Shown here: in pieces, positions 1 through 64,000 of the stretch
Position numbering within the stretch: the first letter of the stretch is position 1
Layout of the letters: each line of letters opens with the position of its first letter
IMG/VR virus record: IMGVR_UViG_3300037507_002575
Coordinates: 1 to 64,000 of that record
Length of the DNA stretch: 64,000 nt
Direction: 5' to 3' (one strand)
Source of the DNA: a virus
Notes under the pieces: generated by a model
What the model was told of the DNA's origin: nothing
The model's input: the letters and a program-made list of their open reading frames with translations, nothing else
The model's database searches: none
Position numbers and translations under genes: made by a program

Positions 1-75
1 ACAAACAAAAGTAATTTAGTGTTTGAACACAACGGAGAACAAATTAAAGTAAGTCCAAAAGGTGAAGTTTTATGA
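1..75 (+). CDS. C-terminal end of an unidentified protein (partial)
   Basis: Frame 1 is open from the left edge and stops at TGA 73-75, giving about 24 residues ending GEQIKVSPKGEVL. The stop overlaps the ATG of the next gene as ATGA, the usual sign of translational coupling, so this looks like the tail of a real upstream gene in the same operon. Too little is present to name it. Confidence 0.6.
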   Translation, partial: TNKSNLVFEHNGEQIKVSPKGEVL

Positions 76-470
76 GTCATTTAATCTATATTAATGGACT
101 TGGTCCAAATTATAGAGGAGATAACATGTATGAATTTATCTTTAGTGATGAATTAGACGTTTGGGGTGAAAATTGGGATTCAAGACCAGCACATGGTTAC
201 CCACAACCACCTGAATTAAAATATATAAAGAAAGTTGGACTACTGAAGAATACGGTGGTCCAACTTGAACTTATACAGGACTCTGATTTTATGGGAGTCA
301 CAGACGCAATGGAAGATGTAATTGCGTTAGCCTGGGAAAAAGATGAAAGTTGTGAAGATGAGACCCGTCTTGTTTTTCGTTTCGGAGATTCAGAACAGAA
401 AGTAAAAGATAAATTGTACGAAAGAGACATTATTTTAGAATTAGAAAAAGACGTTGTATATGAAAAATAA
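72..470 (+). CDS. Hypothetical 132-residue acidic protein
   Basis: I do not recognise this protein. It is acidic, has no membrane segment or signal peptide, and begins MSHLIYINGLG; a stretch around residues 20-45 is rich in Trp, Tyr and Pro. It starts at an ATG overlapping the previous stop (ATGA) and its last bases overlap the next gene, so it belongs to the head/packaging operon that leads to the terminase. The position could suit a small terminase subunit or a virion protein, but no sequence feature supports either. Confidence 0.7.
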   Translation: MSHLIYINGLGPNYRGDNMYEFIFSDELDVWGENWDSRPAHGYPQPPELKYIKKVGLLKNTVVQLELIQDSDFMGVTDAMEDVIALAWEKDESCEDETRLVFRFGDSEQKVKDKLYERDIILELEKDVVYEK

Positions 471-1443
471 AAAAATTAAACAACTAATGGAACGTGGATT
501 GAGCCATAAATTGTTATTAACAATGAATGAAGGTCAAATCAATCAATTGCATAAAATGATGGTATCTGAAATAACAATGGTACCAAAAACTGACACCGCA
601 ACAATTGATAAATTAAAAAACGAGAAAAAACCTTTTGAAGTTTATGAGCAAGGTGTAGAAGTTGATAAAAGTGATTCAAAACTTGGTCAAACTACTCAAG
701 AACCACATCAAGTACAAGCACCTGATGGTATGGATGATGAAGGTGATGATGGTATTGACAAAGAAGAAGATATTAGCGAAGCGAAGAAAAAATCAAAATA
801 TAACCCATATGCGATTTGTACCTCATCAGTTGGTAGAGAAGATAAGAAAAAATTTGAAAGATGTGTGATGGATGTAAAAAGAAATATTAAAGAAGGTAAA
901 AATCCTTATTTACCAATTGTTGAGTCTTCTTTATTAAGAATGGTTGAAAAACATATATCACCAAAAATTTCTAAAATTGATTTATTAAATACTTTGAGTG
1001 AACAAGGAATAATTTCTCGTCCATTTAAAAATAGTATGATTGGATTTGTTGATGAAACAAAAATGGACAAATCAAATAAAAACACATATGTTTCTAAAAA
1101 AGAAGCTATGGAACAAGGTACAAAAACAGCACCAGCACCTACAAGAGTAAAACCTGGTACTAAAGAAAAAGAAAAACCTGGTAAAATGGACCCTTTTAAA
1201 AACCCAAAACATCAACCAAAACCAAAAGCGGAAAAAATGGATGAACAAGGTACAAAAACAGCACCAGCACCTACAAGAGTAAAACCTGGTACTAAAGAAA
1301 AACCAAATACTTCTGACCCTTTTAAAAACCCAAAACATCAACCAAAACCAAAGGCGTCTACTGAAGCTCCAAAAATGGGTACTGTTAAGATTCCTGATTA
1401 TTTAGAATTTGACCAATTAAAAATTGACTTTAAAAACCAATAA
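460..1443 (+). CDS. Putative virion protein with internal duplication
   Basis: Lysine-rich protein of about 327 residues. I place the start at ATG 460 (MKNKKIKQLM) rather than the in-frame TTG at 454. An N-terminal helical region is followed by an acidic linker, then a segment containing YNPYAICTSSVGREDKKKF and CVMDVK, a Cys-containing motif I associate with T4-like phage proteins of unknown role. The C-terminal third contains two near-identical repeats of about 40 residues (GTKTAPAPTRVKPGTKEK ... DPFKNPKHQPKPKA). The TAA shares its last base with the ATG of the next gene. A basic, low-complexity, head-operon protein could be an internal or DNA-contacting virion component, but this is inference. 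Confidence 0.75.
   Translation: MKNKKIKQLMERGLSHKLLLTMNEGQINQLHKMMVSEITMVPKTDTATIDKLKNEKKPFEVYEQGVEVDKSDSKLGQTTQEPHQVQAPDGMDDEGDDGIDKEEDISEAKKKSKYNPYAICTSSVGREDKKKFERCVMDVKRNIKEGKNPYLPIVESSLLRMVEKHISPKISKIDLLNTLSEQGIISRPFKNSMIGFVDETKMDKSNKNTYVSKKEAMEQGTKTAPAPTRVKPGTKEKEKPGKMDPFKNPKHQPKPKAEKMDEQGTKTAPAPTRVKPGTKEKPNTSDPFKNPKHQPKPKASTEAPKMGTVKIPDYLEFDQLKIDFKNQ
1108..1356 (+). repeat. Direct repeat inside the 460-1443 gene
   Basis: Two copies of about 120 bases, 1108-1230 and 1237-1356, nearly identical in DNA as well as protein, each encoding a Lys/Pro-rich unit ending in HQPKPKA. The differences are a short stretch after the KPGTKEK motif and a few substitutions. The high nucleotide identity points to a recent in-frame duplication. 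Confidence 0.9.
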
Positions 1444-2738
1444 TGAAAAAGAAACAAATCGTTAGAGAAGCTCCAATTGATTATGGAGATAGACCTGAAA
1501 GAATGTCACCTGATATTGAAAGAACAATTCTTTCAAAAGGAACTCCATTATCTACAAATCCAGCATTTCCAAATATTGAACAGGGTAATTTACCTGAGAC
1601 ATTTGAAGAATTAGTTGCTTCTAAAAGATTTAAAGATGTTGTTGCTAAAGTTAGACGTTATGTACCAAACGCTGGTGCTGACATATCAAGAGGAAACGCT
1701 TTACAACAATTACAAAGAATGATGATGACTATGGCCATGCAATTGTTACAAAAACAAATGGCTCATAAAGAATATCTTGAAAATTTGGCGATTGATTTGG
1801 TTAGAAAAGAAATGGGTGTACGACCAGACCAAATTAATTATGTTGCTGAACTTGTAATGCCAGGTCAAATTGATATGTCTGGTTTTCAAAAACAAGGTGA
1901 AGAACCTGAAGACGAAGAAGTTGAACAGAATTTCCAAGAAAAAGAAGAAGACCTTGAAGATTTTATTTCAGCATTTGAAAGATTTGATATTGAAAAGGCA
2001 AAAAGAAGATTTATTAACGCATTAATTCAAGGTTCGTCTAAAAAAGGACATTACATGTTTGAATTAGTTAGAGATGAATTAGATAGAGTTGACCCCGACT
2101 TATTAAATTTGTACGGTGTTGTTATGTCTGTAAATGATTTATTGTATTGGGTATTACCTGATGAGATGATGGACATGATGATGAGTCAAGGTGGTGTTGG
2201 TGGTAAGGAAGAGGTTGATATTCAAACTGACCCCCCAACAGTTAAAGCAACAGGTGTATTTTTTCCTATATTAATTCACGAGTTAATTAAAGGTACAATG
2301 GAAATCTTGGGTACTCAAGGTCTTCCTGACGACCCAAAACAAGCCGAAATGGTCATGGCATCAACTGACAGCTTATCAAATGAGATTTGGGATTTAAGAA
2401 TTGGTCCAATATTGTGGGAAAAATTCTTGGCAGCATATCCTGAAGAATTATTTGAAGAAGATAAAAAATTCATACAAAACTACCTCTTTGCAAGATTTTC
2501 AGCACTTTCTGCTGATGAGTTTTTCAAATTAGCAAAAATGATTTTAAGAGGTGATGCAAAAGCAACATCAATCTTAGACAGAATGGTTAAGGAGATTGTG
2601 GCTCATTTGAATGAAGTACATAGTGATGATGACGAAGACTATGATACTGATGAAGATGGTGACACTATGGGTCCTGACGATGATGATTTGAGTGATTTAG
2701 ATGATTTCTTAGGTAGTTTAGGTATTGACAGGTCCTAA
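1443..2738 (+). CDS. Hypothetical 431-residue acidic protein upstream of terminase
   Basis: Unrecognised protein, mostly helical by composition. A Met/Gln-rich segment lies near residues 85-110, an acidic linker at about 145-175, and there is an extremely Asp-rich C-terminal tail (about residues 390-425). It overlaps the previous gene by one base and ends 12 bases before the large terminase, so it is in the packaging operon. In T4 the gene before gp17 is the small terminase gp16. This protein is much larger than gp16 and I see no motif linking the two, so I leave it as a conserved-context phage protein, possibly an internal head or packaging factor. Confidence 0.75.
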   Translation: MKKKQIVREAPIDYGDRPERMSPDIERTILSKGTPLSTNPAFPNIEQGNLPETFEELVASKRFKDVVAKVRRYVPNAGADISRGNALQQLQRMMMTMAMQLLQKQMAHKEYLENLAIDLVRKEMGVRPDQINYVAELVMPGQIDMSGFQKQGEEPEDEEVEQNFQEKEEDLEDFISAFERFDIEKAKRRFINALIQGSSKKGHYMFELVRDELDRVDPDLLNLYGVVMSVNDLLYWVLPDEMMDMMMSQGGVGGKEEVDIQTDPPTVKATGVFFPILIHELIKGTMEILGTQGLPDDPKQAEMVMASTDSLSNEIWDLRIGPILWEKFLAAYPEELFEEDKKFIQNYLFARFSALSADEFFKLAKMILRGDAKATSILDRMVKEIVAHLNEVHSDDDEDYDTDEDGDTMGPDDDDLSDLDDFLGSLGIDRS

Positions 2739-2750
2739 CACTAACCTTTT

Positions 2751-4520
2751 ATGGGTTTAACCAGAGAACAATTACTATTAGAATATTCAAGGTGTATGAA
2801 GAATACACCATACGCTCTTAAGACGTATCTTCAGACTTATGATAACACTCAGTCAAGATACGTCCCATTAGAGTTATTTCCTGACCAAGTTAATTTGGTT
2901 GAGGATTATGAAAAATACAACGAAAATATTGCGTTAAAATACCGTCAGGCGGGTGTATCTACCGTGACTGCGGCTTGGGCAAGTAAAAGACTTGTATTTG
3001 CATCAAAACAAAGACCTGAAAAGGTTTTGATTATTGCAAACAAATTGGATACTGCCGTGGAAATGGCAAACAAAATCCGTGGATTTACCGAACAATGGCC
3101 TTCTTGGGTAGGTGTAGGGTTCTCTCCCGATAAAAACGCAGCAAGACACTTTAAATTAACAAATGGTTGTGAAGTAAAGGCGGTTGCAACATCAAAGGAT
3201 GCACTTCGTGGTTATACCCCTACTATGTTGATATTTGACGAAGCTGCGTATATTGAAGCAGATGGTGATTTCTGGGCTGCCTGTATGGCTTCATTGTCTA
3301 CGGGTGGTAAAGTTGTTGTTGTATCAACACCAAACGGATATGACCCAATTTACTATGAAATCTACGAACAGGCCAATCGTGGGATGAACGATTTCAAAAT
3401 AACAGAAATGTTTTGGTATCGTGACCCACGTTATACAAAAGATTTGTATTTGGTTAAAACGGATGAGATTATTCATTATCTATTAAACCGTGAAGAATAT
3501 ACTGCCGATAGGGTTATTGATTTTTCAGGTCGTGACCCCTACGAAAGAAACTACGATGAGTTAAAGGCTTATTTTGATTTAGGTTATAAACCATGTTCGT
3601 CTTGGTTTGAGGCGATGGTTAAAAAACTTAAGTACGACAAACGTAAGGTTTCTCAGGAATTGGAATGTAATTTCTTGGGTTCGGGTGATAACGTATTTGA
3701 TGCTAATTTAATTAAGAACATTACTGATAATATGATTAAAGAACCTATCAATAAAATGATGGGTGGTGGACTTTGGATATGGAAAGAACCTGAAATGGGT
3801 CACAGATATATTATGGGTGTGGACGTTTCTCGTGGGGATTCTGAAGATTATTCAACATTTCAAATTTATGATTTTGATGAAAGGGAACAAGTTGCTGAAT
3901 ATGTTGGAAAACTTCCTCCTGATGTATTAGCGGAGATTGCCTACAAATGGGGTAATATGTACAACTGTTTTATCGTAATTGATATCACGGGTGGTATGGG
4001 GGTTGCAACGGCAAGAAAACTACAGGAACTTGGATATAAAGATTTATATGTTGATGGTGTTGATTTTGGGAACAAGTGGAAATACGACCCAAAGGCAGCT
4101 GAAAAAATACCTGGTATTAACTTTAACAACAAAAGGGTTCAAATTATTGCTGCACTTGAAGAAAGTTTAAGACATGGTTTAAAAGTTCATTCATCACGAA
4201 TGTTGAATGAAATGAATACGTTTGTTTACATCAATGGAAGACCTGACCACATGAAGGGACAACATGATGATTTAATTATGTCATTGGCGATGGCTGTATA
4301 TGTGTCAGATTCATCTTTTTCACAACTTACAAAGGTTACACAACAAGCAAAAACAATGTTGGAGTCTTGGCAGGTTACATCTTATGACCCACCAAAAGAA
4401 CAATATTTTAATCCATCAATGCCAAATAAACAATATAAAACAAATATTGCTTATCAAAATCAACCAACACAAAAGGATTATCAAGACTATTTATGGGTGT
4501 TCGGCGGATATAAGCGTTGA
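2751..4520 (+). CDS. Terminase large subunit (gp17-like), ATPase and nuclease
   Basis: DNA-packaging motor, 589 residues, close to T4 gp17 (610). The N-terminal ATPase has a Walker A-type loop YRQAGVSTV at residues 64-72, aligned with RQLGKTT of T4, and a Walker B stretch MLIFDEAAY near 159-167. The C-terminal RNase H-like nuclease shows three acidic clusters: GVDVSRGDSED near 355, VIDITGG near 409 and HDDLIMS near 505. The Walker A lysine position is occupied by Val69; the preceding Arg65 may serve instead, as in other terminases with deviant P-loops. It cuts concatemers and translocates DNA through the portal encoded next door. Confidence 0.96.
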   Translation: MGLTREQLLLEYSRCMKNTPYALKTYLQTYDNTQSRYVPLELFPDQVNLVEDYEKYNENIALKYRQAGVSTVTAAWASKRLVFASKQRPEKVLIIANKLDTAVEMANKIRGFTEQWPSWVGVGFSPDKNAARHFKLTNGCEVKAVATSKDALRGYTPTMLIFDEAAYIEADGDFWAACMASLSTGGKVVVVSTPNGYDPIYYEIYEQANRGMNDFKITEMFWYRDPRYTKDLYLVKTDEIIHYLLNREEYTADRVIDFSGRDPYERNYDELKAYFDLGYKPCSSWFEAMVKKLKYDKRKVSQELECNFLGSGDNVFDANLIKNITDNMIKEPINKMMGGGLWIWKEPEMGHRYIMGVDVSRGDSEDYSTFQIYDFDEREQVAEYVGKLPPDVLAEIAYKWGNMYNCFIVIDITGGMGVATARKLQELGYKDLYVDGVDFGNKWKYDPKAAEKIPGINFNNKRVQIIAALEESLRHGLKVHSSRMLNEMNTFVYINGRPDHMKGQHDDLIMSLAMAVYVSDSSFSQLTKVTQQAKTMLESWQVTSYDPPKEQYFNPSMPNKQYKTNIAYQNQPTQKDYQDYLWVFGGYKR

Positions 4521-4550
4521 TAAAAAATACATATATATTAACTTTTTACT

Positions 4551-6362
4551 ATGGAAGAAAAAAACTTGACAATATGGCAACGATTGTCCCAAGAACTTGG
4601 ACCAAATTCATTGTTGGGTCAAGACATACCTACTTATAAGTTTGATAAAAAAGAACTATTAAGAACTACTGACAAAGAAGAATATGAAAAACAAAAACTT
4701 CAAGCCAGACAGACTTATTATATTACAAGCCAATGGGCTAAAATTGAAAATAATTTATATTCTCAAGCAGTTTATTATCAACCAACAAGATTGGCATCAT
4801 ACTATGATTATGAGTCAATGGAGTATACTCCCGAAATTTCAGCGGCTTTGGATACATACGCTGAAGAATCTACTACAGTTGACGAGAATGGTTACATGTT
4901 ACAAATATACTCCGATTCTCCAAGAATTAAGGCTGTATTAGGAGATTTGTTTAATAACGCATTGGACATTAATACAAACTTACCAATGTGGACACGTAAT
5001 ACCGCAAAATATGGTGACAACTTCGTGTTTTTAAAGTTAGACCCTGAAAGAGGTGTTGTTGGTTGTTTACAATTACCAAACATTGAAATTGAACGTATTG
5101 AAGTTGGTATGAAAGGTAAAGCAACTTCAGGTATGGGTGGAGCTGTTGCTTCAGGTAGTGATGCTAAAAGTTTAACATTTACTTGGAAAAACAAAAGTTT
5201 GGAATTTAATAGTTGGGAAATAGCACACTTTAGATTATTGGGTGATGATAGAAAACTTCCATATGGTACCGCCATGTTGGAAAAGGCAAGAAGAATTTGG
5301 AAACAATTAATTCTTGCTGAAGATGCAATGTTGGTATATAGAACATCAAGAGCACCTGAAAGACGTGTATTTAAGGTGTTTGTTGGTAACATGGATGACG
5401 CAGATATTCAACCATACGTACAAAGATTTGCACAACAATTTAAGAAAGACCAAATTACTGACCCACAAACAGGAAACGTAGATATGAGATTCAATCAAAT
5501 GGCGGTTGACCAAGATTTCTTTGTACCTGTAAGAGACCCATCGTCTCCAAACCCAATTGAAACTTTACCAGGAGCAACAAACTTATCCGAAATTGCGGAT
5601 ATTGAATATATTCAAAAGAAATTATTAACAGCGTTAAGAATTCCAAAAGCGTTTTTAGGTTTTGAAGAAGTTGTTGGTGATGGTAGAAATTTATCATTAC
5701 AGGATATTCGTTTTGCAAGAACAATTAATAGAATTCAAAAGTCTATGGTTGCGGAACTTAACAAGATTGCAATTGTTCACTTATTTTTATTAGGTTTTGA
5801 AGATGAATTAAATTCATTTCAGTTAAGTTTAACTAACCCATCTAAACAAGCGGACTTATTAACAATTGATGTTTGGAAAGAAAAAATGTTATTGTATAAA
5901 GATGCCGTAACAAAAGTTGAAGGTATTGCACCAACATCTCAAACATGGGCTAAGAAACATATTCTTGGTTTCTCTGATGAAGATATTAAACTTGATTTAC
6001 AACAACAAAGAGTTGAAAAGGCAGTTGCCGCTGAAATTGAAGCAACACCAAATGTTATAACACATACAGGATTATTTGATAATATCGACAAACTTTATGG
6101 TAATACGTCAGGAACAACAGCACCAACAACCCCACCAGCTGAAGGTGGTGAATTTGGGGCTGACTTAGGTGGAGCTCCACCGGCAGGAGGTGAACTTCCA
6201 CCGGCAGAAGGTGAAACTGCAATTACCCCAGAGTCCGTTAAAAAGAATATGAATATATTATTAGAAAGAGATAATGTTTACGGTGTTGAAGAAATTGATT
6301 TGGAAAGAGGTAGACGTTCTTTGGGTATTATTGAAGAACAATTAGGAAAACTGATTGATTGA
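4551..6362 (+). CDS. Portal vertex protein (gp20-like)
   Basis: Dodecameric portal of the head, 603 residues (T4 gp20 has 524). Typical features include the early MEYTPEISAALDTYAEEST segment, the central RRIWKQLILAEDAMLVYR helix and YIQKKLLTALRIPKAFLGF, followed by the clip and stem region. The last 70 residues contain a Gly/Pro/Ala-rich, low-complexity insert (about 520-560) before a final helical segment. It follows the terminase on the same strand, as a packaging pair. Start is ATG 4551. Confidence 0.95.
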   Translation: MEEKNLTIWQRLSQELGPNSLLGQDIPTYKFDKKELLRTTDKEEYEKQKLQARQTYYITSQWAKIENNLYSQAVYYQPTRLASYYDYESMEYTPEISAALDTYAEESTTVDENGYMLQIYSDSPRIKAVLGDLFNNALDINTNLPMWTRNTAKYGDNFVFLKLDPERGVVGCLQLPNIEIERIEVGMKGKATSGMGGAVASGSDAKSLTFTWKNKSLEFNSWEIAHFRLLGDDRKLPYGTAMLEKARRIWKQLILAEDAMLVYRTSRAPERRVFKVFVGNMDDADIQPYVQRFAQQFKKDQITDPQTGNVDMRFNQMAVDQDFFVPVRDPSSPNPIETLPGATNLSEIADIEYIQKKLLTALRIPKAFLGFEEVVGDGRNLSLQDIRFARTINRIQKSMVAELNKIAIVHLFLLGFEDELNSFQLSLTNPSKQADLLTIDVWKEKMLLYKDAVTKVEGIAPTSQTWAKKHILGFSDEDIKLDLQQQRVEKAVAAEIEATPNVITHTGLFDNIDKLYGNTSGTTAPTTPPAEGGEFGADLGGAPPAGGELPPAEGETAITPESVKKNMNILLERDNVYGVEEIDLERGRRSLGIIEEQLGKLID

Positions 6363-6364
6363 TA

Positions 6365-6371
6365 TATTTAT
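6365..6371 (+). promoter_or_regulatory. TATTTAT late-promoter candidate
   Basis: TATTTAT begins just after the portal stop, four bases before ATG 6376. It supports 6376 as the true start of the next gene and would give a nearly leaderless transcript if it acts like a -10 element. Confidence 0.5.
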
Positions 6372-6375
6372 TAAT

Positions 6376-7080
6376 ATGAAATTTGGACAATTACTTAGCA
6401 AGATAGAAGGATTAATGATTAATTCTTATGTGAATGAAACAACAAAAATAGAGTTAAAAAACTTTAAAAAATTAGTATTGGAAAATAAAAATGCCAGTAC
6501 AATGTTTTATATCTATACTGAATTGTCCAAGAAAAAAGGTTATGATAAAACTTTATCTGAATCTTACATCAATGAATCTTTAAGACAAGTAGAAAAAATT
6601 ATTCCAAAATTAAATACTCAAAAAATTGAATATTGGGTTAAAGATGTTGTAAGTGAAAATAATTACAAAGATATTGATAATTTAATTTACAATTCTCCTG
6701 ATAAAATTATGGAGAATGTTGAAAGCAGAAAAACTTTAATTAAGACTTTAAGTGAAACTACTGAAGTTAAAACTGCAATACAACTACCAATGGAAACTTT
6801 ATTGAATATCGCCAATAAAGAAATTAGTTCTTACATTGAAAATTTAGATGAAGATTCAAAAAGAGATTTATCTAAAGTATTGATGACTGAAGATGTGGAA
6901 TTGTCAAAAGAATTTGAAGATTTAAAAGTAAAAACAATTCATTCATTAAGTGGTATTAATGAATCTATGGATGATATCACAACAAAAAAATTACAGGAAA
7001 CTATTAACCAAATTAAAGGTGAAGAGTTTTCTAAAATCAATTATGTAAGATTATACAATTTGTATAACAACATTAATTAA
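6376..7080 (+). CDS. Hypothetical helical protein after the portal gene
   Basis: Unrecognised protein of about 234 residues, Lys/Glu/Asn-rich and apparently all helical. The first in-frame start codon is a TTG at 6355, inside the portal gene, but ATG 6376 (MKFGQLLSKIEGLM) follows a TATTTAT motif and is the better start. In T4 the small prohead core proteins gp67 and gp68 lie between gp20 and gp21; position and charge-rich helical composition would fit a core or scaffold component, but I see no direct similarity. It ends four bases into the convergent bS21 gene. Confidence 0.75.
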   Translation: MKFGQLLSKIEGLMINSYVNETTKIELKNFKKLVLENKNASTMFYIYTELSKKKGYDKTLSESYINESLRQVEKIIPKLNTQKIEYWVKDVVSENNYKDIDNLIYNSPDKIMENVESRKTLIKTLSETTEVKTAIQLPMETLLNIANKEISSYIENLDEDSKRDLSKVLMTEDVELSKEFEDLKVKTIHSLSGINESMDDITTKKLQETINQIKGEEFSKINYVRLYNLYNNIN

Positions 7081-7265
7081 TCCTTAGGTTTTTGAGATTC
7101 AACGTACTTAGCTTTTAATTTTTGAGCTCTACGTGCAACAGATGGTTTTTCATACTGAAGTCTTTCTCTCAACTTTTCATTTTGCTTGGTTTTAATTACC
7201 TTTCCTTTTAATTGTTTCAAGGCTTTTTCCAATGGAGTTTTTTCGTCTATTTTTACTTTTAACAT
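7077..7265 (-). CDS. rpsU: Ribosomal protein bS21, phage-encoded
   Basis: A 62-residue basic protein with the bS21 pattern: VKIDEKTPLEKALKQLKGK, then RERLQYEKPSVARRAQKLKAKY, matching the family's EKPS-x-RR-x(4)-AKY core. Start chosen at the internal ATG 7265 (MLKVKID); the longer frame from 7304 adds 13 residues not typical of bS21. Phage bS21 genes are known; the protein can enter host 30S subunits near the anti-Shine-Dalgarno end of 16S rRNA. It is the only minus-strand gene in the head module, convergent with the gene on its left and divergent from the next, so it probably has its own promoter in 7266-7363. Confidence 0.9.
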   Translation of the reverse strand: MLKVKIDEKTPLEKALKQLKGKVIKTKQNEKLRERLQYEKPSVARRAQKLKAKYVESQKPKD

Positions 7266-7363
7266 ATTATAGTAAATAATACAAAGTTGGTCAAAATTTG
7301 ACAATAGAATAAAATTAGATTATTTTTTTTCAAACAATAAACAATTTATACACATGATTATTA

Positions 7364-7810
7364 ATGAAAAAAGGAAAAACATCACGAATTGTAGGATTCA
7401 ACAATTCAAAAGTGAGTTATGGAACAGTTGATTCCAAAAATTTTAAATCAGTTTATCTTAATTTACAAAGTTGGGTTTCACCAAAACAAAGTTATGACAA
7501 TTGGGAGAGAATAGTATCAAATTTTAGTAGACAAATAAAACACACAATATTTGAAATATTAGACCCCACATTTTTTAAAGACAACTATATTGTTGATTTG
7601 GATTTGAGAACTAGCGGAATTGTTTATGGTAAAAAAAGTTTTATGAATTTGGAAATTACTTTATTTTTATCACAGGAAGTGGATTTCAAAGATACAATTC
7701 TTAAAGATAAATTAAAAAGAATTGCCAAAGAAATTTATATTGAAAACTTCAAAAAGAACGAGTATTTTGATTTTACACTATCTAAAAAGAGCAAAGAAGA
7801 AGCATCCTAG
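7364..7810 (+). CDS. Hypothetical 148-residue head-module protein
   Basis: Unrecognised. It starts with a basic MKKGKTSRIVG segment and continues as a mixed alpha/beta sequence with a conserved-looking DLRTSGIVYGKKSFMNLEI stretch near residues 83-103, ending in a Lys/Glu-rich helix. No membrane segment. It lies between the divergent bS21 gene and the prohead protease gene, which begins 22 bases after its stop, so a head-assembly role is likely from context only. Confidence 0.7.
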   Translation: MKKGKTSRIVGFNNSKVSYGTVDSKNFKSVYLNLQSWVSPKQSYDNWERIVSNFSRQIKHTIFEILDPTFFKDNYIVDLDLRTSGIVYGKKSFMNLEITLFLSQEVDFKDTILKDKLKRIAKEIYIENFKKNEYFDFTLSKKSKEEAS

Positions 7811-7817
7811 TATTTAT
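7811..7817 (+). promoter_or_regulatory. TATTTAT late-promoter candidate
   Basis: TATTTAT directly after the stop of the previous gene, 15 bases before the ATG of the prohead protease. Confidence 0.5.
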
Positions 7818-7832
7818 TACTAAAACATACGT

Positions 7833-8564
7833 ATGAAAATATTAGGACCTACCGAGACAGGTAAAGGAATATTGATTGAAATGGACGCAGGATATGTGTC
7901 ACCATCTCATGAATTTAATAAAAAGATGCTTGAAGAAAATCACAAGAACTTCTTGGATTATTCAAAACCTTTTGAATTCTATGCCGTACTTCAAAAATAC
8001 AACACACCAAACCGTAATGGTAGAGTGTATCCTGAAAGAATCTTAAAACGTGAATCTGAGAATTATAAAAAGATGATTCAAAAAGGAACATCTCTTTCAG
8101 AATTAAATCACCCTGAATCATCATTAATTGACCTTGACCGTGTGTCTCACATCATCAATGATATATGGTGGGACGGACATATCCTTATGGGTAAGTTACG
8201 TCTTCTAACATCACCAGGATTTCATGAGAGAGGGATTGTATCTACAAAGGGTGACCAAGCAGCAAACTTGTTAAGACAAGGTGTTACTTTGGGTATATCT
8301 TCACGTGGGGTTGGTTCTTTAAAAAAGAGTGGTGAACAGAATGAAGTACAAGATGATTTTGAATTAATCTGTTTTGATTTGGTATCTTCACCATCTACAC
8401 CAGGAGCATATTTGTTTACAAACCCTGATGACAGAAACAAATTTGAAGAAAATTTAGAAGAAGAAAAAGTTTCAAGAATGTCTCCAATCGAACAGGAAAG
8501 TGGAACAAAAATGAACCGCTCTATTGACTTATTAAAAAAATTAAACCATTATTTGGACAGATAA
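7833..8564 (+). CDS. Prohead maturation protease (gp21-like)
   Basis: Serine protease of the herpesvirus assemblin/T4 gp21 type, 243 residues (T4 gp21 has 212). SELNHPESS places a candidate catalytic His at residue 93, and LGISSRGVGS supplies the nucleophile (Ser156 or Ser157); PNRNGRVYP near residue 60 is also characteristic of the family. In the prohead it digests the scaffold and trims capsid proteins after (Ile/Leu)-x-Glu sites, one of which is visible in the downstream capsid protein. The scaffold and capsid genes follow. Confidence 0.94.
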   Translation: MKILGPTETGKGILIEMDAGYVSPSHEFNKKMLEENHKNFLDYSKPFEFYAVLQKYNTPNRNGRVYPERILKRESENYKKMIQKGTSLSELNHPESSLIDLDRVSHIINDIWWDGHILMGKLRLLTSPGFHERGIVSTKGDQAANLLRQGVTLGISSRGVGSLKKSGEQNEVQDDFELICFDLVSSPSTPGAYLFTNPDDRNKFEENLEEEKVSRMSPIEQESGTKMNRSIDLLKKLNHYLDR

Positions 8565-8574
8565 TTTAAAAAAC

Positions 8575-8787
8575 ATGGACGAAAAATATTTTGTAGCAAA
8601 AGTACAGTACGATTTACCTGATGAAAATACAGGAAAATTAAAAAAAATCCGAGAGGAAAAATTGGTTAAAGGTTACTCTGTAACTGATGTTGAAGCCAAG
8701 GTGACATCCCGATATACAGGGTTTCAACATGATTGGAGAATCACAGCAGTCTCCGAGAGTAAAATAGACGAAGTTATTGAAGATTAA
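8575..8787 (+). CDS. Small DUF4494-like protein
   Basis: A 70-residue protein starting MDEKYFVAKVQYDLPDE, with the pattern of a beta strand, KIREEKLVKGYSVTDVEAKV and a final ITAVSESK strand. This recalls DUF4494, a family I associate with Bacteroidota genomes and their phages, but the match is from memory and the protein is short for the family. It sits 10 bases after the protease gene and just before a strong terminator, so it ends the transcript. Function unknown. Confidence 0.65.
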   Translation: MDEKYFVAKVQYDLPDENTGKLKKIREEKLVKGYSVTDVEAKVTSRYTGFQHDWRITAVSESKIDEVIED

Positions 8788-8790
8788 TAA

Positions 8791-8817
8791 AAACCCCTCC
8801 TAACCGAGGGGTTTTTT
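8791..8817 (+). terminator. Rho-independent terminator
   Basis: A perfect 9-base stem (8791-8799 with 8806-8814, AAACCCCTC / GAGGGGTTT) with a six-base loop is followed by further T residues. It separates the protease transcript from the scaffold gene. Confidence 0.9.
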
Positions 8818-8869
8818 ATTTATTTAGGGTTTTTGACAAGCCCAAACAGAATTTTTTAACATATGGATA

Positions 8870-8876
8870 TATTTAT
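8870..8876 (+). promoter_or_regulatory. TATTTAT late-promoter candidate
   Basis: ATATTTATATG lies between the terminator and the scaffold gene, 23 bases before its ATG. Because a terminator precedes it, a promoter is needed here, which strengthens the assignment of the motif. Confidence 0.6.
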
Positions 8877-8899
8877 ATGTTAAATTATTCTATAATAAT

Positions 8900-10489
8900 A
8901 TGACAGAAAAAAAGTCGTTAGTTGAGGAAGCACTACTACAAATGAAAAATTTGGAACAAGTAGTTGCCGAAAATGCAAAAGGAATACTTGCTTCTACAAT
9001 GAAGGAAGAAATCTCAGAACTAGTAAAAGAGTCTTTGAAAAATGAGGCTGAAGATGAATCAATGGATGTTGAAATGGATGAACAATCGGAAGATGAGTTA
9101 GACATGGATATTGATATGGATTCTGATGATGAAGAAATGGATGATGTTGAAATGGACATTGATATGGATTCTGACGATGATGAATCGGATGATGAACTTG
9201 AAATGGACTTTGATATGGATTCTGATGATACACTACCAATTGACCTTACAAACGCATCCGATGATGAAATCTTAAAGGTTTTCAAATCTATGAGTGATGA
9301 AGATGGTATCATTGTTAAACAAGATGGTAACAACATTACTTTAAATGATGAAGACGAAGATGTTGAATATATTATTCAAACTGAAAGTGACATGGAAGAA
9401 GAAACTATGGAAGAAATGGATGAAGAAGAAGAATTATCAGATGAGGATTTAGATTCTATGATGGCTGATATTTTTGGTGAAGAGATGAACATGGACGAAG
9501 AATCTATGTATGAAGAAGATATGGATGAAGAAGATATGGATGATGAGGTAGTATATGAAATTGAAATGGATGAAGACGAAGATATGGATGATTCTGATGA
9601 TTCAGATGAAAGTATGTCTGAAAGTAAAATGACAATTAAACCAGTTATGGGTAAATTAACTAAATCCTCTTTAACTAACAAAGCTAAAAAAATGGAAACT
9701 AAAGAAGGGTCAATGATGAGTAAACCTGTAGTAGGTAAAGGTGTTAAAACCGGAAGTGCTAAATTTGAATATAAAGAAGGTAGAAAAATGGAAACCAAAG
9801 AAGCGGCTATTGAACCAAAAGGTAAGGCTAAAGGAGTTGGTATGAATTTGAAACCTAAGAAATTTGAATACACTGAGGCTGAAATGGAAGAAAAATACGG
9901 TTCTAAAAAACACGAATACAGACGTAAGGATGTTGATGGTGTTGAAAAGAAAGCTGGTGAAAAAGGTGGTCATTACAAAGATTACGAAAAAGAGGAAACT
10001 AAAGAAGCTGCTAGAACATTAGGTAATGGAACTAGAAATTACGCTGAAAGAAAAGGTTTACCTAAAATGAAAGTAATTCCAAATCAAGCTCTTGCTGAAG
10101 AAGTTGAAAGATTGAGAGAGAAGAATGAAGAATACAGAAAAGCACTTAATATTTTCAGAGAAAAATTAAATGAAGTTGCTGTGTTTAATTCTAACTTGGC
10201 TTATGCTACAAGATTGTTCACTGAACATACAACAACAAAACAAGAGAAAATTAATATCTTAAGAAGATTTGATGATGTTGAATCATTAAAAGAATCAAAA
10301 ACTTTATACTCATCAATTAAAGGAGAATTAAACACAACAAACAGTACTCAAAGTGTTGTAACAGAATCTATTGAAAAAATTGGAAAATCTCCAGCATCAG
10401 GTTCTTCACAAAACTTAATTGAGTCAAAAACGTATGAAAATCCACAATTTTTAAGAATGAAGGATATTATGCAAAAAATACAAAAATAA
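8900..10489 (+). CDS. Prohead scaffold/core protein (gp22-like)
   Basis: Scaffolding core protein, 529 residues, about twice T4 gp22. The N-terminal helix is followed by roughly 200 residues dominated by Asp, Glu, Met and Ser, then a basic section with repeated METKE and KFEY motifs (about 245-375). The C-terminal part carries the typical coiled coil (EEVERLREKNEEYRKAL, near 400) and the NSNLAYATRLFTEH motif near 430, which identify the family. It would be degraded by the gp21-like protease. It sits immediately before the capsid gene, as in T4. The extended acidic repeat region is unusual. Confidence 0.88.
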   Translation: MTEKKSLVEEALLQMKNLEQVVAENAKGILASTMKEEISELVKESLKNEAEDESMDVEMDEQSEDELDMDIDMDSDDEEMDDVEMDIDMDSDDDESDDELEMDFDMDSDDTLPIDLTNASDDEILKVFKSMSDEDGIIVKQDGNNITLNDEDEDVEYIIQTESDMEEETMEEMDEEEELSDEDLDSMMADIFGEEMNMDEESMYEEDMDEEDMDDEVVYEIEMDEDEDMDDSDDSDESMSESKMTIKPVMGKLTKSSLTNKAKKMETKEGSMMSKPVVGKGVKTGSAKFEYKEGRKMETKEAAIEPKGKAKGVGMNLKPKKFEYTEAEMEEKYGSKKHEYRRKDVDGVEKKAGEKGGHYKDYEKEETKEAARTLGNGTRNYAERKGLPKMKVIPNQALAEEVERLREKNEEYRKALNIFREKLNEVAVFNSNLAYATRLFTEHTTTKQEKINILRRFDDVESLKESKTLYSSIKGELNTTNSTQSVVTESIEKIGKSPASGSSQNLIESKTYENPQFLRMKDIMQKIQK

Positions 10490-10525
10490 AAATAAATAAA
10501 ACTTAAAAACAAAAAAAATACTAAA

Positions 10526-12373
10526 ATGGGTGCATTATTAGAAAGCGGTCTTGTTGGTAACATTGGTTTGAAACACCTTAAAGTTATCAAAGAAGACACA
10601 ATCAACAAATGGGATAAACTTGGCTTTTTAGAAGGTCTAAAAGGTCACATGAAAGAAAACGTGGCTCAGTTGTATGAAAACCAAGCTTCACACTTAATTA
10701 ACGAAGCTTCTTCAACTTCTGATTCAGGTTCTTTTGAAACGGTTGTTTTCCCAATCGTGAGAAGAGTATTCTCTAAATTATTAGCTAACGACATCGTGTC
10801 TGTACAAGCAATGAACTTACCAATCGGTAAATTGTTCTACTTCGTACCTAAAATTCAAGGTTATTCTGGTGGAACTTCAGCGGATGGTTTGTTTGGACAA
10901 TCAGGTTCACACTACGCTCCTATTGGTTCTCCTGGAAACTATCCTGGTAACCCAGATGCTGGTTATAGTGCTGCAGATAGTAATGGTCTTTACAATCCTA
11001 TTTACAATAAGGATTTGTATGACTTATTCTACGAAGGTAACGAAGCTGGTTTGAACCCTCCTGGTTTGTTTGACTATTCAAAAGGTCAGTGGACAGCAGT
11101 AACTGCATCAACTGTAACTTACGCTTGGTCTAATGCTGGTGTATTAGTTCCTAGCGCTTACACTACAGATAATTACAGAAAAGTAATTATTGTTATGAGT
11201 GGTTTCTCTAACGCTGGTGCTGGTCAATTGATTGGTCCTAATGGTAATACTATGGATACTGAAGAATTCTTATCAGGTTTGAACATCTTAGGTGTAGCTG
11301 GTAACGTTTATACTTCAGCAAACACAACTAACCCTTACTTATTCAGAGTTGTAACTCAAAGATATGGTAAAGGTATTGTTCAATACGGTAATCAAGTAAA
11401 CACTACTTGGCCAACTGCTAATAACTCAGGTGGTTCTTATTACAATATTTGTGACGCTGATGGATTTATTTTCTTAGAAATGGATTTACAAGCTCCTGTT
11501 TGTATCACTTGTGGTGATTCATCTATGGACGGTTACACAGGTTCAACATTCTCATCTTCAACTGTTGTTAACAATGCGTTCTACGCAATTTACAGAAACT
11601 ACAAAGAGTTGGAATTTGAAGACCAAATTGGTGAAGTTTCTTTTGACCTTGAGTCAGTAACAGTTTCTGTTACAGAAAGAAAATTGAGAGCACAATGGTC
11701 TCCTGAATTAGCTCAAGACGTTGCGGCGTTCCACAACATTGATGCTGAAGCTGAATTGACAGCATTGTTATCTGAGCAAGTTGCAGCAGAAATTGATAGA
11801 GAAATCTTGAGAGATTTGAGAAAAGGTGCGGCTTGGAACTTGAGATGGGATTACAACGGTTGGAAGAGACTATCTTCTGCTGGTACTACTCCTTACACTC
11901 AAAAAGATTGGAACCAAACTTTGATTACTGCAATTAACCAATTGTCAGCTCAAATCCACAAATCAACTTTAAGAGGTGGTGCTAACTGGATTGTTGTATC
12001 TTCTGAAGTATCTGCTATCTTTGATGACTTGGAGTACTTCCACGTATCAAACGCAGCTCCTGAGCAAGACCAATACAACATGGGTATTGAAAGAATCGGT
12101 ACATTGTCAGGAAGATACCAAGTGTATCGTGACCCTTACTTCCCAGCTAACCAAGTGTTAATCGGACACAAAGGTACTAGCTTGTTGGATACAGGTTACA
12201 TCTACGCTCCATATGTTCCTTTACAGTTGACTCCAACTATGTATAACCCATTCAACTTCACACCTATCAAGGGTATCATGACAAGATACGCTAAGAAAAT
12301 GGTTAACAACCGTTTCTATGGTAGAGTAACAGTTGATGGTGTAAGAACATTCAACTTACAAGAATTGAGATAA
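10526..12373 (+). CDS. Major capsid protein (gp23-like)
   Basis: HK97-fold major head protein, 615 residues (T4 gp23 has 521). The N-terminal propeptide is followed by a maturation site, HLINE at residues 56-60 before Ala61, matching the (Ile/Leu)-x-Glu consensus for gp21. Then come FPIVRRVFSKLLANDIVSVQ and MNLPIGKLFYF, typical of gp23. The middle (about 115-360) is expanded by a Gly/Asn/Ser-rich insertion. The C-terminal part has the conserved LRAQWSPELAQDVAAFHNID, EREILRDLRK-like and IGHKG segments. Codons are more GC-rich and regular than in neighbours, as expected for the most highly expressed gene. A strong terminator follows. Confidence 0.96.
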   Translation: MGALLESGLVGNIGLKHLKVIKEDTINKWDKLGFLEGLKGHMKENVAQLYENQASHLINEASSTSDSGSFETVVFPIVRRVFSKLLANDIVSVQAMNLPIGKLFYFVPKIQGYSGGTSADGLFGQSGSHYAPIGSPGNYPGNPDAGYSAADSNGLYNPIYNKDLYDLFYEGNEAGLNPPGLFDYSKGQWTAVTASTVTYAWSNAGVLVPSAYTTDNYRKVIIVMSGFSNAGAGQLIGPNGNTMDTEEFLSGLNILGVAGNVYTSANTTNPYLFRVVTQRYGKGIVQYGNQVNTTWPTANNSGGSYYNICDADGFIFLEMDLQAPVCITCGDSSMDGYTGSTFSSSTVVNNAFYAIYRNYKELEFEDQIGEVSFDLESVTVSVTERKLRAQWSPELAQDVAAFHNIDAEAELTALLSEQVAAEIDREILRDLRKGAAWNLRWDYNGWKRLSSAGTTPYTQKDWNQTLITAINQLSAQIHKSTLRGGANWIVVSSEVSAIFDDLEYFHVSNAAPEQDQYNMGIERIGTLSGRYQVYRDPYFPANQVLIGHKGTSLLDTGYIYAPYVPLQLTPTMYNPFNFTPIKGIMTRYAKKMVNNRFYGRVTVDGVRTFNLQELR

Positions 12374-12390
12374 TTTATCTTAAAACTTAT

Positions 12391-12419
12391 AAAAAAAGGG
12401 AGCTTCGGTTCCCTTTTTT
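12391..12419 (+). terminator. Rho-independent terminator with UUCG tetraloop
   Basis: AAAAAAGGGAGC and its complement pair around a C(TTCG)G tetraloop at 12403-12408, with a T-rich tail. It ends the capsid transcript. Confidence 0.92.
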
Positions 12420-12431
12420 GTTTTTACGTGG

Positions 12432-12438
12432 TATTTAT
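12432..12438 (+). promoter_or_regulatory. TATTTAT late-promoter candidate
   Basis: GGTATTTATATG lies 12 bases after the capsid terminator and 24 bases before ATG 12463. Like the copy at 8870 it is the first signal after a terminator. Confidence 0.6.
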
Positions 12439-12462
12439 ATGTATAAAAATAATAATTAAATT

Positions 12463-12663
12463 ATGGCTTGTAAAAAATCAACAATAACAAATACTGCTTC
12501 AAGTATTATAGTAATATCATACACAAGATGTGATGATAATTTTGTAGTTAATAATTATGAAATTCAACCAGGTGAAACCGTTAATATTTGGTATGTGACC
12601 GGTACATTTAGAACGGCATTTGCGGGTGTTACACTAACAAATACGGTAGATTGGCCTCAATAA
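12463..12663 (+). CDS. Small surface-type protein, paralogue of the next gene
   Basis: A 66-residue protein beginning MACKKSTITN, with a short beta-rich pattern ([28 protein letters not shown]) and ending in DWPQ. It is clearly homologous along its whole length to the first 66 residues of the next gene, so it is the stalkless member of a tandem duplicate pair. Its position directly after the major capsid gene, where other T4-like phages often keep head decoration genes, suggests a capsid accessory protein; I know of no assigned function. Confidence 0.85.
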   Translation: MACKKSTITNTASSIIVISYTRCDDNFVVNNYEIQPGETVNIWYVTGTFRTAFAGVTLTNTVDWPQ

Positions 12664-12672
12664 TAATTTGAC

Positions 12673-13530
12673 ATGGCTTGTAAAAAAAGTATAATTACCA
12701 ACAATTTAGGTAGAATAAGTGTTATTTCTTATACAAGATGTAATGATAATTTTGTTGTTAATAATTATGAAATTCAAATAGGTGAAACTGTAAACATTTG
12801 GTATGTTGATGGTACGTATAAAACTGCGTTTTCAAATTTAACAGTAGATTCTACAATTGAATGGCCACCCGTTACTCAAACTCCAAGTTCTTCATCTACT
12901 ACGCCAACTCCAACACCAAGTAATACCTCAACTCCATCAGTAACTCCAAGTGTAACACCAACTAACACATCAACACCTACGGTTACTCCAACTAATACTG
13001 TAACTTCAACAAATACACCAACACCTACTAATACGGAAACTCCTACACCTACAACAACTAATACGGAAACTCCAACTAACACACCAACTAATACGGAAAC
13101 TCCAACTAACACACCAACACCTACTGTAACAGAAACTCCGACTAATACACCAACACCTACTGTAACAGAAACTCCGACTAATACACCAACACCAACTAAT
13201 ACATCAACACCTACGGTTACTCCAACTAATACTGTAACTTCAACAAATACACCAACACCAACACCTACTAATACGGAAACTCCTACACCTACAACAACTA
13301 ATACGGAAACTCCAACTAACACACCAACACCTACTGTAACAGAAACTCCGACTAATACACCAACACCAACTAATACTGAAACACCAACTGAGACTCCGAC
13401 ACCTACTAATACATCAACACCTACGGTTACTCCAACTAATACTGAAACACCAACTACTACACCTACGGTTACTCCAACTAATACTGAAACACCAACTGAG
13501 ACTCCAACACCTACACCTACTGACTCATAA
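12673..13530 (+). CDS. Surface-type domain with long Thr-Pro stalk
   Basis: The first 66 residues are a paralogue of the preceding protein ([10 protein letters not shown] ... IEWPP). The remaining 220 or so residues are an almost pure Thr/Pro/Asn/Ser/Glu/Val repeat built on TPTNT and ETPT units, with no hydrophobic core. Such a chain should be extended and rod-like, resembling a mucin stalk. It is probably a head- or tail-surface protein made late. The phage's many glycosyltransferases make O-glycosylation of the Thr residues a reasonable hypothesis. Long open frames on the opposite strand are by-products of the repeat. Confidence 0.85.
12880..13527 (+). repeat. Thr-Pro coding repeat array
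   Basis: Degenerate repeats of ACACCAACACCTACTAAT-like units. A block of about 120 bases at 12967-13088 recurs at 13201-13328, differing mainly by a six-base insertion, so segmental duplication as well as unit expansion shaped the array. Similar units occur in the 41735-45652 gene. Confidence 0.92.
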
Positions 13531-13535
13531 GGAGT

Positions 13536-13775
13536 TTAGGTGTTAATAATTCTTAAAGACTTTGAAACTGCTTCAGTTTCTTCCATTGTAAATGAGCCTC
13601 TAACGTGGCAAGCAATTAATGCTTGTCTTATACAATATATTGCTTGTTCTTCATTCATACCATCAATAAATGAATTTAATTGTTCATTTGATGTGTAATG
13701 TATTGTATCAAAAAGAGAACCAATAATTTCTTGCGTTTTTTTTGATATTTCTTCAGTATTTTTAGTATTTTCCAT
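13536..13775 (-). CDS. Hypothetical 79-residue protein
   Basis: Helical, acidic protein with MNEEQAIYCIRQALIACH followed by RGSFTMEETEAVSKSLR. I have a sense of similar small proteins in other phages but cannot name a family. It is convergent with the Thr-Pro stalk gene (5-base gap) and divergent from the next gene. No function can be assigned. Confidence 0.7.
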   Translation of the reverse strand: MENTKNTEEISKKTQEIIGSLFDTIHYTSNEQLNSFIDGMNEEQAIYCIRQALIACHVRGSFTMEETEAVSKSLRIINT

Positions 13776-13784
13776 ATGGTTTTA

Positions 13785-13791
13785 TATTTAT
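13785..13791 (+). promoter_or_regulatory. TATTTAT late-promoter candidate
   Basis: In the 49-base divergent gap between the 13536-13775 and 13825-14382 genes, 33 bases before ATG 13825. Confidence 0.4.
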
Positions 13792-13824
13792 GTTAAGTAT
13801 CGTAATTTTTTTCACAAAAACAAC

Positions 13825-14382
13825 ATGGAACAACAATTAAATGAAGATTTGGCAGTATGGTTTGGCAAAAAAAAGAAGCCAAAAGGAAGTAGTCAGCCTA
13901 AAGGGCCATGGGTTAATATTTGTAGTAAAGATAAAAATGGAAAACATCCACCTTGTGGTCGTTCAGACACTGATAAAGGTGCTTATCCAAAGTGTAGAGC
14001 AGCAGGTGTTGCGGGTAAAATGAGCGATTCCGCAAAACAAAATGCTTGTAGACAAAAAAGAGAAGCCGAAAAAAAAGATACTCAATCAGGTAAAGGTCAA
14101 AAACCAGTAATGACCTCTTATAAACCCAAAAAGAAAAACACTAATGAAGGTATGAGACAATTTATTAAGTCCATCCTCAACGAACAGGTCAGAAAAAACA
14201 AAATGATAGACCTTGGAGAAATGGTTGAATCGCAATATGCTAAAGATTTAAAAGAAGCTCGTAAAATTGCACAACAACATTTAAATGAAAATCCAAGATA
14301 TTATTGTGTACTACACAGAATAGGACTAATTGATGAAGGACAAACAGAAAAAATTGCTAAGGAAGTTTGTCCATCAAACTAA
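13825..14382 (+). CDS. DUF5872-like basic protein
   Basis: A 185-residue protein. After a short leader, residues about 12-80 are very basic with regular Cys residues (WVNICSKDKNGKHPPCGR, AYPKCRAAGVAGKMS, NACRQKREAEK), a pattern I associate with DUF5872-type proteins of viruses. The second half is helical and contains MRQFIKSILNEQVRK, resembling a short motif shared with the 14818-15288 protein. Four Cys suggest metal or disulphide stabilisation and the charge suggests nucleic-acid contact, possibly inside the capsid. Family assignment is from memory. Confidence 0.7.
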   Translation: MEQQLNEDLAVWFGKKKKPKGSSQPKGPWVNICSKDKNGKHPPCGRSDTDKGAYPKCRAAGVAGKMSDSAKQNACRQKREAEKKDTQSGKGQKPVMTSYKPKKKNTNEGMRQFIKSILNEQVRKNKMIDLGEMVESQYAKDLKEARKIAQQHLNENPRYYCVLHRIGLIDEGQTEKIAKEVCPSN

Positions 14383-14781
14383 TGTTTGTAATATATTCTT
14401 AAGAGAATGTTTAATATTGGAAGTAATTTCTTCTTCCATTTTTAATCTTTGACTTTCTAAAACTTCATTAAAGTGATTTGTTATTTCAATTTTTGATTTG
14501 TCTTGAATTACAACCGTATATGAATATTTGTGATTAATTACATTAACTGTATTACCTTCAATTGTTATAAAAATAGAATTTGCAGGATTGTGTATGTATT
14601 TTTTATTTGAAAGTGGTGTCATTAATAATTGAGTATCTGGTTTATCAATCAATTTTTTACAAATTGATAAACAATCCAACTCGTATTTTGACCTGTGACC
14701 ACGTTCGTAGTCCATTTTTCTTGCAGAATCAATGTACATTCGTTGAATCCACCTTTTGAATATGTGTTTGTATTCTTTCAT
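14374..14781 (-). CDS. Hypothetical 135-residue protein
   Basis: Unrecognised alpha/beta protein. A basic N-terminus (FKRWIQRMYIDSARKMDYERG region) leads into a beta-rich middle (SIFITIEGNTVNVINHKYS) and a C-terminal helix. It overlaps the convergent 13825-14382 gene by 9 bases and starts 36 bases downstream (in its own direction) of the 14818-15288 gene. No membrane segments. Confidence 0.65.
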   Translation of the reverse strand: MKEYKHIFKRWIQRMYIDSARKMDYERGHRSKYELDCLSICKKLIDKPDTQLLMTPLSNKKYIHNPANSIFITIEGNTVNVINHKYSYTVVIQDKSKIEITNHFNEVLESQRLKMEEEITSNIKHSLKNILQTLV

Positions 14782-14817
14782 TTTAATATGGATTCAAAGA
14801 TAATAATTTTTTTTGAA

Positions 14818-15288
14818 TTAACAATAGGCACCTGAACAATGTTTTTTTCCGTCTAAACCAGGCATCCTACCTTTACACACTTGAACCGCATAACCATTCG
14901 CATATGCCGAAGGGTAAACATCATACTTTGCTTTAGCAGCAGCTTTACCACGAACACATAATTTTGTTCCCGTTTTTTTCTTACCTTCCATCATATTAGG
15001 CTCAACCTCCATTGTTTCGTCTTCACCCCCATTGATTTCATTCATTAAAAAATCAAAGACTTGGTCCATATTGTTTTTTGCTTCAGAAATGTGGTCTTGA
15101 GCCCAGTCATGACCATTGTCAAGAATACTTTCAATTTGTGATTCATCTAAATCTAACAACATTTCACATTGTCTTTTCATTTGTTCTAAATTAGAGAAGA
15201 ACATGTATCTTTCATTTTTTTGTTCTTGTAATACTTTTCTTACAAGGTTTTGAATCATAGATTCATTAAGTCTAACTATTTTTTTCAT
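14818..15288 (-). CDS. Cys-containing phage protein with SAYANGYA motif
   Basis: A 156-residue protein. It opens with MKKIVRLNESMIQNLVRKVL, a leader I associate with virion-associated proteins of environmental phages, followed by QE at a possible prohead-protease site (Leu-x-Glu). The middle is acidic and helical. The C-terminal 45 residues are basic with TKLCVRGKAAAKAKYDVYPS, AYANGYAVQVCKG and a final Cys-containing tail. Probably a packaged or head-associated protein, but this is inference. It overlaps the upstream structural gene by four bases. Confidence 0.75.
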   Translation of the reverse strand: MKKIVRLNESMIQNLVRKVLQEQKNERYMFFSNLEQMKRQCEMLLDLDESQIESILDNGHDWAQDHISEAKNNMDQVFDFLMNEINGGEDETMEVEPNMMEGKKKTGTKLCVRGKAAAKAKYDVYPSAYANGYAVQVCKGRMPGLDGKKHCSGAYC

Positions 15289-16772
15289 TTTTTGTTTACG
15301 ATTTGGAACATTAATTCTTTTTGATAAGTATCTCGTTCTCCGCTAGTATTCACTTTTATATCAACATAATATTGATTTGGTATTTTATCTCTTGTATCAA
15401 ACATAAAGTAGTATTCATTGGGTGTTCTATTGATTGGTGTCCAATCTTGAACTTGTACTTCGGTATTACCTTCTCTAACATATACTCTATAAAATGTATC
15501 AATACTATTTAAAACAACCTGACTTGTGTAAGCTTGTTTGATAGTTACCATCACTTTACGAATATCGGTGTTAAGTATTTTTTCATTTTGTTTAATACCA
15601 CTAAAATCAAAACCATAAAGGATTGGGTCTTTAGATTGAACACCAATTTGATATGCTGAAGATGTGGGTAATAAAACAAAATCATTTTCAATGTCAGATA
15701 AATTATTACCATCAATAACAATATTAGTCCATTTATCCGTGAATTGACATGGTGTATAATATCCATTCAATGGTGGTACTACTACTTCATACACACCTTT
15801 TGTACGTAAACAAGTGGTTAATCCAGTATAACCTGAAATAGGTTCACCATCAGGATTTAAAATATCAACAACAGGGTTTTCGTCCAAATTTACAAAGTCA
15901 CCATTTTGATAAACATACAAATATAACTGATTTGTTCTGTTCTGTGCAAAAGTGTTTCTATCATCCTTAATAATATCATCGTATGTGGTTTGTAAGAAGG
16001 GCTGGTAGAACGTTTGGGTGTGACGGGTAAAGAACCCCACAGAATAAGTTTCAGTCAATCCTGAGATGTTTTCTACTTCGGGAACATATGCAACACCCCA
16101 ACCTGTAACACCTGTAATACTACCGTTTAAAATACCATTGATTTCACTTGTCATATCAAAGTTAATATCTTCATTACCAAACTCAAAATGTTGGGTATCA
16201 ACGATTGTTAAAGCAGAATAATTTAATCCTGAAAGTGATGTTGTTGGTATTGTATTGGTGTTGTTATATAATCCTGGATATGACCAATTATTTATAGTGG
16301 TTGTTTGGAACCAGTTGGATGGTCTTTCACTAAATGGTACGTTATCTGAGAATTGACCCACTACAGGTTGGTATGTATAATCAAAACCAACACCTTCATC
16401 CCAATCTTGGGGATTACCTGTGGTTCCTGAATATTCAGGTATCCTGAATAATATTAAATCAAATGATGTTGCTCTACGAGAACCATCAGTTGTTGTTGTA
16501 TTTAGTAAATCAATATCAAACGCTGATGTATTTGTCATGTTTAACACATGAGTCATTCCTGTTGTACAACCTGTTGATATTGTGCCTGTGGCAACACCTT
16601 CTATTAAATCTGCTAAATCCAAATCAAAAAGAAATCTTGTAAACCCTCTTGGTGCAAAAGTGGCTAAGTCACCCCCAAAATAAAGTTGTGTAATTGGGTT
16701 TCTACCCGTATTAACTACACTGTTTAATTGGATTGTGTTGTTCTTGTTAAAATATGACCTTAAAATTGACAT
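15285..16772 (-). CDS. Putative baseplate or fibre-associated structural protein
   Basis: A 495-residue, beta-rich, Thr/Asn/Gly-rich protein with few Cys and no membrane segment, composition typical of tail structural proteins. It starts MSILRSYFNKNNTIQLNS, contains GGDLATFAPRGFTRFLFDLDL near residue 35-55, and has a C-terminal part that reads like repeated beta-sandwich domains (VMVTIKQAYTSQVV, FYRVYVREG). It lies next to a gp5-like baseplate protein on the same strand behind a TATTTAT motif. I cannot assign a T4 counterpart. Confidence 0.75.
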   Translation of the reverse strand: MSILRSYFNKNNTIQLNSVVNTGRNPITQLYFGGDLATFAPRGFTRFLFDLDLADLIEGVATGTISTGCTTGMTHVLNMTNTSAFDIDLLNTTTTDGSRRATSFDLILFRIPEYSGTTGNPQDWDEGVGFDYTYQPVVGQFSDNVPFSERPSNWFQTTTINNWSYPGLYNNTNTIPTTSLSGLNYSALTIVDTQHFEFGNEDINFDMTSEINGILNGSITGVTGWGVAYVPEVENISGLTETYSVGFFTRHTQTFYQPFLQTTYDDIIKDDRNTFAQNRTNQLYLYVYQNGDFVNLDENPVVDILNPDGEPISGYTGLTTCLRTKGVYEVVVPPLNGYYTPCQFTDKWTNIVIDGNNLSDIENDFVLLPTSSAYQIGVQSKDPILYGFDFSGIKQNEKILNTDIRKVMVTIKQAYTSQVVLNSIDTFYRVYVREGNTEVQVQDWTPINRTPNEYYFMFDTRDKIPNQYYVDIKVNTSGERDTYQKELMFQIVNKK

Positions 16773-16787
16773 TATATATTTTACTAT

Positions 16788-16794
16788 ATAAATA
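16788..16794 (-). promoter_or_regulatory. TATTTAT late-promoter candidate
   Basis: Minus-strand GATATTTATATAG, 15 bases upstream of ATG 16772. It overlaps the stop region of the upstream gene. Confidence 0.5.
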
Positions 16795-18282
16795 TCAATT
16801 AATTCTAATATTTGGATTTAGAATTTTATTTACCGCATTTTGTAATTCAAACAATATTTGTGTGGATTGTGTTCCGTCTGTTGCAACGGGAACTGGTGGG
16901 GTTCCTGGTACTGGATGGACGTGAGCAACCAAGAATCTAACGATTAAATTAAGTAGGTCAATTAGTTCTTCACCTCTAACCATTGATGATGTAAATGGTA
17001 ATACTTTATCAATAATATCTTGTTGTGTAATACCATATATTGTACCCTCTAAATCAACAGGTTTGTTTGACTTATGTGATAAAAGGTAGACAGTATCGGC
17101 ACCTCCAGCAAAAAATGTTCCATAATCGGCAACAACTTCTTTTGGAACCACATCCTCCAAATTAACTTTAATAGGTTTTCCTACTTCACCTTTTGAACGT
17201 ACAATTGCGTACTTTATTGCTTGTGTACCTAAACCTGGATTTAATGTAATTGAGTTTGCAATTCTTGATGCGTTTGTAAAAACAACGGCATTTGCGGTTG
17301 TTGAAATATCTCTTAATATTTTCCTTGCGGTAACGTTTGGTCTATAAATAAATGGGAATTGATTTTCAACAATTGGACCATTCGGTATTTGACCATTATT
17401 AACACCAATAATAAAATCATTAATTAATTTTACGGTTCTTTCAAATGAATAACCAATGAAATTTTGATAGTATTCCAAAGATTTTACATCTTCTAAATCA
17501 CTATCATAATCAATATTGTCTGATAATGTTTTATTAACTGGTTTTAATGAATATAATCTTATTGAACCTGTAAATGCGTTTTGTTGGTTTTCCAAATTTT
17601 GAACTTCCCATTCAACTAATTTTTTAATTTGTTGGTTTGCAGTCCCAAGTTTAATAAGAGTTTGTGTTTTTTTGCTTTTAATTGATGAATCAAAATTTGA
17701 TACTTGAAGAAAAGCTCTATTTGTATTGGCAATAGGTAATTTATTTGTATCAAACCTTTTTGTTTTTCCGGCTCTTAAAAGAACACTATTTCTTCTTACA
17801 ATAACATCGGCAGCACCTCTACCTAATAAAGCGTTGTCACCAGGTTCAGGAAATACACCATAAGATTTTTCATTCTTATATGTACCGTCTTTATTTTTAA
17901 CGGATAATGTACTTAAAACTCTATCACCTAATGATGTATATTTGTTTGCAGCTTGAATGTTTTCAAACGGTAAACTCATTGGTGTTGAATAGGCTCCTTG
18001 AACATAATATTGGTCTTGGAATGGGTATAAACTATTTTGGTAAATAATGTTAACTCTTTCCCCAACTTCAGGAACTTGACTAAAAAACATTGGTAATAAC
18101 GGTAATTGCACGAAGGGGTCTTTTGGTCCCCAAACATCTGTTACAGGATTAAAACTATAACCTTCTAATACGGCTCTTGTATTTTGGTCTAATGGATACG
18201 CTCTAATACGACCCAACATTTGTGGGTCTTGATTGTTAACAACTTCGGCAGGAAATATTATTTTTTTCTGTGACTTATCCAT
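16795..18282 (-). CDS. Baseplate protein with gp5-like OB fold
   Basis: A 495-residue protein. Residues about 8-115 resemble the OB fold of T4 gp5/VgrG-type spike proteins: VVNNQDPQMLGRIRAYPLD, then PFVQLPLLPMF, PEVGERVNIIY and DQYYVQGAYS. The C-terminal region has FLVAHVHPVPGTPPVP, another feature of such spike or hub proteins. No lysozyme domain is visible, unlike T4 gp5. It likely forms part of the central baseplate hub. It overlaps the small gene upstream by 8 bases, so the three baseplate-type genes here are co-transcribed. Confidence 0.75.
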   Translation of the reverse strand: MDKSQKKIIFPAEVVNNQDPQMLGRIRAYPLDQNTRAVLEGYSFNPVTDVWGPKDPFVQLPLLPMFFSQVPEVGERVNIIYQNSLYPFQDQYYVQGAYSTPMSLPFENIQAANKYTSLGDRVLSTLSVKNKDGTYKNEKSYGVFPEPGDNALLGRGAADVIVRRNSVLLRAGKTKRFDTNKLPIANTNRAFLQVSNFDSSIKSKKTQTLIKLGTANQQIKKLVEWEVQNLENQQNAFTGSIRLYSLKPVNKTLSDNIDYDSDLEDVKSLEYYQNFIGYSFERTVKLINDFIIGVNNGQIPNGPIVENQFPFIYRPNVTARKILRDISTTANAVVFTNASRIANSITLNPGLGTQAIKYAIVRSKGEVGKPIKVNLEDVVPKEVVADYGTFFAGGADTVYLLSHKSNKPVDLEGTIYGITQQDIIDKVLPFTSSMVRGEELIDLLNLIVRFLVAHVHPVPGTPPVPVATDGTQSTQILFELQNAVNKILNPNIRIN

Positions 18283-18493
18283 TGTTTCGTGAATTATATT
18301 CTTTTAATACACTATCGTATAAAGTTTCAATGTTATCTAAATGTTTGGATAATTCTACAATAAGATTTTTTGTTTCTTCAAAATCTTCATTTAAAAAATC
18401 CATAACTTTAGTTAAATCACCATTACCTCTGTTTTTGATATCAGAGATTATTTCATTGGCTTCGTCAAACGATATTTTATTTGTTGTAATCAT
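18275..18493 (-). CDS. Small helical protein in the baseplate operon
   Basis: A 72-residue acidic, fully helical protein (DEANEIISDIKNRGNGDL, LIVELSKHLDNIETLYD). It overlaps the upstream large gene by four bases (ATGA) and the downstream OB-fold gene by 8, so it is translationally coupled to both. A chaperone or small baseplate component is plausible from context; nothing in the sequence decides. Confidence 0.7.
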   Translation of the reverse strand: MITTNKISFDEANEIISDIKNRGNGDLTKVMDFLNEDFEETKNLIVELSKHLDNIETLYDSVLKEYNSRNNG

Positions 18494-20457
18494 AATGGAA
18501 TTCCTGTCATTGGTCTTGGGACTGTAAACCCACTTGGTGTTATTACTTGTGGTGGAGTCATGGATACCATTTTTGAATTTTTTGTTCGTTCAGATTCGGT
18601 ACCTTTTATTTGTGATACTATTGATTGTAAAAATAAATTTGGACTTCCATCAGGCATAGGTCCCGTTGGGATTCCAGCCCTTTGTAGTTCTTTAATTACT
18701 TCTAACGACGCTCTTGTATCGTTAAATCCTGTTCTAAAGGTTGATAAAAACAATAAAAATGGTGGGATTTCAATTCGTGTACCCCTTAAGGCAAACTCAA
18801 TAATGTTAATAATATCACCAATCACACTTTTACATTTTCTATAATCCGTAACTAATTGGGTTATTAATATTGCACCTTCAATTAATTGAAATATCACTGC
18901 GTATTGTTTTGCAACTTGGGATTTTTTTAAATCTCTAACAATACTTTGAAGGAGTTTTCTAATATCTCTAACAATTAAATCACGTAAGATTTTTACAAAT
19001 CTTGCTCCTATTTCAGACATAACATCTATGTTTAATTTTTGGAAAGTTTTTAAAAATGTTTGTAAATTATAAACTTCATTTACTACAGAACCAACTTTAC
19101 CAAGAGCAATTCCTTCAATTGCTTTATACATCACCATAAAAGGTAATAATACTTTTGGTGAAAGAACGGCTGCATACAATGCTTGTGGTATTGCTTTGAT
19201 TATATTGGTATCCACAGAAAATTGAATTTCAGGTCCTTGAGGCCATTGTGGATTATTTGTTACAGAGGCAATTGATTTATTAAAAATTTTACTATTAGCA
19301 TCAGAATTATCATCACTAATTTCTAAAATACCACTAAAAGTATTAAACAGTGCTTCAGTATCTATTGGTAATTTTACCGTAGTACAATCAGGATATTCAA
19401 CCACACCTCTTTGAATGTTTGATAACTCACTTTCAATAGTTCTTAAATCAACATCTGTTAATTCAAAAAAAGATTCATCAACCCCATCTAAAGGTGCTAC
19501 TTTGGCAACACCACTAACATCAATTTCTGACCTATCGTCAAAACATAAACCTAAAATACGAGTTAATATTCTTTGAAAGACTAATTGGCTTTCGGTTTCT
19601 GCAGAACCATTTTTTAATTGTATGGACATCGCACCAAATAAAACTTGAAATATTCGGAGATATATATCCTTACTATCAACTATTTTGATAGTGTTAAAAT
19701 AGTCAGTAATAAATTGACTAACTAAATTTTTATTATCGGCTCTGTTTGGTAATGTTACTTGAAAAAAACTTCCTTGATTTCCATTTTCATCTTCTGTAAC
19801 ATATGTAACATCAAATAAACTTTGTTGTGATAAACCAATATAATTTTGACCATTAACAGCATCATATGATACACCTTCAGTTTGAATTCTTGAGTATAAC
19901 TCACGGTTCATAGAAAATGGTGTTTGTTGAACTTTAATAGGCGTTGTTTCATACATCAATCTACCCATAGGAGTTGTTGGTGATTCTTTTAATAATCCAA
20001 ATAAATCTACACTTTCAACAGGAATAAAAATACCATTAGCAGAAAAAGTTGATACGTCATAGGTTTGTTCTTGTGAACAACCTAATTGTTTTAACATAGC
20101 CTTTTTAATAATACCTGGTAATTCAGATTTAATTTGATTTAAAGCGATTAAAAAATCATTTTTAACTAATGAAACAACTGAACTAGATGACTTACCCGAT
20201 AATCTATTGTCAGGCAATAATTGATTAAGATTTAATAATTTATCTAATTGTGTTTCAGTTTGTCTTTGAAATTTTTTTTTGTTTTCCTGTAATTGAGTTA
20301 AAGGACTTACAGTTTCTTCCGCAGCCTTTTCTTGAGACGATTGTTGTTGTGAAGTAATTTGTTTGTTATCTTCCGATACTTGATTAAACGTCTGAATCGC
20401 CTTTATAGAATTTTCGGCATTATCATAAGCGGAATTTAAATCAACAATTGTTGCCAT
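18490..20457 (-). CDS. Large hypothetical structural protein, baseplate region
   Basis: A 655-residue protein I cannot match to a T4 gene. The N-terminus is a Gln-rich coiled-coil-like segment (about 20-75), the middle is mixed alpha/beta, and residues about 440-560 contain several long amphipathic or hydrophobic helices (VLLPFMVMYKAIEGIALGKV, LRDLIVRDIRKLLQSIVRDL, VIFQLIEGAILITQLV). It ends in a Pro/Met-rich tail. It lies between a small coiled-coil gene and the OB-fold baseplate gene, so a hub, wedge or tape-like virion role is most likely. The hydrophobic helices could contact the host membrane during injection, which is speculative. Confidence 0.7.
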   Translation of the reverse strand: MATIVDLNSAYDNAENSIKAIQTFNQVSEDNKQITSQQQSSQEKAAEETVSPLTQLQENKKKFQRQTETQLDKLLNLNQLLPDNRLSGKSSSSVVSLVKNDFLIALNQIKSELPGIIKKAMLKQLGCSQEQTYDVSTFSANGIFIPVESVDLFGLLKESPTTPMGRLMYETTPIKVQQTPFSMNRELYSRIQTEGVSYDAVNGQNYIGLSQQSLFDVTYVTEDENGNQGSFFQVTLPNRADNKNLVSQFITDYFNTIKIVDSKDIYLRIFQVLFGAMSIQLKNGSAETESQLVFQRILTRILGLCFDDRSEIDVSGVAKVAPLDGVDESFFELTDVDLRTIESELSNIQRGVVEYPDCTTVKLPIDTEALFNTFSGILEISDDNSDANSKIFNKSIASVTNNPQWPQGPEIQFSVDTNIIKAIPQALYAAVLSPKVLLPFMVMYKAIEGIALGKVGSVVNEVYNLQTFLKTFQKLNIDVMSEIGARFVKILRDLIVRDIRKLLQSIVRDLKKSQVAKQYAVIFQLIEGAILITQLVTDYRKCKSVIGDIINIIEFALRGTRIEIPPFLLFLSTFRTGFNDTRASLEVIKELQRAGIPTGPMPDGSPNLFLQSIVSQIKGTESERTKNSKMVSMTPPQVITPSGFTVPRPMTGIPL

Positions 20458-20459
20458 AA

Positions 20460-20831
20460 TTATTTAAACTTATATGAATTGTCATTTGACATTCCATCAA
20501 TATCTTTTTGAATTAAAGACTGTAACATGTCATCATCAATATCACCCAATGATAAGTCTTCTTCACTTTTATTTGATTTTTCCCAAATAGTTGATTGTAA
20601 TTTAGCCAATGTTAATTTTTTCTCTACAACATCATTAATAATTTTTTGTTGTTTTTCTAAAACAGGACCAATTACGGTCATATCTTCAGGGTCTTTTAAC
20701 ATTGCCAACATTTTATTTTGTACCCTAATAGCCGTAGACCTTTGTTCTACAAGTTCATTGTAGATTTCTTGCAATAATGCAAGAACCGAATCTTTAGATA
20801 AATTTATTTCTTTCTTTTTTGGTCTTGACAT
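20460..20831 (-). CDS. Small coiled-coil protein
   Basis: A 123-residue protein with a basic start (MSRPKKKEINLS) and a long helical middle (VLALLQEIYNELVEQRST ... VLEKQQKIINDVVEKKL), ending acidic. It begins four bases after a minus-strand TATTTAT motif and ends two bases before the 655-residue gene, so it is the first gene of the baseplate transcript. Function unknown. Confidence 0.7.
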   Translation of the reverse strand: MSRPKKKEINLSKDSVLALLQEIYNELVEQRSTAIRVQNKMLAMLKDPEDMTVIGPVLEKQQKIINDVVEKKLTLAKLQSTIWEKSNKSEEDLSLGDIDDDMLQSLIQKDIDGMSNDNSYKFK

Positions 20832-20835
20832 ATTG

Positions 20836-20842
20836 ATAAATA
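20836..20842 (-). promoter_or_regulatory. TATTTAT late-promoter candidate
   Basis: Minus-strand AATATTTATCAATATG: the motif ends four bases before ATG 20831. It separates the baseplate operon from the sigma gene upstream. Confidence 0.55.
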
Positions 20843-20858
20843 TTATTTTTAATGTTTT

Positions 20859-21599
20859 TTATTCTATCATGTCATTTAACACGACATAATATAATTTTTT
20901 AAATCGTTTCATTGCCGTTCTAATTTCTTTCGTTGAAAGGTTTGTCATTTCACGGATTGAAAGTAAAATAATATTTTTGTTGAACTTGTTATTGTCCGTA
21001 CCTAAAAATATTGTTTTATAATTTTCAAATAACTCTAACAAAGCAATACCCAATTTTTTTTCATTATCAGTTAAAGGTTCGTTATCAATATAGTGTTTTA
21101 ATTCGTTTAAAAACCCTTGTATTACATCATCAGCTTCAGTTTTTTCAAGTTCCATATAATAAACCATATCAGGTCTTTGTTCTAAACTGGATGAAATATC
21201 TTCATACGAAATTTTTCTATTTGTATCTTTTTGGTCTTTTATGATTTGACCCATTAAATAATTTTTACAAATAGTACCAAAATAAGAATATGCTTTCTTT
21301 TCTTTTGAAGGTTTAAATTTATCAACCTTTGTCATCAAAAAAGAATGTGTATCAGTGTGAATATCGGTAAAATTCATATCTTTACGATATAACTTATACC
21401 TACGGATAATTGATGATATCATTTTATCCAAAGGACCCCTCAAAAACTCATTGTAGATTGCATTTTTTTCTTCAAAAGTTTCTGCGATAAGATATCTTCT
21501 TACCGCAGCTTCTTCTGCAACGTCAAAATAATTAACGTTAGTTGTTTTTCTACCTCGTTTTTTGACTGTGGTATCCGTCAATGTTTCGGAAGAAAACAT
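20859..21599 (-). CDS. Late-transcription sigma factor (gp55-like)
   Basis: A 246-residue protein with sigma region 2 character: FLRGPLDKMISSIIRRYKLY, then MNFTDIHTDTHSFLMTKVD and AYSYFGTICKNYLMGQIIKD, the pattern of gp55-type factors in T4-like phages. The C-terminal SIREMTNLSTKEIRTAMKRF resembles a helix-turn-helix. T4 gp55 recruits host RNA polymerase to late promoters together with the sliding clamp and co-activator gp33, neither of which I see here. It is the natural candidate to read the TATTTAT motifs. Its ATG shares its last base with the stop of the upstream glycosyltransferase gene. Confidence 0.85.
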   Translation of the reverse strand: MFSSETLTDTTVKKRGRKTTNVNYFDVAEEAAVRRYLIAETFEEKNAIYNEFLRGPLDKMISSIIRRYKLYRKDMNFTDIHTDTHSFLMTKVDKFKPSKEKKAYSYFGTICKNYLMGQIIKDQKDTNRKISYEDISSSLEQRPDMVYYMELEKTEADDVIQGFLNELKHYIDNEPLTDNEKKLGIALLELFENYKTIFLGTDNNKFNKNIILLSIREMTNLSTKEIRTAMKRFKKLYYVVLNDMIE

Positions 21600-22405
21600 T
21601 AAGCATTTTGAACTTCATAATTTATATTTCTATCGTCTTTGAAGAAATATTCTTTTTTTGCGGTTGAAATCCAAAATTTAACTTCATTTTCTGACATAAT
21701 ATCATCACCATTTTTGTAATTCCAAAATATTGAACCTTCTCTCATACTAGTATGTTTGTATCCAAGTTTTGGTATTGTCATAATTCTTAAAGAATTATAT
21801 GTCATTCTGAGTAAAAATTCGTATACAAATGTTAATTTAATTGATGATTTAAATCCTCCAAAATCAACAAATTTTTCTTTTTTAATTACCATACCAGCAG
21901 TTTGGAAATTTTGATAATCTAATAATGTTTCATTATTCAAATATCCCATTTCTTGTGTGAAATTTGCCGCAAATGTGGCTTCATTTGTAAAACCTGCAAA
22001 TGTACCTTTGTTGTCAGTATCAACAACAATTGGTAAAAACGCATCAACATCAGGATAAATTTCAGAATATTTTAAAACATTATCAAACCAAATATTTGAA
22101 TATTCATCGTCAAACTCAAAGAAAGATATCCATTGACTTTCAGCCTGTTCAACACCAAATGAAATCTGTTTTTGAAATGATGGTTCTCCAACGTATTCAA
22201 CAAGTTTTACATTTAAACTTTCAAAATCATAATTTTTTAATTTGGTAACCAATTGTTCTTCTTGAGTATGAACAATAATTAACTCATTAAATGTTGTTTT
22301 TTGGATTTTTAAAGATTTAATGGCGCTTTCAAAGTATTCATCAAAATCTTTCGCCAATGCTGATTTGATAGGTAATATTATTGATAAATTAAGTTTCTTT
22401 TCCAT
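21599..22405 (-). CDS. Family 2-type glycosyltransferase
   Basis: A 268-residue GT-A protein. It begins LNLSIILPIKSALAKDFDEY and has ISFGVEQAESQWISFFEFDD, the usual GT2 layout with an acidic metal-binding cluster near residue 98. A later YEFLLRMTYNS segment fits the acceptor side. No membrane helices, so it is cytoplasmic and probably transfers a sugar from a nucleotide donor to a phage or host glycan. It is separated from the next gene by two bases. Confidence 0.8.
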   Translation of the reverse strand: MEKKLNLSIILPIKSALAKDFDEYFESAIKSLKIQKTTFNELIIVHTQEEQLVTKLKNYDFESLNVKLVEYVGEPSFQKQISFGVEQAESQWISFFEFDDEYSNIWFDNVLKYSEIYPDVDAFLPIVVDTDNKGTFAGFTNEATFAANFTQEMGYLNNETLLDYQNFQTAGMVIKKEKFVDFGGFKSSIKLTFVYEFLLRMTYNSLRIMTIPKLGYKHTSMREGSIFWNYKNGDDIMSENEVKFWISTAKKEYFFKDDRNINYEVQNA

Positions 22406-22407
22406 AA

Positions 22408-23460
22408 TTATGCAGTTTCTTGTGTGATTTGTGCTTCAAAAGCATCTTTACGTTTATTGATAAATGAATTAAATATGTCAACAACTGACGTTTTAAAATT
22501 CTCTTGGTTTGTGAATTTTTCTGCGGTATTAAACCCTTCGGTATATAAATCTTGTAAGACGTTATCTTCTAACCATGTTTGAACAACATCAGCAATAACA
22601 TCAACCATTTGATTTTGGTTATCAATCCAAATACCATTTTTTTCCGACATCCAACCTGGTTTTAGATTTGGTATTTTACCAACAACAGGTACACCACTCT
22701 TCATACATTCTAACGGAAATGTTCCAAATCCTGAAGTCGGGTCAATCCAAACACCTAACAAACAATCTTGCAAACCTTTTGCAAAATCATCTTGAGATAG
22801 ACCTCTTAAATCTTTAAAAGTGAAAAATCTATATTGTGGGTATTTTAAATAAAATTGTTTAATAATATTAAGACCTTCTCTTTGTTCACGTGCTGAAACA
22901 CCAATTAGTGTTTTTGCAGGAAATTTAGAAGATTCAAAATTTTCATGTAATGTTGGTTCTATAATATCAACAGATACGTGTCTCATTAATGAATTGATAT
23001 AATCTTTTTGTTCTTCAGATGTTGTAATACATTTAAAGAAACCATATTGTTCCCAAGTACCACCTGGTGATAAAGTTTCTAAAATATGGTCATACGCTTG
23101 ACATAGAACAATTTTACCACAAGGTAAGTTTTTAACTTGTTCCATAATAAAACCAAAAATTTCTGGAATAACCAAAACATCTTCAGGTGCAATTGCTAAA
23201 TTTTGACCTTCTAAACTTTGATGTTGTAATTCATCATAAGAACCTTTTAACCAAGATGTAACTGGTGTATATTCTTTCTTTTCATACAACATAATAACAT
23301 TATGTCCATTGTCTTTTAAAGTTAACGCCATTTCGTAAATGTATCGTATTGATGCTTTGGCGTTTCCTTTTGTGTCCTGAACAAAAAAATAAATTCTGTT
23401 TAATTTCTCGTCAATATTTTTTATTGACACTTTGATTTTTTCAATCATTTCGTTTTCCAT
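22408..23460 (-). CDS. GT-B (GT4-like) glycosyltransferase
   Basis: A 350-residue protein of GT-B type. The C-terminal half contains LIGVSAREQREGLNIIKQF, a Gly-rich VWIDPTSGFGTFPLECMKSG segment and VPVVGKIPNLKPGWM, the signature donor-binding region of GT4-like enzymes. The N-terminal half has KASIRYIYEMALTLKDNGH. It would act in the cytoplasm on an unknown acceptor. It lies in the middle of an uninterrupted minus-strand gene run. Confidence 0.8.
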   Translation of the reverse strand: MENEMIEKIKVSIKNIDEKLNRIYFFVQDTKGNAKASIRYIYEMALTLKDNGHNVIMLYEKKEYTPVTSWLKGSYDELQHQSLEGQNLAIAPEDVLVIPEIFGFIMEQVKNLPCGKIVLCQAYDHILETLSPGGTWEQYGFFKCITTSEEQKDYINSLMRHVSVDIIEPTLHENFESSKFPAKTLIGVSAREQREGLNIIKQFYLKYPQYRFFTFKDLRGLSQDDFAKGLQDCLLGVWIDPTSGFGTFPLECMKSGVPVVGKIPNLKPGWMSEKNGIWIDNQNQMVDVIADVVQTWLEDNVLQDLYTEGFNTAEKFTNQENFKTSVVDIFNSFINKRKDAFEAQITQETA

Positions 23461-23471
23461 ATACGTTCTAC

Positions 23472-23747
23472 TTAAAATTTTTCAATTAATTTATTAACTA
23501 ACATTGTGTTCCATGCTAATTTAAATGGTATTGTAAGTTGACTTGACGCTTTTCCACCAAGTTTTTCATCAATATCTTCACTTTCGCTTAAAATCACATC
23601 AGTAAGTGTTTTAACCATTTCATATTTTACTATTGAAATGTGTTGTTCAGGTTCTGGTGAACCTGATAATGGGGGTGTTTGAATATTAACATACTTGTCA
23701 ATATTATCTAAATTTATATAATAGTTTTCACCAAATAATGTAATCAT
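23472..23747 (-). CDS. Hypothetical 91-residue protein
   Basis: A small protein starting MITLFGENYYINLDNIDKYV, with an acidic, Pro/Ser/Glu-containing middle and a C-terminal amphipathic helix. It overlaps the HAD-phosphatase gene by four bases (ATGA), indicating coupling. No family recognised. Confidence 0.65.
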   Translation of the reverse strand: MITLFGENYYINLDNIDKYVNIQTPPLSGSPEPEQHISIVKYEMVKTLTDVILSESEDIDEKLGGKASSQLTIPFKLAWNTMLVNKLIEKF

Positions 23748-24337
23748 TTTTCTATTAAAGTTTCAATTTTTTTATCAAATTCTTTTAGAGTTGTAATTGT
23801 TTCATCACACTCAGTTGTTAAATTATAAGAAGTTTCATATTTAATTAAAGTTTTGTTTTTGCTTTGTTCTAATAAATCAGGGTTTGATGTTAATAAAATA
23901 TCAAACTCATTCCAAACACTATCTTTTGTCAATTGATTATAAAATATGATTTTATCAATTTCACATCCAAATTTTGAAACAAAAAATAATGTTGCTGGTT
24001 TTGTCTTACCAACTTGCTTTGAAATTAATAAAAATTTTACCTTATCTTTGTATTTTACAATTAAATCGTTTAAATCGTAAAATGTTGACATTTCAGTTGA
24101 TGGTGAGTGACCAAATATTTCCATTGCGAATTCTTCATACATAAAGGACAAATATTCTTCATCTGTTTTAAATTTAAAATGGTTAGAATATTCAGGTGTA
24201 TTGTATGGTGCTATGATTTCATATTTGAATTCGTCATCAACAAGTTCTAACTCATCAATAAAATACTTTTGATAAATTTGTTCTATCTTGGTAAAAGTAT
24301 CTCTTAACACTCCATCAATATCTATCGCAATTCTCAT
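23744..24337 (-). CDS. HAD-superfamily phosphatase
   Basis: A 197-residue protein with the HAD motif I MRIAIDIDGVLRDT (Asp6 nucleophile, Asp8), a motif II/III-like VKFLLISKQVGKTKPATLFF region and FDILLTSNPDLLEQ near the C-terminus. It resembles the 5'-deoxynucleotidase-type HAD proteins carried by phages and could dephosphorylate nucleotides or sugar phosphates. It overlaps both neighbouring genes by four bases. Confidence 0.8.
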   Translation of the reverse strand: MRIAIDIDGVLRDTFTKIEQIYQKYFIDELELVDDEFKYEIIAPYNTPEYSNHFKFKTDEEYLSFMYEEFAMEIFGHSPSTEMSTFYDLNDLIVKYKDKVKFLLISKQVGKTKPATLFFVSKFGCEIDKIIFYNQLTKDSVWNEFDILLTSNPDLLEQSKNKTLIKYETSYNLTTECDETITTLKEFDKKIETLIEK

Positions 24338-25086
24338 TCTTCGTATTTACTTAAAATTTGTGAAATTAATGGGTTTCTAACAATATCTTTGTCGTTAAAT
24401 TCAAAAACACCAATATCACTAACATTTTTAAACTTTTCAATAGCATCCCATAGACCAGATTGTGTTTTGTCTTTATATCTATCTGTTTGTTCTAAATCTC
24501 CCGAAATAAAAAATTTACTTTTAAAACCAATTCTAGTTAATAAAAGTTTCATTTGTTTTGGTGTACTATTTTGAGCCTCTTCAAAAATTAAAATTGAATT
24601 GTCAATGTTCATACCTCTCATATATGCTAAGGCAAATACTTCAATAGCTTCAATATTTTTTAAATGTTCTCTTTTATCTTTACCTATAATTTTATTTAAT
24701 AGATAGTAAGATGGAAAAATGTACGGGTCTAATTTTTCTTCAACATTACCTGGTAAAGCTCCAAGTTTTTCCTCGGCTTCAACCGCAGGTCTAACAATAA
24801 TAATTTTTTCATACGGTGTTGTTGGGTCCGCGAGTAAATCTACGGCTGCTTTCATAGCAATATAACTTTTACCAACACCAGCCGGACCTGAACATATGAT
24901 TATTTGATTTTTTTGTAATAAATCATAATACAATCTTTGATTTTCAGTTAAAAATTTTTCCTTTGTTGGTCTTGAAATTATAGATGCGATAATTTCTTTT
25001 TTAGATTTAGACGTAAATTTTGTGTCTCCACTAAAAATAGTTGGTTTTGTAGAAACAGTTGGTTTCTTTCTTGGTTTTTTTTCCAT
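24334..25086 (-). CDS. phoH: PhoH-like P-loop ATPase
   Basis: A 250-residue protein of the PhoH family. Walker A is CSGPAGVGKSYIAMKAA near residue 66-82; VRPAVEAEEKLGALPGNVEEK follows, highly characteristic of PhoH; Walker B is SILIFEEAQNSTPKQMK near 160; and FISGDLEQTDR follows. The basic N-terminal 40 residues are an extension. PhoH is widespread in phages; proposed roles include RNA handling and phosphate stress, without a settled function. It is the first gene of the 21.6-25.1 kb gene run. Confidence 0.95.
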   Translation of the reverse strand: MEKKPRKKPTVSTKPTIFSGDTKFTSKSKKEIIASIISRPTKEKFLTENQRLYYDLLQKNQIIICSGPAGVGKSYIAMKAAVDLLADPTTPYEKIIIVRPAVEAEEKLGALPGNVEEKLDPYIFPSYYLLNKIIGKDKREHLKNIEAIEVFALAYMRGMNIDNSILIFEEAQNSTPKQMKLLLTRIGFKSKFFISGDLEQTDRYKDKTQSGLWDAIEKFKNVSDIGVFEFNDKDIVRNPLISQILSKYEE

Positions 25087-25123
25087 TAATTATAATTTAT
25101 GAAAATTAATGATAAAAGAAACA

Positions 25124-26194
25124 TTAAAAATTAACGTATACTCCTTTGGGCGATGTACCTTGTTTAAAGAATTTTACCTTTTCACCAAAATCAAAAATTA
25201 ATTCTTTAACTACTTTCATATTTTTTATAAATTCATCACTTTCAATAATATACACAGTATAACCTTCTTTTAAAAAATCTGAAACCAATTCAGATTTTGG
25301 TGATTCTGTAATATCAATAGACATGTCTTTATATCCAACACCTGTAAACACAAAAGGTATTGTTTTGTCAGGATTTAAATTTATAAAATGTTTTTTAATA
25401 AATTGATGGTGATTTATATTGAAATCTTCATTAACAAATGGTAAAACAAAATCTAATTTATTGTCATTAGACACTTGACCTAATACTCTATTTTCTGTTG
25501 GAATCCAAGGACCACCAACACCAAATCCAAAATTAAAATTATTTTCAGATATTGATTTATCATAACCTAAACTTTTAAGTAATAATTTTGTTTCGTCTGA
25601 AGTTCCATAATTTAACATTAATTCACCTAAAAAATTTGCAAAATTAATTTTGGTGTGTATAAAAGAACTATATGCCAATCTGTAAATTTCCGCAGACTTA
25701 CTTGTCATTGAAATAACATTTAATTTATTATTTTGTTTTGGTTGAAATATGTCTGTAATTGTATTAATTACTTGTAAATCAAGACTACCTATTACCATTG
25801 TTTCTAAATTGATTAGAGATGATAATATGTTGTCTGACTCAATAATTAGAGGAAGGTAACAAACACTCAAATTCATTGGATTTAATATCTCTGATATTTG
25901 TTTTGTGTCACCAGGATTTAATGTGGAGCATATGACAAATGTTTTTTCATATAATGGAATTTCAGATTCAAATGCAATTCCAAAATCTTCAACCACATTC
26001 ATAACATTTTTTATGTCCAAAAAATTTGATGGTAAAATATTTGTATCAACACAACAAAAAATAACATCTGAGTTTTTTATAACATCAACGTTATCACCAT
26101 CAACATCAGAAACATAAATTACATGTTGTTTTTCAGATAAAAAATTTAATAAATTTATACCTAAATTACCAACGCCAATTATACCAATGTTCAT
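25124..26194 (-). CDS. UDP-sugar dehydrogenase-like protein lacking the catalytic Cys
   Basis: A 356-residue protein with an N-terminal Rossmann domain (NIGIIGVGNLGINLL, Gly7-x-Gly9-x2-Gly12) and the UDP-glucose/GDP-mannose dehydrogenase layout: STLNPGDTKQI near 91, Lys182 in TKINFANFLGEL, and GFGVGGPWIPTENR near 223-236. In the family the last motif normally has Cys as GG-x-C-x-P; here the position is Trp230. Without that Cys the normal four-electron oxidation to a uronic acid is unlikely. It may be a modified sugar dehydrogenase or a non-catalytic homologue. Next to other sugar-nucleotide genes. Confidence 0.8.
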   Translation of the reverse strand: MNIGIIGVGNLGINLLNFLSEKQHVIYVSDVDGDNVDVIKNSDVIFCCVDTNILPSNFLDIKNVMNVVEDFGIAFESEIPLYEKTFVICSTLNPGDTKQISEILNPMNLSVCYLPLIIESDNILSSLINLETMVIGSLDLQVINTITDIFQPKQNNKLNVISMTSKSAEIYRLAYSSFIHTKINFANFLGELMLNYGTSDETKLLLKSLGYDKSISENNFNFGFGVGGPWIPTENRVLGQVSNDNKLDFVLPFVNEDFNINHHQFIKKHFINLNPDKTIPFVFTGVGYKDMSIDITESPKSELVSDFLKEGYTVYIIESDEFIKNMKVVKELIFDFGEKVKFFKQGTSPKGVYVNF

Positions 26195-26197
26195 TAA

Positions 26198-26590
26198 TTA
26201 TTGTTTGTTATTTTTTATTTTAATAAAATCTTCAAAATCAAATATGTAATCATCGTGGTCAAAACTTGTTGAACAAAAAACAATAAGTTTTGATTTTTTT
26301 GTTAAAAATTTTTGAGAATCCCATATTAATTCAGATACTAAAACACCTTCATTTTCTTCTAATAGTGTTTTACTTTCATTAATCCCATCGTGTAATATTA
26401 CTTCAATTTGACCTTCTAAACACAACAGATACTGTTTGGTGGTGTAATGTGAATGATTACCTCTAATAGTATTTTTTGGAACACCAGATACAACAAATAC
26501 ACGCATTGGTACGAATGGAAGAGAATTAAATTCTATTGGAACTAATGAACCTCTTTTGTCTAAAAATGGTTTAAATTTATTTTTATCCAT
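26198..26590 (-). CDS. FdtA/WxcM-like sugar-nucleotide ketoisomerase (cupin)
   Basis: A 130-residue cupin: DKRGSLVPIEF, then TIRGNHSHYTTKQYLLCLEG with the two His, and VLHDG, followed by SELIWDSQKFLTK and DHDDYIFDFEDF. This order matches the FdtA/WxcM 3,4-ketoisomerase family, which converts 4-keto-6-deoxy sugar nucleotides into 3-keto forms before transamination. It overlaps the aminotransferase gene by 8 bases, and the dehydratase that would make the 4-keto substrate lies one gene further upstream, so the three probably form one pathway. Confidence 0.88.
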   Translation of the reverse strand: MDKNKFKPFLDKRGSLVPIEFNSLPFVPMRVFVVSGVPKNTIRGNHSHYTTKQYLLCLEGQIEVILHDGINESKTLLEENEGVLVSELIWDSQKFLTKKSKLIVFCSTSFDHDDYIFDFEDFIKIKNNKQ

Positions 26591-27494
26591 TAATAATTTT
26601 AATTATTTTTTCAATGTCATTATTGGTTAATTTTTCATGAAATGGTATTGATAATGTAGTTAAAGACTCAATTTCAGAATTTGGTAATAAGTCATCATTT
26701 ATTTTATAAACTTCGTGATTGTGTAATGATTTATAATGAATACCTGTTTGAACATTATGTTTCTTTAGGTTGTTAATTAATGTGTCTCTATCATTAGTGT
26801 TAATTCTATACAAATGAGAACTTGTATTATTTAAACCAAGATTTTCATTATAATATTCCCTAATATATGATAATCGTTCTAATTTTGATTTGTAGTTTTC
26901 AAAATTTCTAAGAGCGATGTCACATTGGATGCTATTCATATACATTTTATAACCTGGGAATTTTATTTTTCTGTCCCAATTGTTTTCAGAAAATGACATT
27001 CCGTTTAATGCCATTTCTTTTAAATGTAAAATTTTATTTAAATCATCAGACACTATCATTCCTCCATCGCAACTACCAATTGGTTTTGTTGGATAGAAAC
27101 TAAAAATCATTAAATCCTCAGGATTACATTCTTTTTTAAATTGGTTTTTTTCTAACTTTTGTGCTGAATCAACAATTTTATAATCACCAAAATTATGTAA
27201 AACATATGAATCACCAACCCAATTTATATCATCATAAAAATTGTATTTATTGTTTGATGTTACAATTGCATTAATAACAACAGGTGGTAATATACTTGGT
27301 ATATCCACAGTTATATTTTTATTCAATAGTAATAAAAAAATGGCACTTGTTGCACTATTAAATGTGACTGCGTATTTTGCCCCAACATAATCGGCAATTT
27401 TTTCTTCAAACTGAATTACTTTTTTATCGTGTAATAAATTTGAGTATTCAGACGTATTAATATTGTATTCGTTAATGTTGAATAGATTAATCAT
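26583..27494 (-). CDS. DegT/DnrJ/EryC1-type PLP aminotransferase
   Basis: A 303-residue sugar aminotransferase (family members usually have 360-390, so it is short). It has YAVTFNSATSAIFLLLL near 41-57, DSAQKL near 109, and FSFYPTKPIGSCDGGMIVSD with the PLP-binding Lys137. It would transfer an amino group to a keto-deoxy sugar nucleotide. It sits between the dehydratase and the cupin isomerase, three bases from the former, consistent with synthesis of an amino-deoxy sugar such as a perosamine- or Fuc3N-type residue; the exact product cannot be told. Confidence 0.9.
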   Translation of the reverse strand: MINLFNINEYNINTSEYSNLLHDKKVIQFEEKIADYVGAKYAVTFNSATSAIFLLLLNKNITVDIPSILPPVVINAIVTSNNKYNFYDDINWVGDSYVLHNFGDYKIVDSAQKLEKNQFKKECNPEDLMIFSFYPTKPIGSCDGGMIVSDDLNKILHLKEMALNGMSFSENNWDRKIKFPGYKMYMNSIQCDIALRNFENYKSKLERLSYIREYYNENLGLNNTSSHLYRINTNDRDTLINNLKKHNVQTGIHYKSLHNHEVYKINDDLLPNSEIESLTTLSIPFHEKLTNNDIEKIIKIING

Positions 27495-27497
27495 ATT

Positions 27498-28445
27498 TTA
27501 ATTTAAAGTGTTCACTAATTTATCAATTACATTATACACGTTATTTTGAGGCTTCCATCCTAAACGGTCAAATATTTTATTATTTGACAATCTACTAACT
27601 TTAATGTCGTTTGGTCTTATTAAGTCATTATTTATTATTATATGTTTTTGATAATCTAAATTATATTTTTTAAATGTATAATCAATAAACTCTTCCAAGC
27701 TTATTGATTTATTTGTTGAAATTATCATATCTTCAGGATTTTCTTGTTGTAACATTAAATGCATTGCCTTTACATACTCTTCAGCACACCCCCAATCTCT
27801 AACAATAGAAATATTACCTAACTCTAATTTACTCTGAACCCCCTCGTAAATTCTTTTGGCCGAATTTATAATTTTCATGGTCACAAATCTTTCACTTCTT
27901 AAAAATGATTCATGATTACTCAATATTCCCGAACATGTGTATATACCGTAAGATTTTCGATAATTTGATGTTAACCAATATGCCGAGGTTTTAGCAACAG
28001 CATATGGTGATAGTGGGTTAAAAGGTGTTGATTCTTTTGAGTTATCTGTAGATTCCCCAAAACATTCGGAAGAACACGGATTAAAAATTTTACAATCTAA
28101 CTTTAAAAATTTAACAGTTTCCAAAACATTAAGACATCCATTAATAATACTCTCAATAGTTTCAACTGGTTGTAAAAATGAAAAACCCACAGATGTTTGA
28201 CCCGCCAAATTATAAATTTCATCTGGTCTTACAACGTCAATTGCTTTCATAACACTTCTAAAATCGTTAAGTATCATTGACTGTAATTCAACCTTATCAA
28301 AAATTCCAAGTTTTTTTAAACCATTAAATGATGTTAATTCATAATCTCTTGATGTCCCATATACTTTATAGTTATTTTCCAATAAATGCTTTGCTAATAA
28401 AGAACCATCTTGTCCTGATATTCCAATTATTAGTGCTTTTTTCAT
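27498..28445 (-). CDS. gmd: GDP-mannose 4,6-dehydratase
   Basis: A 315-residue short-chain dehydrogenase. NAD(P) binding motif GISGQDGSLLAKHLL at 8-22; SSECFGES near 125-132; catalytic YAVAK with Tyr148 and Lys152; and YGIYTCSGILSNHESFLRSE, a stretch diagnostic of Gmd over other dehydratases. It converts GDP-mannose to GDP-4-keto-6-deoxymannose in the cytoplasm. The adjoining aminotransferase and cupin isomerase would use or remodel this product. It overlaps the upstream glycosyltransferase gene by four bases. Confidence 0.93.
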   Translation of the reverse strand: MKKALIIGISGQDGSLLAKHLLENNYKVYGTSRDYELTSFNGLKKLGIFDKVELQSMILNDFRSVMKAIDVVRPDEIYNLAGQTSVGFSFLQPVETIESIINGCLNVLETVKFLKLDCKIFNPCSSECFGESTDNSKESTPFNPLSPYAVAKTSAYWLTSNYRKSYGIYTCSGILSNHESFLRSERFVTMKIINSAKRIYEGVQSKLELGNISIVRDWGCAEEYVKAMHLMLQQENPEDMIISTNKSISLEEFIDYTFKKYNLDYQKHIIINNDLIRPNDIKVSRLSNNKIFDRLGWKPQNNVYNVIDKLVNTLN

Positions 28446-29377
28446 AAAATAATTTTTTTATCATTTAATAATGATTTTATTTTATTTTGTAATTGATAAA
28501 ATTTACTGCCTTCACCTATTGTATGATTTTTATATGTTGAATTGTGCCAATGCCAAGAAAATGCGTTTTCAAATAATGAATCACTATATTCATTTTTTAC
28601 AAACCAACCCTTTTCAGTTTTTGTACCCAATCCATTTGGGTCATATTGTTTAACACCATTTAACCATTTTACATTCATTTGCCACTCAGTATTAAAAAAA
28701 GCTGAGGGAAATACTGTGAATTTATTTTTAGTGTAAACTTTTGCTAATAAAACGTGGTCTAAAACAGTACTATCAGGAACCATTCTTGTATTTAAAATTT
28801 CTTCAAGACACATTTTACCGTGAGAGCTTTCTTTGTGAATATTCATAATTGCCGCACATGGTCCAAAATTATTGAAGTCCGTTTCAGCCCCCCACATATA
28901 TGCCCATTCTTGGTCTAAAATTGGTTTAAAGTTTCTTAGTAATACCATGTCCATATCAACCCATACTCCACCATATTTGTAAGTTACAAGGAATCTTAAA
29001 ATACCACTTTTCATATAATGTTTTGTATCGTTAGCACCATTTAAGTACTCATTATTTTCAAGTAATGTACCTATGGATTCGGTTTTAAAATTATAGACTC
29101 TCATATCTATTAAATCTTTGTATGGTTTAATTAACTCATTGTCTGAGATATCATAATCTGACCATAATATTAACTTAGTTTTTTCTAAATCTTGAGTTGC
29201 CAAATACGACTCAATACATAAAAGTTCCTTTTCGTTTTTAATTTCCGAATAAACGTGAAAATATGTAATATTATTAGGATAGTTATATGAACTATCATCA
29301 ATATTAGATAAAAAAGATAATGATTTTTCGTAATCTTGATATAATTCTAAATTATTTTCTAAACTTATATTTATCAT
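28442..29377 (-). CDS. GT32-like (DXD) glycosyltransferase
   Basis: A 311-residue protein whose centre reads KSGILRFLVTYKYGGVWVDM followed by DMVLLRNF, the donor-binding DXD motif of GT32/alpha-1,4-galactosyl or mannosyl transferase-type enzymes. Further on, WHWHNSTYKNHTIGEG carries the His-rich acceptor-side segment. No signal peptide. It precedes gmd in transcription order, so it may transfer the sugar made by that pathway. Confidence 0.85.
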   Translation of the reverse strand: MINISLENNLELYQDYEKSLSFLSNIDDSSYNYPNNITYFHVYSEIKNEKELLCIESYLATQDLEKTKLILWSDYDISDNELIKPYKDLIDMRVYNFKTESIGTLLENNEYLNGANDTKHYMKSGILRFLVTYKYGGVWVDMDMVLLRNFKPILDQEWAYMWGAETDFNNFGPCAAIMNIHKESSHGKMCLEEILNTRMVPDSTVLDHVLLAKVYTKNKFTVFPSAFFNTEWQMNVKWLNGVKQYDPNGLGTKTEKGWFVKNEYSDSLFENAFSWHWHNSTYKNHTIGEGSKFYQLQNKIKSLLNDKKIIL

Positions 29378-29404
29378 TTCTATTATTTTAAATTGCGTGT
29401 TTAA

Positions 29405-30148
29405 TTATAATTCTAAGTAACAAATCCATGTATAATCTTTTAGTTCATCAAAAAAATCTTTATATTTTTCAGTATCCGACAATAATTGTTCTGGAGTTTC
29501 GTAATTTTCATTTATCCACTCATCACCCCATCTAGTTTTATCATCTTTAAATAATGGTGGAAATTCTATGTATTTTGTCACAGTTTTAGTAAAATATTCA
29601 TAGTCTTCAGATTTTGCATCATACCAAGTTCTATTACCCGCCAAATCAATTACATAGTTTTTTTGTGACAATATTTTTTTTGGGGTATAACAATCTCCTT
29701 GATTATAAGGATAGTTATCCTCAACCATAATATGTTTAAAACCTACCTGTTTTGCAAATTTTATCCTTTCTAAACTATTTTGATGGTCATCTAAAAAAAC
29801 TAAAGTATCTTCAATATCAATGTCATTCCAAGAATTTAATGTAAAATCTGTTGTTCTATATTCTACTTTTTCACTTGTGTAAACTCTAAAGTTAGGATTT
29901 GGGTCAATGGAGATAATTTTACTATTAGGGCTTGCTTTTTCAAAAAACCAAGTTCCAAGACCTTTCCATACTCCACTCTCAATGATGTACTTTGGTTGTA
30001 ATATTTTTATAACAAACCAAGACGGAAACATGTGTCCCGACTTCATCCCACCGTTATTATCTTTAATTGGTCTTGTTTGATATAATTGATGAAACTCATC
30101 AATAAGCTCCAACATTTTTTCTCTTGTTAAATTATTTGTTTGGTTCAT
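29405..30148 (-). CDS. SAM-dependent methyltransferase-like (CmcI/FkbM-type)
   Basis: A 247-residue protein with a Rossmann-type start IIESGVWKGLGTWFFEKAS, then ISIDPNPNFRVY and DTLVFLDDHQNSLERIKFAK, and VEDNYPYNQGD. This order (G-x-G loop, acidic SAM-ribose residue, DDHQ metal-like site) resembles cephalosporin hydroxylase/CmcI and related sugar O-methyltransferases. It may methylate a glycan. It overlaps the next methyltransferase gene by 17 bases. Confidence 0.7.
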   Translation of the reverse strand: MNQTNNLTREKMLELIDEFHQLYQTRPIKDNNGGMKSGHMFPSWFVIKILQPKYIIESGVWKGLGTWFFEKASPNSKIISIDPNPNFRVYTSEKVEYRTTDFTLNSWNDIDIEDTLVFLDDHQNSLERIKFAKQVGFKHIMVEDNYPYNQGDCYTPKKILSQKNYVIDLAGNRTWYDAKSEDYEYFTKTVTKYIEFPPLFKDDKTRWGDEWINENYETPEQLLSDTEKYKDFFDELKDYTWICYLEL

Positions 30149-30734
30149 AAGTTAATAATACGTTATTTGATTTAAATTTTATAGTGTAATTATATTTTTT
30201 TGATAAATTAGTAAAATTTAACAAATTATGTCTATATTCATACGTCATGATTTCATCGTATGCTTTATATTCAACATAATTGGACGGGGTATCTGTAAAT
30301 TTTATTCTACCTATAAAAAGTTTTTTTGGTTTTAAGTTAAATATTTGTTCAAGTACCTCATCCCCATTTGGTAATACATCTAACACCGCACCTAAATGAA
30401 TTAAATCAAATTGATTTAAATAATCTTCAGTTAAATCATTTATTGATTTAACATCAAAATTTGTTTCAGAATATTCACGTTTCGCAATTTCAATTGCGTC
30501 TATTGAGTAATCAACACCAAAATAATTAATGTTTGGAATTTCTTTTTGACATAACTTATAATAAACTCCCGAACCACATCCAACATCTAATATATTAGAA
30601 ATATTTAAAGATTTAATTGTGTTTAAAAAATCAAACCAATGTTGTGGATATAAGTTATTAAATTCAAACTTATTCAATTCAAGTTGTTTTTCAAAAACTT
30701 TTTTGTTTTTCCAACTATCAATAAATTTGCTCAT
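30132..30734 (-). CDS. Class I SAM-dependent methyltransferase
   Basis: A 200-residue protein with a clear SAM motif I, NILDVGCGSGVYYKLCQ near residue 48-65, then YFGVDYSIDAIEIAKREY, and LIHLGAVLDVLPNGDEVL as motif IV. It likely methylates a sugar or lipid-linked intermediate in the glycan pathway. Its stop and the next start share a base position region, so the genes are tightly packed. Confidence 0.85.
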   Translation of the reverse strand: MSKFIDSWKNKKVFEKQLELNKFEFNNLYPQHWFDFLNTIKSLNISNILDVGCGSGVYYKLCQKEIPNINYFGVDYSIDAIEIAKREYSETNFDVKSINDLTEDYLNQFDLIHLGAVLDVLPNGDEVLEQIFNLKPKKLFIGRIKFTDTPSNYVEYKAYDEIMTYEYRHNLLNFTNLSKKYNYTIKFKSNNVLLTYEPNK

Positions 30735-31540
30735 TAGATTATAAAACTTGATATGTGATATTTTGAATCTCCTTGAAAATGAAGTGAATTAAATCTAATA
30801 TCTTTTTTTAATTTATGGTTATATACATATGGAAATCCATCTTTAATTTTAATATTTTTAATCCCATTAAAATCAAAATATTGGTCAGGGACATTTATGT
30901 TGTGGTCATAAGTAGAATCGTTAATGATTAACATCATTTCACCGACTTTACCAGGTCCACCACCACCATCATCCATATAATGAAAAAAATCAAAATAAGT
31001 CATGTCACAAACACCACCAGGAAGTCCAAATTTTTGTCTTACATGGTAATGTGATGCAATTTTTTGATATTCGTATGATTGTTTATTATTAAAAGTTTTC
31101 ATTAGAAAATTAGTAAAATTGTCTAAGCCAACTTTAGTAAAATATGAAGAAATCGCAGCTGTCCTATGAAGTAATGTTAAATCATATTGTTCATATTTTT
31201 TATATTCTTCACTAATATCAACATATAACATAACGTCAGAATCTACATAAAAGACGGTATCTAAATTTTGTTCTTCCATGAATTCTTTTAATACAAACCA
31301 TCTTAAAAAACAAAATAATTCATAATCGTAATTATTGGTGCTTAAATTTTCATAAATTTCAGAAAACTGATTTGTGTATTTATTATAATTTTGTAAATTA
31401 AAAAACGACACATTATCATTTTTTGGTGGTTCTTGCGTTCCAATAAAAAACACTTTATTTTTTTTACTGGCTTGTTGTACAGTAAAATTTAGATAGGGTT
31501 GATAGCCTTGGTGAATAAAAATTACTGGTATATTTTTCAT
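30734..31540 (-). CDS. GT-A type glycosyltransferase with DXD motif
   Basis: A 268-residue protein. LDTVFYVDSDVMLYVDISEE near 90-110 is a DXD metal/nucleotide site; ISSYFTKVGLDNFTNFLM and the CDMTYFDFFHYMDDGG segment follow. Overall layout is that of a nucleotide-diphospho-sugar transferase, close in style to GT8-like proteins. Its start overlaps the previous gene in the run by four bases. Donor and acceptor unknown. Confidence 0.7.
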   Translation of the reverse strand: MKNIPVIFIHQGYQPYLNFTVQQASKKNKVFFIGTQEPPKNDNVSFFNLQNYNKYTNQFSEIYENLSTNNYDYELFCFLRWFVLKEFMEEQNLDTVFYVDSDVMLYVDISEEYKKYEQYDLTLLHRTAAISSYFTKVGLDNFTNFLMKTFNNKQSYEYQKIASHYHVRQKFGLPGGVCDMTYFDFFHYMDDGGGGPGKVGEMMLIINDSTYDHNINVPDQYFDFNGIKNIKIKDGFPYVYNHKLKKDIRFNSLHFQGDSKYHISSFII

Positions 31541-32028
31541 TTTTTTATTTTAAATAAAGCTAAGTTTTCCACTTCAGAAATAAAGGTTAAATAGTTTTCA
31601 ACTTCTTTATAATTTTCACTATGGTATCTACCTTTATAATCATGAATAAAAATTAAAGTATCTTCATGTGAAATATCTTTACATATTTTAGCACATTCAA
31701 TTCTTGCCCTACCATCAATAAAAATCAAATTAAATTTACCTAATTTAATAGGTTTTGTAATATATGTTTTAAATTGCTCATACGTTCCACAATGACCACC
31801 TTCAACATATGTTTCATTTGGTTGACAAAGGTGTAAAAATACATTTGGATTATTTAGTAATTCCTGTTTAATTTTGTTATACCAATCTTCGTTGTGTTCA
31901 ATACTATGGACTTCATTAACAATATTTGACAGGTCAATTGTTGATGAGCCACATCCCCATTCTAAAACTCTTTGATTTGGATTTAAATTTTGTTTAAAAA
32001 AATTTTGTTCATTTGGGGTCATCCACAT
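31537..32028 (-). CDS. Methyltransferase-like protein
   Basis: A 163-residue protein with NQRVLEWGCGSSTIDLS (SAM motif I), EVHSIEHNEDWYNKIKQEL (acidic motif II) and KFNLIFIDGRARIECAK (motif IV-like), as in class I methyltransferases acting on sugars. It overlaps the upstream glycosyltransferase gene by 20 bases. Small for the class, so it may need a partner or act on a small substrate. Confidence 0.75.
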   Translation of the reverse strand: MWMTPNEQNFFKQNLNPNQRVLEWGCGSSTIDLSNIVNEVHSIEHNEDWYNKIKQELLNNPNVFLHLCQPNETYVEGGHCGTYEQFKTYITKPIKLGKFNLIFIDGRARIECAKICKDISHEDTLIFIHDYKGRYHSENYKEVENYLTFISEVENLALFKIKK

Positions 32029-32905
32029 AGTTTTGTAATTCTTTTTTAAATCTTTGGTTTAATAATTCATATGAATTAATTATTGATTCAGGGTGAGTAC
32101 CTTCAAATTTTTTAGTATAACATTCACCCCTAACATGTGGTTTAAATTCATGTACACCTATATAATTTGATTCTATTTTTAATTTTTGGGTTTCATCACC
32201 TAAGACCCATGGTAAATAAATATCATTAAAATAATTATCAATACAATTTTGTTTACTAACACTGTCTTTATAATATCCAATTTTTGTTGAAACTTGTGTT
32301 GGAAACACATAAGAATAATGATACATTTGAACACCTGTTTCATTAAAAAGAGTTTCACTGTCAATATGTTTTTTTACAATATTACTATTTGATGGATATT
32401 GTATTGTAGGCGGTCTATGAGTAAACCAAGTAGACCCTTTAACATATTTAAAAATACGTAAAAAATTATCTTTATTTAACTCAAAACCTGTTAAATAATG
32501 GTCAAACCCGCCATAAAAAGAACAACTTCTAATTCCAACACTTGTTGGTTGTTCTTTTTTTAAGAAGTTAATTATTTTTTTTAAATCTTCAGTCTTATAA
32601 ACTTCATCAGAATCTAAATTCCATATATAATTAATGTCGTCATTTATATTTTGCATATACGCACGACATTGGTCATCTTTTTCATTAAATTCACCATGAA
32701 CAACTTTAATTTTGTTTTCTGGGTCAGGAAATTCACTAATAATTTTATTGGTATTATCTGTTGATGTTGTTCTTCCTTGTCTTTGCCAATAAGAAACGGG
32801 ACCTTCAGCGATAAGAATTTGTGATGCAAAAGGGTACACCTGTTCCAAACATTCTTTTAGAACATAATCACCCTCAAAAACAATCATTCCAAATGCTATT
32901 TTCAT
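32009..32905 (-). CDS. Family 2-like glycosyltransferase
   Basis: A 298-residue protein starting MKIAFGMIVFEGDYVLKECL, with SQILIAEGPVSYW and INYIWNLDSDEVYKTEDLKK, where LDSDE is the metal-binding site. This is the layout of WaaE/GT2-type core glycosyltransferases. C-terminal TRPP-like and PHVRGE segments may contact the acceptor. Overlaps its upstream neighbour by four bases. Confidence 0.8.
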   Translation of the reverse strand: MKIAFGMIVFEGDYVLKECLEQVYPFASQILIAEGPVSYWQRQGRTTSTDNTNKIISEFPDPENKIKVVHGEFNEKDDQCRAYMQNINDDINYIWNLDSDEVYKTEDLKKIINFLKKEQPTSVGIRSCSFYGGFDHYLTGFELNKDNFLRIFKYVKGSTWFTHRPPTIQYPSNSNIVKKHIDSETLFNETGVQMYHYSYVFPTQVSTKIGYYKDSVSKQNCIDNYFNDIYLPWVLGDETQKLKIESNYIGVHEFKPHVRGECYTKKFEGTHPESIINSYELLNQRFKKELQNYVDDPK

Positions 32906-33771
32906 TTGTTATATTTAAAATTAGTTTTTTTTATTTTATCAAAATAATCATCATAAATTATTTTTAATCCCTCATTGTTAGTATACATGGTTAATGGCGT
33001 GTATATATGGTGTTGTGATGATGGTAGATAAGTATCATTTTCTAAATTATAATTAAATTGTGAAAAATGACTAAAAATTAATTTTTGTTTTTTACCTTCC
33101 CAAATTATTGTTCCATCGTTTTTGTAATTATCAAAATTATAAAGTTGCCATTGCCATGGTGCCCCATGTGCTAATTCTCCATCAATAAAAATATTTTCAC
33201 ACATTCTTGGAAACTCGTCTAAATATTTTTGGTCTCCACAAGTTGATAAAATAGGGTATTTTTTAAATAAAACCGCATCTGCCCACCAGTTCAATACTTG
33301 TTTACCAATATCACTATTCTTAAAATAAACAATACCAACATTATAATGACCTTCAGGGGTGTCAATTGATAAATTAAATTGTCTATGTCTAAAAATACCA
33401 ATATCTTTATTATCAATGGCATTTAAAATTACCTCAACATCATCATAAAGTAAAATGTCGGAATCAATATATAATATTGATTCATTATTTTTTTTCATTA
33501 AAAAATTTGAAAAATACGATGCTAATGACCAACAAAAATATTGATAGTTTGTGTTTTTAAGGTTTAATAAATTACTATCATCATTTAATAATTTATTTAT
33601 ATTCCAAACTTTTAAAGTTTCAGATTCAAATTGAATTAACTTATTAAATGATGTATCATCAATACACAGATAATGAAGGATAAAATCTTTAGAAGATTCC
33701 TTTAAAGATTCATATAAAGTTAAACCTTTAATTAAATAATTATTGTCGGATACTGTACAAATGTTTTTCAT
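32902..33771 (-). CDS. GT8-like glycosyltransferase
   Basis: A 289-residue protein. NICTVSDNNYLIKGLTLYES is the usual opening of GT8-like enzymes, ILYIDSDILLYDDVEVILNA has the DXD site near residue 100, and GHYNVGIVYFKNSDIGKQ and STCGDQKYLDEFPRM follow in the expected order (GDQ motif). Probably a retaining transferase using a UDP-sugar. No membrane segments. Confidence 0.85.
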   Translation of the reverse strand: MKNICTVSDNNYLIKGLTLYESLKESSKDFILHYLCIDDTSFNKLIQFESETLKVWNINKLLNDDSNLLNLKNTNYQYFCWSLASYFSNFLMKKNNESILYIDSDILLYDDVEVILNAIDNKDIGIFRHRQFNLSIDTPEGHYNVGIVYFKNSDIGKQVLNWWADAVLFKKYPILSTCGDQKYLDEFPRMCENIFIDGELAHGAPWQWQLYNFDNYKNDGTIIWEGKKQKLIFSHFSQFNYNLENDTYLPSSQHHIYTPLTMYTNNEGLKIIYDDYFDKIKKTNFKYNK

Positions 33772-34433
33772 AAATAAAATTTATTAGATTGTCTGTTTAA
33801 AAATAAATTTTTATCGTGAGTTTCATTTTCTACATTCTTTATATGAATCGAATCTTTACCCCCAAATCCCCAATCAGGATGTTCATGTTCAATAATAACT
33901 TCATCAAAATACGTTTGTTTTTCTAAGATATTTCCAACTAACATAAATTCATTATCGGACCACATTGATTTATATTCAGGGTAATAAATGTAATTAAATC
34001 TTTCATAGTATTTTTTACCTAATATACTTAAAGTGTTTAATGTTGTTCCTTGGTGTCCATCGTTAAACCATAAAATCCCATCAGTATCTGGATAATGTTC
34101 TTTCATTTTGTTACGGATAATATTGTCATACCCTTTAACTTTTGGTGTCATATCATCTGACGCTAATAAAACAATGTCCCATTCATTTTCAGTTTCAAGG
34201 TCTCTATTTATTGCATGAATTTTAGAAGTACTATCTCCGTAGACATATTTTATATTTTTAAATGTACTAAAAATATTAACAACTTCAGGTGAATTCATTT
34301 CTTCATCATCATTATCTAAAGTTATTAAAAAAAATGTATTTTCAATGTCTTCACATAATGTTTGGTATTGTTCTAAAACATTAAAAAATTTACTTTTGCG
34401 ATTTCTTGTTGGAAATTTTATTAACAATCTCAT
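33768..34433 (-). CDS. GT2-like glycosyltransferase
   Basis: A 221-residue GT-A fold protein: MRLLIKFPTRNRKSKFFNVL, then ENEWDIVLLASDDMTPKVKG with the SDD acidic cluster near residue 93. The C-terminal part includes IEHEHPDWGFGGKDS. It is short and may be a single-domain transferase. Followed after 26 bases by another short GT2 gene. Confidence 0.75.
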   Translation of the reverse strand: MRLLIKFPTRNRKSKFFNVLEQYQTLCEDIENTFFLITLDNDDEEMNSPEVVNIFSTFKNIKYVYGDSTSKIHAINRDLETENEWDIVLLASDDMTPKVKGYDNIIRNKMKEHYPDTDGILWFNDGHQGTTLNTLSILGKKYYERFNYIYYPEYKSMWSDNEFMLVGNILEKQTYFDEVIIEHEHPDWGFGGKDSIHIKNVENETHDKNLFLNRQSNKFYL

Positions 34434-34459
34434 TTTAATAAAAAATAATATATATATAA

Positions 34460-35014
34460 TTAGTGTCTAATATTGTAGTATACTTCAGGTGCAATAATAA
34501 AATTATTTGTTAATGACTTTAATTTAATTAAAAAATCAAAATCTTCACCGTCTCTATTTTTATCAAATCTAAGATTTTCAAATTTATTTTTATAACAGTA
34601 AGATATTCCTACATCACCAAATTGTATGGAGTTACCTCTTGGTAATATAAGACCATTGGTATATTTCATTTTCCATATAACAAAATCGTAATCATTATAT
34701 TTTGTAAATAACGTATGGACATAATTAGAATCTAATGTGTCATCATCATCTAAAAAACCAATCCAATCGGTATTAACCATATTTAAACCAACATTTCTAA
34801 CAAGTCCCGAAATACCGTGAACTGAACTACTACCACCTAACTTTTCTGTTACTACAATTTTTATTCGGTCATCATCAAATTTAAAACCATCAACACCATC
34901 GTAAATAATGATACATTCCCAATTTGGGTTTGTTTGATGTAATAATGAATTAACGCAGTTAATTATTGATGGTCTATTTATTGATGGTATTACAAAAGTT
35001 ATTTTTTTTTCCAT
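34460..35014 (-). CDS. GT2-like glycosyltransferase, short
   Basis: A 184-residue protein opening KKITFVIPSINRPSIINCVN, with NTDWIGFLDDDDTLDSNYVH (DDDD metal site near residue 90) and NRDGEDFDFLIKL, a catalytic ED motif. It has all core GT2 elements in a compact form but no C-terminal extension. Confidence 0.85.
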   Translation of the reverse strand: MEKKITFVIPSINRPSIINCVNSLLHQTNPNWECIIIYDGVDGFKFDDDRIKIVVTEKLGGSSSVHGISGLVRNVGLNMVNTDWIGFLDDDDTLDSNYVHTLFTKYNDYDFVIWKMKYTNGLILPRGNSIQFGDVGISYCYKNKFENLRFDKNRDGEDFDFLIKLKSLTNNFIIAPEVYYNIRH

Positions 35015-35025
35015 TTTAAAATATA

Positions 35026-36546
35026 TTATTGTTCGTGAGGAATAAAATTTCTCAGTTTTGTTTTATTTTCATTAACAAATGGTAATAAAACTTGGTGTAA
35101 ATCGTGACTAATATTTTTATCAGTTTCATCATCATTTTTTCTTGTTTGACTTTCATAATGATACGCAACATATCTTCCGTCAAAATAATTGGTAAAACCA
35201 TTTAATAAACATTTAAAATTCATTTCCACATCTTCAAAACAAACTTTATATTCTTCATTAAAATATCCCAATTTTTCAAACAATGATTTTTTAATCATCG
35301 TTAAACCTGCGGTATTACCTAATACTTTTTTAATATTTGTACTGTAATTATAATGACTTTTAAATCCAGCATGAGATAATTTAAAATCATTAGGTTTTGC
35401 AATCCAAGAAATAATACCATCATGTTGTACTAAATTATCTTCAAAATGTAATCTACAACCAGCGGTCCCAACATTATGATTTTGTTTGTGTATTTTCATT
35501 AAACCATAAATAATGTTGTTTAAAAATTTGATATCATTATTACAAAAAAGTATGTATTCAAAATCATTTGATATATGATTTTTAACAACATCATTATTAA
35601 TTTTTGCAAAGTTATAATAATCGTATTCTATTAAATGAATGGTTGATACATTAGTTCTTTCTGAAATAAAATCTTTAATTTGATTAATTTCATCTAACGA
35701 AGAACCTGTATCGGCAATAAATAATTCATATTGTTCTTTGTCTGAATGTTCAATTATCGAATTAACACAATCAAACAATAAATTTAATTTACTTTTTGTT
35801 GGTATAATAACTGCTGTTTTAGTAGAAATTTTTATACTCTTTTCTTTTACTTCGGGAATATAGACTGTACTTGGTTTAATCTCTAATGGTAAAAAAGTTT
35901 TGTATTTTTCCAAAAAAACTTCTTTAGATTTGTAAAATTCTTCATTTGGTTGACCAATTGATTTATGAGTAATTTCAAATGATGTGGTAACTCCTAATTT
36001 AACACCATCTAAATAATTTGACAATGAAAATGGATGGTCATAAAAGTGATATTTACCAATTGTTTCATCAAAGGTGTGTTTAATTTTTGTTTTATTAAAC
36101 GATATAAATAAACCATCAAGTGTTACCACAGGTATTAAAAATGGTAATTTTGGTGAATATTTATTAATCCATTTGTTTTGTCCTTCAGGGTGATGATAAA
36201 CCTGTCCAACCATAGTTTGACCCATTCTTTCCCAATAGACACCTGATTCAGGAAAATAACAAGAACCTGCTTTGCCAATAATTCCATAATCAGGATTATC
36301 TTCAAAGTCTTTTATTAATTTTTTACCCCAACCTTGTTCTAGTTTTACATCATTATGTAAACATACTACAATATCATATATTGATTCACCAATACCTCGG
36401 TTATAAACTTGGGATAATGAAAATTCATTATTATTTTGGTACTCTAAAATTTGTGTATTTTTTAAACCAACAGTAGTTTCTAAATGTTTTTTAAATTCTG
36501 AATTGTACTTAGAATCTTTATGGGTTGAGTATATTATAGTAATCAT
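35026..36546 (-). CDS. Two-domain GT2 glycosyltransferase
   Basis: A 506-residue protein with two GT-A-like halves. The first (about 1-225) has IYDIVVCLHNDVKLEQGWGK and resembles rhamnosyl-type GT2 domains; the second (from about 240) begins TAVIIPTKSKLNLLFDCVNS, has EYILFCNNDIKFLN and then GTAGCRLHFED and CFEDVEMNFKCLLNG, the catalytic ED region. Both halves appear to retain acidic sites, so it may add two sugars or form a polymerising enzyme. It ends the glycan run before dUTPase. Confidence 0.85.
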   Translation of the reverse strand: MITIIYSTHKDSKYNSEFKKHLETTVGLKNTQILEYQNNNEFSLSQVYNRGIGESIYDIVVCLHNDVKLEQGWGKKLIKDFEDNPDYGIIGKAGSCYFPESGVYWERMGQTMVGQVYHHPEGQNKWINKYSPKLPFLIPVVTLDGLFISFNKTKIKHTFDETIGKYHFYDHPFSLSNYLDGVKLGVTTSFEITHKSIGQPNEEFYKSKEVFLEKYKTFLPLEIKPSTVYIPEVKEKSIKISTKTAVIIPTKSKLNLLFDCVNSIIEHSDKEQYELFIADTGSSLDEINQIKDFISERTNVSTIHLIEYDYYNFAKINNDVVKNHISNDFEYILFCNNDIKFLNNIIYGLMKIHKQNHNVGTAGCRLHFEDNLVQHDGIISWIAKPNDFKLSHAGFKSHYNYSTNIKKVLGNTAGLTMIKKSLFEKLGYFNEEYKVCFEDVEMNFKCLLNGFTNYFDGRYVAYHYESQTRKNDDETDKNISHDLHQVLLPFVNENKTKLRNFIPHEQ

Positions 36547-36548
36547 AC

Positions 36549-37151
36549 TTATATTCCTGTGCTACCAAATCCTTTATCCCCTCTGTCTTTACCTGAAATT
36601 TCAGAAACTTCAATTGGGTTTACCCATCTACCATTTGCCACAGGACAAACACAAGCTTGAGCTATTTTTTGTCCCTTTTCTATGTAAACGGTATCATGTG
36701 TTGAATTATATAGAATAACTTTAACTTCACCATCATATCCTGAGTCAACGGTTCCAGGTGTGTTTAAAACGGTTAATCCTTGTTTTAGCGCTAAACCACT
36801 TTTTGGTCTAACTTGAATTTCATAACCGTCTTTAATATTAAATTTTAACCCTGTTCCAACCAACATTCTTGACAGTGGTGGAATACCAATACTTTCTGTT
36901 GAGTGTAAATCAAACCCTGAGTCTGTGGGGTAATTATATTTTGGTGATACGGCATCGGGATGACACTTAACAAATCTTAAATCCAATTTTGGTTCTCTAT
37001 CACCAAACGCTTTTTCCAGTTCTTTTAAATTAACCCCATGAATTTCTTCAATTTCAAGTTCAGGATTACCATCCATTTCATTTTGAAGTTGTTTCAAGAT
37101 ATTAGATAACTCTTGTTGCAACAAGTCCATTTCATCGTTTTCGTTATTCAT
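36549..37151 (-). CDS. dut: dUTPase (dUTP pyrophosphatase)
   Basis: A 200-residue trimeric-type dUTPase with all five motifs: DSGFDLHS (I), RPKSGLALKQG (II), GTVDSGYDGEV (III), QKIAQACVCPV (IV) and the Gly-rich C-terminal RGDKGFGSTGI (V). It hydrolyses dUTP to dUMP, protecting phage DNA from uracil. About 55 N-terminal residues, acidic and Gln/Leu-rich, are extra to the family. It lies within a glycosyltransferase gene run, two bases from the neighbouring exonuclease gene, with which it forms a small nucleotide/DNA pair. Confidence 0.96.
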   Translation of the reverse strand: MNNENDEMDLLQQELSNILKQLQNEMDGNPELEIEEIHGVNLKELEKAFGDREPKLDLRFVKCHPDAVSPKYNYPTDSGFDLHSTESIGIPPLSRMLVGTGLKFNIKDGYEIQVRPKSGLALKQGLTVLNTPGTVDSGYDGEVKVILYNSTHDTVYIEKGQKIAQACVCPVANGRWVNPIEVSEISGKDRGDKGFGSTGI

Positions 37152-37152
37152 A

Positions 37153-37854
37153 TTATTGTAGTTCTTTTAATTTTTTAATTATATCAATCAACACCATTAC
37201 ATCTCTTTCACAATATTCAACAATCAAGTCAAGTTGATTAAAATCGTAATACGCTTCGTGTACTCGGTTACCTGTTACTTCACCTTCTTTTGGTGATTTA
37301 ACACCCATGGCAGCACACATAAGTTCCAATGATGATAACGCAAAGTTATTACCCATTTTCCATACATCCATAGTATCAATAGCTTTTATTTCCCACGGTT
37401 TTGTATCGTAAGATGGTAATAGTGGTGATGGTTTAATTCCATTGATAACCATACGTTTATTTAACACAGGAATATCAAAGTTTTTAATGTTATGTCCACA
37501 CAACCAAAAATCTAATTTGAATACTTTATTCAGAAGGGCGTTAATACCCAATAAGATTTCTTTTTCATCATCACCTGAGAAAGTTTGTGCGTGTGTTTTT
37601 CCATCAGGACCAACAAAGGCAAAACTTGCACATACAATTTTTGAAAACTCGGGAACAAGTGCCGCTCGGTTTACAAAAACTTGTTGTGGGTCCAACCCTT
37701 GGTCTTCAGGAAATCTTTTCTGAAACCAATCAAAGTAGTTGTGAAATTGTTTTGTAAGTGCCGGATGATTTTGTTCAAGACCATCGTAGTCTTTATACAA
37801 TCCAACAGTTTCAATGTCAAAAAATAATAGTTTAGTTAATGGTACCTGTATCAT
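37153..37854 (-). CDS. DnaQ-like 3'-5' exonuclease
   Basis: A 233-residue DEDD exonuclease: LLFFDIETVGLYKD (ExoI, Asp-x-Glu), LCGHNIKNFDIPVLNKR (ExoII) and LIVEYCERDVMVLIDI (ExoIII, with Asp). It resembles stand-alone relatives of the family B polymerase exonuclease domain. It could proofread or degrade DNA; the phage polymerase encoded at 51.8-54.6 kb already has its own exonuclease motifs. Its start overlaps the upstream glycosyltransferase by four bases. Confidence 0.88.
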   Translation of the reverse strand: MIQVPLTKLLFFDIETVGLYKDYDGLEQNHPALTKQFHNYFDWFQKRFPEDQGLDPQQVFVNRAALVPEFSKIVCASFAFVGPDGKTHAQTFSGDDEKEILLGINALLNKVFKLDFWLCGHNIKNFDIPVLNKRMVINGIKPSPLLPSYDTKPWEIKAIDTMDVWKMGNNFALSSLELMCAAMGVKSPKEGEVTGNRVHEAYYDFNQLDLIVEYCERDVMVLIDIIKKLKELQ

Positions 37855-39062
37855 ACAATAGATTTATAAAATTCTGCTCTTGTTTTAGTAACAACATTTA
37901 AGTCATACGTATCTTTTACCGTTTCATATAATCTTTCACCTAAATCATAAGCCCAATTTGGGTTATCAATAAGTTTTTTAGCGTATTTAAACCAATCACT
38001 ATGATTTCTACTTTCATCAACCAATAACGCATTACCGTCAACAAAGTTACCATGGTCTAATGAATGTTTCAAATCAATTGTATATGGTCCTAAATTTGAA
38101 GCAATTAACGCTTTTTTGTAAAAACCTGCCTCAATAACTTTTAATTGAGATTTAACTTTATTAAAAATGTGGTTTTTAATTGGAGCCAAAGATACATCAA
38201 ATTTTGCATAGTTTTTAGCGTAAGTTTGAACTGGTCTTGTCCATATACGGTGGTAGTATTCATCAGAAAACTGTGAATAATCTTCTTCTTTGAATTTTAA
38301 TAGAAATTGTTGATATTCAGGACTAATTAATTTCCCGTTGTCTGTAAATATGTTTTCATATTTGTACCAAACAGTTTCTTCAGGTTTAATATCTCTTTTG
38401 GTTTGTTCTTTTGTTTCAGAATTAATTTCTGTAACACTACCTCTGATATCAAAACCACACAAATAAGTTTGTACTTTATTTTTGTATGGTTCCATTCTTT
38501 GGAATAATCCGTCTAACAACATTAAATCATGTAAGTGAGATGAACCACCTAACCAACCAAATCGTAATTTTTCTGATTTAATTGTTGGTTCACAAAATTG
38601 TGATTCTTTTGGATTAATTGCGTTTGGAAAAATAAAAACATTTTTGTTGTATTTTTTAATTTCATCGGCAAATAATGTGGTTGTAGTTAACACATAATCA
38701 GCAACCCTTACGTTATCAACAATTTTTTCATGTATTTTATTTACACGAATTAAATCATGAATTGGGTGTTCTTTGGTTGGTAACCAATAATCATCCAAAT
38801 CCATTACGGTTTTAATACCTTTTTGTTTTAGGTACTTAACAATATTTGCAGTGTTTTCGTAATTTCCAGCAATTACCCTATGAAAATGAACAATTTGATA
38901 GTCATCCCAAACTGATGGGTTGTTGATATCTAAATCAAAAACTATATCTATATGAAAATCATCAGGATATAGATTCTGTAAAAAAATGTGGGGGTCTATT
39001 GAACGAAATTTACCAACACCTGTTCTGTCGGATGGCAATACTAATACTTTTATCTTTGACAT
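37851..39062 (-). CDS. GT4-like glycosyltransferase
   Basis: A 403-residue GT-B protein. VLVLPSDRTGVGKFRSIDPH, then YQIVHFHRVIAGNYENTANI and VMDLDDYWLPTKEHP form the N-terminal domain; LRFGWLGGSSHLHDLMLLDG starts the C-terminal domain, and SQLKVIEAGFYKKALIASNL is the donor-binding E-x-G region. No membrane segment. It heads the long minus-strand run that ends at the sigma gene. Confidence 0.85.
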   Translation of the reverse strand: MSKIKVLVLPSDRTGVGKFRSIDPHIFLQNLYPDDFHIDIVFDLDINNPSVWDDYQIVHFHRVIAGNYENTANIVKYLKQKGIKTVMDLDDYWLPTKEHPIHDLIRVNKIHEKIVDNVRVADYVLTTTTLFADEIKKYNKNVFIFPNAINPKESQFCEPTIKSEKLRFGWLGGSSHLHDLMLLDGLFQRMEPYKNKVQTYLCGFDIRGSVTEINSETKEQTKRDIKPEETVWYKYENIFTDNGKLISPEYQQFLLKFKEEDYSQFSDEYYHRIWTRPVQTYAKNYAKFDVSLAPIKNHIFNKVKSQLKVIEAGFYKKALIASNLGPYTIDLKHSLDHGNFVDGNALLVDESRNHSDWFKYAKKLIDNPNWAYDLGERLYETVKDTYDLNVVTKTRAEFYKSIV

Positions 39063-39111
39063 ATATAAACTTTTTCATAATAATAGAAAAGTTACACAAT
39101 AAATCAAAGTA

Positions 39112-39717
39112 TTATTTCATCTTTTTAATTTTTGTCACAAAACCTTCAAAGACATGTTGACCAACTCTAAAACTAATTTGTTCTTTTGTTTTTGATGAAC
39201 TTTCAGCAACCAATCCTTTTTCAGTTAAAACTTCGGTAATTGTGTCTCTAATAATTGATTTTAATAAACTGTAATCAATTCCACCCGACATATTTGGTGT
39301 TTGATATTGTGGTTGTTGTGTACGTTGTTGTGTTTGTGGTGGTGTTCCACCAGCAGCGTCCGTTTTCATTAATCTAGCAGCGGCTTCAATTAAATCATTT
39401 GATAATGTTGGTCCAGCCATGGTATTTGGTTGGTCAATTGGGTGCTCAATCATTAATCTTTTAATTTCATCAGGTAATCTTGAATTTAAAATTTTATCTT
39501 TAACAGGTAATTGAGATTGTTGTTGTGGTTGAACTTGTTTTTGTTCTGTCATATATTCTTGTGGAATATTATACATTGCTGGCGGTGCGTTAAACTGTTC
39601 TAACATTGGTGTTGATGGGATTCCGCCACTGTTTCCAACTCTTGGTGTTTTATTATGGGCATCCATAATTTTTTTTGCCACCACTAATTTTTGCATTAAA
39701 TCATTTTCTGAATTCAT
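39112..39717 (-). CDS. Hypothetical Gln/Pro-rich virion-type protein
   Basis: A 201-residue protein: helical N-terminus, a Gln/Pro-rich low-complexity middle (about 50-150), and a C-terminal LLKSIIRDTITEVLTEKGLV followed by ISFRVGQHVFEGFVTKIKK, a small beta-type end. I have seen similar C-terminal motifs only as phage proteins of unknown function. Three bases upstream lies the WYL-like gene. Probably a virion or assembly protein. Confidence 0.7.
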   Translation of the reverse strand: MNSENDLMQKLVVAKKIMDAHNKTPRVGNSGGIPSTPMLEQFNAPPAMYNIPQEYMTEQKQVQPQQQSQLPVKDKILNSRLPDEIKRLMIEHPIDQPNTMAGPTLSNDLIEAAARLMKTDAAGGTPPQTQQRTQQPQYQTPNMSGGIDYSLLKSIIRDTITEVLTEKGLVAESSSKTKEQISFRVGQHVFEGFVTKIKKMK

Positions 39718-39720
39718 ATA

Positions 39721-40116
39721 TTATGTTGTTGTGTTATCAAATTTTGCAATTACAATAACTTGGGTCATGCTTTTATCTCCATTAAAGTTATAGCCAGGTT
39801 GTGCCTGAGTAAAGTTTTCACGTGTAGGTTTTAACATAGTTATTTTATCTACACGAAATAATCTCCAAGAAGGTAGTGGTTGTTCACCTTTATATGCGGT
39901 ATGAGATGCTCCTGTTCTATCCCATCCTCTAAGGACTAAATTACCTGCTTTTGAACGACCTAAAGCAACCGGTTCAATTTCACGTAATCCTCGTCCTCCT
40001 GGTTCATCACCTTCATAATAAATGGAGCACACTTGTTTTTGCTCAATTGATTTTTTAATATCATCAATTGATGCCGCTTCAGTTATTAAAGATTTTAACG
40101 AACCAAGTAATCTCAT
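39721..40116 (-). CDS. WYL-like domain protein with capsid-targeting-type leader
   Basis: A 131-residue protein. Residues 1-13, MRLLGSLKSLITE, then Ala14, look like the cleaved capsid-targeting leaders of T4 internal and Alt proteins, which end in (Ile/Leu)-x-Glu. The rest, from IKKSIEQKQVCSIYYEGDE through GRGLREIEPVALGRSKAG and LVLRGWDRTG to RLFRVDKITML, has the order of a WYL domain, a ligand- or nucleic-acid-sensing Sm-like fold common in phage-defence regulators. No helix-turn-helix is present. It shares one base with the neighbouring gene. Confidence 0.65.
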   Translation of the reverse strand: MRLLGSLKSLITEAASIDDIKKSIEQKQVCSIYYEGDEPGGRGLREIEPVALGRSKAGNLVLRGWDRTGASHTAYKGEQPLPSWRLFRVDKITMLKPTRENFTQAQPGYNFNGDKSMTQVIVIAKFDNTTT

Positions 40117-40409
40117 TATTCAATACCTTTTATGTTGTAAGGTTTGTCAGGTTGATAAGCGTTAAATTTAATATTCATTTTTCTTTCAAAGATATCAATT
40201 GATGTTCCAGCACTTTCATTACGAGTGTCCGAAGTACCTATACCTCTTCCAATCGCATCACCATCTGCAAGAGCAGCTGGGTTAGTACTACCATATTCAT
40301 TACTTTGTTGAATAAAATCATTTTTTACAATGTTCTTTTTTCTTTCTATTTCCGCAATCGCAGTTAATCTGTTAGCTGGTTGTGAAAAATCTAATGGTAA
40401 TTTTTCCAT
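40116..40409 (-). CDS. Hypothetical 97-residue protein
   Basis: Small protein starting MEKLPLDFSQPANRLTAIAE, with a Gly/Asn/Ser-rich centre (ALADGDAIGRGIGTSDTRNE) and a Tyr/Pro-rich end. Such Gly/Asn composition suits a virion protein. It shares its end base with the WYL-like gene start and is in the same transcript. Confidence 0.65.
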   Translation of the reverse strand: MEKLPLDFSQPANRLTAIAEIERKKNIVKNDFIQQSNEYGSTNPAALADGDAIGRGIGTSDTRNESAGTSIDIFERKMNIKFNAYQPDKPYNIKGIE

Positions 40410-40414
40410 AACTT

Positions 40415-40885
40415 TTATATTATTTTTTTCATAATGTTATTTATCCTTTTTAGGCTTTCGGTTACTTGTAAATCATATTTCTCAAGACTTGATTTATTCG
40501 CTCCGTCTTTTGAAATGTTAAGATTTACATTTGCATTTGGTGTTTGAACAAACTCTTTTTCCATTCCAGTGTCTTGTCTAATATTTTTGGATGTAGCCAA
40601 TGATTGTCTTGAACCTGATAACGAGGAATTAACGAAATCTCTCATTTTACTTTCACCATTTAAAATAAATGGTGCGTCTTGTGGTGTTCCTGTGTGGTTA
40701 TCAAAAAAATTTTTAATTCTTTTTAATTCTGGATATGATATAGATGTTGCAGTTTGTAATCTTCTATTACGATTATATCCTTCAGTATTTGCATCGGCAT
40801 TTTTAACTTTACCAAAACATATTCTCATATGATTTTGTAAATCTTTTGGAAAATCCCAACTCTTATTGTAAAGTTCTTTATTCAT
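40415..40885 (-). CDS. Hypothetical 156-residue protein
   Basis: Basic, Asn/Ser-rich protein. The C-terminal end (YDLQVTESLKRINNIMKKII) resembles the TES-x-L leader motif found at the N-terminus of the 14818-15288 protein (LNESMIQNLVRKVL), here at the opposite end. Overlaps its upstream neighbour by 8 bases. Function unknown; virion association is inferred from context. Confidence 0.65.
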   Translation of the reverse strand: MNKELYNKSWDFPKDLQNHMRICFGKVKNADANTEGYNRNRRLQTATSISYPELKRIKNFFDNHTGTPQDAPFILNGESKMRDFVNSSLSGSRQSLATSKNIRQDTGMEKEFVQTPNANVNLNISKDGANKSSLEKYDLQVTESLKRINNIMKKII

Positions 40886-41687
40886 TTTTTAATAACTTTA
40901 AAATATCAGAATTACTTAACCCTTCTTTTTCTGCCATTTTTTTAAGAGTTTTTAGATTCTTAATCAATAGTTTTGAAGCGTTGATTTCTTTATTTTGAAC
41001 ATCAGTATCTTTTGATTTTTTTGTTACCATATCCTCAAGAACTTTAATCATTTTTTGTTTTTGGACTTCTTCCAATCTTTTTCTTGTAAAAGAACCTGGT
41101 AATTTTTTCTTTTCTAATTTTGGGTCATAACCCATTTCTTTTGCTCTACCTTTTGGGTCGTCAACACCCAACTCTTTGAATGTTTCAATTGCTTCTTTTG
41201 CATCTTCACCTTCTAATTCAGTTTCTTCAAAACCAAAGGCTCCACGAGCATCAATTTCTCTTACAACACTCTCACCATAATAAACTCTATAACCACGTAA
41301 AAGAGGATTTGTTGCTTGTCTTGCTGCAAATACAGTTTGGTCCATAGTTTTTGTAGGTGATAATGTGGGGTCATGAATTGGAACTTTTGAATTTGAAAAA
41401 CTACCATCGTAATCTACAAGTTCTTCAATTTCACCTTTTTCAGATGAAATTTTATCCATAATTCTTTTAATATCTTTTTTTGAAAATTTTTTCTTTGACT
41501 TTGTTAATTTTTCAATAACTAATTTTAATTTAGTTTCATTAATTAATGGTATTTTAACAATTTCATCCATTGTTCTGGCTTCTGTAATGGTATTACCAAC
41601 AGAATAGTAGACATCAATAGAATCTTTTCTTTTCTTTAAGAAAAAATACATGTCATTATTATAATATTCACGACCAAATTCAATCAT
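40878..41687 (-). CDS. Hypothetical 269-residue protein
   Basis: Lysine- and glutamate-rich protein. It begins MIEFGREYYNNDMYFFLKKR, has NTITEARTMDEIVK near residue 32-45 (a match to the prohead-protease site Ile-x-Glu before Ala), a Gly/Phe region RGAFGFEETELEGEDAKEA near 150, and long charged helices at the C-terminus. First gene of the 39-41.7 kb minus-strand transcript, 16 bases after a TATTTAT motif. No family recognised. Confidence 0.7.
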   Translation of the reverse strand: MIEFGREYYNNDMYFFLKKRKDSIDVYYSVGNTITEARTMDEIVKIPLINETKLKLVIEKLTKSKKKFSKKDIKRIMDKISSEKGEIEELVDYDGSFSNSKVPIHDPTLSPTKTMDQTVFAARQATNPLLRGYRVYYGESVVREIDARGAFGFEETELEGEDAKEAIETFKELGVDDPKGRAKEMGYDPKLEKKKLPGSFTRKRLEEVQKQKMIKVLEDMVTKKSKDTDVQNKEINASKLLIKNLKTLKKMAEKEGLSNSDILKLLKNE

Positions 41688-41703
41688 AATGATTTTTTAT
41701 ACT

Positions 41704-41710
41704 ATAAATA
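41704..41710 (-). promoter_or_regulatory. TATTTAT late-promoter candidate (leftward)
   Basis: Minus-strand AGTATTTATAGTAT, 16 bases upstream of ATG 41687. With the plus-strand copy at 41723 it forms a divergent pair inside a 47-base gap. Confidence 0.6.
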
Positions 41711-41722
41711 CTACAATAAAAG

Positions 41723-41729
41723 TATTTAT
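41723..41729 (+). promoter_or_regulatory. TATTTAT late-promoter candidate (rightward)
   Basis: AGTATTTATGTCATATGG: the motif ends five bases before ATG 41735. If the start site is 5-7 bases downstream of the motif, the fibre mRNA would be leaderless. Confidence 0.6.
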
Positions 41730-41734
41730 GTCAT

Positions 41735-44700
41735 ATGGCTTACCAGAACATTAACCAATATGTCTATAAAAAATGGTATTTATCACCATTTTTGGAGGTT
41801 ACAGACCTTTCTTTAGCATCAGATGAACGAGATTATAACGAAGAAGTTATTTTTTCACCATATATTATTGGTGCGTATGATGGTGATGTGTTACCAGTTA
41901 AGTTTGATATTAATTTTACGGGAAGTAATCAAAATTTTTCATTAACCTATGGAAATTATGATTTTGATAATATTTTAATTTCAGAAAATTACTATAACCC
42001 AACAGATGTTTTAATACCTTGTTATTCTTCAAAAACAATTTGTGATATTGGACTAACAGGAACTGATAATGGTTTGGTAACCGGAATGACTGGTCAATCA
42101 ATAACATATACAAATGGTTTACTACCCGCAAATGAAAAATTTGATAGGTATAAATTTGACAGAAGATTAAAATTACATCAAGTAACAGGATATACTTGGA
42201 CACCAAACACAAGATTTTCGGGTGTAACCGCAGGAACGGTTTATAATGTTGTGTCATATAGTGCTCAAACTATTGGAAATTACCAAGAATTGTATGGTGG
42301 TTTCTATCAAGGATTTTATGAATTGTTTGGTTACGATTATAAAATTTTACCTGAAAGATATCCAAAAGGATGGACGGTAGAGATGACTTTAAAACCAAGA
42401 TTATCAAATGTTTATTCTCCAAGTTCAGGACAAACCACATTAAATGAATATTATCCAAACAATGCGGGTATATTCTTTTATATGGGTACAAGAGCCGAAA
42501 ATAAATATTGGCACCACGCAGCCGGAACAAATTCAGGTGACCCATCTTATTACAGAATTACAACACCGTTAACTGGTTTAACAAGTTGTTTTTGTGTTGA
42601 TTTGTATACAGGATATACAACTTCATCAACAACAATTTTTGATTTAACAACAACAGGTAGAACATTGACTGTTTCACCAGACTTATTATGGGTTTCAGGT
42701 GATACGGCATTAATTTATCATGACGATGCTCAGTATCTTGAGGGAACCGTTGTTGGATACACGGCATCAACAGGAAATTTTCAATTTGTAACCACAAAAC
42801 GAGTAGGGTTGGGGACTATTAAATTTTCAATAATAACCAAACCAGGTTATTTACAGTATAATGACTCTAATTGTGTATTAGTATATCCACCAACAGGAAC
42901 AACAGATTCACACACTCAAGTAGACCCTTGTTGTTGTCCTGAACCACCAGTTCCAATTCCAGAACATAATCCTGAATATGATTCAATGTCTAATGCAATT
43001 GCAATCAAATTTAGTGGTGACCCACACAATCCGAAAATTTGTATAAGAACTTTAACTATAACGGGGGATTGTATTTTTTCAGGTTCTTGTGAAACTTTAG
43101 GTCCTGATTCAGTAACGGGATATTCAATTAACAACTACTGTACCGATAGAGGAATTTATGATGACTGTAGTGGAACAACATATGATGAACAAGAACATTG
43201 GGTTTTAGTAGATGTAGTCTTTGAGCGATATACATGGTTAGATACGTGTGATTTATACTATCGTGGTGGTCTTGGAACTATTACTGTGTTCCCGTACACT
43301 GCTAGTACGGCAAACAATTCGGTTTCATTAATATCACCACCAATAACACATTATGAATTAATTCCGACTATTGAAGAACTTGTTGAGTTAAACAATCTTT
43401 GGATTTTAGAAAAAATATACCGTAGAGGTCGAATGAAAATCTACATTAATGGTAGAATATTTGATGTGTTTGAAGATGTTGAAGAAATTATACCTCGTGG
43501 TTTATTTGGACACAAAGAAACCCAAGTTGGAGTACCATTCAACATATCTTGGGGTGGTGGTACACAAGGATTACACGAAAATTTAATTTTTAGTGCGGTA
43601 CCAACAAATGATATTAATTATTATACCCAAGACCCTGAATTGTTTCCACCAAACATTTTAAGTGGGACTACATTAAGCGGTCTTACAACTAACATTTTAA
43701 TTGAACAAAATTTTGCAGGGACATTTGATGGTGCAATATCAACATTTGGTATGTATGCAAAACCATTATCGGTTCCAGAAATCCAACACAATGCAAGAAT
43801 TTTAAGACCAATTTACAATTTTTTAAATCCATATTGTTTAAATTGTGATTTCCCAACACCCACACCTACATCAACTCCTACACATACACCTACAAACACA
43901 CCAACAATATCTCTAACACCATCAAATACCGCAACACCTACAGTAACACCAACTTTATCAACAACTCCAACACCAACAGCAACAACAGGGTTGACTCCAA
44001 CGGCAACTGCAACTCAAACTATAACACCAACAAATACATCTACCCAAACACCAACACCTACACAAACAAATACATCTACTCAAACACCAACACTAACACC
44101 CACACAAACTAAAACACCAACACCAAGTGTTACGTCCACTATTACTCAAACACCAACACAAACACAGACTAAAACACCAACGCCAAGTGTTACATCTACA
44201 CCAGGATATACTGGATGTGAATATTATAGATTAATAAATGAATCTGACAGAGGAAATGTTATCTATTCTTACATAGATTGTTATGGTACTTTAATTTCTG
44301 GAAATGTTTTACCTCCAAATCCTGATGTTTATTTATGTGCAACTAAAAATAGTGTTAAAAGAACTGGTGGTGTTAATTCTTTGGTTTTAGTTGATTTAGG
44401 TATGTGTCCATCGGCAACTCCGACTCCAACTATTACGCCAACAGTTACACCAACAACAAGTGTTACACCAACTAATACACCAACACCTACACCGACTAAT
44501 ACTGAAACTCCTACTAATACACCAACACAAACACCTACTAACACTGAAACTCCTACTAATACACCAACACAAACACCTACTAACACTGAAACTCCTACTA
44601 ATACACCAACACAAACACCTACTAACACTGAAACTCCTACTAATACACCAACACAAACACCTACACCTACAAACACAGAAACTCCTACTGAAACACCAAC

Positions 44701-45652
44701 TCAGACTCCAACTAATACTGTAACACCAACGCCTACAAATACAGAAACTCCAACTCAGACTGTAACTCCAACAGTTACGCAAACACCAACAAACACTAAT
44801 ACCCCAACCATTACATCAACTCCAACAAATACCAACACACCAACACCATCAACAACACCAAGTATTGTAAGTTCAGGATTGGTTATTCAACTTGACGCAT
44901 ATGAAAGTTCAAGTTACCCTGGTACAGGAACAACTGTTTTTGATATTACAGGTGGATATGACCATACATTAATTGGTGCAACTTACACAGTTCTTAATGG
45001 TATAAAATGCTTCGATTGTACAACAGGAACTAATAGAGTTGATTACAACTTAACAGGACCTTTATTACCAAATTCAGGATACACATATATCACTTGGGCA
45101 AGATTGATACCTAGTAATGCTGGGTTTAGAACAGTACTTTATACAAAGGGCCCTCCTAAAATCACACCAATTACCATACCTAATGGAACAAACACATTAG
45201 GATATTGGGCAACAGGATTTGTAAGTTCAGGATATGATGTTTCATCTTCGGCAGGTGTTTGGGTTCAATTTGCTGTAGTTGGAACAAATACATCTCAAAC
45301 ATTCTACATAAATGGTTCACAGGTGGGAAGTACAATCAATGAGGGTGCTGGTGGAACTAGACACTGGGGATGGGGTAATAATGATACGGCGGGTCAACCT
45401 TGGGGACATGTTGCCAACATGTATTTCTATAACAGACAATTAAATCTTACTGAAATAACACAACAATACAATTATTTAGCTCCAAGATTTATAGAACCAA
45501 CCGCAACACCTACACCAACAATAACTACAACTAACACTCCAACACCTACTGAAACACCAATAACAGTACTAATTAATCCCGTTTTAATAAGTGGTATTAA
45601 TGAATATATTTCAGTTGGTAATGGTGAGTATTTGGAATTTTTTGAACCATAA
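41735..45652 (+). CDS. Giant fibre-like protein with two mucin-like stalks and LamG-like domain
   Basis: A 1305-residue protein. Residues 1 to about 700 are beta-rich, with a Cys-rich segment ([12 protein letters not shown] near 394-405) and several sandwich-like regions. Residues about 707-825 are a Thr/Pro/Ser stalk. A short globular unit follows ([20 protein letters not shown] ... LGMCP, about 829-890). A second Thr-Pro stalk spans about 893-1045. The C-terminal portion ([20 protein letters not shown], then [35 protein letters not shown]) has the order of a LamG/concanavalin-type lectin domain. This is most likely a surface fibre whose stalks space binding domains. Two fibre/glycosylation genes follow it. 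Confidence 0.85.
43852..44209 (+). repeat. First Thr-Pro stalk coding repeat of the fibre-like gene
   Basis: Degenerate triplet-phase repeats based on ACACCAACACCTACA-like units encode the first Thr/Pro/Ser stalk ([28 protein letters not shown] repeated twice). No long perfect unit, so older than the second array. Confidence 0.88.
44411..44868 (+). repeat. Second Thr-Pro stalk array with four near-perfect 42-base units
   Basis: The array contains a 42-base unit encoding [14 protein letters not shown] starting at 44501, 44543, 44585 and 44627. The first three copies are identical and the fourth matches for about 38 bases before diverging. The unit keeps reading frame, so gain or loss of copies would change only stalk length. 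Confidence 0.95.
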
Positions 45653-45684
45653 CCAAGTCCAACAGTATATGGATTATAAACAAA

Positions 45685-45691
45685 TATTTAT
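45685..45691 (+). promoter_or_regulatory. TATTTAT late-promoter candidate
   Basis: AATATTTATAAAA, 12 bases before ATG 45704 in the gap after the giant fibre gene. Confidence 0.5.
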
Positions 45692-45703
45692 AAAATAAAA
45701 AAT

Positions 45704-46198
45704 ATGTCATTAACAGGTAAAACAATCGGAGAATTAACTTTTTTAGCGGAACCTACCAATAACACTCTTATTCCTGTAGAACTAAGTGGTGTAACCTATC
45801 ATATTGCCTACTCAGGCATTACAAATAATCTTAGTAATACAGGTTCTTGGACGGTAACATCAGGAACCAGTAATTATAGTTTTACTCTTGAGGGTAATAG
45901 TACCTATAATTTGTGGGTTTTAGCTAATATACCGAATGGTATAATAGTTTACAACGCAACTGTATCAATAAGTAATAGTAATGTACCTGTAATTGGTTAT
46001 CAATATGCGTGGAATTATACTGGAGGTGGTAGTCCAATATTGTTTACATCAATTCCTGACCAAATTATAGGTACCGCAGGTGCAATATCAACCTCAAGTC
46101 CTAGTGTGAGTACCCCAACAAATACATTTGTGTTTGGAATACAAAATAACACAGGTTCAAATATCACTGTAAATTACGGATATCTTAAAATAAGTTAA
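45704..46198 (+). CDS. Small fibre-type protein
   Basis: A 164-residue, beta-rich, Thr/Ser/Asn/Gly-rich protein. MSLTGKTIGELTFLAEPTNN and TLIPVELSGVTYHIAYSGIT resemble the N-terminal attachment segment of some phage fibre proteins; the rest looks like a beta-sandwich (ILFTSIPDQIIGTAGAIS). It directly follows the giant fibre gene behind its own TATTTAT motif, so it is probably another surface protein. Confidence 0.75.
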   Translation: MSLTGKTIGELTFLAEPTNNTLIPVELSGVTYHIAYSGITNNLSNTGSWTVTSGTSNYSFTLEGNSTYNLWVLANIPNGIIVYNATVSISNSNVPVIGYQYAWNYTGGGSPILFTSIPDQIIGTAGAISTSSPSVSTPTNTFVFGIQNNTGSNITVNYGYLKIS

Positions 46199-46271
46199 AA
46201 AGGATTGTTTTTACTTAATTTTCCTATTAACTTTTTCAAATCCTTTAATATTTTTATGAAAAAATATATTC

Positions 46272-47519
46272 ATGAAAATATTTGTTCAAATTGCCGCTTA
46301 TCGTGACCCCCAACTTATAGCAACTATCAAAAGTATGATAGAAAATGCTAAAAGACCTAAAAATTTAAGAATTGGTATTGCAAGACAATTTCATCCTGAA
46401 GACGGGTTTGATGACATGTCAGAGTACGAAAATGATAAAAGATTTAGAATCCTTAACATTCCTTATCAAGAATCAAAAGGTGTTTGTTGGGCAAGAAACC
46501 AAGTTCAACAACTATATCAAGGTGAAGAATATACACTTCAAATTGATTCACACATGAGATTCGCACCCAATTGGGATGATGAAATGATTAAGATGATTAA
46601 ACAACTTCAAAAGAAAGGTCATGAAAAACCATTACTTACAGGATATGTATCATCTTTTGACCCCGACAATGACCCATCAGGGCGTATGCAAGAACCATGG
46701 AGAATGGCGTTTGACAGATTTATTCCTGAAGGTGCGGTATTCTTCCTACCTGAAACAATTCCAGGTTGGCAGAGCTTAACAGAACCTGTTACATCTCGTT
46801 TCTATTCAGCTCACTACTGTTTTACATTAGGTCAGTTCTCAAAAGAAGTACAACACAACCCTGAATACTATTTCCACGGTGAAGAAATATCAATTGCCGC
46901 TCGTGCTTATACTTGGGGTTATGATTTATTCCACCCACATAAAGTTTTGATTTGGCACGAATATACTCGTAAAGGTAGAACAAAACAATGGGATGATGAC
47001 AAAGATTGGGGTAATAAAAACAGTCATTCACATTTTACCAATAGAAAATTATTTGGTATGGATGGTGAAAAACAAGAAGGTCATGACGGACCTTATGGAT
47101 TTGGACCTGTTAGGACATTAAGAGATTATGAAAAGTATTCAGGTCTTTTATTTGAAAAAAGAGCTGTCCAACAACATACCTTAGATAAGAATTATCCACC
47201 AAATCCATACAACTTTGAATCTGAAGAAGAGTGGAAGAAAAACTTTGCTCAAGTATTTAAACATTGTATTGATATTGGTTTCTCACAAGTACCTGAAAAA
47301 GATTATGATTTTTGGGTGGTTGCCTTCCACGGTGAAAATGATGAAACACTGAACAGAAAAGACGCTGATAAGGCAGAAATTGATAGAATGATGAATGACC
47401 CTGATGGTTACTGTAAAGTATGGAGAGAATTCCAAACAGAACATAAACCAAAGTATTGGGTTGTTTGGCCACACTCAGTATCTAAAGATTGGTGTGAAAG
47501 AATAACAGGAAATTTATAA
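46272..47519 (+). CDS. GT60-type polypeptide N-acetylglucosaminyltransferase homologue
   Basis: A 415-residue protein with the GlcNAc-transferase (GT60) family layout: KIFVQIAAYRDPQLIATIKS at the start, RIGIARQFHPEDG, KGVCWARNQVQQLYQGEEYT near 69-88, LQIDSHMRFAPNWDDEM (Asp92-Ser93-His94) near 89-105, and YFHGEEISIAARAYTWGYDL as the catalytic acidic region. Eukaryotic relatives attach alpha-GlcNAc to hydroxyproline of Skp1 or to Thr of trypanosome mucins. No signal peptide, so it would act in the host cytoplasm. It lies two genes after the mucin-like fibre on the same strand. Substrate is inferred. Confidence 0.88.
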   Translation: MKIFVQIAAYRDPQLIATIKSMIENAKRPKNLRIGIARQFHPEDGFDDMSEYENDKRFRILNIPYQESKGVCWARNQVQQLYQGEEYTLQIDSHMRFAPNWDDEMIKMIKQLQKKGHEKPLLTGYVSSFDPDNDPSGRMQEPWRMAFDRFIPEGAVFFLPETIPGWQSLTEPVTSRFYSAHYCFTLGQFSKEVQHNPEYYFHGEEISIAARAYTWGYDLFHPHKVLIWHEYTRKGRTKQWDDDKDWGNKNSHSHFTNRKLFGMDGEKQEGHDGPYGFGPVRTLRDYEKYSGLLFEKRAVQQHTLDKNYPPNPYNFESEEEWKKNFAQVFKHCIDIGFSQVPEKDYDFWVVAFHGENDETLNRKDADKAEIDRMMNDPDGYCKVWREFQTEHKPKYWVVWPHSVSKDWCERITGNL

Positions 47520-47520
47520 T

Positions 47521-48243
47521 ATGGAAAATTTAGATAATAATTATGCCATCACCACTTTTTGTTATGGTGAAAGGTATTATGAACAAACAAACAGATTAAT
47601 AGATTCTTTTAAAGAACTTAATGATAAACCAACAATTTTTGTTGTTACCGACAATCCCGATAAAATCACAAAAGAAAGTTGGGTTAAGGTTAAAGACATT
47701 AGGGAGTATAATGAACAATATCAAACCTACAATACAAATTATTATGATTTTGATTTTTCAGTTAAAAGGTATTCGGTTAGATTTGCATTAGAAAATGGTT
47801 TTAGTAAAATAATATTATGTGATACTGACGTTGTGGCTAATGAAAGTTTATTTACACATGAAAATATATTAAAACTATTTTTACCTAATAGTATATCTGG
47901 TCAAGTAACATATCTATTTGAAAATGAAGAAAAAAGTAATAGTGAGTTAGGTAAAAGATTCAAACACTACGAAAATAAATTCAATGTTTTATATAGTAAT
48001 GAAAATTTTTACATGCCTGAAGATTGTGTTCAATTTTTAGATATTGAAACAAATAAATTTAATGATTTTTTAAATACTTGGGATGAGTGTATTAAAATCA
48101 AATACGATGAGAATTTACGTAACGTGCCAGCGGGTAATATTGATGAAATGTGTTTTTCAGCATTTTATAACGGTATTGAATTAAAAAATAATTCCAGTCA
48201 AGGCATAAACTTATTGATTCCAAAACATAATAAATGGTATTAA
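47521..48243 (+). CDS. GT-A glycosyltransferase-like protein
   Basis: A 240-residue protein with SVKRYSVRFALENGFSKIIL followed by CDTDVVANESLFTHENILKL, where CDTDV is a DXD site near residue 100. NVPAGNIDEMCFSAFYNGIE near the C-terminus contains acidic residues in the catalytic position. It starts one base after the GT60 gene and overlaps the next by 10 bases, so it probably extends the same glycan. Confidence 0.75.
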   Translation: MENLDNNYAITTFCYGERYYEQTNRLIDSFKELNDKPTIFVVTDNPDKITKESWVKVKDIREYNEQYQTYNTNYYDFDFSVKRYSVRFALENGFSKIILCDTDVVANESLFTHENILKLFLPNSISGQVTYLFENEEKSNSELGKRFKHYENKFNVLYSNENFYMPEDCVQFLDIETNKFNDFLNTWDECIKIKYDENLRNVPAGNIDEMCFSAFYNGIELKNNSSQGINLLIPKHNKWY

Positions 48244-49076
48244 AAATAATAACTTCAATCTACGATTTAAGATATGAAGACGGTAGAGGTGGAATGAGGT
48301 ATAAATCATTCCCGTTGTTGGCTCAAACAATACAAAACATCATATTTGATGAATATGAATATGTTATTTATACAGATAAACACACATATGATACATTTTC
48401 ATTAGGTGATGTTTTTAACCAACAAAATGTTGTTATAAAAATTGAAGAATTAGATTCTGAATATTACTTAAACACTATTAATCCAATCAGAGAAACAAAA
48501 TTCAATGAAGGTGAAATATATGATAGAATATATTGTGTTAAAAACTATATTGAGGTAATTTTAAACAAAATTAAATTTTTATTGTCTGAAAGTGAAGAAA
48601 ATAAAAATGTTGTTTGGTTAGATGCGGGATTGTTTGGAACTAGTTGTCACGATGGTTGGAGAGATTATATGAATGTCTTGGCCCACTCAAAATTATTTTT
48701 GGATAAAATTAATGAAAAAATTGATGAGTATGGTTTTATATCTTTAAGAGGTGAAGCAATCCAAATTAATTATGAGTTACGAGATAGAATGAATGCGATA
48801 TATAACACAGACTTTAAATTAATACCTGGTGCATTATTTGGTGGAAATAAAGAAAATATACAAAAAGTATTATCCGATTATCTAAATATTTTTGATTTAT
48901 ATTTAAAAACTTATAGTGGTTTAATCAGTGAACAAGAGGTTTTGGCCATTTTAACACATAGAAATAACACCAAGTTCTTTAATTTTGGAGATTGGAATGA
49001 TTTCCAAAGAGGTATTTTAGAAATTATGGACAAATTAGACACTGAAAAATATATCTTAGAAAAATGTTATGAATAA
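48234..49076 (+). CDS. HtrL/YibB-like putative glycosyltransferase
   Basis: A 280-residue protein. EYVIYTDKHTYDTFSLGDVF, KNVVWLDAGLFGTSCHDGWR and LIPGALFGGNKENIQKVL appear in the order of the HtrL/YibB-type family, linked in enterobacteria to polysaccharide loci and thought to be glycosyltransferase-related. LDAG would be the donor-site acidic residue. It shares this order with the first half of the 49632-51308 protein, so the two are distant paralogues. Confidence 0.72.
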   Translation: MVLKIITSIYDLRYEDGRGGMRYKSFPLLAQTIQNIIFDEYEYVIYTDKHTYDTFSLGDVFNQQNVVIKIEELDSEYYLNTINPIRETKFNEGEIYDRIYCVKNYIEVILNKIKFLLSESEENKNVVWLDAGLFGTSCHDGWRDYMNVLAHSKLFLDKINEKIDEYGFISLRGEAIQINYELRDRMNAIYNTDFKLIPGALFGGNKENIQKVLSDYLNIFDLYLKTYSGLISEQEVLAILTHRNNTKFFNFGDWNDFQRGILEIMDKLDTEKYILEKCYE

Positions 49077-49635
49077 TTTTTCTTTTCACATCCTTTGTAC
49101 ATCTTTAGGACGAGAATCGTTAGGTCGTTTAATTGATAGTTTTGTTAATCAATTAAATGAAAATGATTATTTTACCATTGTATCGGATAATAATCACGAC
49201 TTTGTTGAGGGGGTGTTATCTACTTTTAATTTTAAATGTAAATTAAATCATATTAAAAATTTAAACGGTCCTGAAGGTAATTTTGGACATCCATTGTTAA
49301 ATAGACATATGAATACCTTAGACGGTGATTTTATAATGTTTGCCGATGATGATGATAGGTATGTTCCTGATGCATTTGAATATATTAGAAATACTGTTAC
49401 AGAAAAAAAATTATACATTTTTAAACATAAATGGGGTGGTACCGTTAATTGGGCTTCAAAACATTTTGAAGTCGGCAACATTGGTAAATGTGTTGGTGTA
49501 ATACCAAACACCAAAAATTTACCGTTATTTCATGAGGATATTTTTGGAGATGGGATATTTTATTCTGACATATCAAAAATATTTGAATATGAATTTATTG
49601 ATAAAATTATTTATAAAGTTAGGGATACAGAATGA
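49069..49635 (+). CDS. GT2-like glycosyltransferase, short
   Basis: A 188-residue protein: SFHILCTSLGRESLGRLIDS, PLLNRHMNTLDGDFIMFADD (followed by DDRY), a GT2 metal site near residue 97, and a C-terminal HEDIFGDGIFYSDISK with acidic residues. Overlaps the upstream gene by 8 bases and the downstream gene by 4. Confidence 0.8.
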   Translation: MNNFSFHILCTSLGRESLGRLIDSFVNQLNENDYFTIVSDNNHDFVEGVLSTFNFKCKLNHIKNLNGPEGNFGHPLLNRHMNTLDGDFIMFADDDDRYVPDAFEYIRNTVTEKKLYIFKHKWGGTVNWASKHFEVGNIGKCVGVIPNTKNLPLFHEDIFGDGIFYSDISKIFEYEFIDKIIYKVRDTE

Positions 49636-51308
49636 GTAAAATAACATTAGTTACAGGTTTATGGAATATTAATCGTGATTCATTAACTGAAGGATGGTCA
49701 CGTAGTTTTGAACATTATTTAGAAAAATTTGACCATCTTCTTAAGGTTGATAATAATATAATAATTTTTGGTGAACAAGAATTGGAATCTTTTGTTTGGG
49801 AAAGAAGAGATAGGTCAAACACCCAATTTATTGTTAGAGATAAAGATTGGTTTAAACAAACTGTTCCATACGATAAAATCCAACAAATTAGAACAAATCC
49901 TGATTGGTATAATCAAGCTGGATGGTTGGCAGACTCAACACAGGCAAAACTTGAATGGTATAATCCATTAGTTATGTCTAAAATGTTTTTGTTACATGAT
50001 GCCAAAATTTTTGATAATTTTGATTCTGAATATATGTTTTGGATTGATGCTGGATTGGCAAATACTGTACATCCAGGTTATTTTACACATGATAAGGTCT
50101 TAGAAAAACTTCCAAAGTATATTAATAAATTTAGTTTTGTTTGTTTCCCTTATGAGGCAAATAACGAAATTCACGGGTTTAATTTTGACGAAATTAATAA
50201 GATATCACAGACAAAGGTAGACATGGTTGCTCGTGGTGGTTTTTTTGGTGGACCAAAGAGTAGTATTAGTGATATAAATGGAATTTATTATAATCTTTTA
50301 ACATCCACATTGTCACAAAATTTAATGGGAACTGAAGAATCAATTTTTTCAATAATGTGTTATAAACATGCTGATTTGATTGATTATTTTGAAATTGAGT
50401 CAAATGGTTTATTTGGAAAATTTTTTGAGGATTTAAAAAATGACGATTTAAAAAAACAAAGTAAATTTAAAATGGATGCTGTTAATGATGATTTAAGCCC
50501 TGATAATGTTGCCTTATATGTTATAACATTTAATAGTCCAAAACAATTTGAAACTTTAATGAATTCTATGGAAGTTTATGATATAGATTTTATTAACAAA
50601 CCAAAAAAGTTCTTATTAGATAATTCATCAGATTTATCAACTACCGAGAAATACTCGGAACTTTGTGAAAAATATGGTTTTGAACATATTAAAAAAGATA
50701 ATTTAGGTATTTGTGGTGGTAGACAATGGATTGCAGAACATGCTGAAGAAAATGAATTTGATTTTTATTTCTTTTTTGAAGATGATATGTTCTTTTACCC
50801 AAACAAAGGTGAGGTTTGTAGAAATGGATTTAACCGATACGTTGACAATTTGTATAAAAACATAATTGAGATTACAAAAAAATACCATTATGACTTCATC
50901 AAAATGAACTATAGTGAGTTTTTTGGTGATAATGGAATACAATGGTCATGGTATAATGTACCGCAAGATTTTAGGGTAAAACATTGGCCAGAAAAACCAA
51001 CATTACCCGTTCAAGGTCAAGACCCAAACGCACCAAAGACAAAATACAACAACATTAGAAATCACAAAGGAATTCCTTTTGTTGATGGTGAAATTTACTA
51101 TTGTAATTGGCCACAGATAGTTACACGACATGGAAACAAAAAAATGTTCTTAGAAACAACATGGTCAAGACCGTTTGAACAAACTTGGATGAGTTACATG
51201 TTCCAAGAAACAATTAAGGGAAATATTAAACCCGCATTGTTATTGATGACACCAACTGAACATGATAGGTTTGATTTTTATGATGGTTCATTAAGAAAAG
51301 AATCTTAA
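49632..51308 (+). CDS. Two-domain HtrL/YibB-GT2-like fusion
   Basis: A 558-residue protein. The first half (about 1-285) has KITLVTGLWNINRDSLTEGW, WYNPLVMSKMFLLHDAKIFD, MFWIDAGLANTVHPG and ARGGFFGGPKSSISD, matching HtrL/YibB. The second half has NVALYVITFNSPKQFETLMN, GFEHIKKDNLGICGGRQWIA and FYFFFEDDMFFYPNKGE, a GT-A metal site near residue 380, plus TTWSRPFEQTWMSYMFQET. A fusion of two transferase-like modules suggests consecutive sugar additions. Last gene of this glycosylation group. Confidence 0.8.
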   Translation: MSKITLVTGLWNINRDSLTEGWSRSFEHYLEKFDHLLKVDNNIIIFGEQELESFVWERRDRSNTQFIVRDKDWFKQTVPYDKIQQIRTNPDWYNQAGWLADSTQAKLEWYNPLVMSKMFLLHDAKIFDNFDSEYMFWIDAGLANTVHPGYFTHDKVLEKLPKYINKFSFVCFPYEANNEIHGFNFDEINKISQTKVDMVARGGFFGGPKSSISDINGIYYNLLTSTLSQNLMGTEESIFSIMCYKHADLIDYFEIESNGLFGKFFEDLKNDDLKKQSKFKMDAVNDDLSPDNVALYVITFNSPKQFETLMNSMEVYDIDFINKPKKFLLDNSSDLSTTEKYSELCEKYGFEHIKKDNLGICGGRQWIAEHAEENEFDFYFFFEDDMFFYPNKGEVCRNGFNRYVDNLYKNIIEITKKYHYDFIKMNYSEFFGDNGIQWSWYNVPQDFRVKHWPEKPTLPVQGQDPNAPKTKYNNIRNHKGIPFVDGEIYYCNWPQIVTRHGNKKMFLETTWSRPFEQTWMSYMFQETIKGNIKPALLLMTPTEHDRFDFYDGSLRKES

Positions 51309-51312
51309 TGAG

Positions 51313-51319
51313 TATTTAT
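51313..51319 (+). promoter_or_regulatory. TATTTAT late-promoter candidate
   Basis: GAGTATTTATATGTAATGG: the motif ends five bases before ATG 51325. Confidence 0.55.
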
Positions 51320-51324
51320 ATGTA

Positions 51325-51726
51325 ATGGATTTTAATATTAAGAAAAATGCGACATTACCACTTTTAAAAATGCAAGTGGTTAGAGATGGTAGAAGTGAAT
51401 ACCAATCTTTTATGGATTCTTTAGGTAGTGCGTCAATTTTCTTTTCTATGATAAATGAAGCAACGGGAATACCAAAGATTGTTTCAAAACCCGCATACAT
51501 TACTGAAGTAATTGGTGATGACCCAAACGCATTACCCGAATATTACGTATATTTTAAATTCACTGCTCGTGATACAAATACTATTGGTCGTTATGTTGGA
51601 CAATTTTTGATTAAATATAATAACGGTCTTTTGGGTGGTATTGAAGGAAATCTTATTTTACCTCTAAGAGATGAGTTATACATCAATGTCCAAGAAAGTT
51701 TCATTATAGATAGTCCTTGTTGTTGA
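51325..51726 (+). CDS. Small structural protein (BppU-like N-terminal fold)
   Basis: A 133-residue beta-rich protein. NATLPLLKMQVVRDGRSEYQ, SASIFFSMINEATGIPKIV, then GRYVGQFLIKYNNGLLGGIE and a final LPLRDELYINVQES resemble the immunoglobulin-like baseplate/receptor-binding connector fold seen in phage BppU N-termini. It follows a TATTTAT motif. Likely a tail or baseplate accessory. It ends with two Cys. Confidence 0.7.
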   Translation: MDFNIKKNATLPLLKMQVVRDGRSEYQSFMDSLGSASIFFSMINEATGIPKIVSKPAYITEVIGDDPNALPEYYVYFKFTARDTNTIGRYVGQFLIKYNNGLLGGIEGNLILPLRDELYINVQESFIIDSPCC

Positions 51727-51750
51727 CGAGGTTAAATCCAATACCTATAC

Positions 51751-51811
51751 TTTAACCAATGAGTAAGACAAACTCCGTATTTTACGGAAGATAATAGGTC
51801 ACTCGGTTAAA
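51751..51811 (+). promoter_or_regulatory. Predicted structured RNA leader of the DNA polymerase gene
   Basis: In the 95-base gap before the polymerase gene, TTTAACC (51751-51757) pairs with GGTTAAA (51805-51811); GAGT (51761-51764) with ACTC (51801-51804); and GAC (51767-51769) with GTC (51798-51800). This makes 14 base pairs interrupted by two one-sided bulges. Inside lies a perfect 6-base hairpin TCCGTA-TTT-TACGGA (51774-51788). The structure ends 10 bases before ATG 51822, a place suited to translational control, as known for T4 gp43 mRNA, though no sequence match is claimed. Confidence 0.6.
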
Positions 51812-51821
51812 ATTTATAGAA

Positions 51822-54557
51822 ATGATATCAAACGAAGAAATTAAAGCGTTCTTGGAAGGTGGCGACCCCGAACAATTCATTGTGTCCATAGAATTTGATT
51901 ATGTGACAGACGCAATTTACAAAATTAAAGAAGTTCCTGGTCAAGGAAAATCAATTCAAAAAGACCATTTTATACCTTTTGCTTGGGTCGGTGACCTAAA
52001 AGGTTTAAATTTTTATCAAGGCTCAAAAGGATTACAAAAAGAGGCCATGTCAAAACATAAAATTGTTATTGACAAATTAGAAACCCACGATAATGAAAGA
52101 TTAGAGAACGGTTTAACCTATATGGTTAAATGTCTTGGTGGATACCGTTCATTGGTTCAATTTTTCCGTGATGGTGGTATTGACCCTTGGGGTGATAGAG
52201 CAAAGGATAAGTTTCTTATGTTACCTCCTGTAGAACAATATCTTATTCAGAAAGAAAAACGACTATTCAAAGGATATGAAGAATACAATGACATAACCCG
52301 ACTTGTATTTGACTTAGAAACGACCTCACTTGAACCAAAGGATGGTCGTATATTCATGATTGGAATAAAAACAAACAAAGGGTTCCACGAGGTAATTGAA
52401 TGTGACACAGAGGAAACTGAAAAGTTAGGTTTAATTAAATTCTTTGATACAATTAATGAACTTAAACCATCTATCATTGGTGGATATAACTCATTTAACT
52501 TTGACTGGTTGTGGATTTTTGAACGAGCTAAGGCACTTGGATTGGATATAAAGAAGATAGCCAAGTCACTTAACCCCCAACGTACCATATCTCAGAAAGA
52601 ACAAATGTTGAAGCTTGCCAATGAGGTAGAAAGATACCCACAGACCTCAATGTGGGGATACAACATCATTGATATCTTACACTCAGTTCGTAGAGCCCAA
52701 GCGATTAACTCAAACATCAAGTCGGCGGGTTTGAAATACATAACTCAGTACTTGGAGATTCAAGATGAAGACCGTGTATACATTGACCACACAGAAATTG
52801 GTCCTATGTATGCTAAAAAGGAAGATTATTGGTTAAATGTTAAAAACGGAAAATACAAGAAGGCGGATAATCCACAATTTGATGACCTTGATACACGTTT
52901 TCCTGGTACATATATCAAAACTACAGGTGATAAGATTGTAGAACAGTACCTTGACGATGACTTAGATGAAACCCTACGTGTGGATGACGAGTTCAACCAA
53001 GGTTCGTTCCTTTTGGCTTCGTTGGTTCCTACAACTTATGAGCGTGTAAGTACAATGGGTACGGCAACTTTATGGAAGATGATTATGTTGGCTTGGTCTT
53101 ACAAGTACAACTTGGCAATTCCAGCCAAACAAGATAAGACTGACTTTGTTGGTGGATTGTCTCGTTTGATTAAGGTTGGTTATTCTACATCTGTATTGAA
53201 ATTGGACTTTAGTTCACTTTATCCATCTATTCAGTTGGTTCACAATGTATTCCCCGAGTGTGATGTAACAGGTGCGATGAAAGGATTGTTGGGTTACTTT
53301 AGAAGTTCTCGTATTATGTACAAACAATTGGCTGAAGAGTTCGAAAAGAGTGACCCTAAGAAGTCAAAATCTTATGACCGTAAACAGTTACCGATTAAAA
53401 TCTTTATTAACTCAATGTTTGGAGCGTTGTCAGCACCACAAGTATTTCATTGGGGTGATATGTACATGGGTGAACAGATTACTTGTACAGGTAGACAATA
53501 CTTGCGTCAGATGATTGGGTTCTTTATGAAACGTGGATATGCACCATTGGTAATGGATACGGATGGTGTGAACTTTTCATCTCCATCTGATGTTCACGAA
53601 CGTAAATACATTGGTCGTGGTTTGAATTGGAAAGTAGTGGAAGGTAAAGAATACATTGGGGCGGCTGCGGATATTGCCGAATACAATGACATATTCATGA
53701 GAGGTGAAATGGCTTTGGATAATGATGGTGTATGGCCGGCATGTATTAACTTGGCTCGTAAGAACTATGCTTTGATGACTGATAAAGGTAAAATCAAATT
53801 GGTTGGTAATACAATTAAGTCAAAGAAACTACCAGGTTATATTGAAGAGTTCTTGGATAAAGGAATTAAGATGCTACTTCAAGGTAAGGGTAAAGATTTC
53901 ATTGAATATTATTACGAATACCTACAAAAGATTTATGATATGAAAGTTCCTTTGGCTAAAATTGCCCAAAGAGCAAGAATTAAACATTCTTTAAGTGATT
54001 ATAAATTCCGTTGTACTCAAAAAACAAAGGCGGGTTCATTGATGTCACGTCAAGCACATATGGAACTTGCAATTCACCATAACTTAAGTGTGAACTTGGG
54101 TGATGTGATTACATACGTAAATAATGGTCAACGAGCATCTCACGGTGATGTGGTAAAAAAAGGTGATAGTTTGGTTTTGAATTGTTATTTGTTGGACCCT
54201 GCGGAATTAGAAGCAAATCCTGATTTAACAGGAAATTATAATGTGGCAAGAGCGATTGCTACTTTCAACAAACGTATCGACCCATTATTGGTTGTATTCA
54301 AAGATGAAGTTCGTGAAGCTTTAATTGTGAATGACCCTGAAAAACGTGGAATATTTACAACCGCCCAATGTGAACTAATTAATGGACATCCATTAGGTGA
54401 AGGTGACCAAGATGATTTGAATGATGTATTAACAATTTCTGAACAAGAAATGTCTTATTGGAAAAAACGTGGATTGGAACCTTTTTATATCTATGAAAAA
54501 GCTGAAGAAGGTTGGGAAAATCAAATTACGGGATTACCAAATCTTCAAACCATCTGA
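51822..54557 (+). CDS. Family B DNA polymerase (gp43-like)
   Basis: Replicative polymerase with proofreading, 911 residues (T4 gp43 has 898). Exonuclease motifs: FDLETTSLEP at about 163-172 and GGYNSFNFDWLW near 224. Polymerase motif A KLDFSSLYPSI near 463, motif B RKQLPIKIFINSMFGAL near 523-539, motif C VMDTDGVNF near 577, with both Asp. The KKLPGYIEEF segment and thumb follow. No intein or split is present, unlike some T4-like relatives. It sits alone among structural genes, convergent with the gp13 group, behind a foldable leader. Confidence 0.97.
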   Translation: MISNEEIKAFLEGGDPEQFIVSIEFDYVTDAIYKIKEVPGQGKSIQKDHFIPFAWVGDLKGLNFYQGSKGLQKEAMSKHKIVIDKLETHDNERLENGLTYMVKCLGGYRSLVQFFRDGGIDPWGDRAKDKFLMLPPVEQYLIQKEKRLFKGYEEYNDITRLVFDLETTSLEPKDGRIFMIGIKTNKGFHEVIECDTEETEKLGLIKFFDTINELKPSIIGGYNSFNFDWLWIFERAKALGLDIKKIAKSLNPQRTISQKEQMLKLANEVERYPQTSMWGYNIIDILHSVRRAQAINSNIKSAGLKYITQYLEIQDEDRVYIDHTEIGPMYAKKEDYWLNVKNGKYKKADNPQFDDLDTRFPGTYIKTTGDKIVEQYLDDDLDETLRVDDEFNQGSFLLASLVPTTYERVSTMGTATLWKMIMLAWSYKYNLAIPAKQDKTDFVGGLSRLIKVGYSTSVLKLDFSSLYPSIQLVHNVFPECDVTGAMKGLLGYFRSSRIMYKQLAEEFEKSDPKKSKSYDRKQLPIKIFINSMFGALSAPQVFHWGDMYMGEQITCTGRQYLRQMIGFFMKRGYAPLVMDTDGVNFSSPSDVHERKYIGRGLNWKVVEGKEYIGAAADIAEYNDIFMRGEMALDNDGVWPACINLARKNYALMTDKGKIKLVGNTIKSKKLPGYIEEFLDKGIKMLLQGKGKDFIEYYYEYLQKIYDMKVPLAKIAQRARIKHSLSDYKFRCTQKTKAGSLMSRQAHMELAIHHNLSVNLGDVITYVNNGQRASHGDVVKKGDSLVLNCYLLDPAELEANPDLTGNYNVARAIATFNKRIDPLLVVFKDEVREALIVNDPEKRGIFTTAQCELINGHPLGEGDQDDLNDVLTISEQEMSYWKKRGLEPFYIYEKAEEGWENQITGLPNLQTI

Positions 54558-54869
54558 AGATAAGATATACCAATATTGGTTAATAAAAACAAATTCGACA
54601 CACGCACCTTTTTCAATTGATATTTCATCCCACTCTTCATCAATAGAATTAATGTCGGGTATGATTAATACGTTTGTCATTGCTTTTATTTTAACTCTAT
54701 CCGTTGTTAACGAATTTAATTTTAAAATACAATTATCAATACCACGAATAACGATTGAATATTCTCCATTTGTGGTGTATTGTGGTTCAGAAACAATGGC
54801 TAATTCAGAAGTTCTAATCTGAACACCATTTATGATTTTAATTGCGGGTATAGATTTAATTATTGGCAT
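54534..54869 (-). CDS. Small beta-rich protein in the gp13 transcript
   Basis: About 111 residues from ATG 54869 (MPIIKSIPAIKIINGVQIRT); a longer frame would need a TTG at 54878. Beta-rich, with ATNVLIIPDINSIDEEWDE-like and VEFVFINQYWYILSSDG segments. The latter end is typical of small phage virion proteins. It starts one base after the stop of the gp13-like gene and its 3' end overlaps the polymerase gene by 24 bases on the other strand. Function unknown. Confidence 0.75.
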   Translation of the reverse strand: MPIIKSIPAIKIINGVQIRTSELAIVSEPQYTTNGEYSIVIRGIDNCILKLNSLTTDRVKIKAMTNVLIIPDINSIDEEWDEISIEKGACVEFVFINQYWYILSSDGLKIW

Positions 54870-54870
54870 A

Positions 54871-55986
54871 TTATACAACAGTAATTGGTATTGGCATTGC
54901 TCTATATTTTAATTGCTTATTTAAATTTTCAGCAATAGAACCTTCTTTTTCCATTTGTTTTTCAGGACGTAATCTTTCTAATCTTTGTTGGAGTTCCGTC
55001 ACTAAAGAAACTTTTTCATCTTTGGCTTCAGTTTGAAGAGACTGATAATCCATTGTTAATTCACTATCTGGTGTCTTCAAATTACCACTGAATTTACCTC
55101 TAACACGAGCTAAGGTCTCTTTACAGTATGCGGTGAACCATCTTCTAACCCATTGTTTTGCAGGGTCGTTTAAATCAATCCAATTTAATTCATCTAATGG
55201 AATGTCTGATGGTAATTTTACGATATCAGGATTATCTTTAAGACATTGGTCTCTGTCTGCATCAGTTGTATCATAATACCAATACCAAACACGACCTCTC
55301 ATTAATTCATTATCACCAAAATCAAATCTACCACCAGGTGTATTATACAACATAACCGCTCTTTTTCCATCAGGAAGTGCTGTCACACGATAACTAACAT
55401 CGGGTTGCATAATTCTTCTTTTAAGATTTATGTCTTGTTGTCTTGCTAATACATCATAAGATGAGAACATGAAATATCCTCCACCGGCACCACCTTGAGC
55501 AAACCCACCAGGTCCACCAAGTCCACCATAACCACCAAGACTTTGCATTGACCAAGGGTCAAAGAACATGTTATTTTGTTCTGCTGGTGAATACCATAAA
55601 AGTTCGTTAATTTCACGACCCGCAGGTATTTCGTATATTTGTACGTTTTGTTGTAATTCAAAATAATCCTTCTTAAGAACCCAAGGACCTGAATTTTGAA
55701 GACCAACAATTTTAGAATAAGCGTAAGTGTATTGAGTTTCCCAATCAAGACTTCTTCTGATTAAAGCGTTTGCCACAGATTGGGTATCCAAATTCATACC
55801 ATACAATGTTGTCCATTGTGATTCAATCAACCAATCATAAAGATATTGTGTATAGTCACCGATGGACAATTCAAGTAATGAATCCATCATTTCAAATTCC
55901 AATTCAACAGCTCTTAATGGAGCCCCAAGTTGATTTAAAATCCTGTTATACAGTTTGGTTCTTTCTGGTTCAGCAATAACTACCAT
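54871..55986 (-). CDS. Neck protein (gp13-like)
   Basis: A 371-residue protein (T4 gp13 has 309). LYNRILNQLGAPLRAVELEF, then MMDSLLELSIGDYTQYLYDW, follows the gp13 opening in which a Leu-Gly-Pro/Ala segment precedes Val-Glu-Leu. The centre is expanded by a Gly-rich loop (GGYGGLGGPGGFAQGGAGGG near 151-170). The C-terminal WVRRWFTAYCKETLARVRGK FSG region with later LQTEAKDEKVSL matches the gp13 end. It joins head and tail with gp14. A TATTTAT motif lies 12 bases upstream of the ATG. Confidence 0.82.
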   Translation of the reverse strand: MVVIAEPERTKLYNRILNQLGAPLRAVELEFEMMDSLLELSIGDYTQYLYDWLIESQWTTLYGMNLDTQSVANALIRRSLDWETQYTYAYSKIVGLQNSGPWVLKKDYFELQQNVQIYEIPAGREINELLWYSPAEQNNMFFDPWSMQSLGGYGGLGGPGGFAQGGAGGGYFMFSSYDVLARQQDINLKRRIMQPDVSYRVTALPDGKRAVMLYNTPGGRFDFGDNELMRGRVWYWYYDTTDADRDQCLKDNPDIVKLPSDIPLDELNWIDLNDPAKQWVRRWFTAYCKETLARVRGKFSGNLKTPDSELTMDYQSLQTEAKDEKVSLVTELQQRLERLRPEKQMEKEGSIAENLNKQLKYRAMPIPITVV

Positions 55987-55998
55987 AGTCTTTTATAT

Positions 55999-56005
55999 AT
56001 AAATA
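55999..56005 (-). promoter_or_regulatory. TATTTAT late-promoter candidate
   Basis: Minus-strand GATATTTATATATAAAAG, 12 bases upstream of ATG 55986. Confidence 0.55.
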
Positions 56006-56013
56006 TCAAGTTA

Positions 56014-57558
56014 TTACAATTGATACAACTTGGCATCAATTGGGAAATAATAAACACCATCAATAATTTTTGTGTTTGAGTTATCAAAGATTACCATGTC
56101 ATCCAAACGTTTCATAAAAATCATCCAATTTGTTTGATATCTTTTAACATTTGCGGTACCATCAACTTTATACATGTCTTCACTTCTTGTTATATGACTG
56201 AATGGTTTTACCTGTGCAGTTTTTTCAACACCATCAACCATAATCTTAACATCCACACCCGTCATCATATCTTCTTTGTTTCCAAGTTCACCAATACGAG
56301 TTACGTTTTCATCACCAAATTGTTTTTTAAGTTTTTCAACAACAGCATCTTCAGTTTTATTACCTTTGTCTGAAGTTACCCCCATCACACTCATAATTGT
56401 TTTAAATGTTTCTGACTCTAATGAAAAAACTCTAAACTTAACTTTGTTTAATGTTTTTAACATTCTTGCCATTTCATTGACTTGTTCTCTTTGTGTTTTA
56501 TCTGAAAAAATAATTGGTTCTTCACCTATTTTTGTAAGATATTTGTTTAAATCTTTTTTCAAGACACAAAACGCACTGTAATTTGTATTCAAATAATTGA
56601 TAACAGACCTACCTTCACCTTCCAAATCATACACACCCGACATTTGTCCTTTAGCATATTCATCTTTGTTGTAAAATCTGTCAGCAAATGTTTCTTTTAA
56701 AATTTGCATTATTGCATTTTTGTATAGATTAAGAACATCACGGTTTGTATTAAATAATAATTTTGAGGCCATTTTGTCTTGAGTAGAACAAGGTTCACTC
56801 TTAACGGCTTCAGTTAAAAATTCTTTTGCGGTTGTAGATTCTTTTACCGTTTTGTCTAACTTTCTTGAAAGTTCAGATTCTACATAATCCCAATTCACAA
56901 CTTTCCAAAAGTTTTTAATATATTCATCTCTTCTATTTCTATATCTTAGATAATATGCGTGTTCCCAAACATCTAACCCTAAAATTGGATATCCGCCTTG
57001 GTCAACAACATCCATAAGTGGATTGTCTTGGTTGGCGGTTGTCATAATCTTTAATGTTCCTCGTTTTGTAAGAACTAACCAACACCAACCTGAACCAAAT
57101 CTATCTTTTGCTTGACCATCAAATTTCTTTTTAAAGTCAGATAAAGATGAAAAACTTTGATTAATTTTTTTGAGTGTTATCGGACCTGGTTTTGTTGTTT
57201 TTGGAGTTAACATTTTCCAAAACAATTGGTGGTTGTAAGCCCCACCCGCATTATTTCTGATGAACTTGTTGAAACTGTCAATTGTTTTAACAATTTCTTC
57301 TAAAGTTAAATCTTCATCATCTTTTAATGCTCCATTTAATTTATCAACATAACCTTTGTAGTGTTTGTTGTAATGAACACTCATGGTTTCTGGGTCAATA
57401 AATTGTTTTAGTGCTGAATAAGAATAGGGTAATCTTTCTATCTTAATGTTTTTGGCTTCTGTGACAACTTTTCGTACTTTTTGTTCTTGTTGTCTTTTAA
57501 TTTCTTTTTTTTGTAAATCTTCTTCAATTACTTCAATCCTATTTTTAAGATTCTTCAT
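56014..57558 (-). CDS. Fe/Mn superoxide dismutase fused to a PD-(D/E)XK-like C-terminal domain
   Basis: A 514-residue protein. Residues 43-235 form a full Fe/Mn SOD with all metal ligands: His62 (SVHYNKHYKGY), His110 (GGAYNHQLFWKML), Asp196 and His200 (LDVWEHAYYLRYRNRRDEY), ending FWKVVNWDYVESEL. Normal SODs stop here. About 280 more residues follow, with GVDVKIMVDG (Asp436) and TAQVKPF (Gln449, Lys451), preceded by TEDAVVEKLKKQFG, an order like PD-(D/E)XK nucleases. Prohead-protease-like sites occur at VVTE34-Ala35 and FLTE250-Ala251, the latter exactly between the two parts. It may be head-packaged and split. A TATTTAT motif lies upstream. Confidence 0.85.
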   Translation of the reverse strand: MKNLKNRIEVIEEDLQKKEIKRQQEQKVRKVVTEAKNIKIERLPYSYSALKQFIDPETMSVHYNKHYKGYVDKLNGALKDDEDLTLEEIVKTIDSFNKFIRNNAGGAYNHQLFWKMLTPKTTKPGPITLKKINQSFSSLSDFKKKFDGQAKDRFGSGWCWLVLTKRGTLKIMTTANQDNPLMDVVDQGGYPILGLDVWEHAYYLRYRNRRDEYIKNFWKVVNWDYVESELSRKLDKTVKESTTAKEFLTEAVKSEPCSTQDKMASKLLFNTNRDVLNLYKNAIMQILKETFADRFYNKDEYAKGQMSGVYDLEGEGRSVINYLNTNYSAFCVLKKDLNKYLTKIGEEPIIFSDKTQREQVNEMARMLKTLNKVKFRVFSLESETFKTIMSVMGVTSDKGNKTEDAVVEKLKKQFGDENVTRIGELGNKEDMMTGVDVKIMVDGVEKTAQVKPFSHITRSEDMYKVDGTANVKRYQTNWMIFMKRLDDMVIFDNSNTKIIDGVYYFPIDAKLYQL

Positions 57559-57588
57559 AAGGTCGGCTTTTATTAATGTTTATTGATT

Positions 57589-57595
57589 ATAAATA
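57589..57595 (-). promoter_or_regulatory. TATTTAT late-promoter candidate
   Basis: Minus-strand TTATTTATAATC, 30 bases upstream of ATG 57558 in the gap between the helicase and SOD genes. Confidence 0.45.
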
Positions 57596-57608
57596 AGCCG
57601 AAGTTTGA

Positions 57609-59378
57609 TTATCGCCTCCAATTATTTATAAGTTCCAAAATTTCTTGAACATAATCACCGTTGTCTACCTTATCACCCATCACGGTTTCAAAGATGTCTT
57701 TCTTCTTTTTGAGTATGTCATAGATGATTCCCTCCACAGTATTGTCAAAAATTGGGTAATAAACTAACACATTATTTTTTTGTCCATAACGGTAACTTCT
57801 ATCTTCTGCTTGGGAGTGGTCGGATGGTAAAAACGATAAATCATTCATAACAACGGCTTCACCAGCTGTTAATGTAATACCAACACCTGCGGCTTTTATA
57901 TTTCCGACAAACACCATAACATCTTCTTCGTTTTGAAAACGGTCAACAGACATTTGTCTTTCTTTTTGTGACATTTGACCATCAAGTCTAACCGCCTTTT
58001 TTCCAAAATGTTCCAATATCATCTCCAAAGTTTTGGTGAAGTTAGTAAAGACAATCACTTTCTTACCTTGTTCCACAATGTTTTCACAGATTTCAATTGT
58101 TGACGCAACTTTTTCTTCAGCAATCACCTGTCTTACTTTTGTAAGTTTGGTGAATTGAAGGGTTAGTGAATCGGACTCACCATTTTTATCGTACCAATCA
58201 TAATATTCACCCATTAGGGCTTCATATTCTTTTGATTTTAATCTTAAGTAAACGGGTGTGATAATTTTATCAGGTAAATCTAAGACATTTTCTTTTAATC
58301 TTCTTAGAACTAAAGGTGCTGTTCGGTCTCTTAACTCTTCTAAGTTGGATGCTCCACTAACATTCCAAATTTTTCTTCTTCCTGCTTGGAATTGAAAACC
58401 ATTACAATACCTTTTGACGTATGCCATCCAATTCTTGGCTACAGGACATTCAATCAAGTTTAACAAATTAAAATAATTGATTGGTCTTGAAGTGATTGGT
58501 GTACCTGTTAACAACCAAAGTCTATCAACATTGGACACAAAGTCATTAATTAACTTGGTTCTTTGTGCTTGTTTGTTTTGAATGTAATGTGCTTCATCAA
58601 TAATCACCAAATCAAACTTTGTTTTTAATAAAACAGAATCTGATTTCTTTTTTTCATCGTGAAAGTTTTTAATAATGTCATAGTTGATGATTATAAAATC
58701 ACCATCTTCCCATTTTTTACCTTCAATGATTGATGTTGGTTTATTTGAATAGTTTTCAATCTCACGTTGCCAGTTAATCTTCAAAGATGCTGGACAAATA
58801 ATTAATACTTTCTTTGCTCCCGTTTCCAAAGCGGCAATAATGGTTGAAGTTGTTTTACCCAAACCCATATCATCGGCAAGAATAAACTTTTTATTTTCAA
58901 CCAAAGATTTAATAGCTTCTTTTTGGTGTTCAAGTGGTGGACGGTGAGAATACTTTTCATAATCAATTACCACATCCTTAACTTTATTGTCTTTTATCAA
59001 AGCAACCTTTGGAATCCAAAAGTCGTACACTTGTTCTGAATCAAAATATTTTCCCCAAATATGGTAGGCGGTATCTTTTTCAACCAAAAGTTTTTCAACA
59101 TATACTCTTGTTGGAACAGATGAAAGTAATTTATCATTGGCAATTTTTTGTGCAAAATATGAATCAAGTTCAACCCACTTCTTGGCAACTTTTGGAGCCA
59201 TTTCGTGATAATTTATAATGTATTCTGCTTGGGCTCGGGTTGGATAGAACTTTTTGTTATCAATCTGTTTTTGTCTTAAACGTATGATATAATTATTGGC
59301 ACCCTGATACGTCTCTAATAAATCAAGAGCCTTTCTTTCTAACACAGAGACATTATATGCGTTTTCAGTATTTTCCAA
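57609..59378 (-). CDS. SNF2-family helicase/translocase
   Basis: A 589-residue SF2 protein. Walker A ILADDMGLGKTTSTIIAAL near residue 166-184, motif Ia LIICPASLKINWQREIE, DEAH-type box LVIIDEAHYIQNKQAQR near 259, motif III WLLTGTPITSRPINYFNL, and C-terminal KVIVFTNFTKTLEMILEHFG, VGITLTAGEAVVMNDL and DRSYRYGQKN. This is the SMARCAL1/SNF2 pattern rather than T4 UvsW. It would remodel DNA or forks during replication or recombination. The only in-frame start is TTG 59378 (an in-frame stop lies 15 bases upstream), giving MENTENAYNVS. Confidence 0.92.
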   Translation of the reverse strand: MENTENAYNVSVLERKALDLLETYQGANNYIIRLRQKQIDNKKFYPTRAQAEYIINYHEMAPKVAKKWVELDSYFAQKIANDKLLSSVPTRVYVEKLLVEKDTAYHIWGKYFDSEQVYDFWIPKVALIKDNKVKDVVIDYEKYSHRPPLEHQKEAIKSLVENKKFILADDMGLGKTTSTIIAALETGAKKVLIICPASLKINWQREIENYSNKPTSIIEGKKWEDGDFIIINYDIIKNFHDEKKKSDSVLLKTKFDLVIIDEAHYIQNKQAQRTKLINDFVSNVDRLWLLTGTPITSRPINYFNLLNLIECPVAKNWMAYVKRYCNGFQFQAGRRKIWNVSGASNLEELRDRTAPLVLRRLKENVLDLPDKIITPVYLRLKSKEYEALMGEYYDWYDKNGESDSLTLQFTKLTKVRQVIAEEKVASTIEICENIVEQGKKVIVFTNFTKTLEMILEHFGKKAVRLDGQMSQKERQMSVDRFQNEEDVMVFVGNIKAAGVGITLTAGEAVVMNDLSFLPSDHSQAEDRSYRYGQKNNVLVYYPIFDNTVEGIIYDILKKKKDIFETVMGDKVDNGDYVQEILELINNWRR

Positions 59379-59405
59379 TCTAACAAAAGATAATCAATTT
59401 ATGTA

Positions 59406-59412
59406 TATTTAT
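59406..59412 (+). promoter_or_regulatory. TATTTAT late-promoter candidate
   Basis: ATATTTATCAAGTATGG: the motif ends five bases before ATG 59418 in a 39-base divergent gap. Confidence 0.6.
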
Positions 59413-59417
59413 CAAGT

Positions 59418-59933
59418 ATGGCGCAACAACTCGTTCCAATTACAAGATTAGGTAAATTCTTTGGTGGTGAAGATTTTGAATTAGATATTTCTATGGGTCG
59501 TGAATGGCTTGGTGGTGATATGAATTTTACCATTGTATTATATAAAGTTGACAGGACAAAAACAGTTAATGATGATGTTTATGGTGAAGTACAACAAGAC
59601 GGAATACAATTTTTAGCACCAGTATCAATTAACGCATATGTTAGAATTGAAGAGGCCACAGAACAATTTTTAGGTAGTAGTAAAATTATTCAGAACGAGC
59701 CAGGTCTATTGAAATTCGCTGTTTACAAAAAAGAACTTGCCGATTTACAAGTTAATATTGAGTTGGGTGATTATTTAGGATATTGGATAACAGAATCTGA
59801 AGTTAGATATTATTCAGTTATTGACGCAGGTATTCCTGATTATGACAATAAACACACTTATGGTGGGTATAAAGGATTTTATTATTCATATACCGCAACA
59901 CCTGTTAGTGAAAACGAATTTAGAGGTATATAA
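59418..59933 (+). CDS. Neck protein (gp14-like)
   Basis: A 171-residue protein (T4 gp14 has 256). DDVYGEVQQDGIQFLAPVSI, AYVRIEEATEQFLGSSKII and LELGDYL-like NIELGDYLGYWITESE parallel the gp14 order (a Gly-Glu segment, a Phe-rich strand, an acidic -x-Gly-Asp turn). The C-terminus contains YGGYKGFYYSYTAT. It is one base from the gp15-like gene, the usual neighbour. Assignment rests on order and partial motif similarity, so moderate. Confidence 0.65.
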   Translation: MAQQLVPITRLGKFFGGEDFELDISMGREWLGGDMNFTIVLYKVDRTKTVNDDVYGEVQQDGIQFLAPVSINAYVRIEEATEQFLGSSKIIQNEPGLLKFAVYKKELADLQVNIELGDYLGYWITESEVRYYSVIDAGIPDYDNKHTYGGYKGFYYSYTATPVSENEFRGI

Positions 59934-61057
59934 TGGCATTACCAAGAAAACGAAAGGAAATTATTCCGACAATCAATCTTAAGCCCGAAAAAATTCTTTT
60001 GGCTCGTAGAGAACAATTGCTTGAAGATATTAAGTATGATGGAACTTATTTACCAAAGTCGTTAATGCATCCTGAATTAGATAGGGGATTTTTAGATTTT
60101 GTAAAAGAAGATTTACAAACCACTGTTGCTGGTAGTATAATACCAATGATTGATTTAATTATTACCACTCAAAACTGGGCTCAATTTACAGAAACTTGGG
60201 ATATTCAAGATTTGAATGGTAACCCAACATTACCGTTTATTACAGTTGTTCGTCAACCTGAAGTTAAGTACGGAAGCAATCCCGCCATTATTTACAACAT
60301 TCCAAATAGAAAAGAATATTTTTATGCTGCCGTTCCATCTTGGAATGGAAACATCAAAGGTTTGGACATTTATAAAATTCCACAACCAGTTCCTGTTGAT
60401 ATTACTTACAATGTTAAAATTGTTTGTAATAGAATGAGAGAGTTAAATGAGTTTAACAAAAATGTGATTCAAACTTTTGCATCAAGACAAGCCTATAGAC
60501 AAATCAATGGTCATTATATCCCAATCATTATGGGTACAATTTCCGATGAGTCGGTTGTTGAAGTGCAAAGAAGAAGATTTTACATCCAAAACTATGAATT
60601 CACAATGTTAGGGTTTTTATTGGATGAAGATGAGTTTGAAGTTGCACCTGCGGTTTCTCGTGTGTTTAATACTTTTGAAGTATCTGCTCAAACATCAAGA
60701 CCAAAAAGAAAAAAATACCCCGAAAATATTGATGAATATAATTTGAGTGTTTCAATACCGAGTGGGTCAACACAAACTGACTTAATGGTTGATTATACAG
60801 GTGATTTTAATTTATTAACAAAAATAAATGTTACCAATTTTGATGTGTATATAAAACCACAAGGACAAGTAACTTTTGATTATTATGGTAGTGATGTTTC
60901 ATTAATACAAGTCAATACCAACGATACTTTAAGACTTGTTTTGACAAGTAGACCCGATGATACATTACCTTCTACATTCAATTATGCAATCAAATTGTTT
61001 GGTGTGAATTATGATGTTCCACCACAACCAAATCCAAATGGGAACCCCCACTCATGA
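59933..61057 (+). CDS. Tail completion/sheath terminator protein (gp15-like)
   Basis: A 374-residue protein. In the core, VPVDITYNVKIVCNRMRELN, then NVIQTFASRQAYRQINGHYI and VQRRRFYIQNYEFTMLGFLL correspond in order to T4 gp15, where an Arg-Arg pair precedes the final strand (T4 has about 270 residues). The N-terminus (RKRKEIIPTINLKPEK) and a C-terminal beta-rich extension of about 100 residues ending in a Pro/Asn tail are extra. It caps the tail tube and joins it to the neck. The sheath gene follows, in agreement with the role. Confidence 0.75.
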   Translation: MALPRKRKEIIPTINLKPEKILLARREQLLEDIKYDGTYLPKSLMHPELDRGFLDFVKEDLQTTVAGSIIPMIDLIITTQNWAQFTETWDIQDLNGNPTLPFITVVRQPEVKYGSNPAIIYNIPNRKEYFYAAVPSWNGNIKGLDIYKIPQPVPVDITYNVKIVCNRMRELNEFNKNVIQTFASRQAYRQINGHYIPIIMGTISDESVVEVQRRRFYIQNYEFTMLGFLLDEDEFEVAPAVSRVFNTFEVSAQTSRPKRKKYPENIDEYNLSVSIPSGSTQTDLMVDYTGDFNLLTKINVTNFDVYIKPQGQVTFDYYGSDVSLIQVNTNDTLRLVLTSRPDDTLPSTFNYAIKLFGVNYDVPPQPNPNGNPHS

Positions 61058-61207
61058 TTCACCATAAATGTCTTTTTTAGTTTGACATTTTTCTTTAATC
61101 AAATTTTCCAAAAATCTATACATCTTAATACCGTGTTTTTCACAGTATTTCTTTAAAATATCGTGTGACTCTATTGATATCTTCAAATTCTTTATTTTCT
61201 TTTCCAT
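61052..61207 (-). CDS. Small ribbon-helix-helix-like protein
   Basis: About 51 residues from ATG 61207 (MEKKIKNLKISIESHDILKK); an in-frame ATG at 61240 would add 11 residues and lies three bases from a TATTTAT motif on that strand, so either start is possible. KISIESHDILKKYCEKHGIK and MYRFLENLIKEKC form the strand-helix-helix pattern of Arc/MetJ-type DNA-binding proteins. Possibly a small transcription regulator. It is antisense between the gp15-like and sheath genes and overlaps the former by six bases. Confidence 0.65.
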   Translation of the reverse strand: MEKKIKNLKISIESHDILKKYCEKHGIKMYRFLENLIKEKCQTKKDIYGES

Positions 61208-61220
61208 AGGTAGAATAAAG

Positions 61221-61236
61221 GCAGAAAATAATCTGC
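61221..61236. other. Small inverted repeat
   Basis: GCAGA-AAATAA-TCTGC, a 5-base stem with six-base loop, upstream of the 61207 start on the minus strand. It could be an operator for the small regulator or a weak hairpin. Confidence 0.25.
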
Positions 61237-61243
61237 CCATATT

Positions 61244-61250
61244 ATAAATA
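61244..61250 (-). promoter_or_regulatory. TATTTAT late-promoter candidate
   Basis: Minus-strand CTATTTATAATATGG: the motif ends three bases before the in-frame ATG at 61240. Confidence 0.45.
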
Positions 61251-61286
61251 GATGGCGTAAAGTAAAGTTTTTCTTAAATCTGTTAA

Positions 61287-61293
61287 TATTTAT
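61287..61293 (+). promoter_or_regulatory. TATTTAT late-promoter candidate
   Basis: AATATTTATCTATAA, 35 bases before ATG 61329 of the sheath gene. Confidence 0.55.
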
Positions 61294-61328
61294 CTATAAA
61301 ATAAATAAAACTGAATAACTAAAACAAA

Positions 61329-64000
61329 ATGGCAGTATCAAATAAAGTATTCGTATCTCCTGGTGTATACACATCAGAGAGAGACCTTAGCTTCGTAGCT
61401 CAAAGTGTGGGGGTAACCACTCTTGGTCTTGTTGGGGAGACATTAACAGGTCCGGCTTTCGAACCAATCTTCATTACAAATTATAATGATTTTGAATCAT
61501 ATTTCGGTGGAACCATCCCCGAAAAATTTGTAAACACTCAAATCCCAAAATATGAGTTGGCTTATATAGCAAAATCATACCTTCAACAATCTAACCAATT
61601 GTTTGTAACAAGGGTATTGGGTTTATCTGGTTATGATGCGGGTCCATCTTGGTCAATCACAACAATTGCCAATGTTGACGGAAGTACTGTGGGTCTAAGT
61701 GTATCAACAGGTACAACATATACGGTTAACTTTACTGGAACAACAGGTGGAACTGCAATTACATATTCAACAACTTTCCCATCTATAATCCAAACAGGAA
61801 ATACTTACACACAATATAATGGTGGTGTATCAACAATTAATGAACAATTATATAATCAAATCCAAACAATAATTAATAACTCAGGAACTACTTCAGGAGA
61901 TTCTGCTTACATTTTTGGAACTGTTGCAGATTCTGATTATAATTCGTTATTAACACCATATACTGCACAGACAAACGTTTATAATGTATCAGGACTTTCT
62001 GTTTCAGATGCTGACTTTACATCACCAAGTGATGATACTTGGTATTACGCAAACTTTGATATTACAACAGCAGATGCTTATACAGGATATTCTTTCTATA
62101 ACGTAGTGTCATCAATGACTAGTTTAGGTTCGGGTTCTTATTCAGGTACTGTCACAGGTAAAACTTATACATACTCAGGTACTGCATATGAAGGTTGGAA
62201 TGATGTTGTTGTTGCGACTTTCCGTTCAAGAGGTGTTTCGTTGTTTACATCAGACTATCATGGTCCACAATATCAAATTACAGGAACAACTGATGTTATT
62301 ATAGATAATTCAGGTTCTTATTCAGGAATTTCTCAAAACCCATTCGCACAATTTGCGATTTCAGGTTATACTGACAACGCTGAAACACCAGCTTCGTTCT
62401 CGTTTGTTGCGTCTATGAATAGTAACGACACAAATTATATTACAAAAGTATTTGGTATTTCTAACTTCGGTAAAAATAGAGTTGAAACACCATTGTTTGT
62501 TGAAGAACAATTCCAAACAATGTTGACTTATGGTTATAACAAAGGTTACATCAGAGGTATTAACTCATCGTTAATTAGTTTACCAGGTTTAAGAAACCCT
62601 GTAACTACAGGTACAATTGCTAACTACTTGGAACAATACCAATCACCTGAATCACCGTGGGTTGTATCTGAACTTAATGGTTCTACAGTTGAAAGATTGT
62701 TTAAGTTTTATTCAATTGCTGATGGTAATAGCGCAAACACTCAAATTAAAATTTCAATCCAAAATATTTCATTTAACAACTTAAGTTTTGACATTGCGGT
62801 TCGTGATTTCTTTGATACAGACGCAAATCCTGTTGTTATAGAAAAATATACAAATTGTACTATGGACCCAACAAACAATAACTATGTTGGTGTTAAAGTT
62901 GGTACTAGTGATGGTGAATACTCATTAAATTCTAAGTACATTATGTTGGAGATGAATACTGAGGCAAATCCTGAAAGTGTACCTTGTGGTTTTGAAGGAT
63001 ATGTTATTAGAACATACGGTTCGGCAACTTCTCCATTCCCAGTTTATAAAGTGGCATACAACTTCCCAGGTGAAGTAATTTATAACCCACCATTTGGTAT
63101 TGTTACAAACCCACCATTCTCATTTACAGGTTTTGATAATAAAACAGTATCTGGTGGTGATAAAGTAAGAAGTACTTATTTGGGTATTTCATCACAAATT
63201 GGTTATGACCCATTATTCTTTGAATATAAAGGTAAACAAAAACCTCTTGATTTATGTGTTGAAGGTGATGCATTACCTTGGAATACTGTAACTAAAGGAT
63301 TCCACATGGATTCAGGAGCGACAGTTGTAAATATTGCTTATGGTACTACTTCAGGAACACCAGCATTTGATTGTGGTGTGGCTTCATTCCAATCTGACCC
63401 TGAAACACCTGCAAATCCATACTTCCAAATTCAAGCAAGAAAATTCACATTACTATTACAAGGTGGATTCGATGGTTGGGACATTTATAACGAAAGTAGA
63501 ACAAATACAGATAGGTTTATATTAGGTGGTAGTGGATACCAAGCGGGAGCTTGTCCAACCACAAGATACCCTAACGCAACTGGATGGGGAGCGTTCAAAC
63601 CAATCGCTATCAGTAACTTTACAGATTTCTCAAATACTGACTACTACGCATACTTGTTAGGTATTAATACTTTCGCAAACCCTGAAGCGGTTAACATAAA
63701 TGTATTTGCAACACCTGGTATTGATTATGTTAATAACTCAAACTTGGTTGAGGATTCAATTTCTATGGTAACATTTGATAGAGCGGATTCAATCTACATT
63801 TGTACAACACCTGATACAGCAATGTTTGTACCAGTAACAAATATAGCTGATTTCATCTACCCAACAGAAGCGGTTAATAACTTAGATAATACAGGAATTG
63901 ATTCTAACTACACAGCAACTTATTACCCATGGATTTTGGTAAGAGATACTGTAAATAACACACAAATTTACATACCACCAACAAATGAAGTTTGTAGAAA
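61329..64000 (+). CDS. Tail sheath protein (gp18-like), 3' end missing
   Basis: Contractile sheath subunit; the frame is open from ATG 61329 to the window edge (890 codons), with its stop beyond. It begins MAVSNKVFVSPGVYTSERDL, the standard T4 gp18 opening, and contains SVGVTTLGLVGETLTGPAFE and ITNYNDFESYFGG; near the right edge it reads WILVRDTVNNTQIYIPPTNE, then VCR, the region just before the conserved C-terminal domain. The length already exceeds T4 gp18 (659), owing to beta-rich, Gly/Ser/Thr-rich insertions (for example about residues 110-340) that probably decorate the sheath surface. Confidence 0.94.
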   Translation, partial: MAVSNKVFVSPGVYTSERDLSFVAQSVGVTTLGLVGETLTGPAFEPIFITNYNDFESYFGGTIPEKFVNTQIPKYELAYIAKSYLQQSNQLFVTRVLGLSGYDAGPSWSITTIANVDGSTVGLSVSTGTTYTVNFTGTTGGTAITYSTTFPSIIQTGNTYTQYNGGVSTINEQLYNQIQTIINNSGTTSGDSAYIFGTVADSDYNSLLTPYTAQTNVYNVSGLSVSDADFTSPSDDTWYYANFDITTADAYTGYSFYNVVSSMTSLGSGSYSGTVTGKTYTYSGTAYEGWNDVVVATFRSRGVSLFTSDYHGPQYQITGTTDVIIDNSGSYSGISQNPFAQFAISGYTDNAETPASFSFVASMNSNDTNYITKVFGISNFGKNRVETPLFVEEQFQTMLTYGYNKGYIRGINSSLISLPGLRNPVTTGTIANYLEQYQSPESPWVVSELNGSTVERLFKFYSIADGNSANTQIKISIQNISFNNLSFDIAVRDFFDTDANPVVIEKYTNCTMDPTNNNYVGVKVGTSDGEYSLNSKYIMLEMNTEANPESVPCGFEGYVIRTYGSATSPFPVYKVAYNFPGEVIYNPPFGIVTNPPFSFTGFDNKTVSGGDKVRSTYLGISSQIGYDPLFFEYKGKQKPLDLCVEGDALPWNTVTKGFHMDSGATVVNIAYGTTSGTPAFDCGVASFQSDPETPANPYFQIQARKFTLLLQGGFDGWDIYNESRTNTDRFILGGSGYQAGACPTTRYPNATGWGAFKPIAISNFTDFSNTDYYAYLLGINTFANPEAVNINVFATPGIDYVNNSNLVEDSISMVTFDRADSIYICTTPDTAMFVPVTNIADFIYPTEAVNNLDNTGIDSNYTATYYPWILVRDTVNNTQIYIPPTNEVCR

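Follow-up and report, generated by a model that had tools for sequence, protein, structure and literature searches.

A gene for ribosomal protein bS21 lies antisense within the T4-like head gene block of the phage DNA analysed here (the window, a stretch of 64,000 nucleotides), and its leader is free of the strong Shine-Dalgarno (SD) sequence that precedes rpsU in Flavobacteriaceae. The best explanation, and one that the data modestly favor, is that this is an accessory, late-type gene of a Bacteroidota phage, whose feedback-proof product swaps into ribosomes and silences host rpsU.

The bS21 gene within the head block

To our knowledge, phages encode no other ribosomal protein as often as bS21. 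The copy described here is the single bS21 in the whole 65,849-base linear IMG/VR record, and it lies among the following genes.

2751-4520, plus strand: terminase large subunit (TerL), by Pfam and PHROG matches
4551-6362, plus strand: portal protein of the T4 gp20 family, by Pfam match
6376-7080, plus strand: convergent neighbor of 234 aa, whose stop and that of bS21 overlap by 4 nt; TATTTAT 11 nt upstream of its start codon
7077-7265, minus strand: phage bS21 (rpsU homologue), 62 aa, with Tyr at position 54 and the signature KVIKTKQN at 22-29; Pfam, NCBIfam and PHROG matches
7364-7810, plus strand: divergent neighbor of 148 aa with a predicted alpha/beta fold; probably, from its position, the bS21_CN described by Chen et al. 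(2022)
7833-8564, plus strand: prohead protease (Peptidase_S77); TATTTAT 22 nt before its ATG
8900-10489, plus strand: scaffold-like gene of the protease-capsid interval, so named for its position; TATTTAT 30 nt upstream of its start codon
10526-12373, plus strand: major capsid protein of the T4 gp23 family, by Pfam match

In this order, which also includes a 70-aa gene between the protease and the scaffold-like gene, one extra gene on each side separates bS21 from the portal (6376-7080) and from the protease (7364-7810). The bS21 reading frame opens with ATG and encodes the N-terminal stretch MLKVKIDEKTPLEKALKQLKGKVIKTKQ; the protein scores 38.5 bits against PF01165, above the curated Pfam cut-off of 27, and 32.3 bits against NCBIfam TIGR00030, above the cut-off of 28.95, and it also matches phrog_21469 (E 2.7e-05). 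The product is probably a genuine bS21 destined for ribosomes. Its nearest solved structures by PDB sequence search are 9i5v_9 and 7jil_z, 7JIL being the ribosome of Flavobacterium johnsoniae (Chen et al., 2022; PMC9723584). This proximity and the SD-less leaders suggest a probable host among the Bacteroidota, perhaps in freshwater; among the kin of the capsid protein are Flavobacterium phages and, besides these, a Microcystis phage. No tRNA genes were found in the 64,000-nt window.

The 148-aa neighbor is confidently modeled as a small alpha/beta fold (pLDDT 89.7, pTM 0.84) for which no confident PDB match was found, the best being VIA at Z 7.7; its one viral match is to Myoviridae sp. ctPuP5. 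A DsbA-like identity was considered for this protein and is disbelieved, as the profile match is weak (E 0.012). Elsewhere in the window, the protein encoded at 12673-13530 has a long PT/NT-rich repeat tail and adjoins a short paralogue (12463-12663), both downstream of the capsid gene. The region 24334-51308 holds PhoH and an extended series of genes, among them members of the UDP-glucose dehydrogenase, nucleotide-sugar epimerase, aminotransferase and glycosyltransferase families, which suggests surface-sugar remodeling.

Conserved place and orientation among relatives

At least 554 IMG/VR relatives of the phage bS21 were confirmed among at least 599 pattern matches, and since these have the same neighbors the locus is not a product of chance. 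In all of the best 80 of these relatives, which served as the close-relative set, bS21 lies on the strand opposite to every adjacent structural gene found; together with the family matches, this bears out the preliminary description, which had placed a bS21 gene antisense between the portal and protease genes. A search with host bS21 as query returned 31 further loci, 27 of them with the same place and antisense orientation. The spacing is also constrained: in all 103 loci measured, 92-108 nt separate the ATG of bS21 from that of the 148-aa gene, and in 79 of 102 loci the stops of bS21 and its convergent neighbor overlap by 4-9 nt, the stops of the remainder lying 0-31 nt apart (15 loci) or across larger gaps (8 loci). 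A bS21 identical at 94% sits on a record of 294,914 bases.

Three of the 31 host-query loci (L182, L190 and L191) represent a different T4-like lineage in which bS21 is on the same strand as the portal, protease or capsid gene, and these were excluded from the residue alignment, the SD test and the leader-motif count. Another locus from the host query, L162, has no structural gene beside bS21; it was rejected as a phage with host-like bS21, as its integrase-type recombinase, restriction-enzyme and YgjP-like neighbors suggest bacterial DNA, and it was left out of the residue, SD and motif counts. Among 50,697 annotated phage records, the bS21 query matched only four by tblastn (LR756501/LR756503, LR756502 and LR745206), all from very large uncultured phages of 634-735 kb.

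Residues shared with and distinct from host bS21

When 125 distinct phage proteins are aligned with 54 proteins of Flavobacteriaceae type, two kinds of position can be told apart. Position 54, reported as aromatic, is retained throughout the phage set (125/125; Y 108, H 13, F 4) and is Tyr in all 54 host proteins, and the window protein has Y54 at the place of Tyr54 in F. johnsoniae; the reading of the protein as a bS21 of Bacteroidota type is supported. Lys at 22 and 40 and Arg at 46 are invariant in both sets. Position 23, on the other hand, is V or I in phages and F in 54/54 host proteins; position 24 is mostly I or Y in phages and D in 54/54; position 27 is basic (K or R) in 125/125 phage proteins and G in 54/54; and position 28 is Q in 123 of 125 phage proteins and T or V in the host. 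It would therefore appear from the alignment that the part of bS21 that holds the 16S tail in the published F. johnsoniae model is kept, and that the N-terminal half differs in a fixed way.

The Shine-Dalgarno contrast and a model for bS21 exchange

The strength of each SD was taken as the energy with which the 25 nt before the start pair with the 16S tail, the latter being read from a pair of Flavobacterium genomes. By this measure, Flavobacteriaceae rpsU has a very strong SD, with dG at or below -17.6 in 80 of 80 genes (25 distinct leaders), whereas the phage bS21 leaders have a median of -1.8. The phage sample comprised 232 bS21 loci, some of them the same contig twice, which reduced to 109 distinct leaders; 106 of these lie above -7 and none at or below -13.

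7266-7290, minus strand: SD-less leader of bS21, which pairs with the 16S tail of Flavobacterium at -2.0

The window value is thus far above the -13 kcal/mol below which McNutt et al. (2023) recognize an extended SD. The strongest phage leaders are two distinct ones at -12.2 (L304/L306 and L311), followed by L312 at -7.4. The loci L304, L306 and L311 form a small clade with AGGAGG before bS21; with an assumed 16S tail, their other genes show no strong SD, and bS21 stands out among them as rpsU does in the host, perhaps through a remnant or a regain of host-type regulation. An alternative anti-SD used by some Flavobacteriales (UCUCA) was tried and set aside, as the phage bS21 leaders pair with it no better.

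That the phage genes are without SDs had been noted in the preliminary description and holds for the window, where 59 genes of at least 100 aa have a mean pairing energy of -1.93, with 3 at or below -7. The further proposal that bS21 steers ribosomes toward SD-less mRNA as such fails against the host, where 63 genes of a Flavobacterium contig have a mean of -2.33, with 1 at or below -7. SD-lessness gives no discrimination because nearly all Bacteroidota host mRNAs are already SD-less, and as phage and host mRNAs are equally so, a bS21 that hides the anti-SD cannot favor either in that way. The host gene predicted to be strongly affected by anti-SD hiding is rpsU itself. Phylum-wide, a strong SD (at or below -13) was read at 19 of 30 rpsU genes, these being the 30 best-scoring of 148 genomes, with some starts approximate and the 16S tail assumed; the feedback argument consequently holds only for hosts with a strong rpsU SD.

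In F. johnsoniae, bS21 is essential, ribosomes without it start poorly on ordinary mRNAs, and an extended SD lets such ribosomes translate rpsU, constituting an autoregulatory feedback (McNutt et al., 2023; PMC9976891). The model favored here proposes that phage bS21 enters host 30S subunits and displaces host bS21. The phage protein retains those C-terminal residues, the aromatic one at 54 among them, that keep the 16S tail out of reach in Bacteroidota. Because the phage mRNA is without an rpsU-type SD, bS21-bearing ribosomes would go on translating the phage copy, and as phage bS21 fills the ribosomes and hides the anti-SD, the host feedback would turn host rpsU off; phage mRNA may benefit in turn. 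The phage protein may thereby both escape and exploit the host feedback loop, with host bS21 replaced without any protease, a reading that we put forward tentatively. If true, phage bS21 would repress host rpsU and spare SD-less genes. It has been speculated that host autoregulation replenishes bS21 against phage (McNutt et al., 2023), and an anti-SD-hiding phage bS21 would block that. Against this model stand the persistence of relatives without bS21 (see below), the AGGAGG of the L304/L306/L311 clade, and the behavior of the only phage bS21 that has been assayed, that of Pelagibacter phage HTVC008M, which enters Escherichia coli ribosomes and nearly stops them, leaving about 5% of translation activity (Mizuno et al., 2019; PMC6375957).

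A simpler possibility, although a somewhat doubtful one, is that the phage only tops up a loosely bound and exchangeable protein late in infection, keeping ribosomes complete as host synthesis falls, with no selectivity. bS21 is indeed among the exchangeable ribosomal proteins (Mizuno et al., 2019), its essentiality and the poor starts made by ribosomes without it (McNutt et al., 2023) also speak for this, and freedom from feedback would suit a supplier. However, mere supply does not explain why phage proteins are fixed for their own signature at 23-28, a stretch in which host proteins are just as fixed. It is this signature, with its differences at 23, 24, 27 and 28 across 125 distinct phage proteins, that speaks for the specialized ribosome of Chen et al. 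(2022), a reading near to that of the preliminary description, in which the altered N-terminal half of phage bS21 shifts the mRNA path such that phage messages are preferred; N-terminal divergence is reported in that paper also (PMC9723584). Such selective translation through altered contacts is nonetheless unlikely, as phage and host leaders are alike in SD energy and A-richness, no feature separating them was found, and the assayed HTVC008M protein impaired translation. That same impairment could be read as host shut-off, whereby phage bS21 poisons ribosomes that phage factors then restore for phage mRNA, but HTVC008M and E. coli are a heterologous pair and the late structural genes need active ribosomes, making this very improbable.

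Optional presence at a fixed site

Scans with a profile of the 148-aa protein and with the protease located 160 loci, 145 of which had enough sequence to be tested. Antisense bS21 is present in 133 of these 145 relatives, including 4 initially set apart merely because the open frame overlaps its neighbor, and is missing in 12 that have the rest of the block intact; in 11 of these, 66-87 nt separate the two neighbors. bS21 was found elsewhere in none of six records without it at this site (0/6; fragments of up to 105.7 kb). In a quick protease tree of 140 rows, which omits L303, L190 and L191 as long branches and does not tell gain from loss, bS21 presence changes five times, at least three of them by well-supported branches. 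The gene is thus optional and dispensable somewhere, and a strict linkage of bS21 with the 148-aa neighbor is rejected, since the 12 relatives keep that neighbor without bS21. A role outside the ribosome, for instance as a virion protein that binds RNA and is packaged into the head, is suggested by the position in the head block and was raised by Chen et al. (2022), but these same relatives indicate that the head does not need bS21, and we regard it as the most improbable reading of all. For the feedback model, the bS21-less phages and those with an SD before bS21 provide natural controls.

In one locus (L271, positions 3371-4000, a gap of 630 nt), a different small antisense reading frame with a lipoprotein-like start (LLLSSC) lies at the bS21 site, which may be a general cargo site.

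Upstream elements and putative late expression

The most enriched 7-mer before window genes is TATTTAT, which occurs in 16 of 69 leaders, with 11 sites in 60,354 coding bases. For genes of at least 100 aa, it precedes 14 of 59 window genes (simulated mean 2.8, maximum 10) versus 2 of 63 host genes. The elements discussed here are as follows.

6365-6371, 7811-7817, 8870-8876 and others, plus strand: TATTTAT sites before structural genes, in window leaders
7272-7278, minus strand: TATTTAC, one mismatch from TATTTAT, starting 13 nt upstream of the bS21 start codon; candidate late-promoter element
7297-7326, plus strand: promoter-like element of the 148-aa gene (TTTGACA, 17 nt, TATTTT), by sequence
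7336-7342, plus strand: AATAAAC element, within the leader that precedes the 148-aa gene

The sites upstream of the protease, 234-aa and scaffold-like genes are conserved across distant relatives. Of 120 distinct leaders of phage bS21, 64 contain TATTTAT (simulated mean 7.5, maximum 17) and 109 have TATTT within 35 nt (simulated mean 43, maximum 56), counts in which the relatedness of the sequences overstates independence. In the cultured Flavobacterium phage immuto, 17 of the 49 annotated genes have TATTTAT upstream, at -24 to -33 in 12 cases, and there are 24 forward sites in 48 kb. We take TATTTAT as a candidate late-promoter element, with an RNA element as the alternative that these sequences would also allow; a literature search for TATTTAT in phage late promoters found no paper. 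If the element is spaced from the transcription start much as the T4 late promoter is, bS21 mRNA in the window would start on the ATG or no more than a few bases from it. A leaderless bS21 mRNA is only hinted at by the promoter-like motif that begins 13 nt before the ATG, and late timing in this phage may be supposed from the motif shared with the structural genes.

The host-type promoter TAnnTTTG was rejected as the driver of the block, with 131 window sites versus 120 expected and presence in 2 of 59 window leaders versus 20 of 63 in the host. The spacer between bS21 and the 148-aa gene contains TTTGAC in 19 of 19 aligned cases; because TTTGAC and AATAAAC are retained where bS21 is missing (in 9/12 and 12/12 relatives, respectively), both probably belong to the 148-aa gene. 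Similarly, GTCAAANTTTT was rejected as a bS21 element, being unrepeated elsewhere, and more likely serves the divergent 148-aa gene since its TTTGAC core outlasts bS21.

Comparison with known systems

Both the arrangement and the hypothesis of ribosome takeover are already published. Chen et al. (2022; PMC9723584) described, in 47 genomes, a reverse-strand bS21 between two hypothetical genes within a block of TerL/portal and protease/MCP genes, predicted Bacteroidetes hosts, and noted an aromatic residue at 54 (Tyr54 retained) and a divergent N-terminal helix. Lake RNA showed bS21 to be highly expressed with structural genes, i.e., late, and the hypothesis was advanced that, late in infection, the phage protein takes the place of host bS21 and selects phage transcripts. 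The freshwater Bacteroidetes phages of that work (clades a-e) share with the present phage the antisense site, the aromatic 54, AT-richness and probably a large genome, as the 294,914-base record with the 94%-identical bS21 suggests, and in the features tested there, as far as the portions of the paper available here extend, no difference is apparent. Their genomes are of 293-331 kb with a GC of 31.0-33.7%; the present record is a linear fragment of 65.8 kb with a GC of 28-33% in four quarters. In those portions, SD lack, gene loss in close kin and TATTTAT were not found, and bS21_CN is given as undetected in two bS21-less outgroups, whereas the 148-aa neighbor persists here without bS21.

Flavobacterium phage immuto (NC_055915, Immutovirus) has the same T4-like block of TerL, portal, hypotheticals, protease and MCP, as well as TATTTAT; however, no bS21 is annotated in its block, it is absent from the four records matched by tblastn, and no clear relative of the 148-aa protein was found in it. 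HTVC008M likewise has a phage bS21 in a large myovirus, but of proteobacterial type and host, and a separate acquisition according to Mizuno et al. (2019; PMC6375957). The rpsU of F. johnsoniae encodes a member of the same family, with the same aromatic residue helping to hide the anti-SD, but through its extended SD it needs a free anti-SD, whereas the phage bS21 gene is without an SD (McNutt et al., 2023; PMC9976891, for the host gene). The additions made here to published work are the SD contrast between host rpsU and phage bS21, the equal SD-lessness of host and phage mRNAs, the optional presence of the gene, and the TATTTAT motif that its leader shares with structural genes. In open-licence PMC literature, no statement was found that phage bS21 is without the rpsU SD.

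Follow-up and report, generated by a model that had tools for sequence, protein, structure and literature searches.

A predicted superoxide dismutase–nuclease polyprotein of a T4-like phage with capsid-targeting-like tags and conserved prohead-protease-type sites

A protein of 514 amino acids encoded by a T4-like phage carries a superoxide dismutase (SOD) and a nuclease-fold domain on one chain. It is probably a precursor bearing a capsid-targeting sequence (CTS)-like tag, which the S77 protease of the phage would cut in the prohead to release the SOD and the nuclease, and the two would be injected along with the DNA. This reading is drawn from sequence comparison and structure prediction. The gene lies in the window, the term used here for the whole stretch of 64,000 nucleotides that was analysed (positions 1 to 64,000 of IMG/VR record IMGVR_UViG_3300037507_002575; virus record G000, 65,849 bp), and at least 460 relatives of the protein are present in IMG/VR. 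The coordinates of the features are collected in Table 1.

Table 1. Features of the window that bear on the SOD-nuclease protein (positions are those of the window)
Feature	Position	Strand	Remarks
SOD-nuclease polyprotein gene	56014..57558	minus	ORF, ATG start, 514 aa
Leader, residues 1-34	57457..57558	minus	predicted helical, ends V-x-E34
Prohead-protease-type site 1	57457..57465	minus	V32-T33-E34 before A35
SOD part, residues 35-240	56839..57456	minus	predicted Mn-type; ligands H62, H110, D196, H200
Prohead-protease-type site A	56839..56847	minus	V238-K239-E240 before S241
Linker decapeptide, residues 241-250	56809..56838	minus	STTAKEFLTE, T4 CTS-like
Prohead-protease-type site B	56809..56817	minus	L248-T249-E250 before A251
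Nuclease-fold domain, residues 251-514	56017..56808	minus	E403, D436, Q449, K451 invariant
TATTTATA motif upstream of SOD-nuclease start codon	57588..57595	minus	candidate late promoter element
SNF2-family helicase, upstream neighbour	57609..59378	minus	retained in 4/4 genomes examined
Head-tail adaptor (neck) gene, downstream neighbour	54871..55986	minus	PHROG 211, 3.3e-10; 4/4 genomes
Prohead protease, Peptidase_S77 (T4 gp21 type)	7833..8564	plus	Pfam PF03420, 2.4e-23
Major capsid protein, Gp23 type	10526..12373	plus	Pfam PF07068, 4.1e-73
Protein with CTS-like leader	14818..15288	minus	MKKIVRLNESMIQNLVRKVLQE before Q; co-packaging candidate
WYL-domain protein with CTS-like leader	39721..40116	minus	MRLLGSLKSLITE before A; co-packaging candidate

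The window is that of a T4-like phage: its capsid protein is of the Gp23 type, its portal and terminase are of the T4 type, and its prohead protease is a Peptidase_S77. Among its relatives, the longest contigs measure 295-322 kb. The nearest named relatives of the capsid protein are those of Microcystis and Flavobacterium phages, at 40-41%, and this protein contains a candidate maturation site, I58-N59-E60 before A61, that is conserved across four genomes. Elsewhere in the window, translations point to large apparent glycosyltransferase and sugar-nucleotide gene blocks (21599-36546 and 46272-51308), and ORFs with long repeats of the TPTPTNTPT type are found at 12673-13530 and 41735-45652.

Both Fe/Mn SOD Pfam domains match the 514-residue protein far above the cut-off: Sod_Fe_N (PF00081) at residues 40-117 (1.2e-20) and Sod_Fe_C (PF02777) at residues 129-228 (5.6e-39). 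A first-pass annotation, made from the letters and their open reading frames, had claimed a full set of SOD ligands; His62, His110, Asp196 and His200 were all found and are invariant in 30 aligned homologues. An enzyme of the Mn type is predicted from similarity, the top PDB matches being Mn-SODs.

The T4 protease gp21 cleaves after L/I-x-E (PMC9026906). Sites of this kind had been proposed in the first-pass annotation at VVTE34-Ala35 and FLTE250-Ala251, and both are present as described. E34 and E250 of this two-site scheme are borne out by the relatives, but a third site, at E240, had been overlooked. The comparison drew on all scans, which together gave 117 complete and distinct C-terminal domain sequences (98 with SOD and 19 without it), and the SOD-containing copies were reduced, together with the window protein, to 47 non-redundant representatives at <90% identity. 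An (I/L/V/M)-x-E sequence is kept at E34 in 46/47 of these and at E240 in 47/47; at E250, the linker site for which such a comparison had been suggested, it is kept in 46/47. The exceptions are L355, without site 1, and L063, without site B. The P3 residue of site 1 is Leu or Ile in 42/47 representatives, and the Val of the window protein, pointed out earlier as a departure from the rule, is confirmed as a minority variant (4/47).

Two such sites in one protein would count for little, as [ILVM]-x-E is common. In the full alignment, the motif is kept by at least 85% of the 47 representatives at four columns only: 34, 199, 240 and 250. The second of these belongs to the WEH motif of the SOD active site, in the catalytic core, and columns 34, 240 and 250 lie where the leader meets the SOD and the SOD meets the nuclease. 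The glutamates at these borders are conspicuous against a mean column identity of 0.55 in the leader and 0.51 in the linker, compared with 0.82 in the SOD. When the linkers are grouped at <60% identity, 25 clusters result, and both E240 and E250 are kept in 24 of them. This conservation of columns among relatives makes the evidence for the predicted cut sites strong, and across the 47 representatives it rules out a chance origin of the matches. The residue following E34 is Met in 27/47 representatives, approximately where the start codon of a free SOD would be, which suggests that the leader was joined onto the front of an already complete SOD. In the model of the whole protein (pTM 0.50), confidence is lowest at residues 28-35 (pLDDT <50) and around 231-250, which fits flexible junctions and loosely joined domains.

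The ten residues between sites A and B have the form of a targeting sequence themselves. T4 IPIII is directed to the head by its ten N-terminal residues, in which positions 4 and 7 count for targeting and positions 8 and 10 for processing, and Asp at P1 of IPIII prevents this processing (PMC9026906); the T4 ipII and ipIII protein sequences start MKTYQEFIAEA. The linker decapeptide satisfies all four of these positions. Among the 47 representatives, position 4 is hydrophobic in 94% and position 7 in 100%, position 8 is Ile or Leu in 45/47 and position 10 is Glu in 46/47.

Three related genomes supplied 861 proteins, whose first 40 residues were scanned for tags of this type alongside 1649 internal windows. 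A strict CTS-like motif was present in 46/861 N-termini against 8/1649 internal windows, an enrichment of about 11-fold with a p-value (8.5e-15) that is optimistic because the strict form was picked after the tags had been viewed. A looser form gave 128/861 against 139/1649 (p 1e-6). The strict motif occurs inside proteins at about 0.2 per 1000 residues, and an internal copy is maintained across genomes in four protein families only; of these, the SOD-nuclease alone has its copy in a variable interdomain linker, as judged by inspection. The N-terminal enrichment suggests that dozens of proteins may travel packaged in the head. The leader site of the WYL-domain protein listed in Table 1 is conserved in four genomes.

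Many ORFs of the window and of the genomes G001 (L161-L176), G002 (L194-L210) and G003 (L177-L193) open with short tags, such as MKKIIRLTESDLTRIVRRVISE before Q, MKDLIRKILRE before Q and MKLLSIIKTLISE before D. A DHH-family protein (L172:17063-18466; G001:226063-227466) begins with MKRLIKE before S and is a candidate packaged nucleic-acid enzyme.

The C-terminal part, residues 251-514, was modelled by AlphaFold2 with a pLDDT of 90.4 and a pTM of 0.82. The best Foldseek match in the PDB is the homing endonuclease I-Ssp6803I (prob 1.00, E 2.9e-3), followed by Hjc resolvases, and the top 24 fold matches are PD-(D/E)XK nucleases without exception, at E-values of just 3e-3 to 0.4. The matches led by I-Ssp6803I are modest, with a target TM-score of 0.44, and extend over roughly half of the domain, the rest being an added helical region. 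From the model, the domain is predicted to belong to the PD-(D/E)XK-like fold. The first-pass annotation had spoken of a nuclease-like domain and proposed structure prediction as a check on it, and the outcome is this fold and not an unrelated one. Its reading of GVDVKIMVDG and TAQVKPF as the PD-(D/E)XK motifs holds in part: Asp436 and Q449-x-K451 are present, but the acidic residue of (D/E)xK is Gln, as it is in 30/30 homologues. E403, D436 and Q449-x-K451 are invariant in these 30 homologues and are retained in distant paralogues and in a 735-kb phage record (LR756501).

Pfam returned no nuclease family above the cut-off for this domain, and its GLUCM-like and TatD matches were weak, far under the cut-off, and were rejected. 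PHROGs gave nothing usable, PADLOC gave no match, and a profile search of PDB sequences yielded three weak unrelated matches and no PD-(D/E)XK nuclease. As the profile searches identify no nuclease family, it is the fold and the conserved residues that carry the nuclease reading. The predicted fold is held in common with I-Ssp6803I and archaeal Hjc, but the domain differs from both in having no profile-detectable sequence similarity to them and an extra helical N-terminal half. A pattern-seeded search of bacterial and archaeal genomes, which could miss distant relatives, found no relative of the domain. The domain is also contained in a marine phage protein of 1113 aa. UniProt entry A0A6J5L953, from an uncultured Caudovirales phage (501 aa), has the same C-terminal domain (TM-score 0.90) and is annotated only as 'superoxide dismutase', so the fusion is probably already in the databases.

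Orthologues without SOD are found at this same position, flanked by the SNF2 helicase and neck genes (synteny verified for L122), and have the leader fused straight to the nuclease. Their leaders, such as MKNTENKVNLIIEEIKKNETDRKVTLILSE before SKAEKC in L122 and MNNNENKVSLVLSE before TKAEKC in L301, which end L-S-E, all terminate in (I/L)-x-E, bar that of L140 (L-S-T-E). When L313 is compared with L154, an in-frame deletion of 606 bp is seen to take out the SOD; the leader, site 1 and site B remain. On well-supported branches of the nuclease tree, SOD must have been gained or lost at least twice, with L149 nested among SOD carriers. As read from these sequences, the putative targeting tag is retained while the SOD comes and goes. 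Two paralogues of the nuclease (E 6.6e-18 and 1e-11) have CTS-like leaders, MGFKFLKILKTIITE before N (ending KTIITE) and MKITISEGQYKILSE before Y. The latter (L200:4104-5060; G002:118104-119060) sits between the S77 protease and scaffold genes, which ties the nuclease family to the head by position.

The motif TATTTATA precedes the scaffold, neck and SOD-nuclease genes. It is the reverse complement of the T4 late promoter TATAAATA and is about three times commoner upstream of genes than its reverse; the counts in coding versus reverse orientation in four genomes are 40 vs 14, 45 vs 13, 59 vs 20 and 8 vs 1. In one relative it stands in the coding direction before 40/314 genes. Upstream of genes here, TATAAATA in the orientation that T4 uses is rarer than TATTTATA. 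On the strength of position only, TATTTATA is regarded as a candidate late promoter element.

The first-pass annotation had proposed a polyprotein that is packaged with the DNA, split in the prohead and injected, and the sequence and fold comparisons made here speak in favour of that proposal. For the pathway as a whole, the following course is proposed. The SOD-nuclease of this T4-like jumbo phage would be made late, as a head protein, and carried into the prohead core by its leader, and probably by the CTS-like linker as well. The S77 (gp21-type) protease would then cleave the precursor after E34, E240 and E250, freeing a Mn-type SOD (approximately residues 35-240) and a nuclease of PD-(D/E)XK fold (approximately 251-514), with the leader and the ten-residue spacer discarded. 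Both products would remain in the head beside the DNA and enter the host upon infection. It may be guessed that the SOD clears superoxide both near the entering DNA and within the cell just infected, and that the nuclease has as its substrate either host DNA or DNA with branches or breaks. The neighbouring SNF2 helicase is a candidate partner of the nuclease.

Three other readings of the protein have been weighed against this proposal. It is rather improbable that the protein is packaged through its leader and yet stays fused, or sheds the leader only, to act as one bifunctional virion enzyme whose linker sites are a targeting or coiled-coil segment. In its favour, the linker decapeptide is no less like a targeting sequence than like a cut site, and the model shows residues 223-250 as a single helix. 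Nevertheless, the conservation obeys the protease rule, with Ile or Leu at P3, Glu at P1 and P2 and P1' free; two sites placed ten residues apart would cut out a spacer; and site B survives the natural excision of the SOD. An ordinary cytoplasmic auxiliary enzyme that is not packaged, with the SOD acting against oxidative stress and the nuclease serving host DNA breakdown or repair, is very unlikely. Phage SODs are commonly interpreted as metabolic genes, and comparable leaders are missing from two of them: no leader was seen on the SOD of Vibrio phage 2.275.O, and the SOD gene of MW462191 starts two codons ahead of the SOD match. Against this stand the conservation of leader and sites, the tag kept by the SOD-less orthologues, the CTS-like leaders of the paralogues, the adjoining neck gene and the candidate late motif upstream.

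A further reading overlaps with the proposed one and is unlikely as an account of its own: the protein would be packaged and cleaved, with a C-terminal domain that is related to nucleases and binds DNA but is catalytically inactive, serving to organise or protect the packaged DNA. The Gln in place of the usual Glu or Asp of the (D/E)xK half-motif speaks for it, as does the restraint that an active nuclease in the head would need. However, the invariance of E403, D436, Q449 and K451, their presence in distant paralogues and the endonuclease nature of the best fold match, I-Ssp6803I, all favour an enzyme, and T4 heads have accepted both EcoRI and staphylococcal nuclease (PMC9026906, PMC3012670). 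The cleaved precursor that delivers a SOD and a nuclease is kept as the probable reading.

The T4 internal head proteins IPI, IPII, IPIII and Alt are similar in the gp21-type protease and in CTS positions 4, 7, 8 and 10, which the linker decapeptide matches; their (I/L)-x-E leader end is seen in 42/47 representatives, with Val at P3 in the window protein itself. The present protein differs from them in its two enzyme domains per chain, its SOD cargo, a longer leader (about 24-34 aa) and an internal CTS-like spacer carrying two cut sites. In engineered T4, IPIII or CTS fusions to beta-galactosidase, GFP, EcoRI and staphylococcal nuclease were packaged, processed and delivered (PMC9026906); in contrast, the SOD-nuclease arrangement is natural and occurs in many environmental phages. 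Polyvalent proteins, known from phages and conjugative elements, carry unrelated enzymatic domains on one polypeptide and are predicted to enter the host with the DNA, and SNF2 helicases recur among them (Iyer et al. 2017; PMC5512222). The SOD-nuclease likewise has at least two unrelated effector domains on one chain, but its domains are predicted to be separated by the prohead protease, at sites conserved between them, and SOD is absent from the main text of that paper. The Cu/Zn SOD of chlorovirus PBCV-1 is late, virion-packaged and linked to lower superoxide after infection (PMC7019647). It differs in belonging to a eukaryotic virus and in being an unrelated enzyme with no fusion or prohead-protease sites reported.

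Among other viral SODs, many 'phage' matches were left out, being bacterial-type records or short contigs that carry no annotation. A distant SOD-like protein of the Pseudomonas jumbo phage PA5oct, EST35_0261 (L356:1459-2007), is annotated as hypothetical and has a 13-residue leader, MNDSIKKYISIAE before AASSV, which ends I-A-E before A; the PA5oct genome also encodes an S77 protease. Its GenBank entry carries the note 'ESI-MS/MS', as do those of the portal and capsid proteins, though this is suggestive only, because the ribonucleotide reductase subunits bear the same note and the annotation may include carry-over proteins. Superoxide is absent from the main text of the PA5oct paper. Among the open-licence papers searched in full text, none was found to describe a SOD packaged in a phage head or a natural precursor of two enzymes that a prohead protease separates.

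A wider view of the T4-like jumbo phages studied here, for and against which the chances appear evenly balanced, is that they load a large modular enzyme set into the head through a short interchangeable tag. The SOD-nuclease would then be a natural polyprotein cargo in which an internal targeting and cleavage cassette gives two enzymes in equal numbers, with the SOD as an optional part that is lost while the tag and nuclease stay. The conserved tag would provide a sequence rule to predict which uncharacterised jumbo-phage proteins enter with the DNA, and the linker a natural cassette to package two enzymes from a single gene. If the proposed delivery is correct, oxidative protection would begin with the incoming particle and not after phage gene expression, and the effect of superoxide during the first minutes of infection would become testable.
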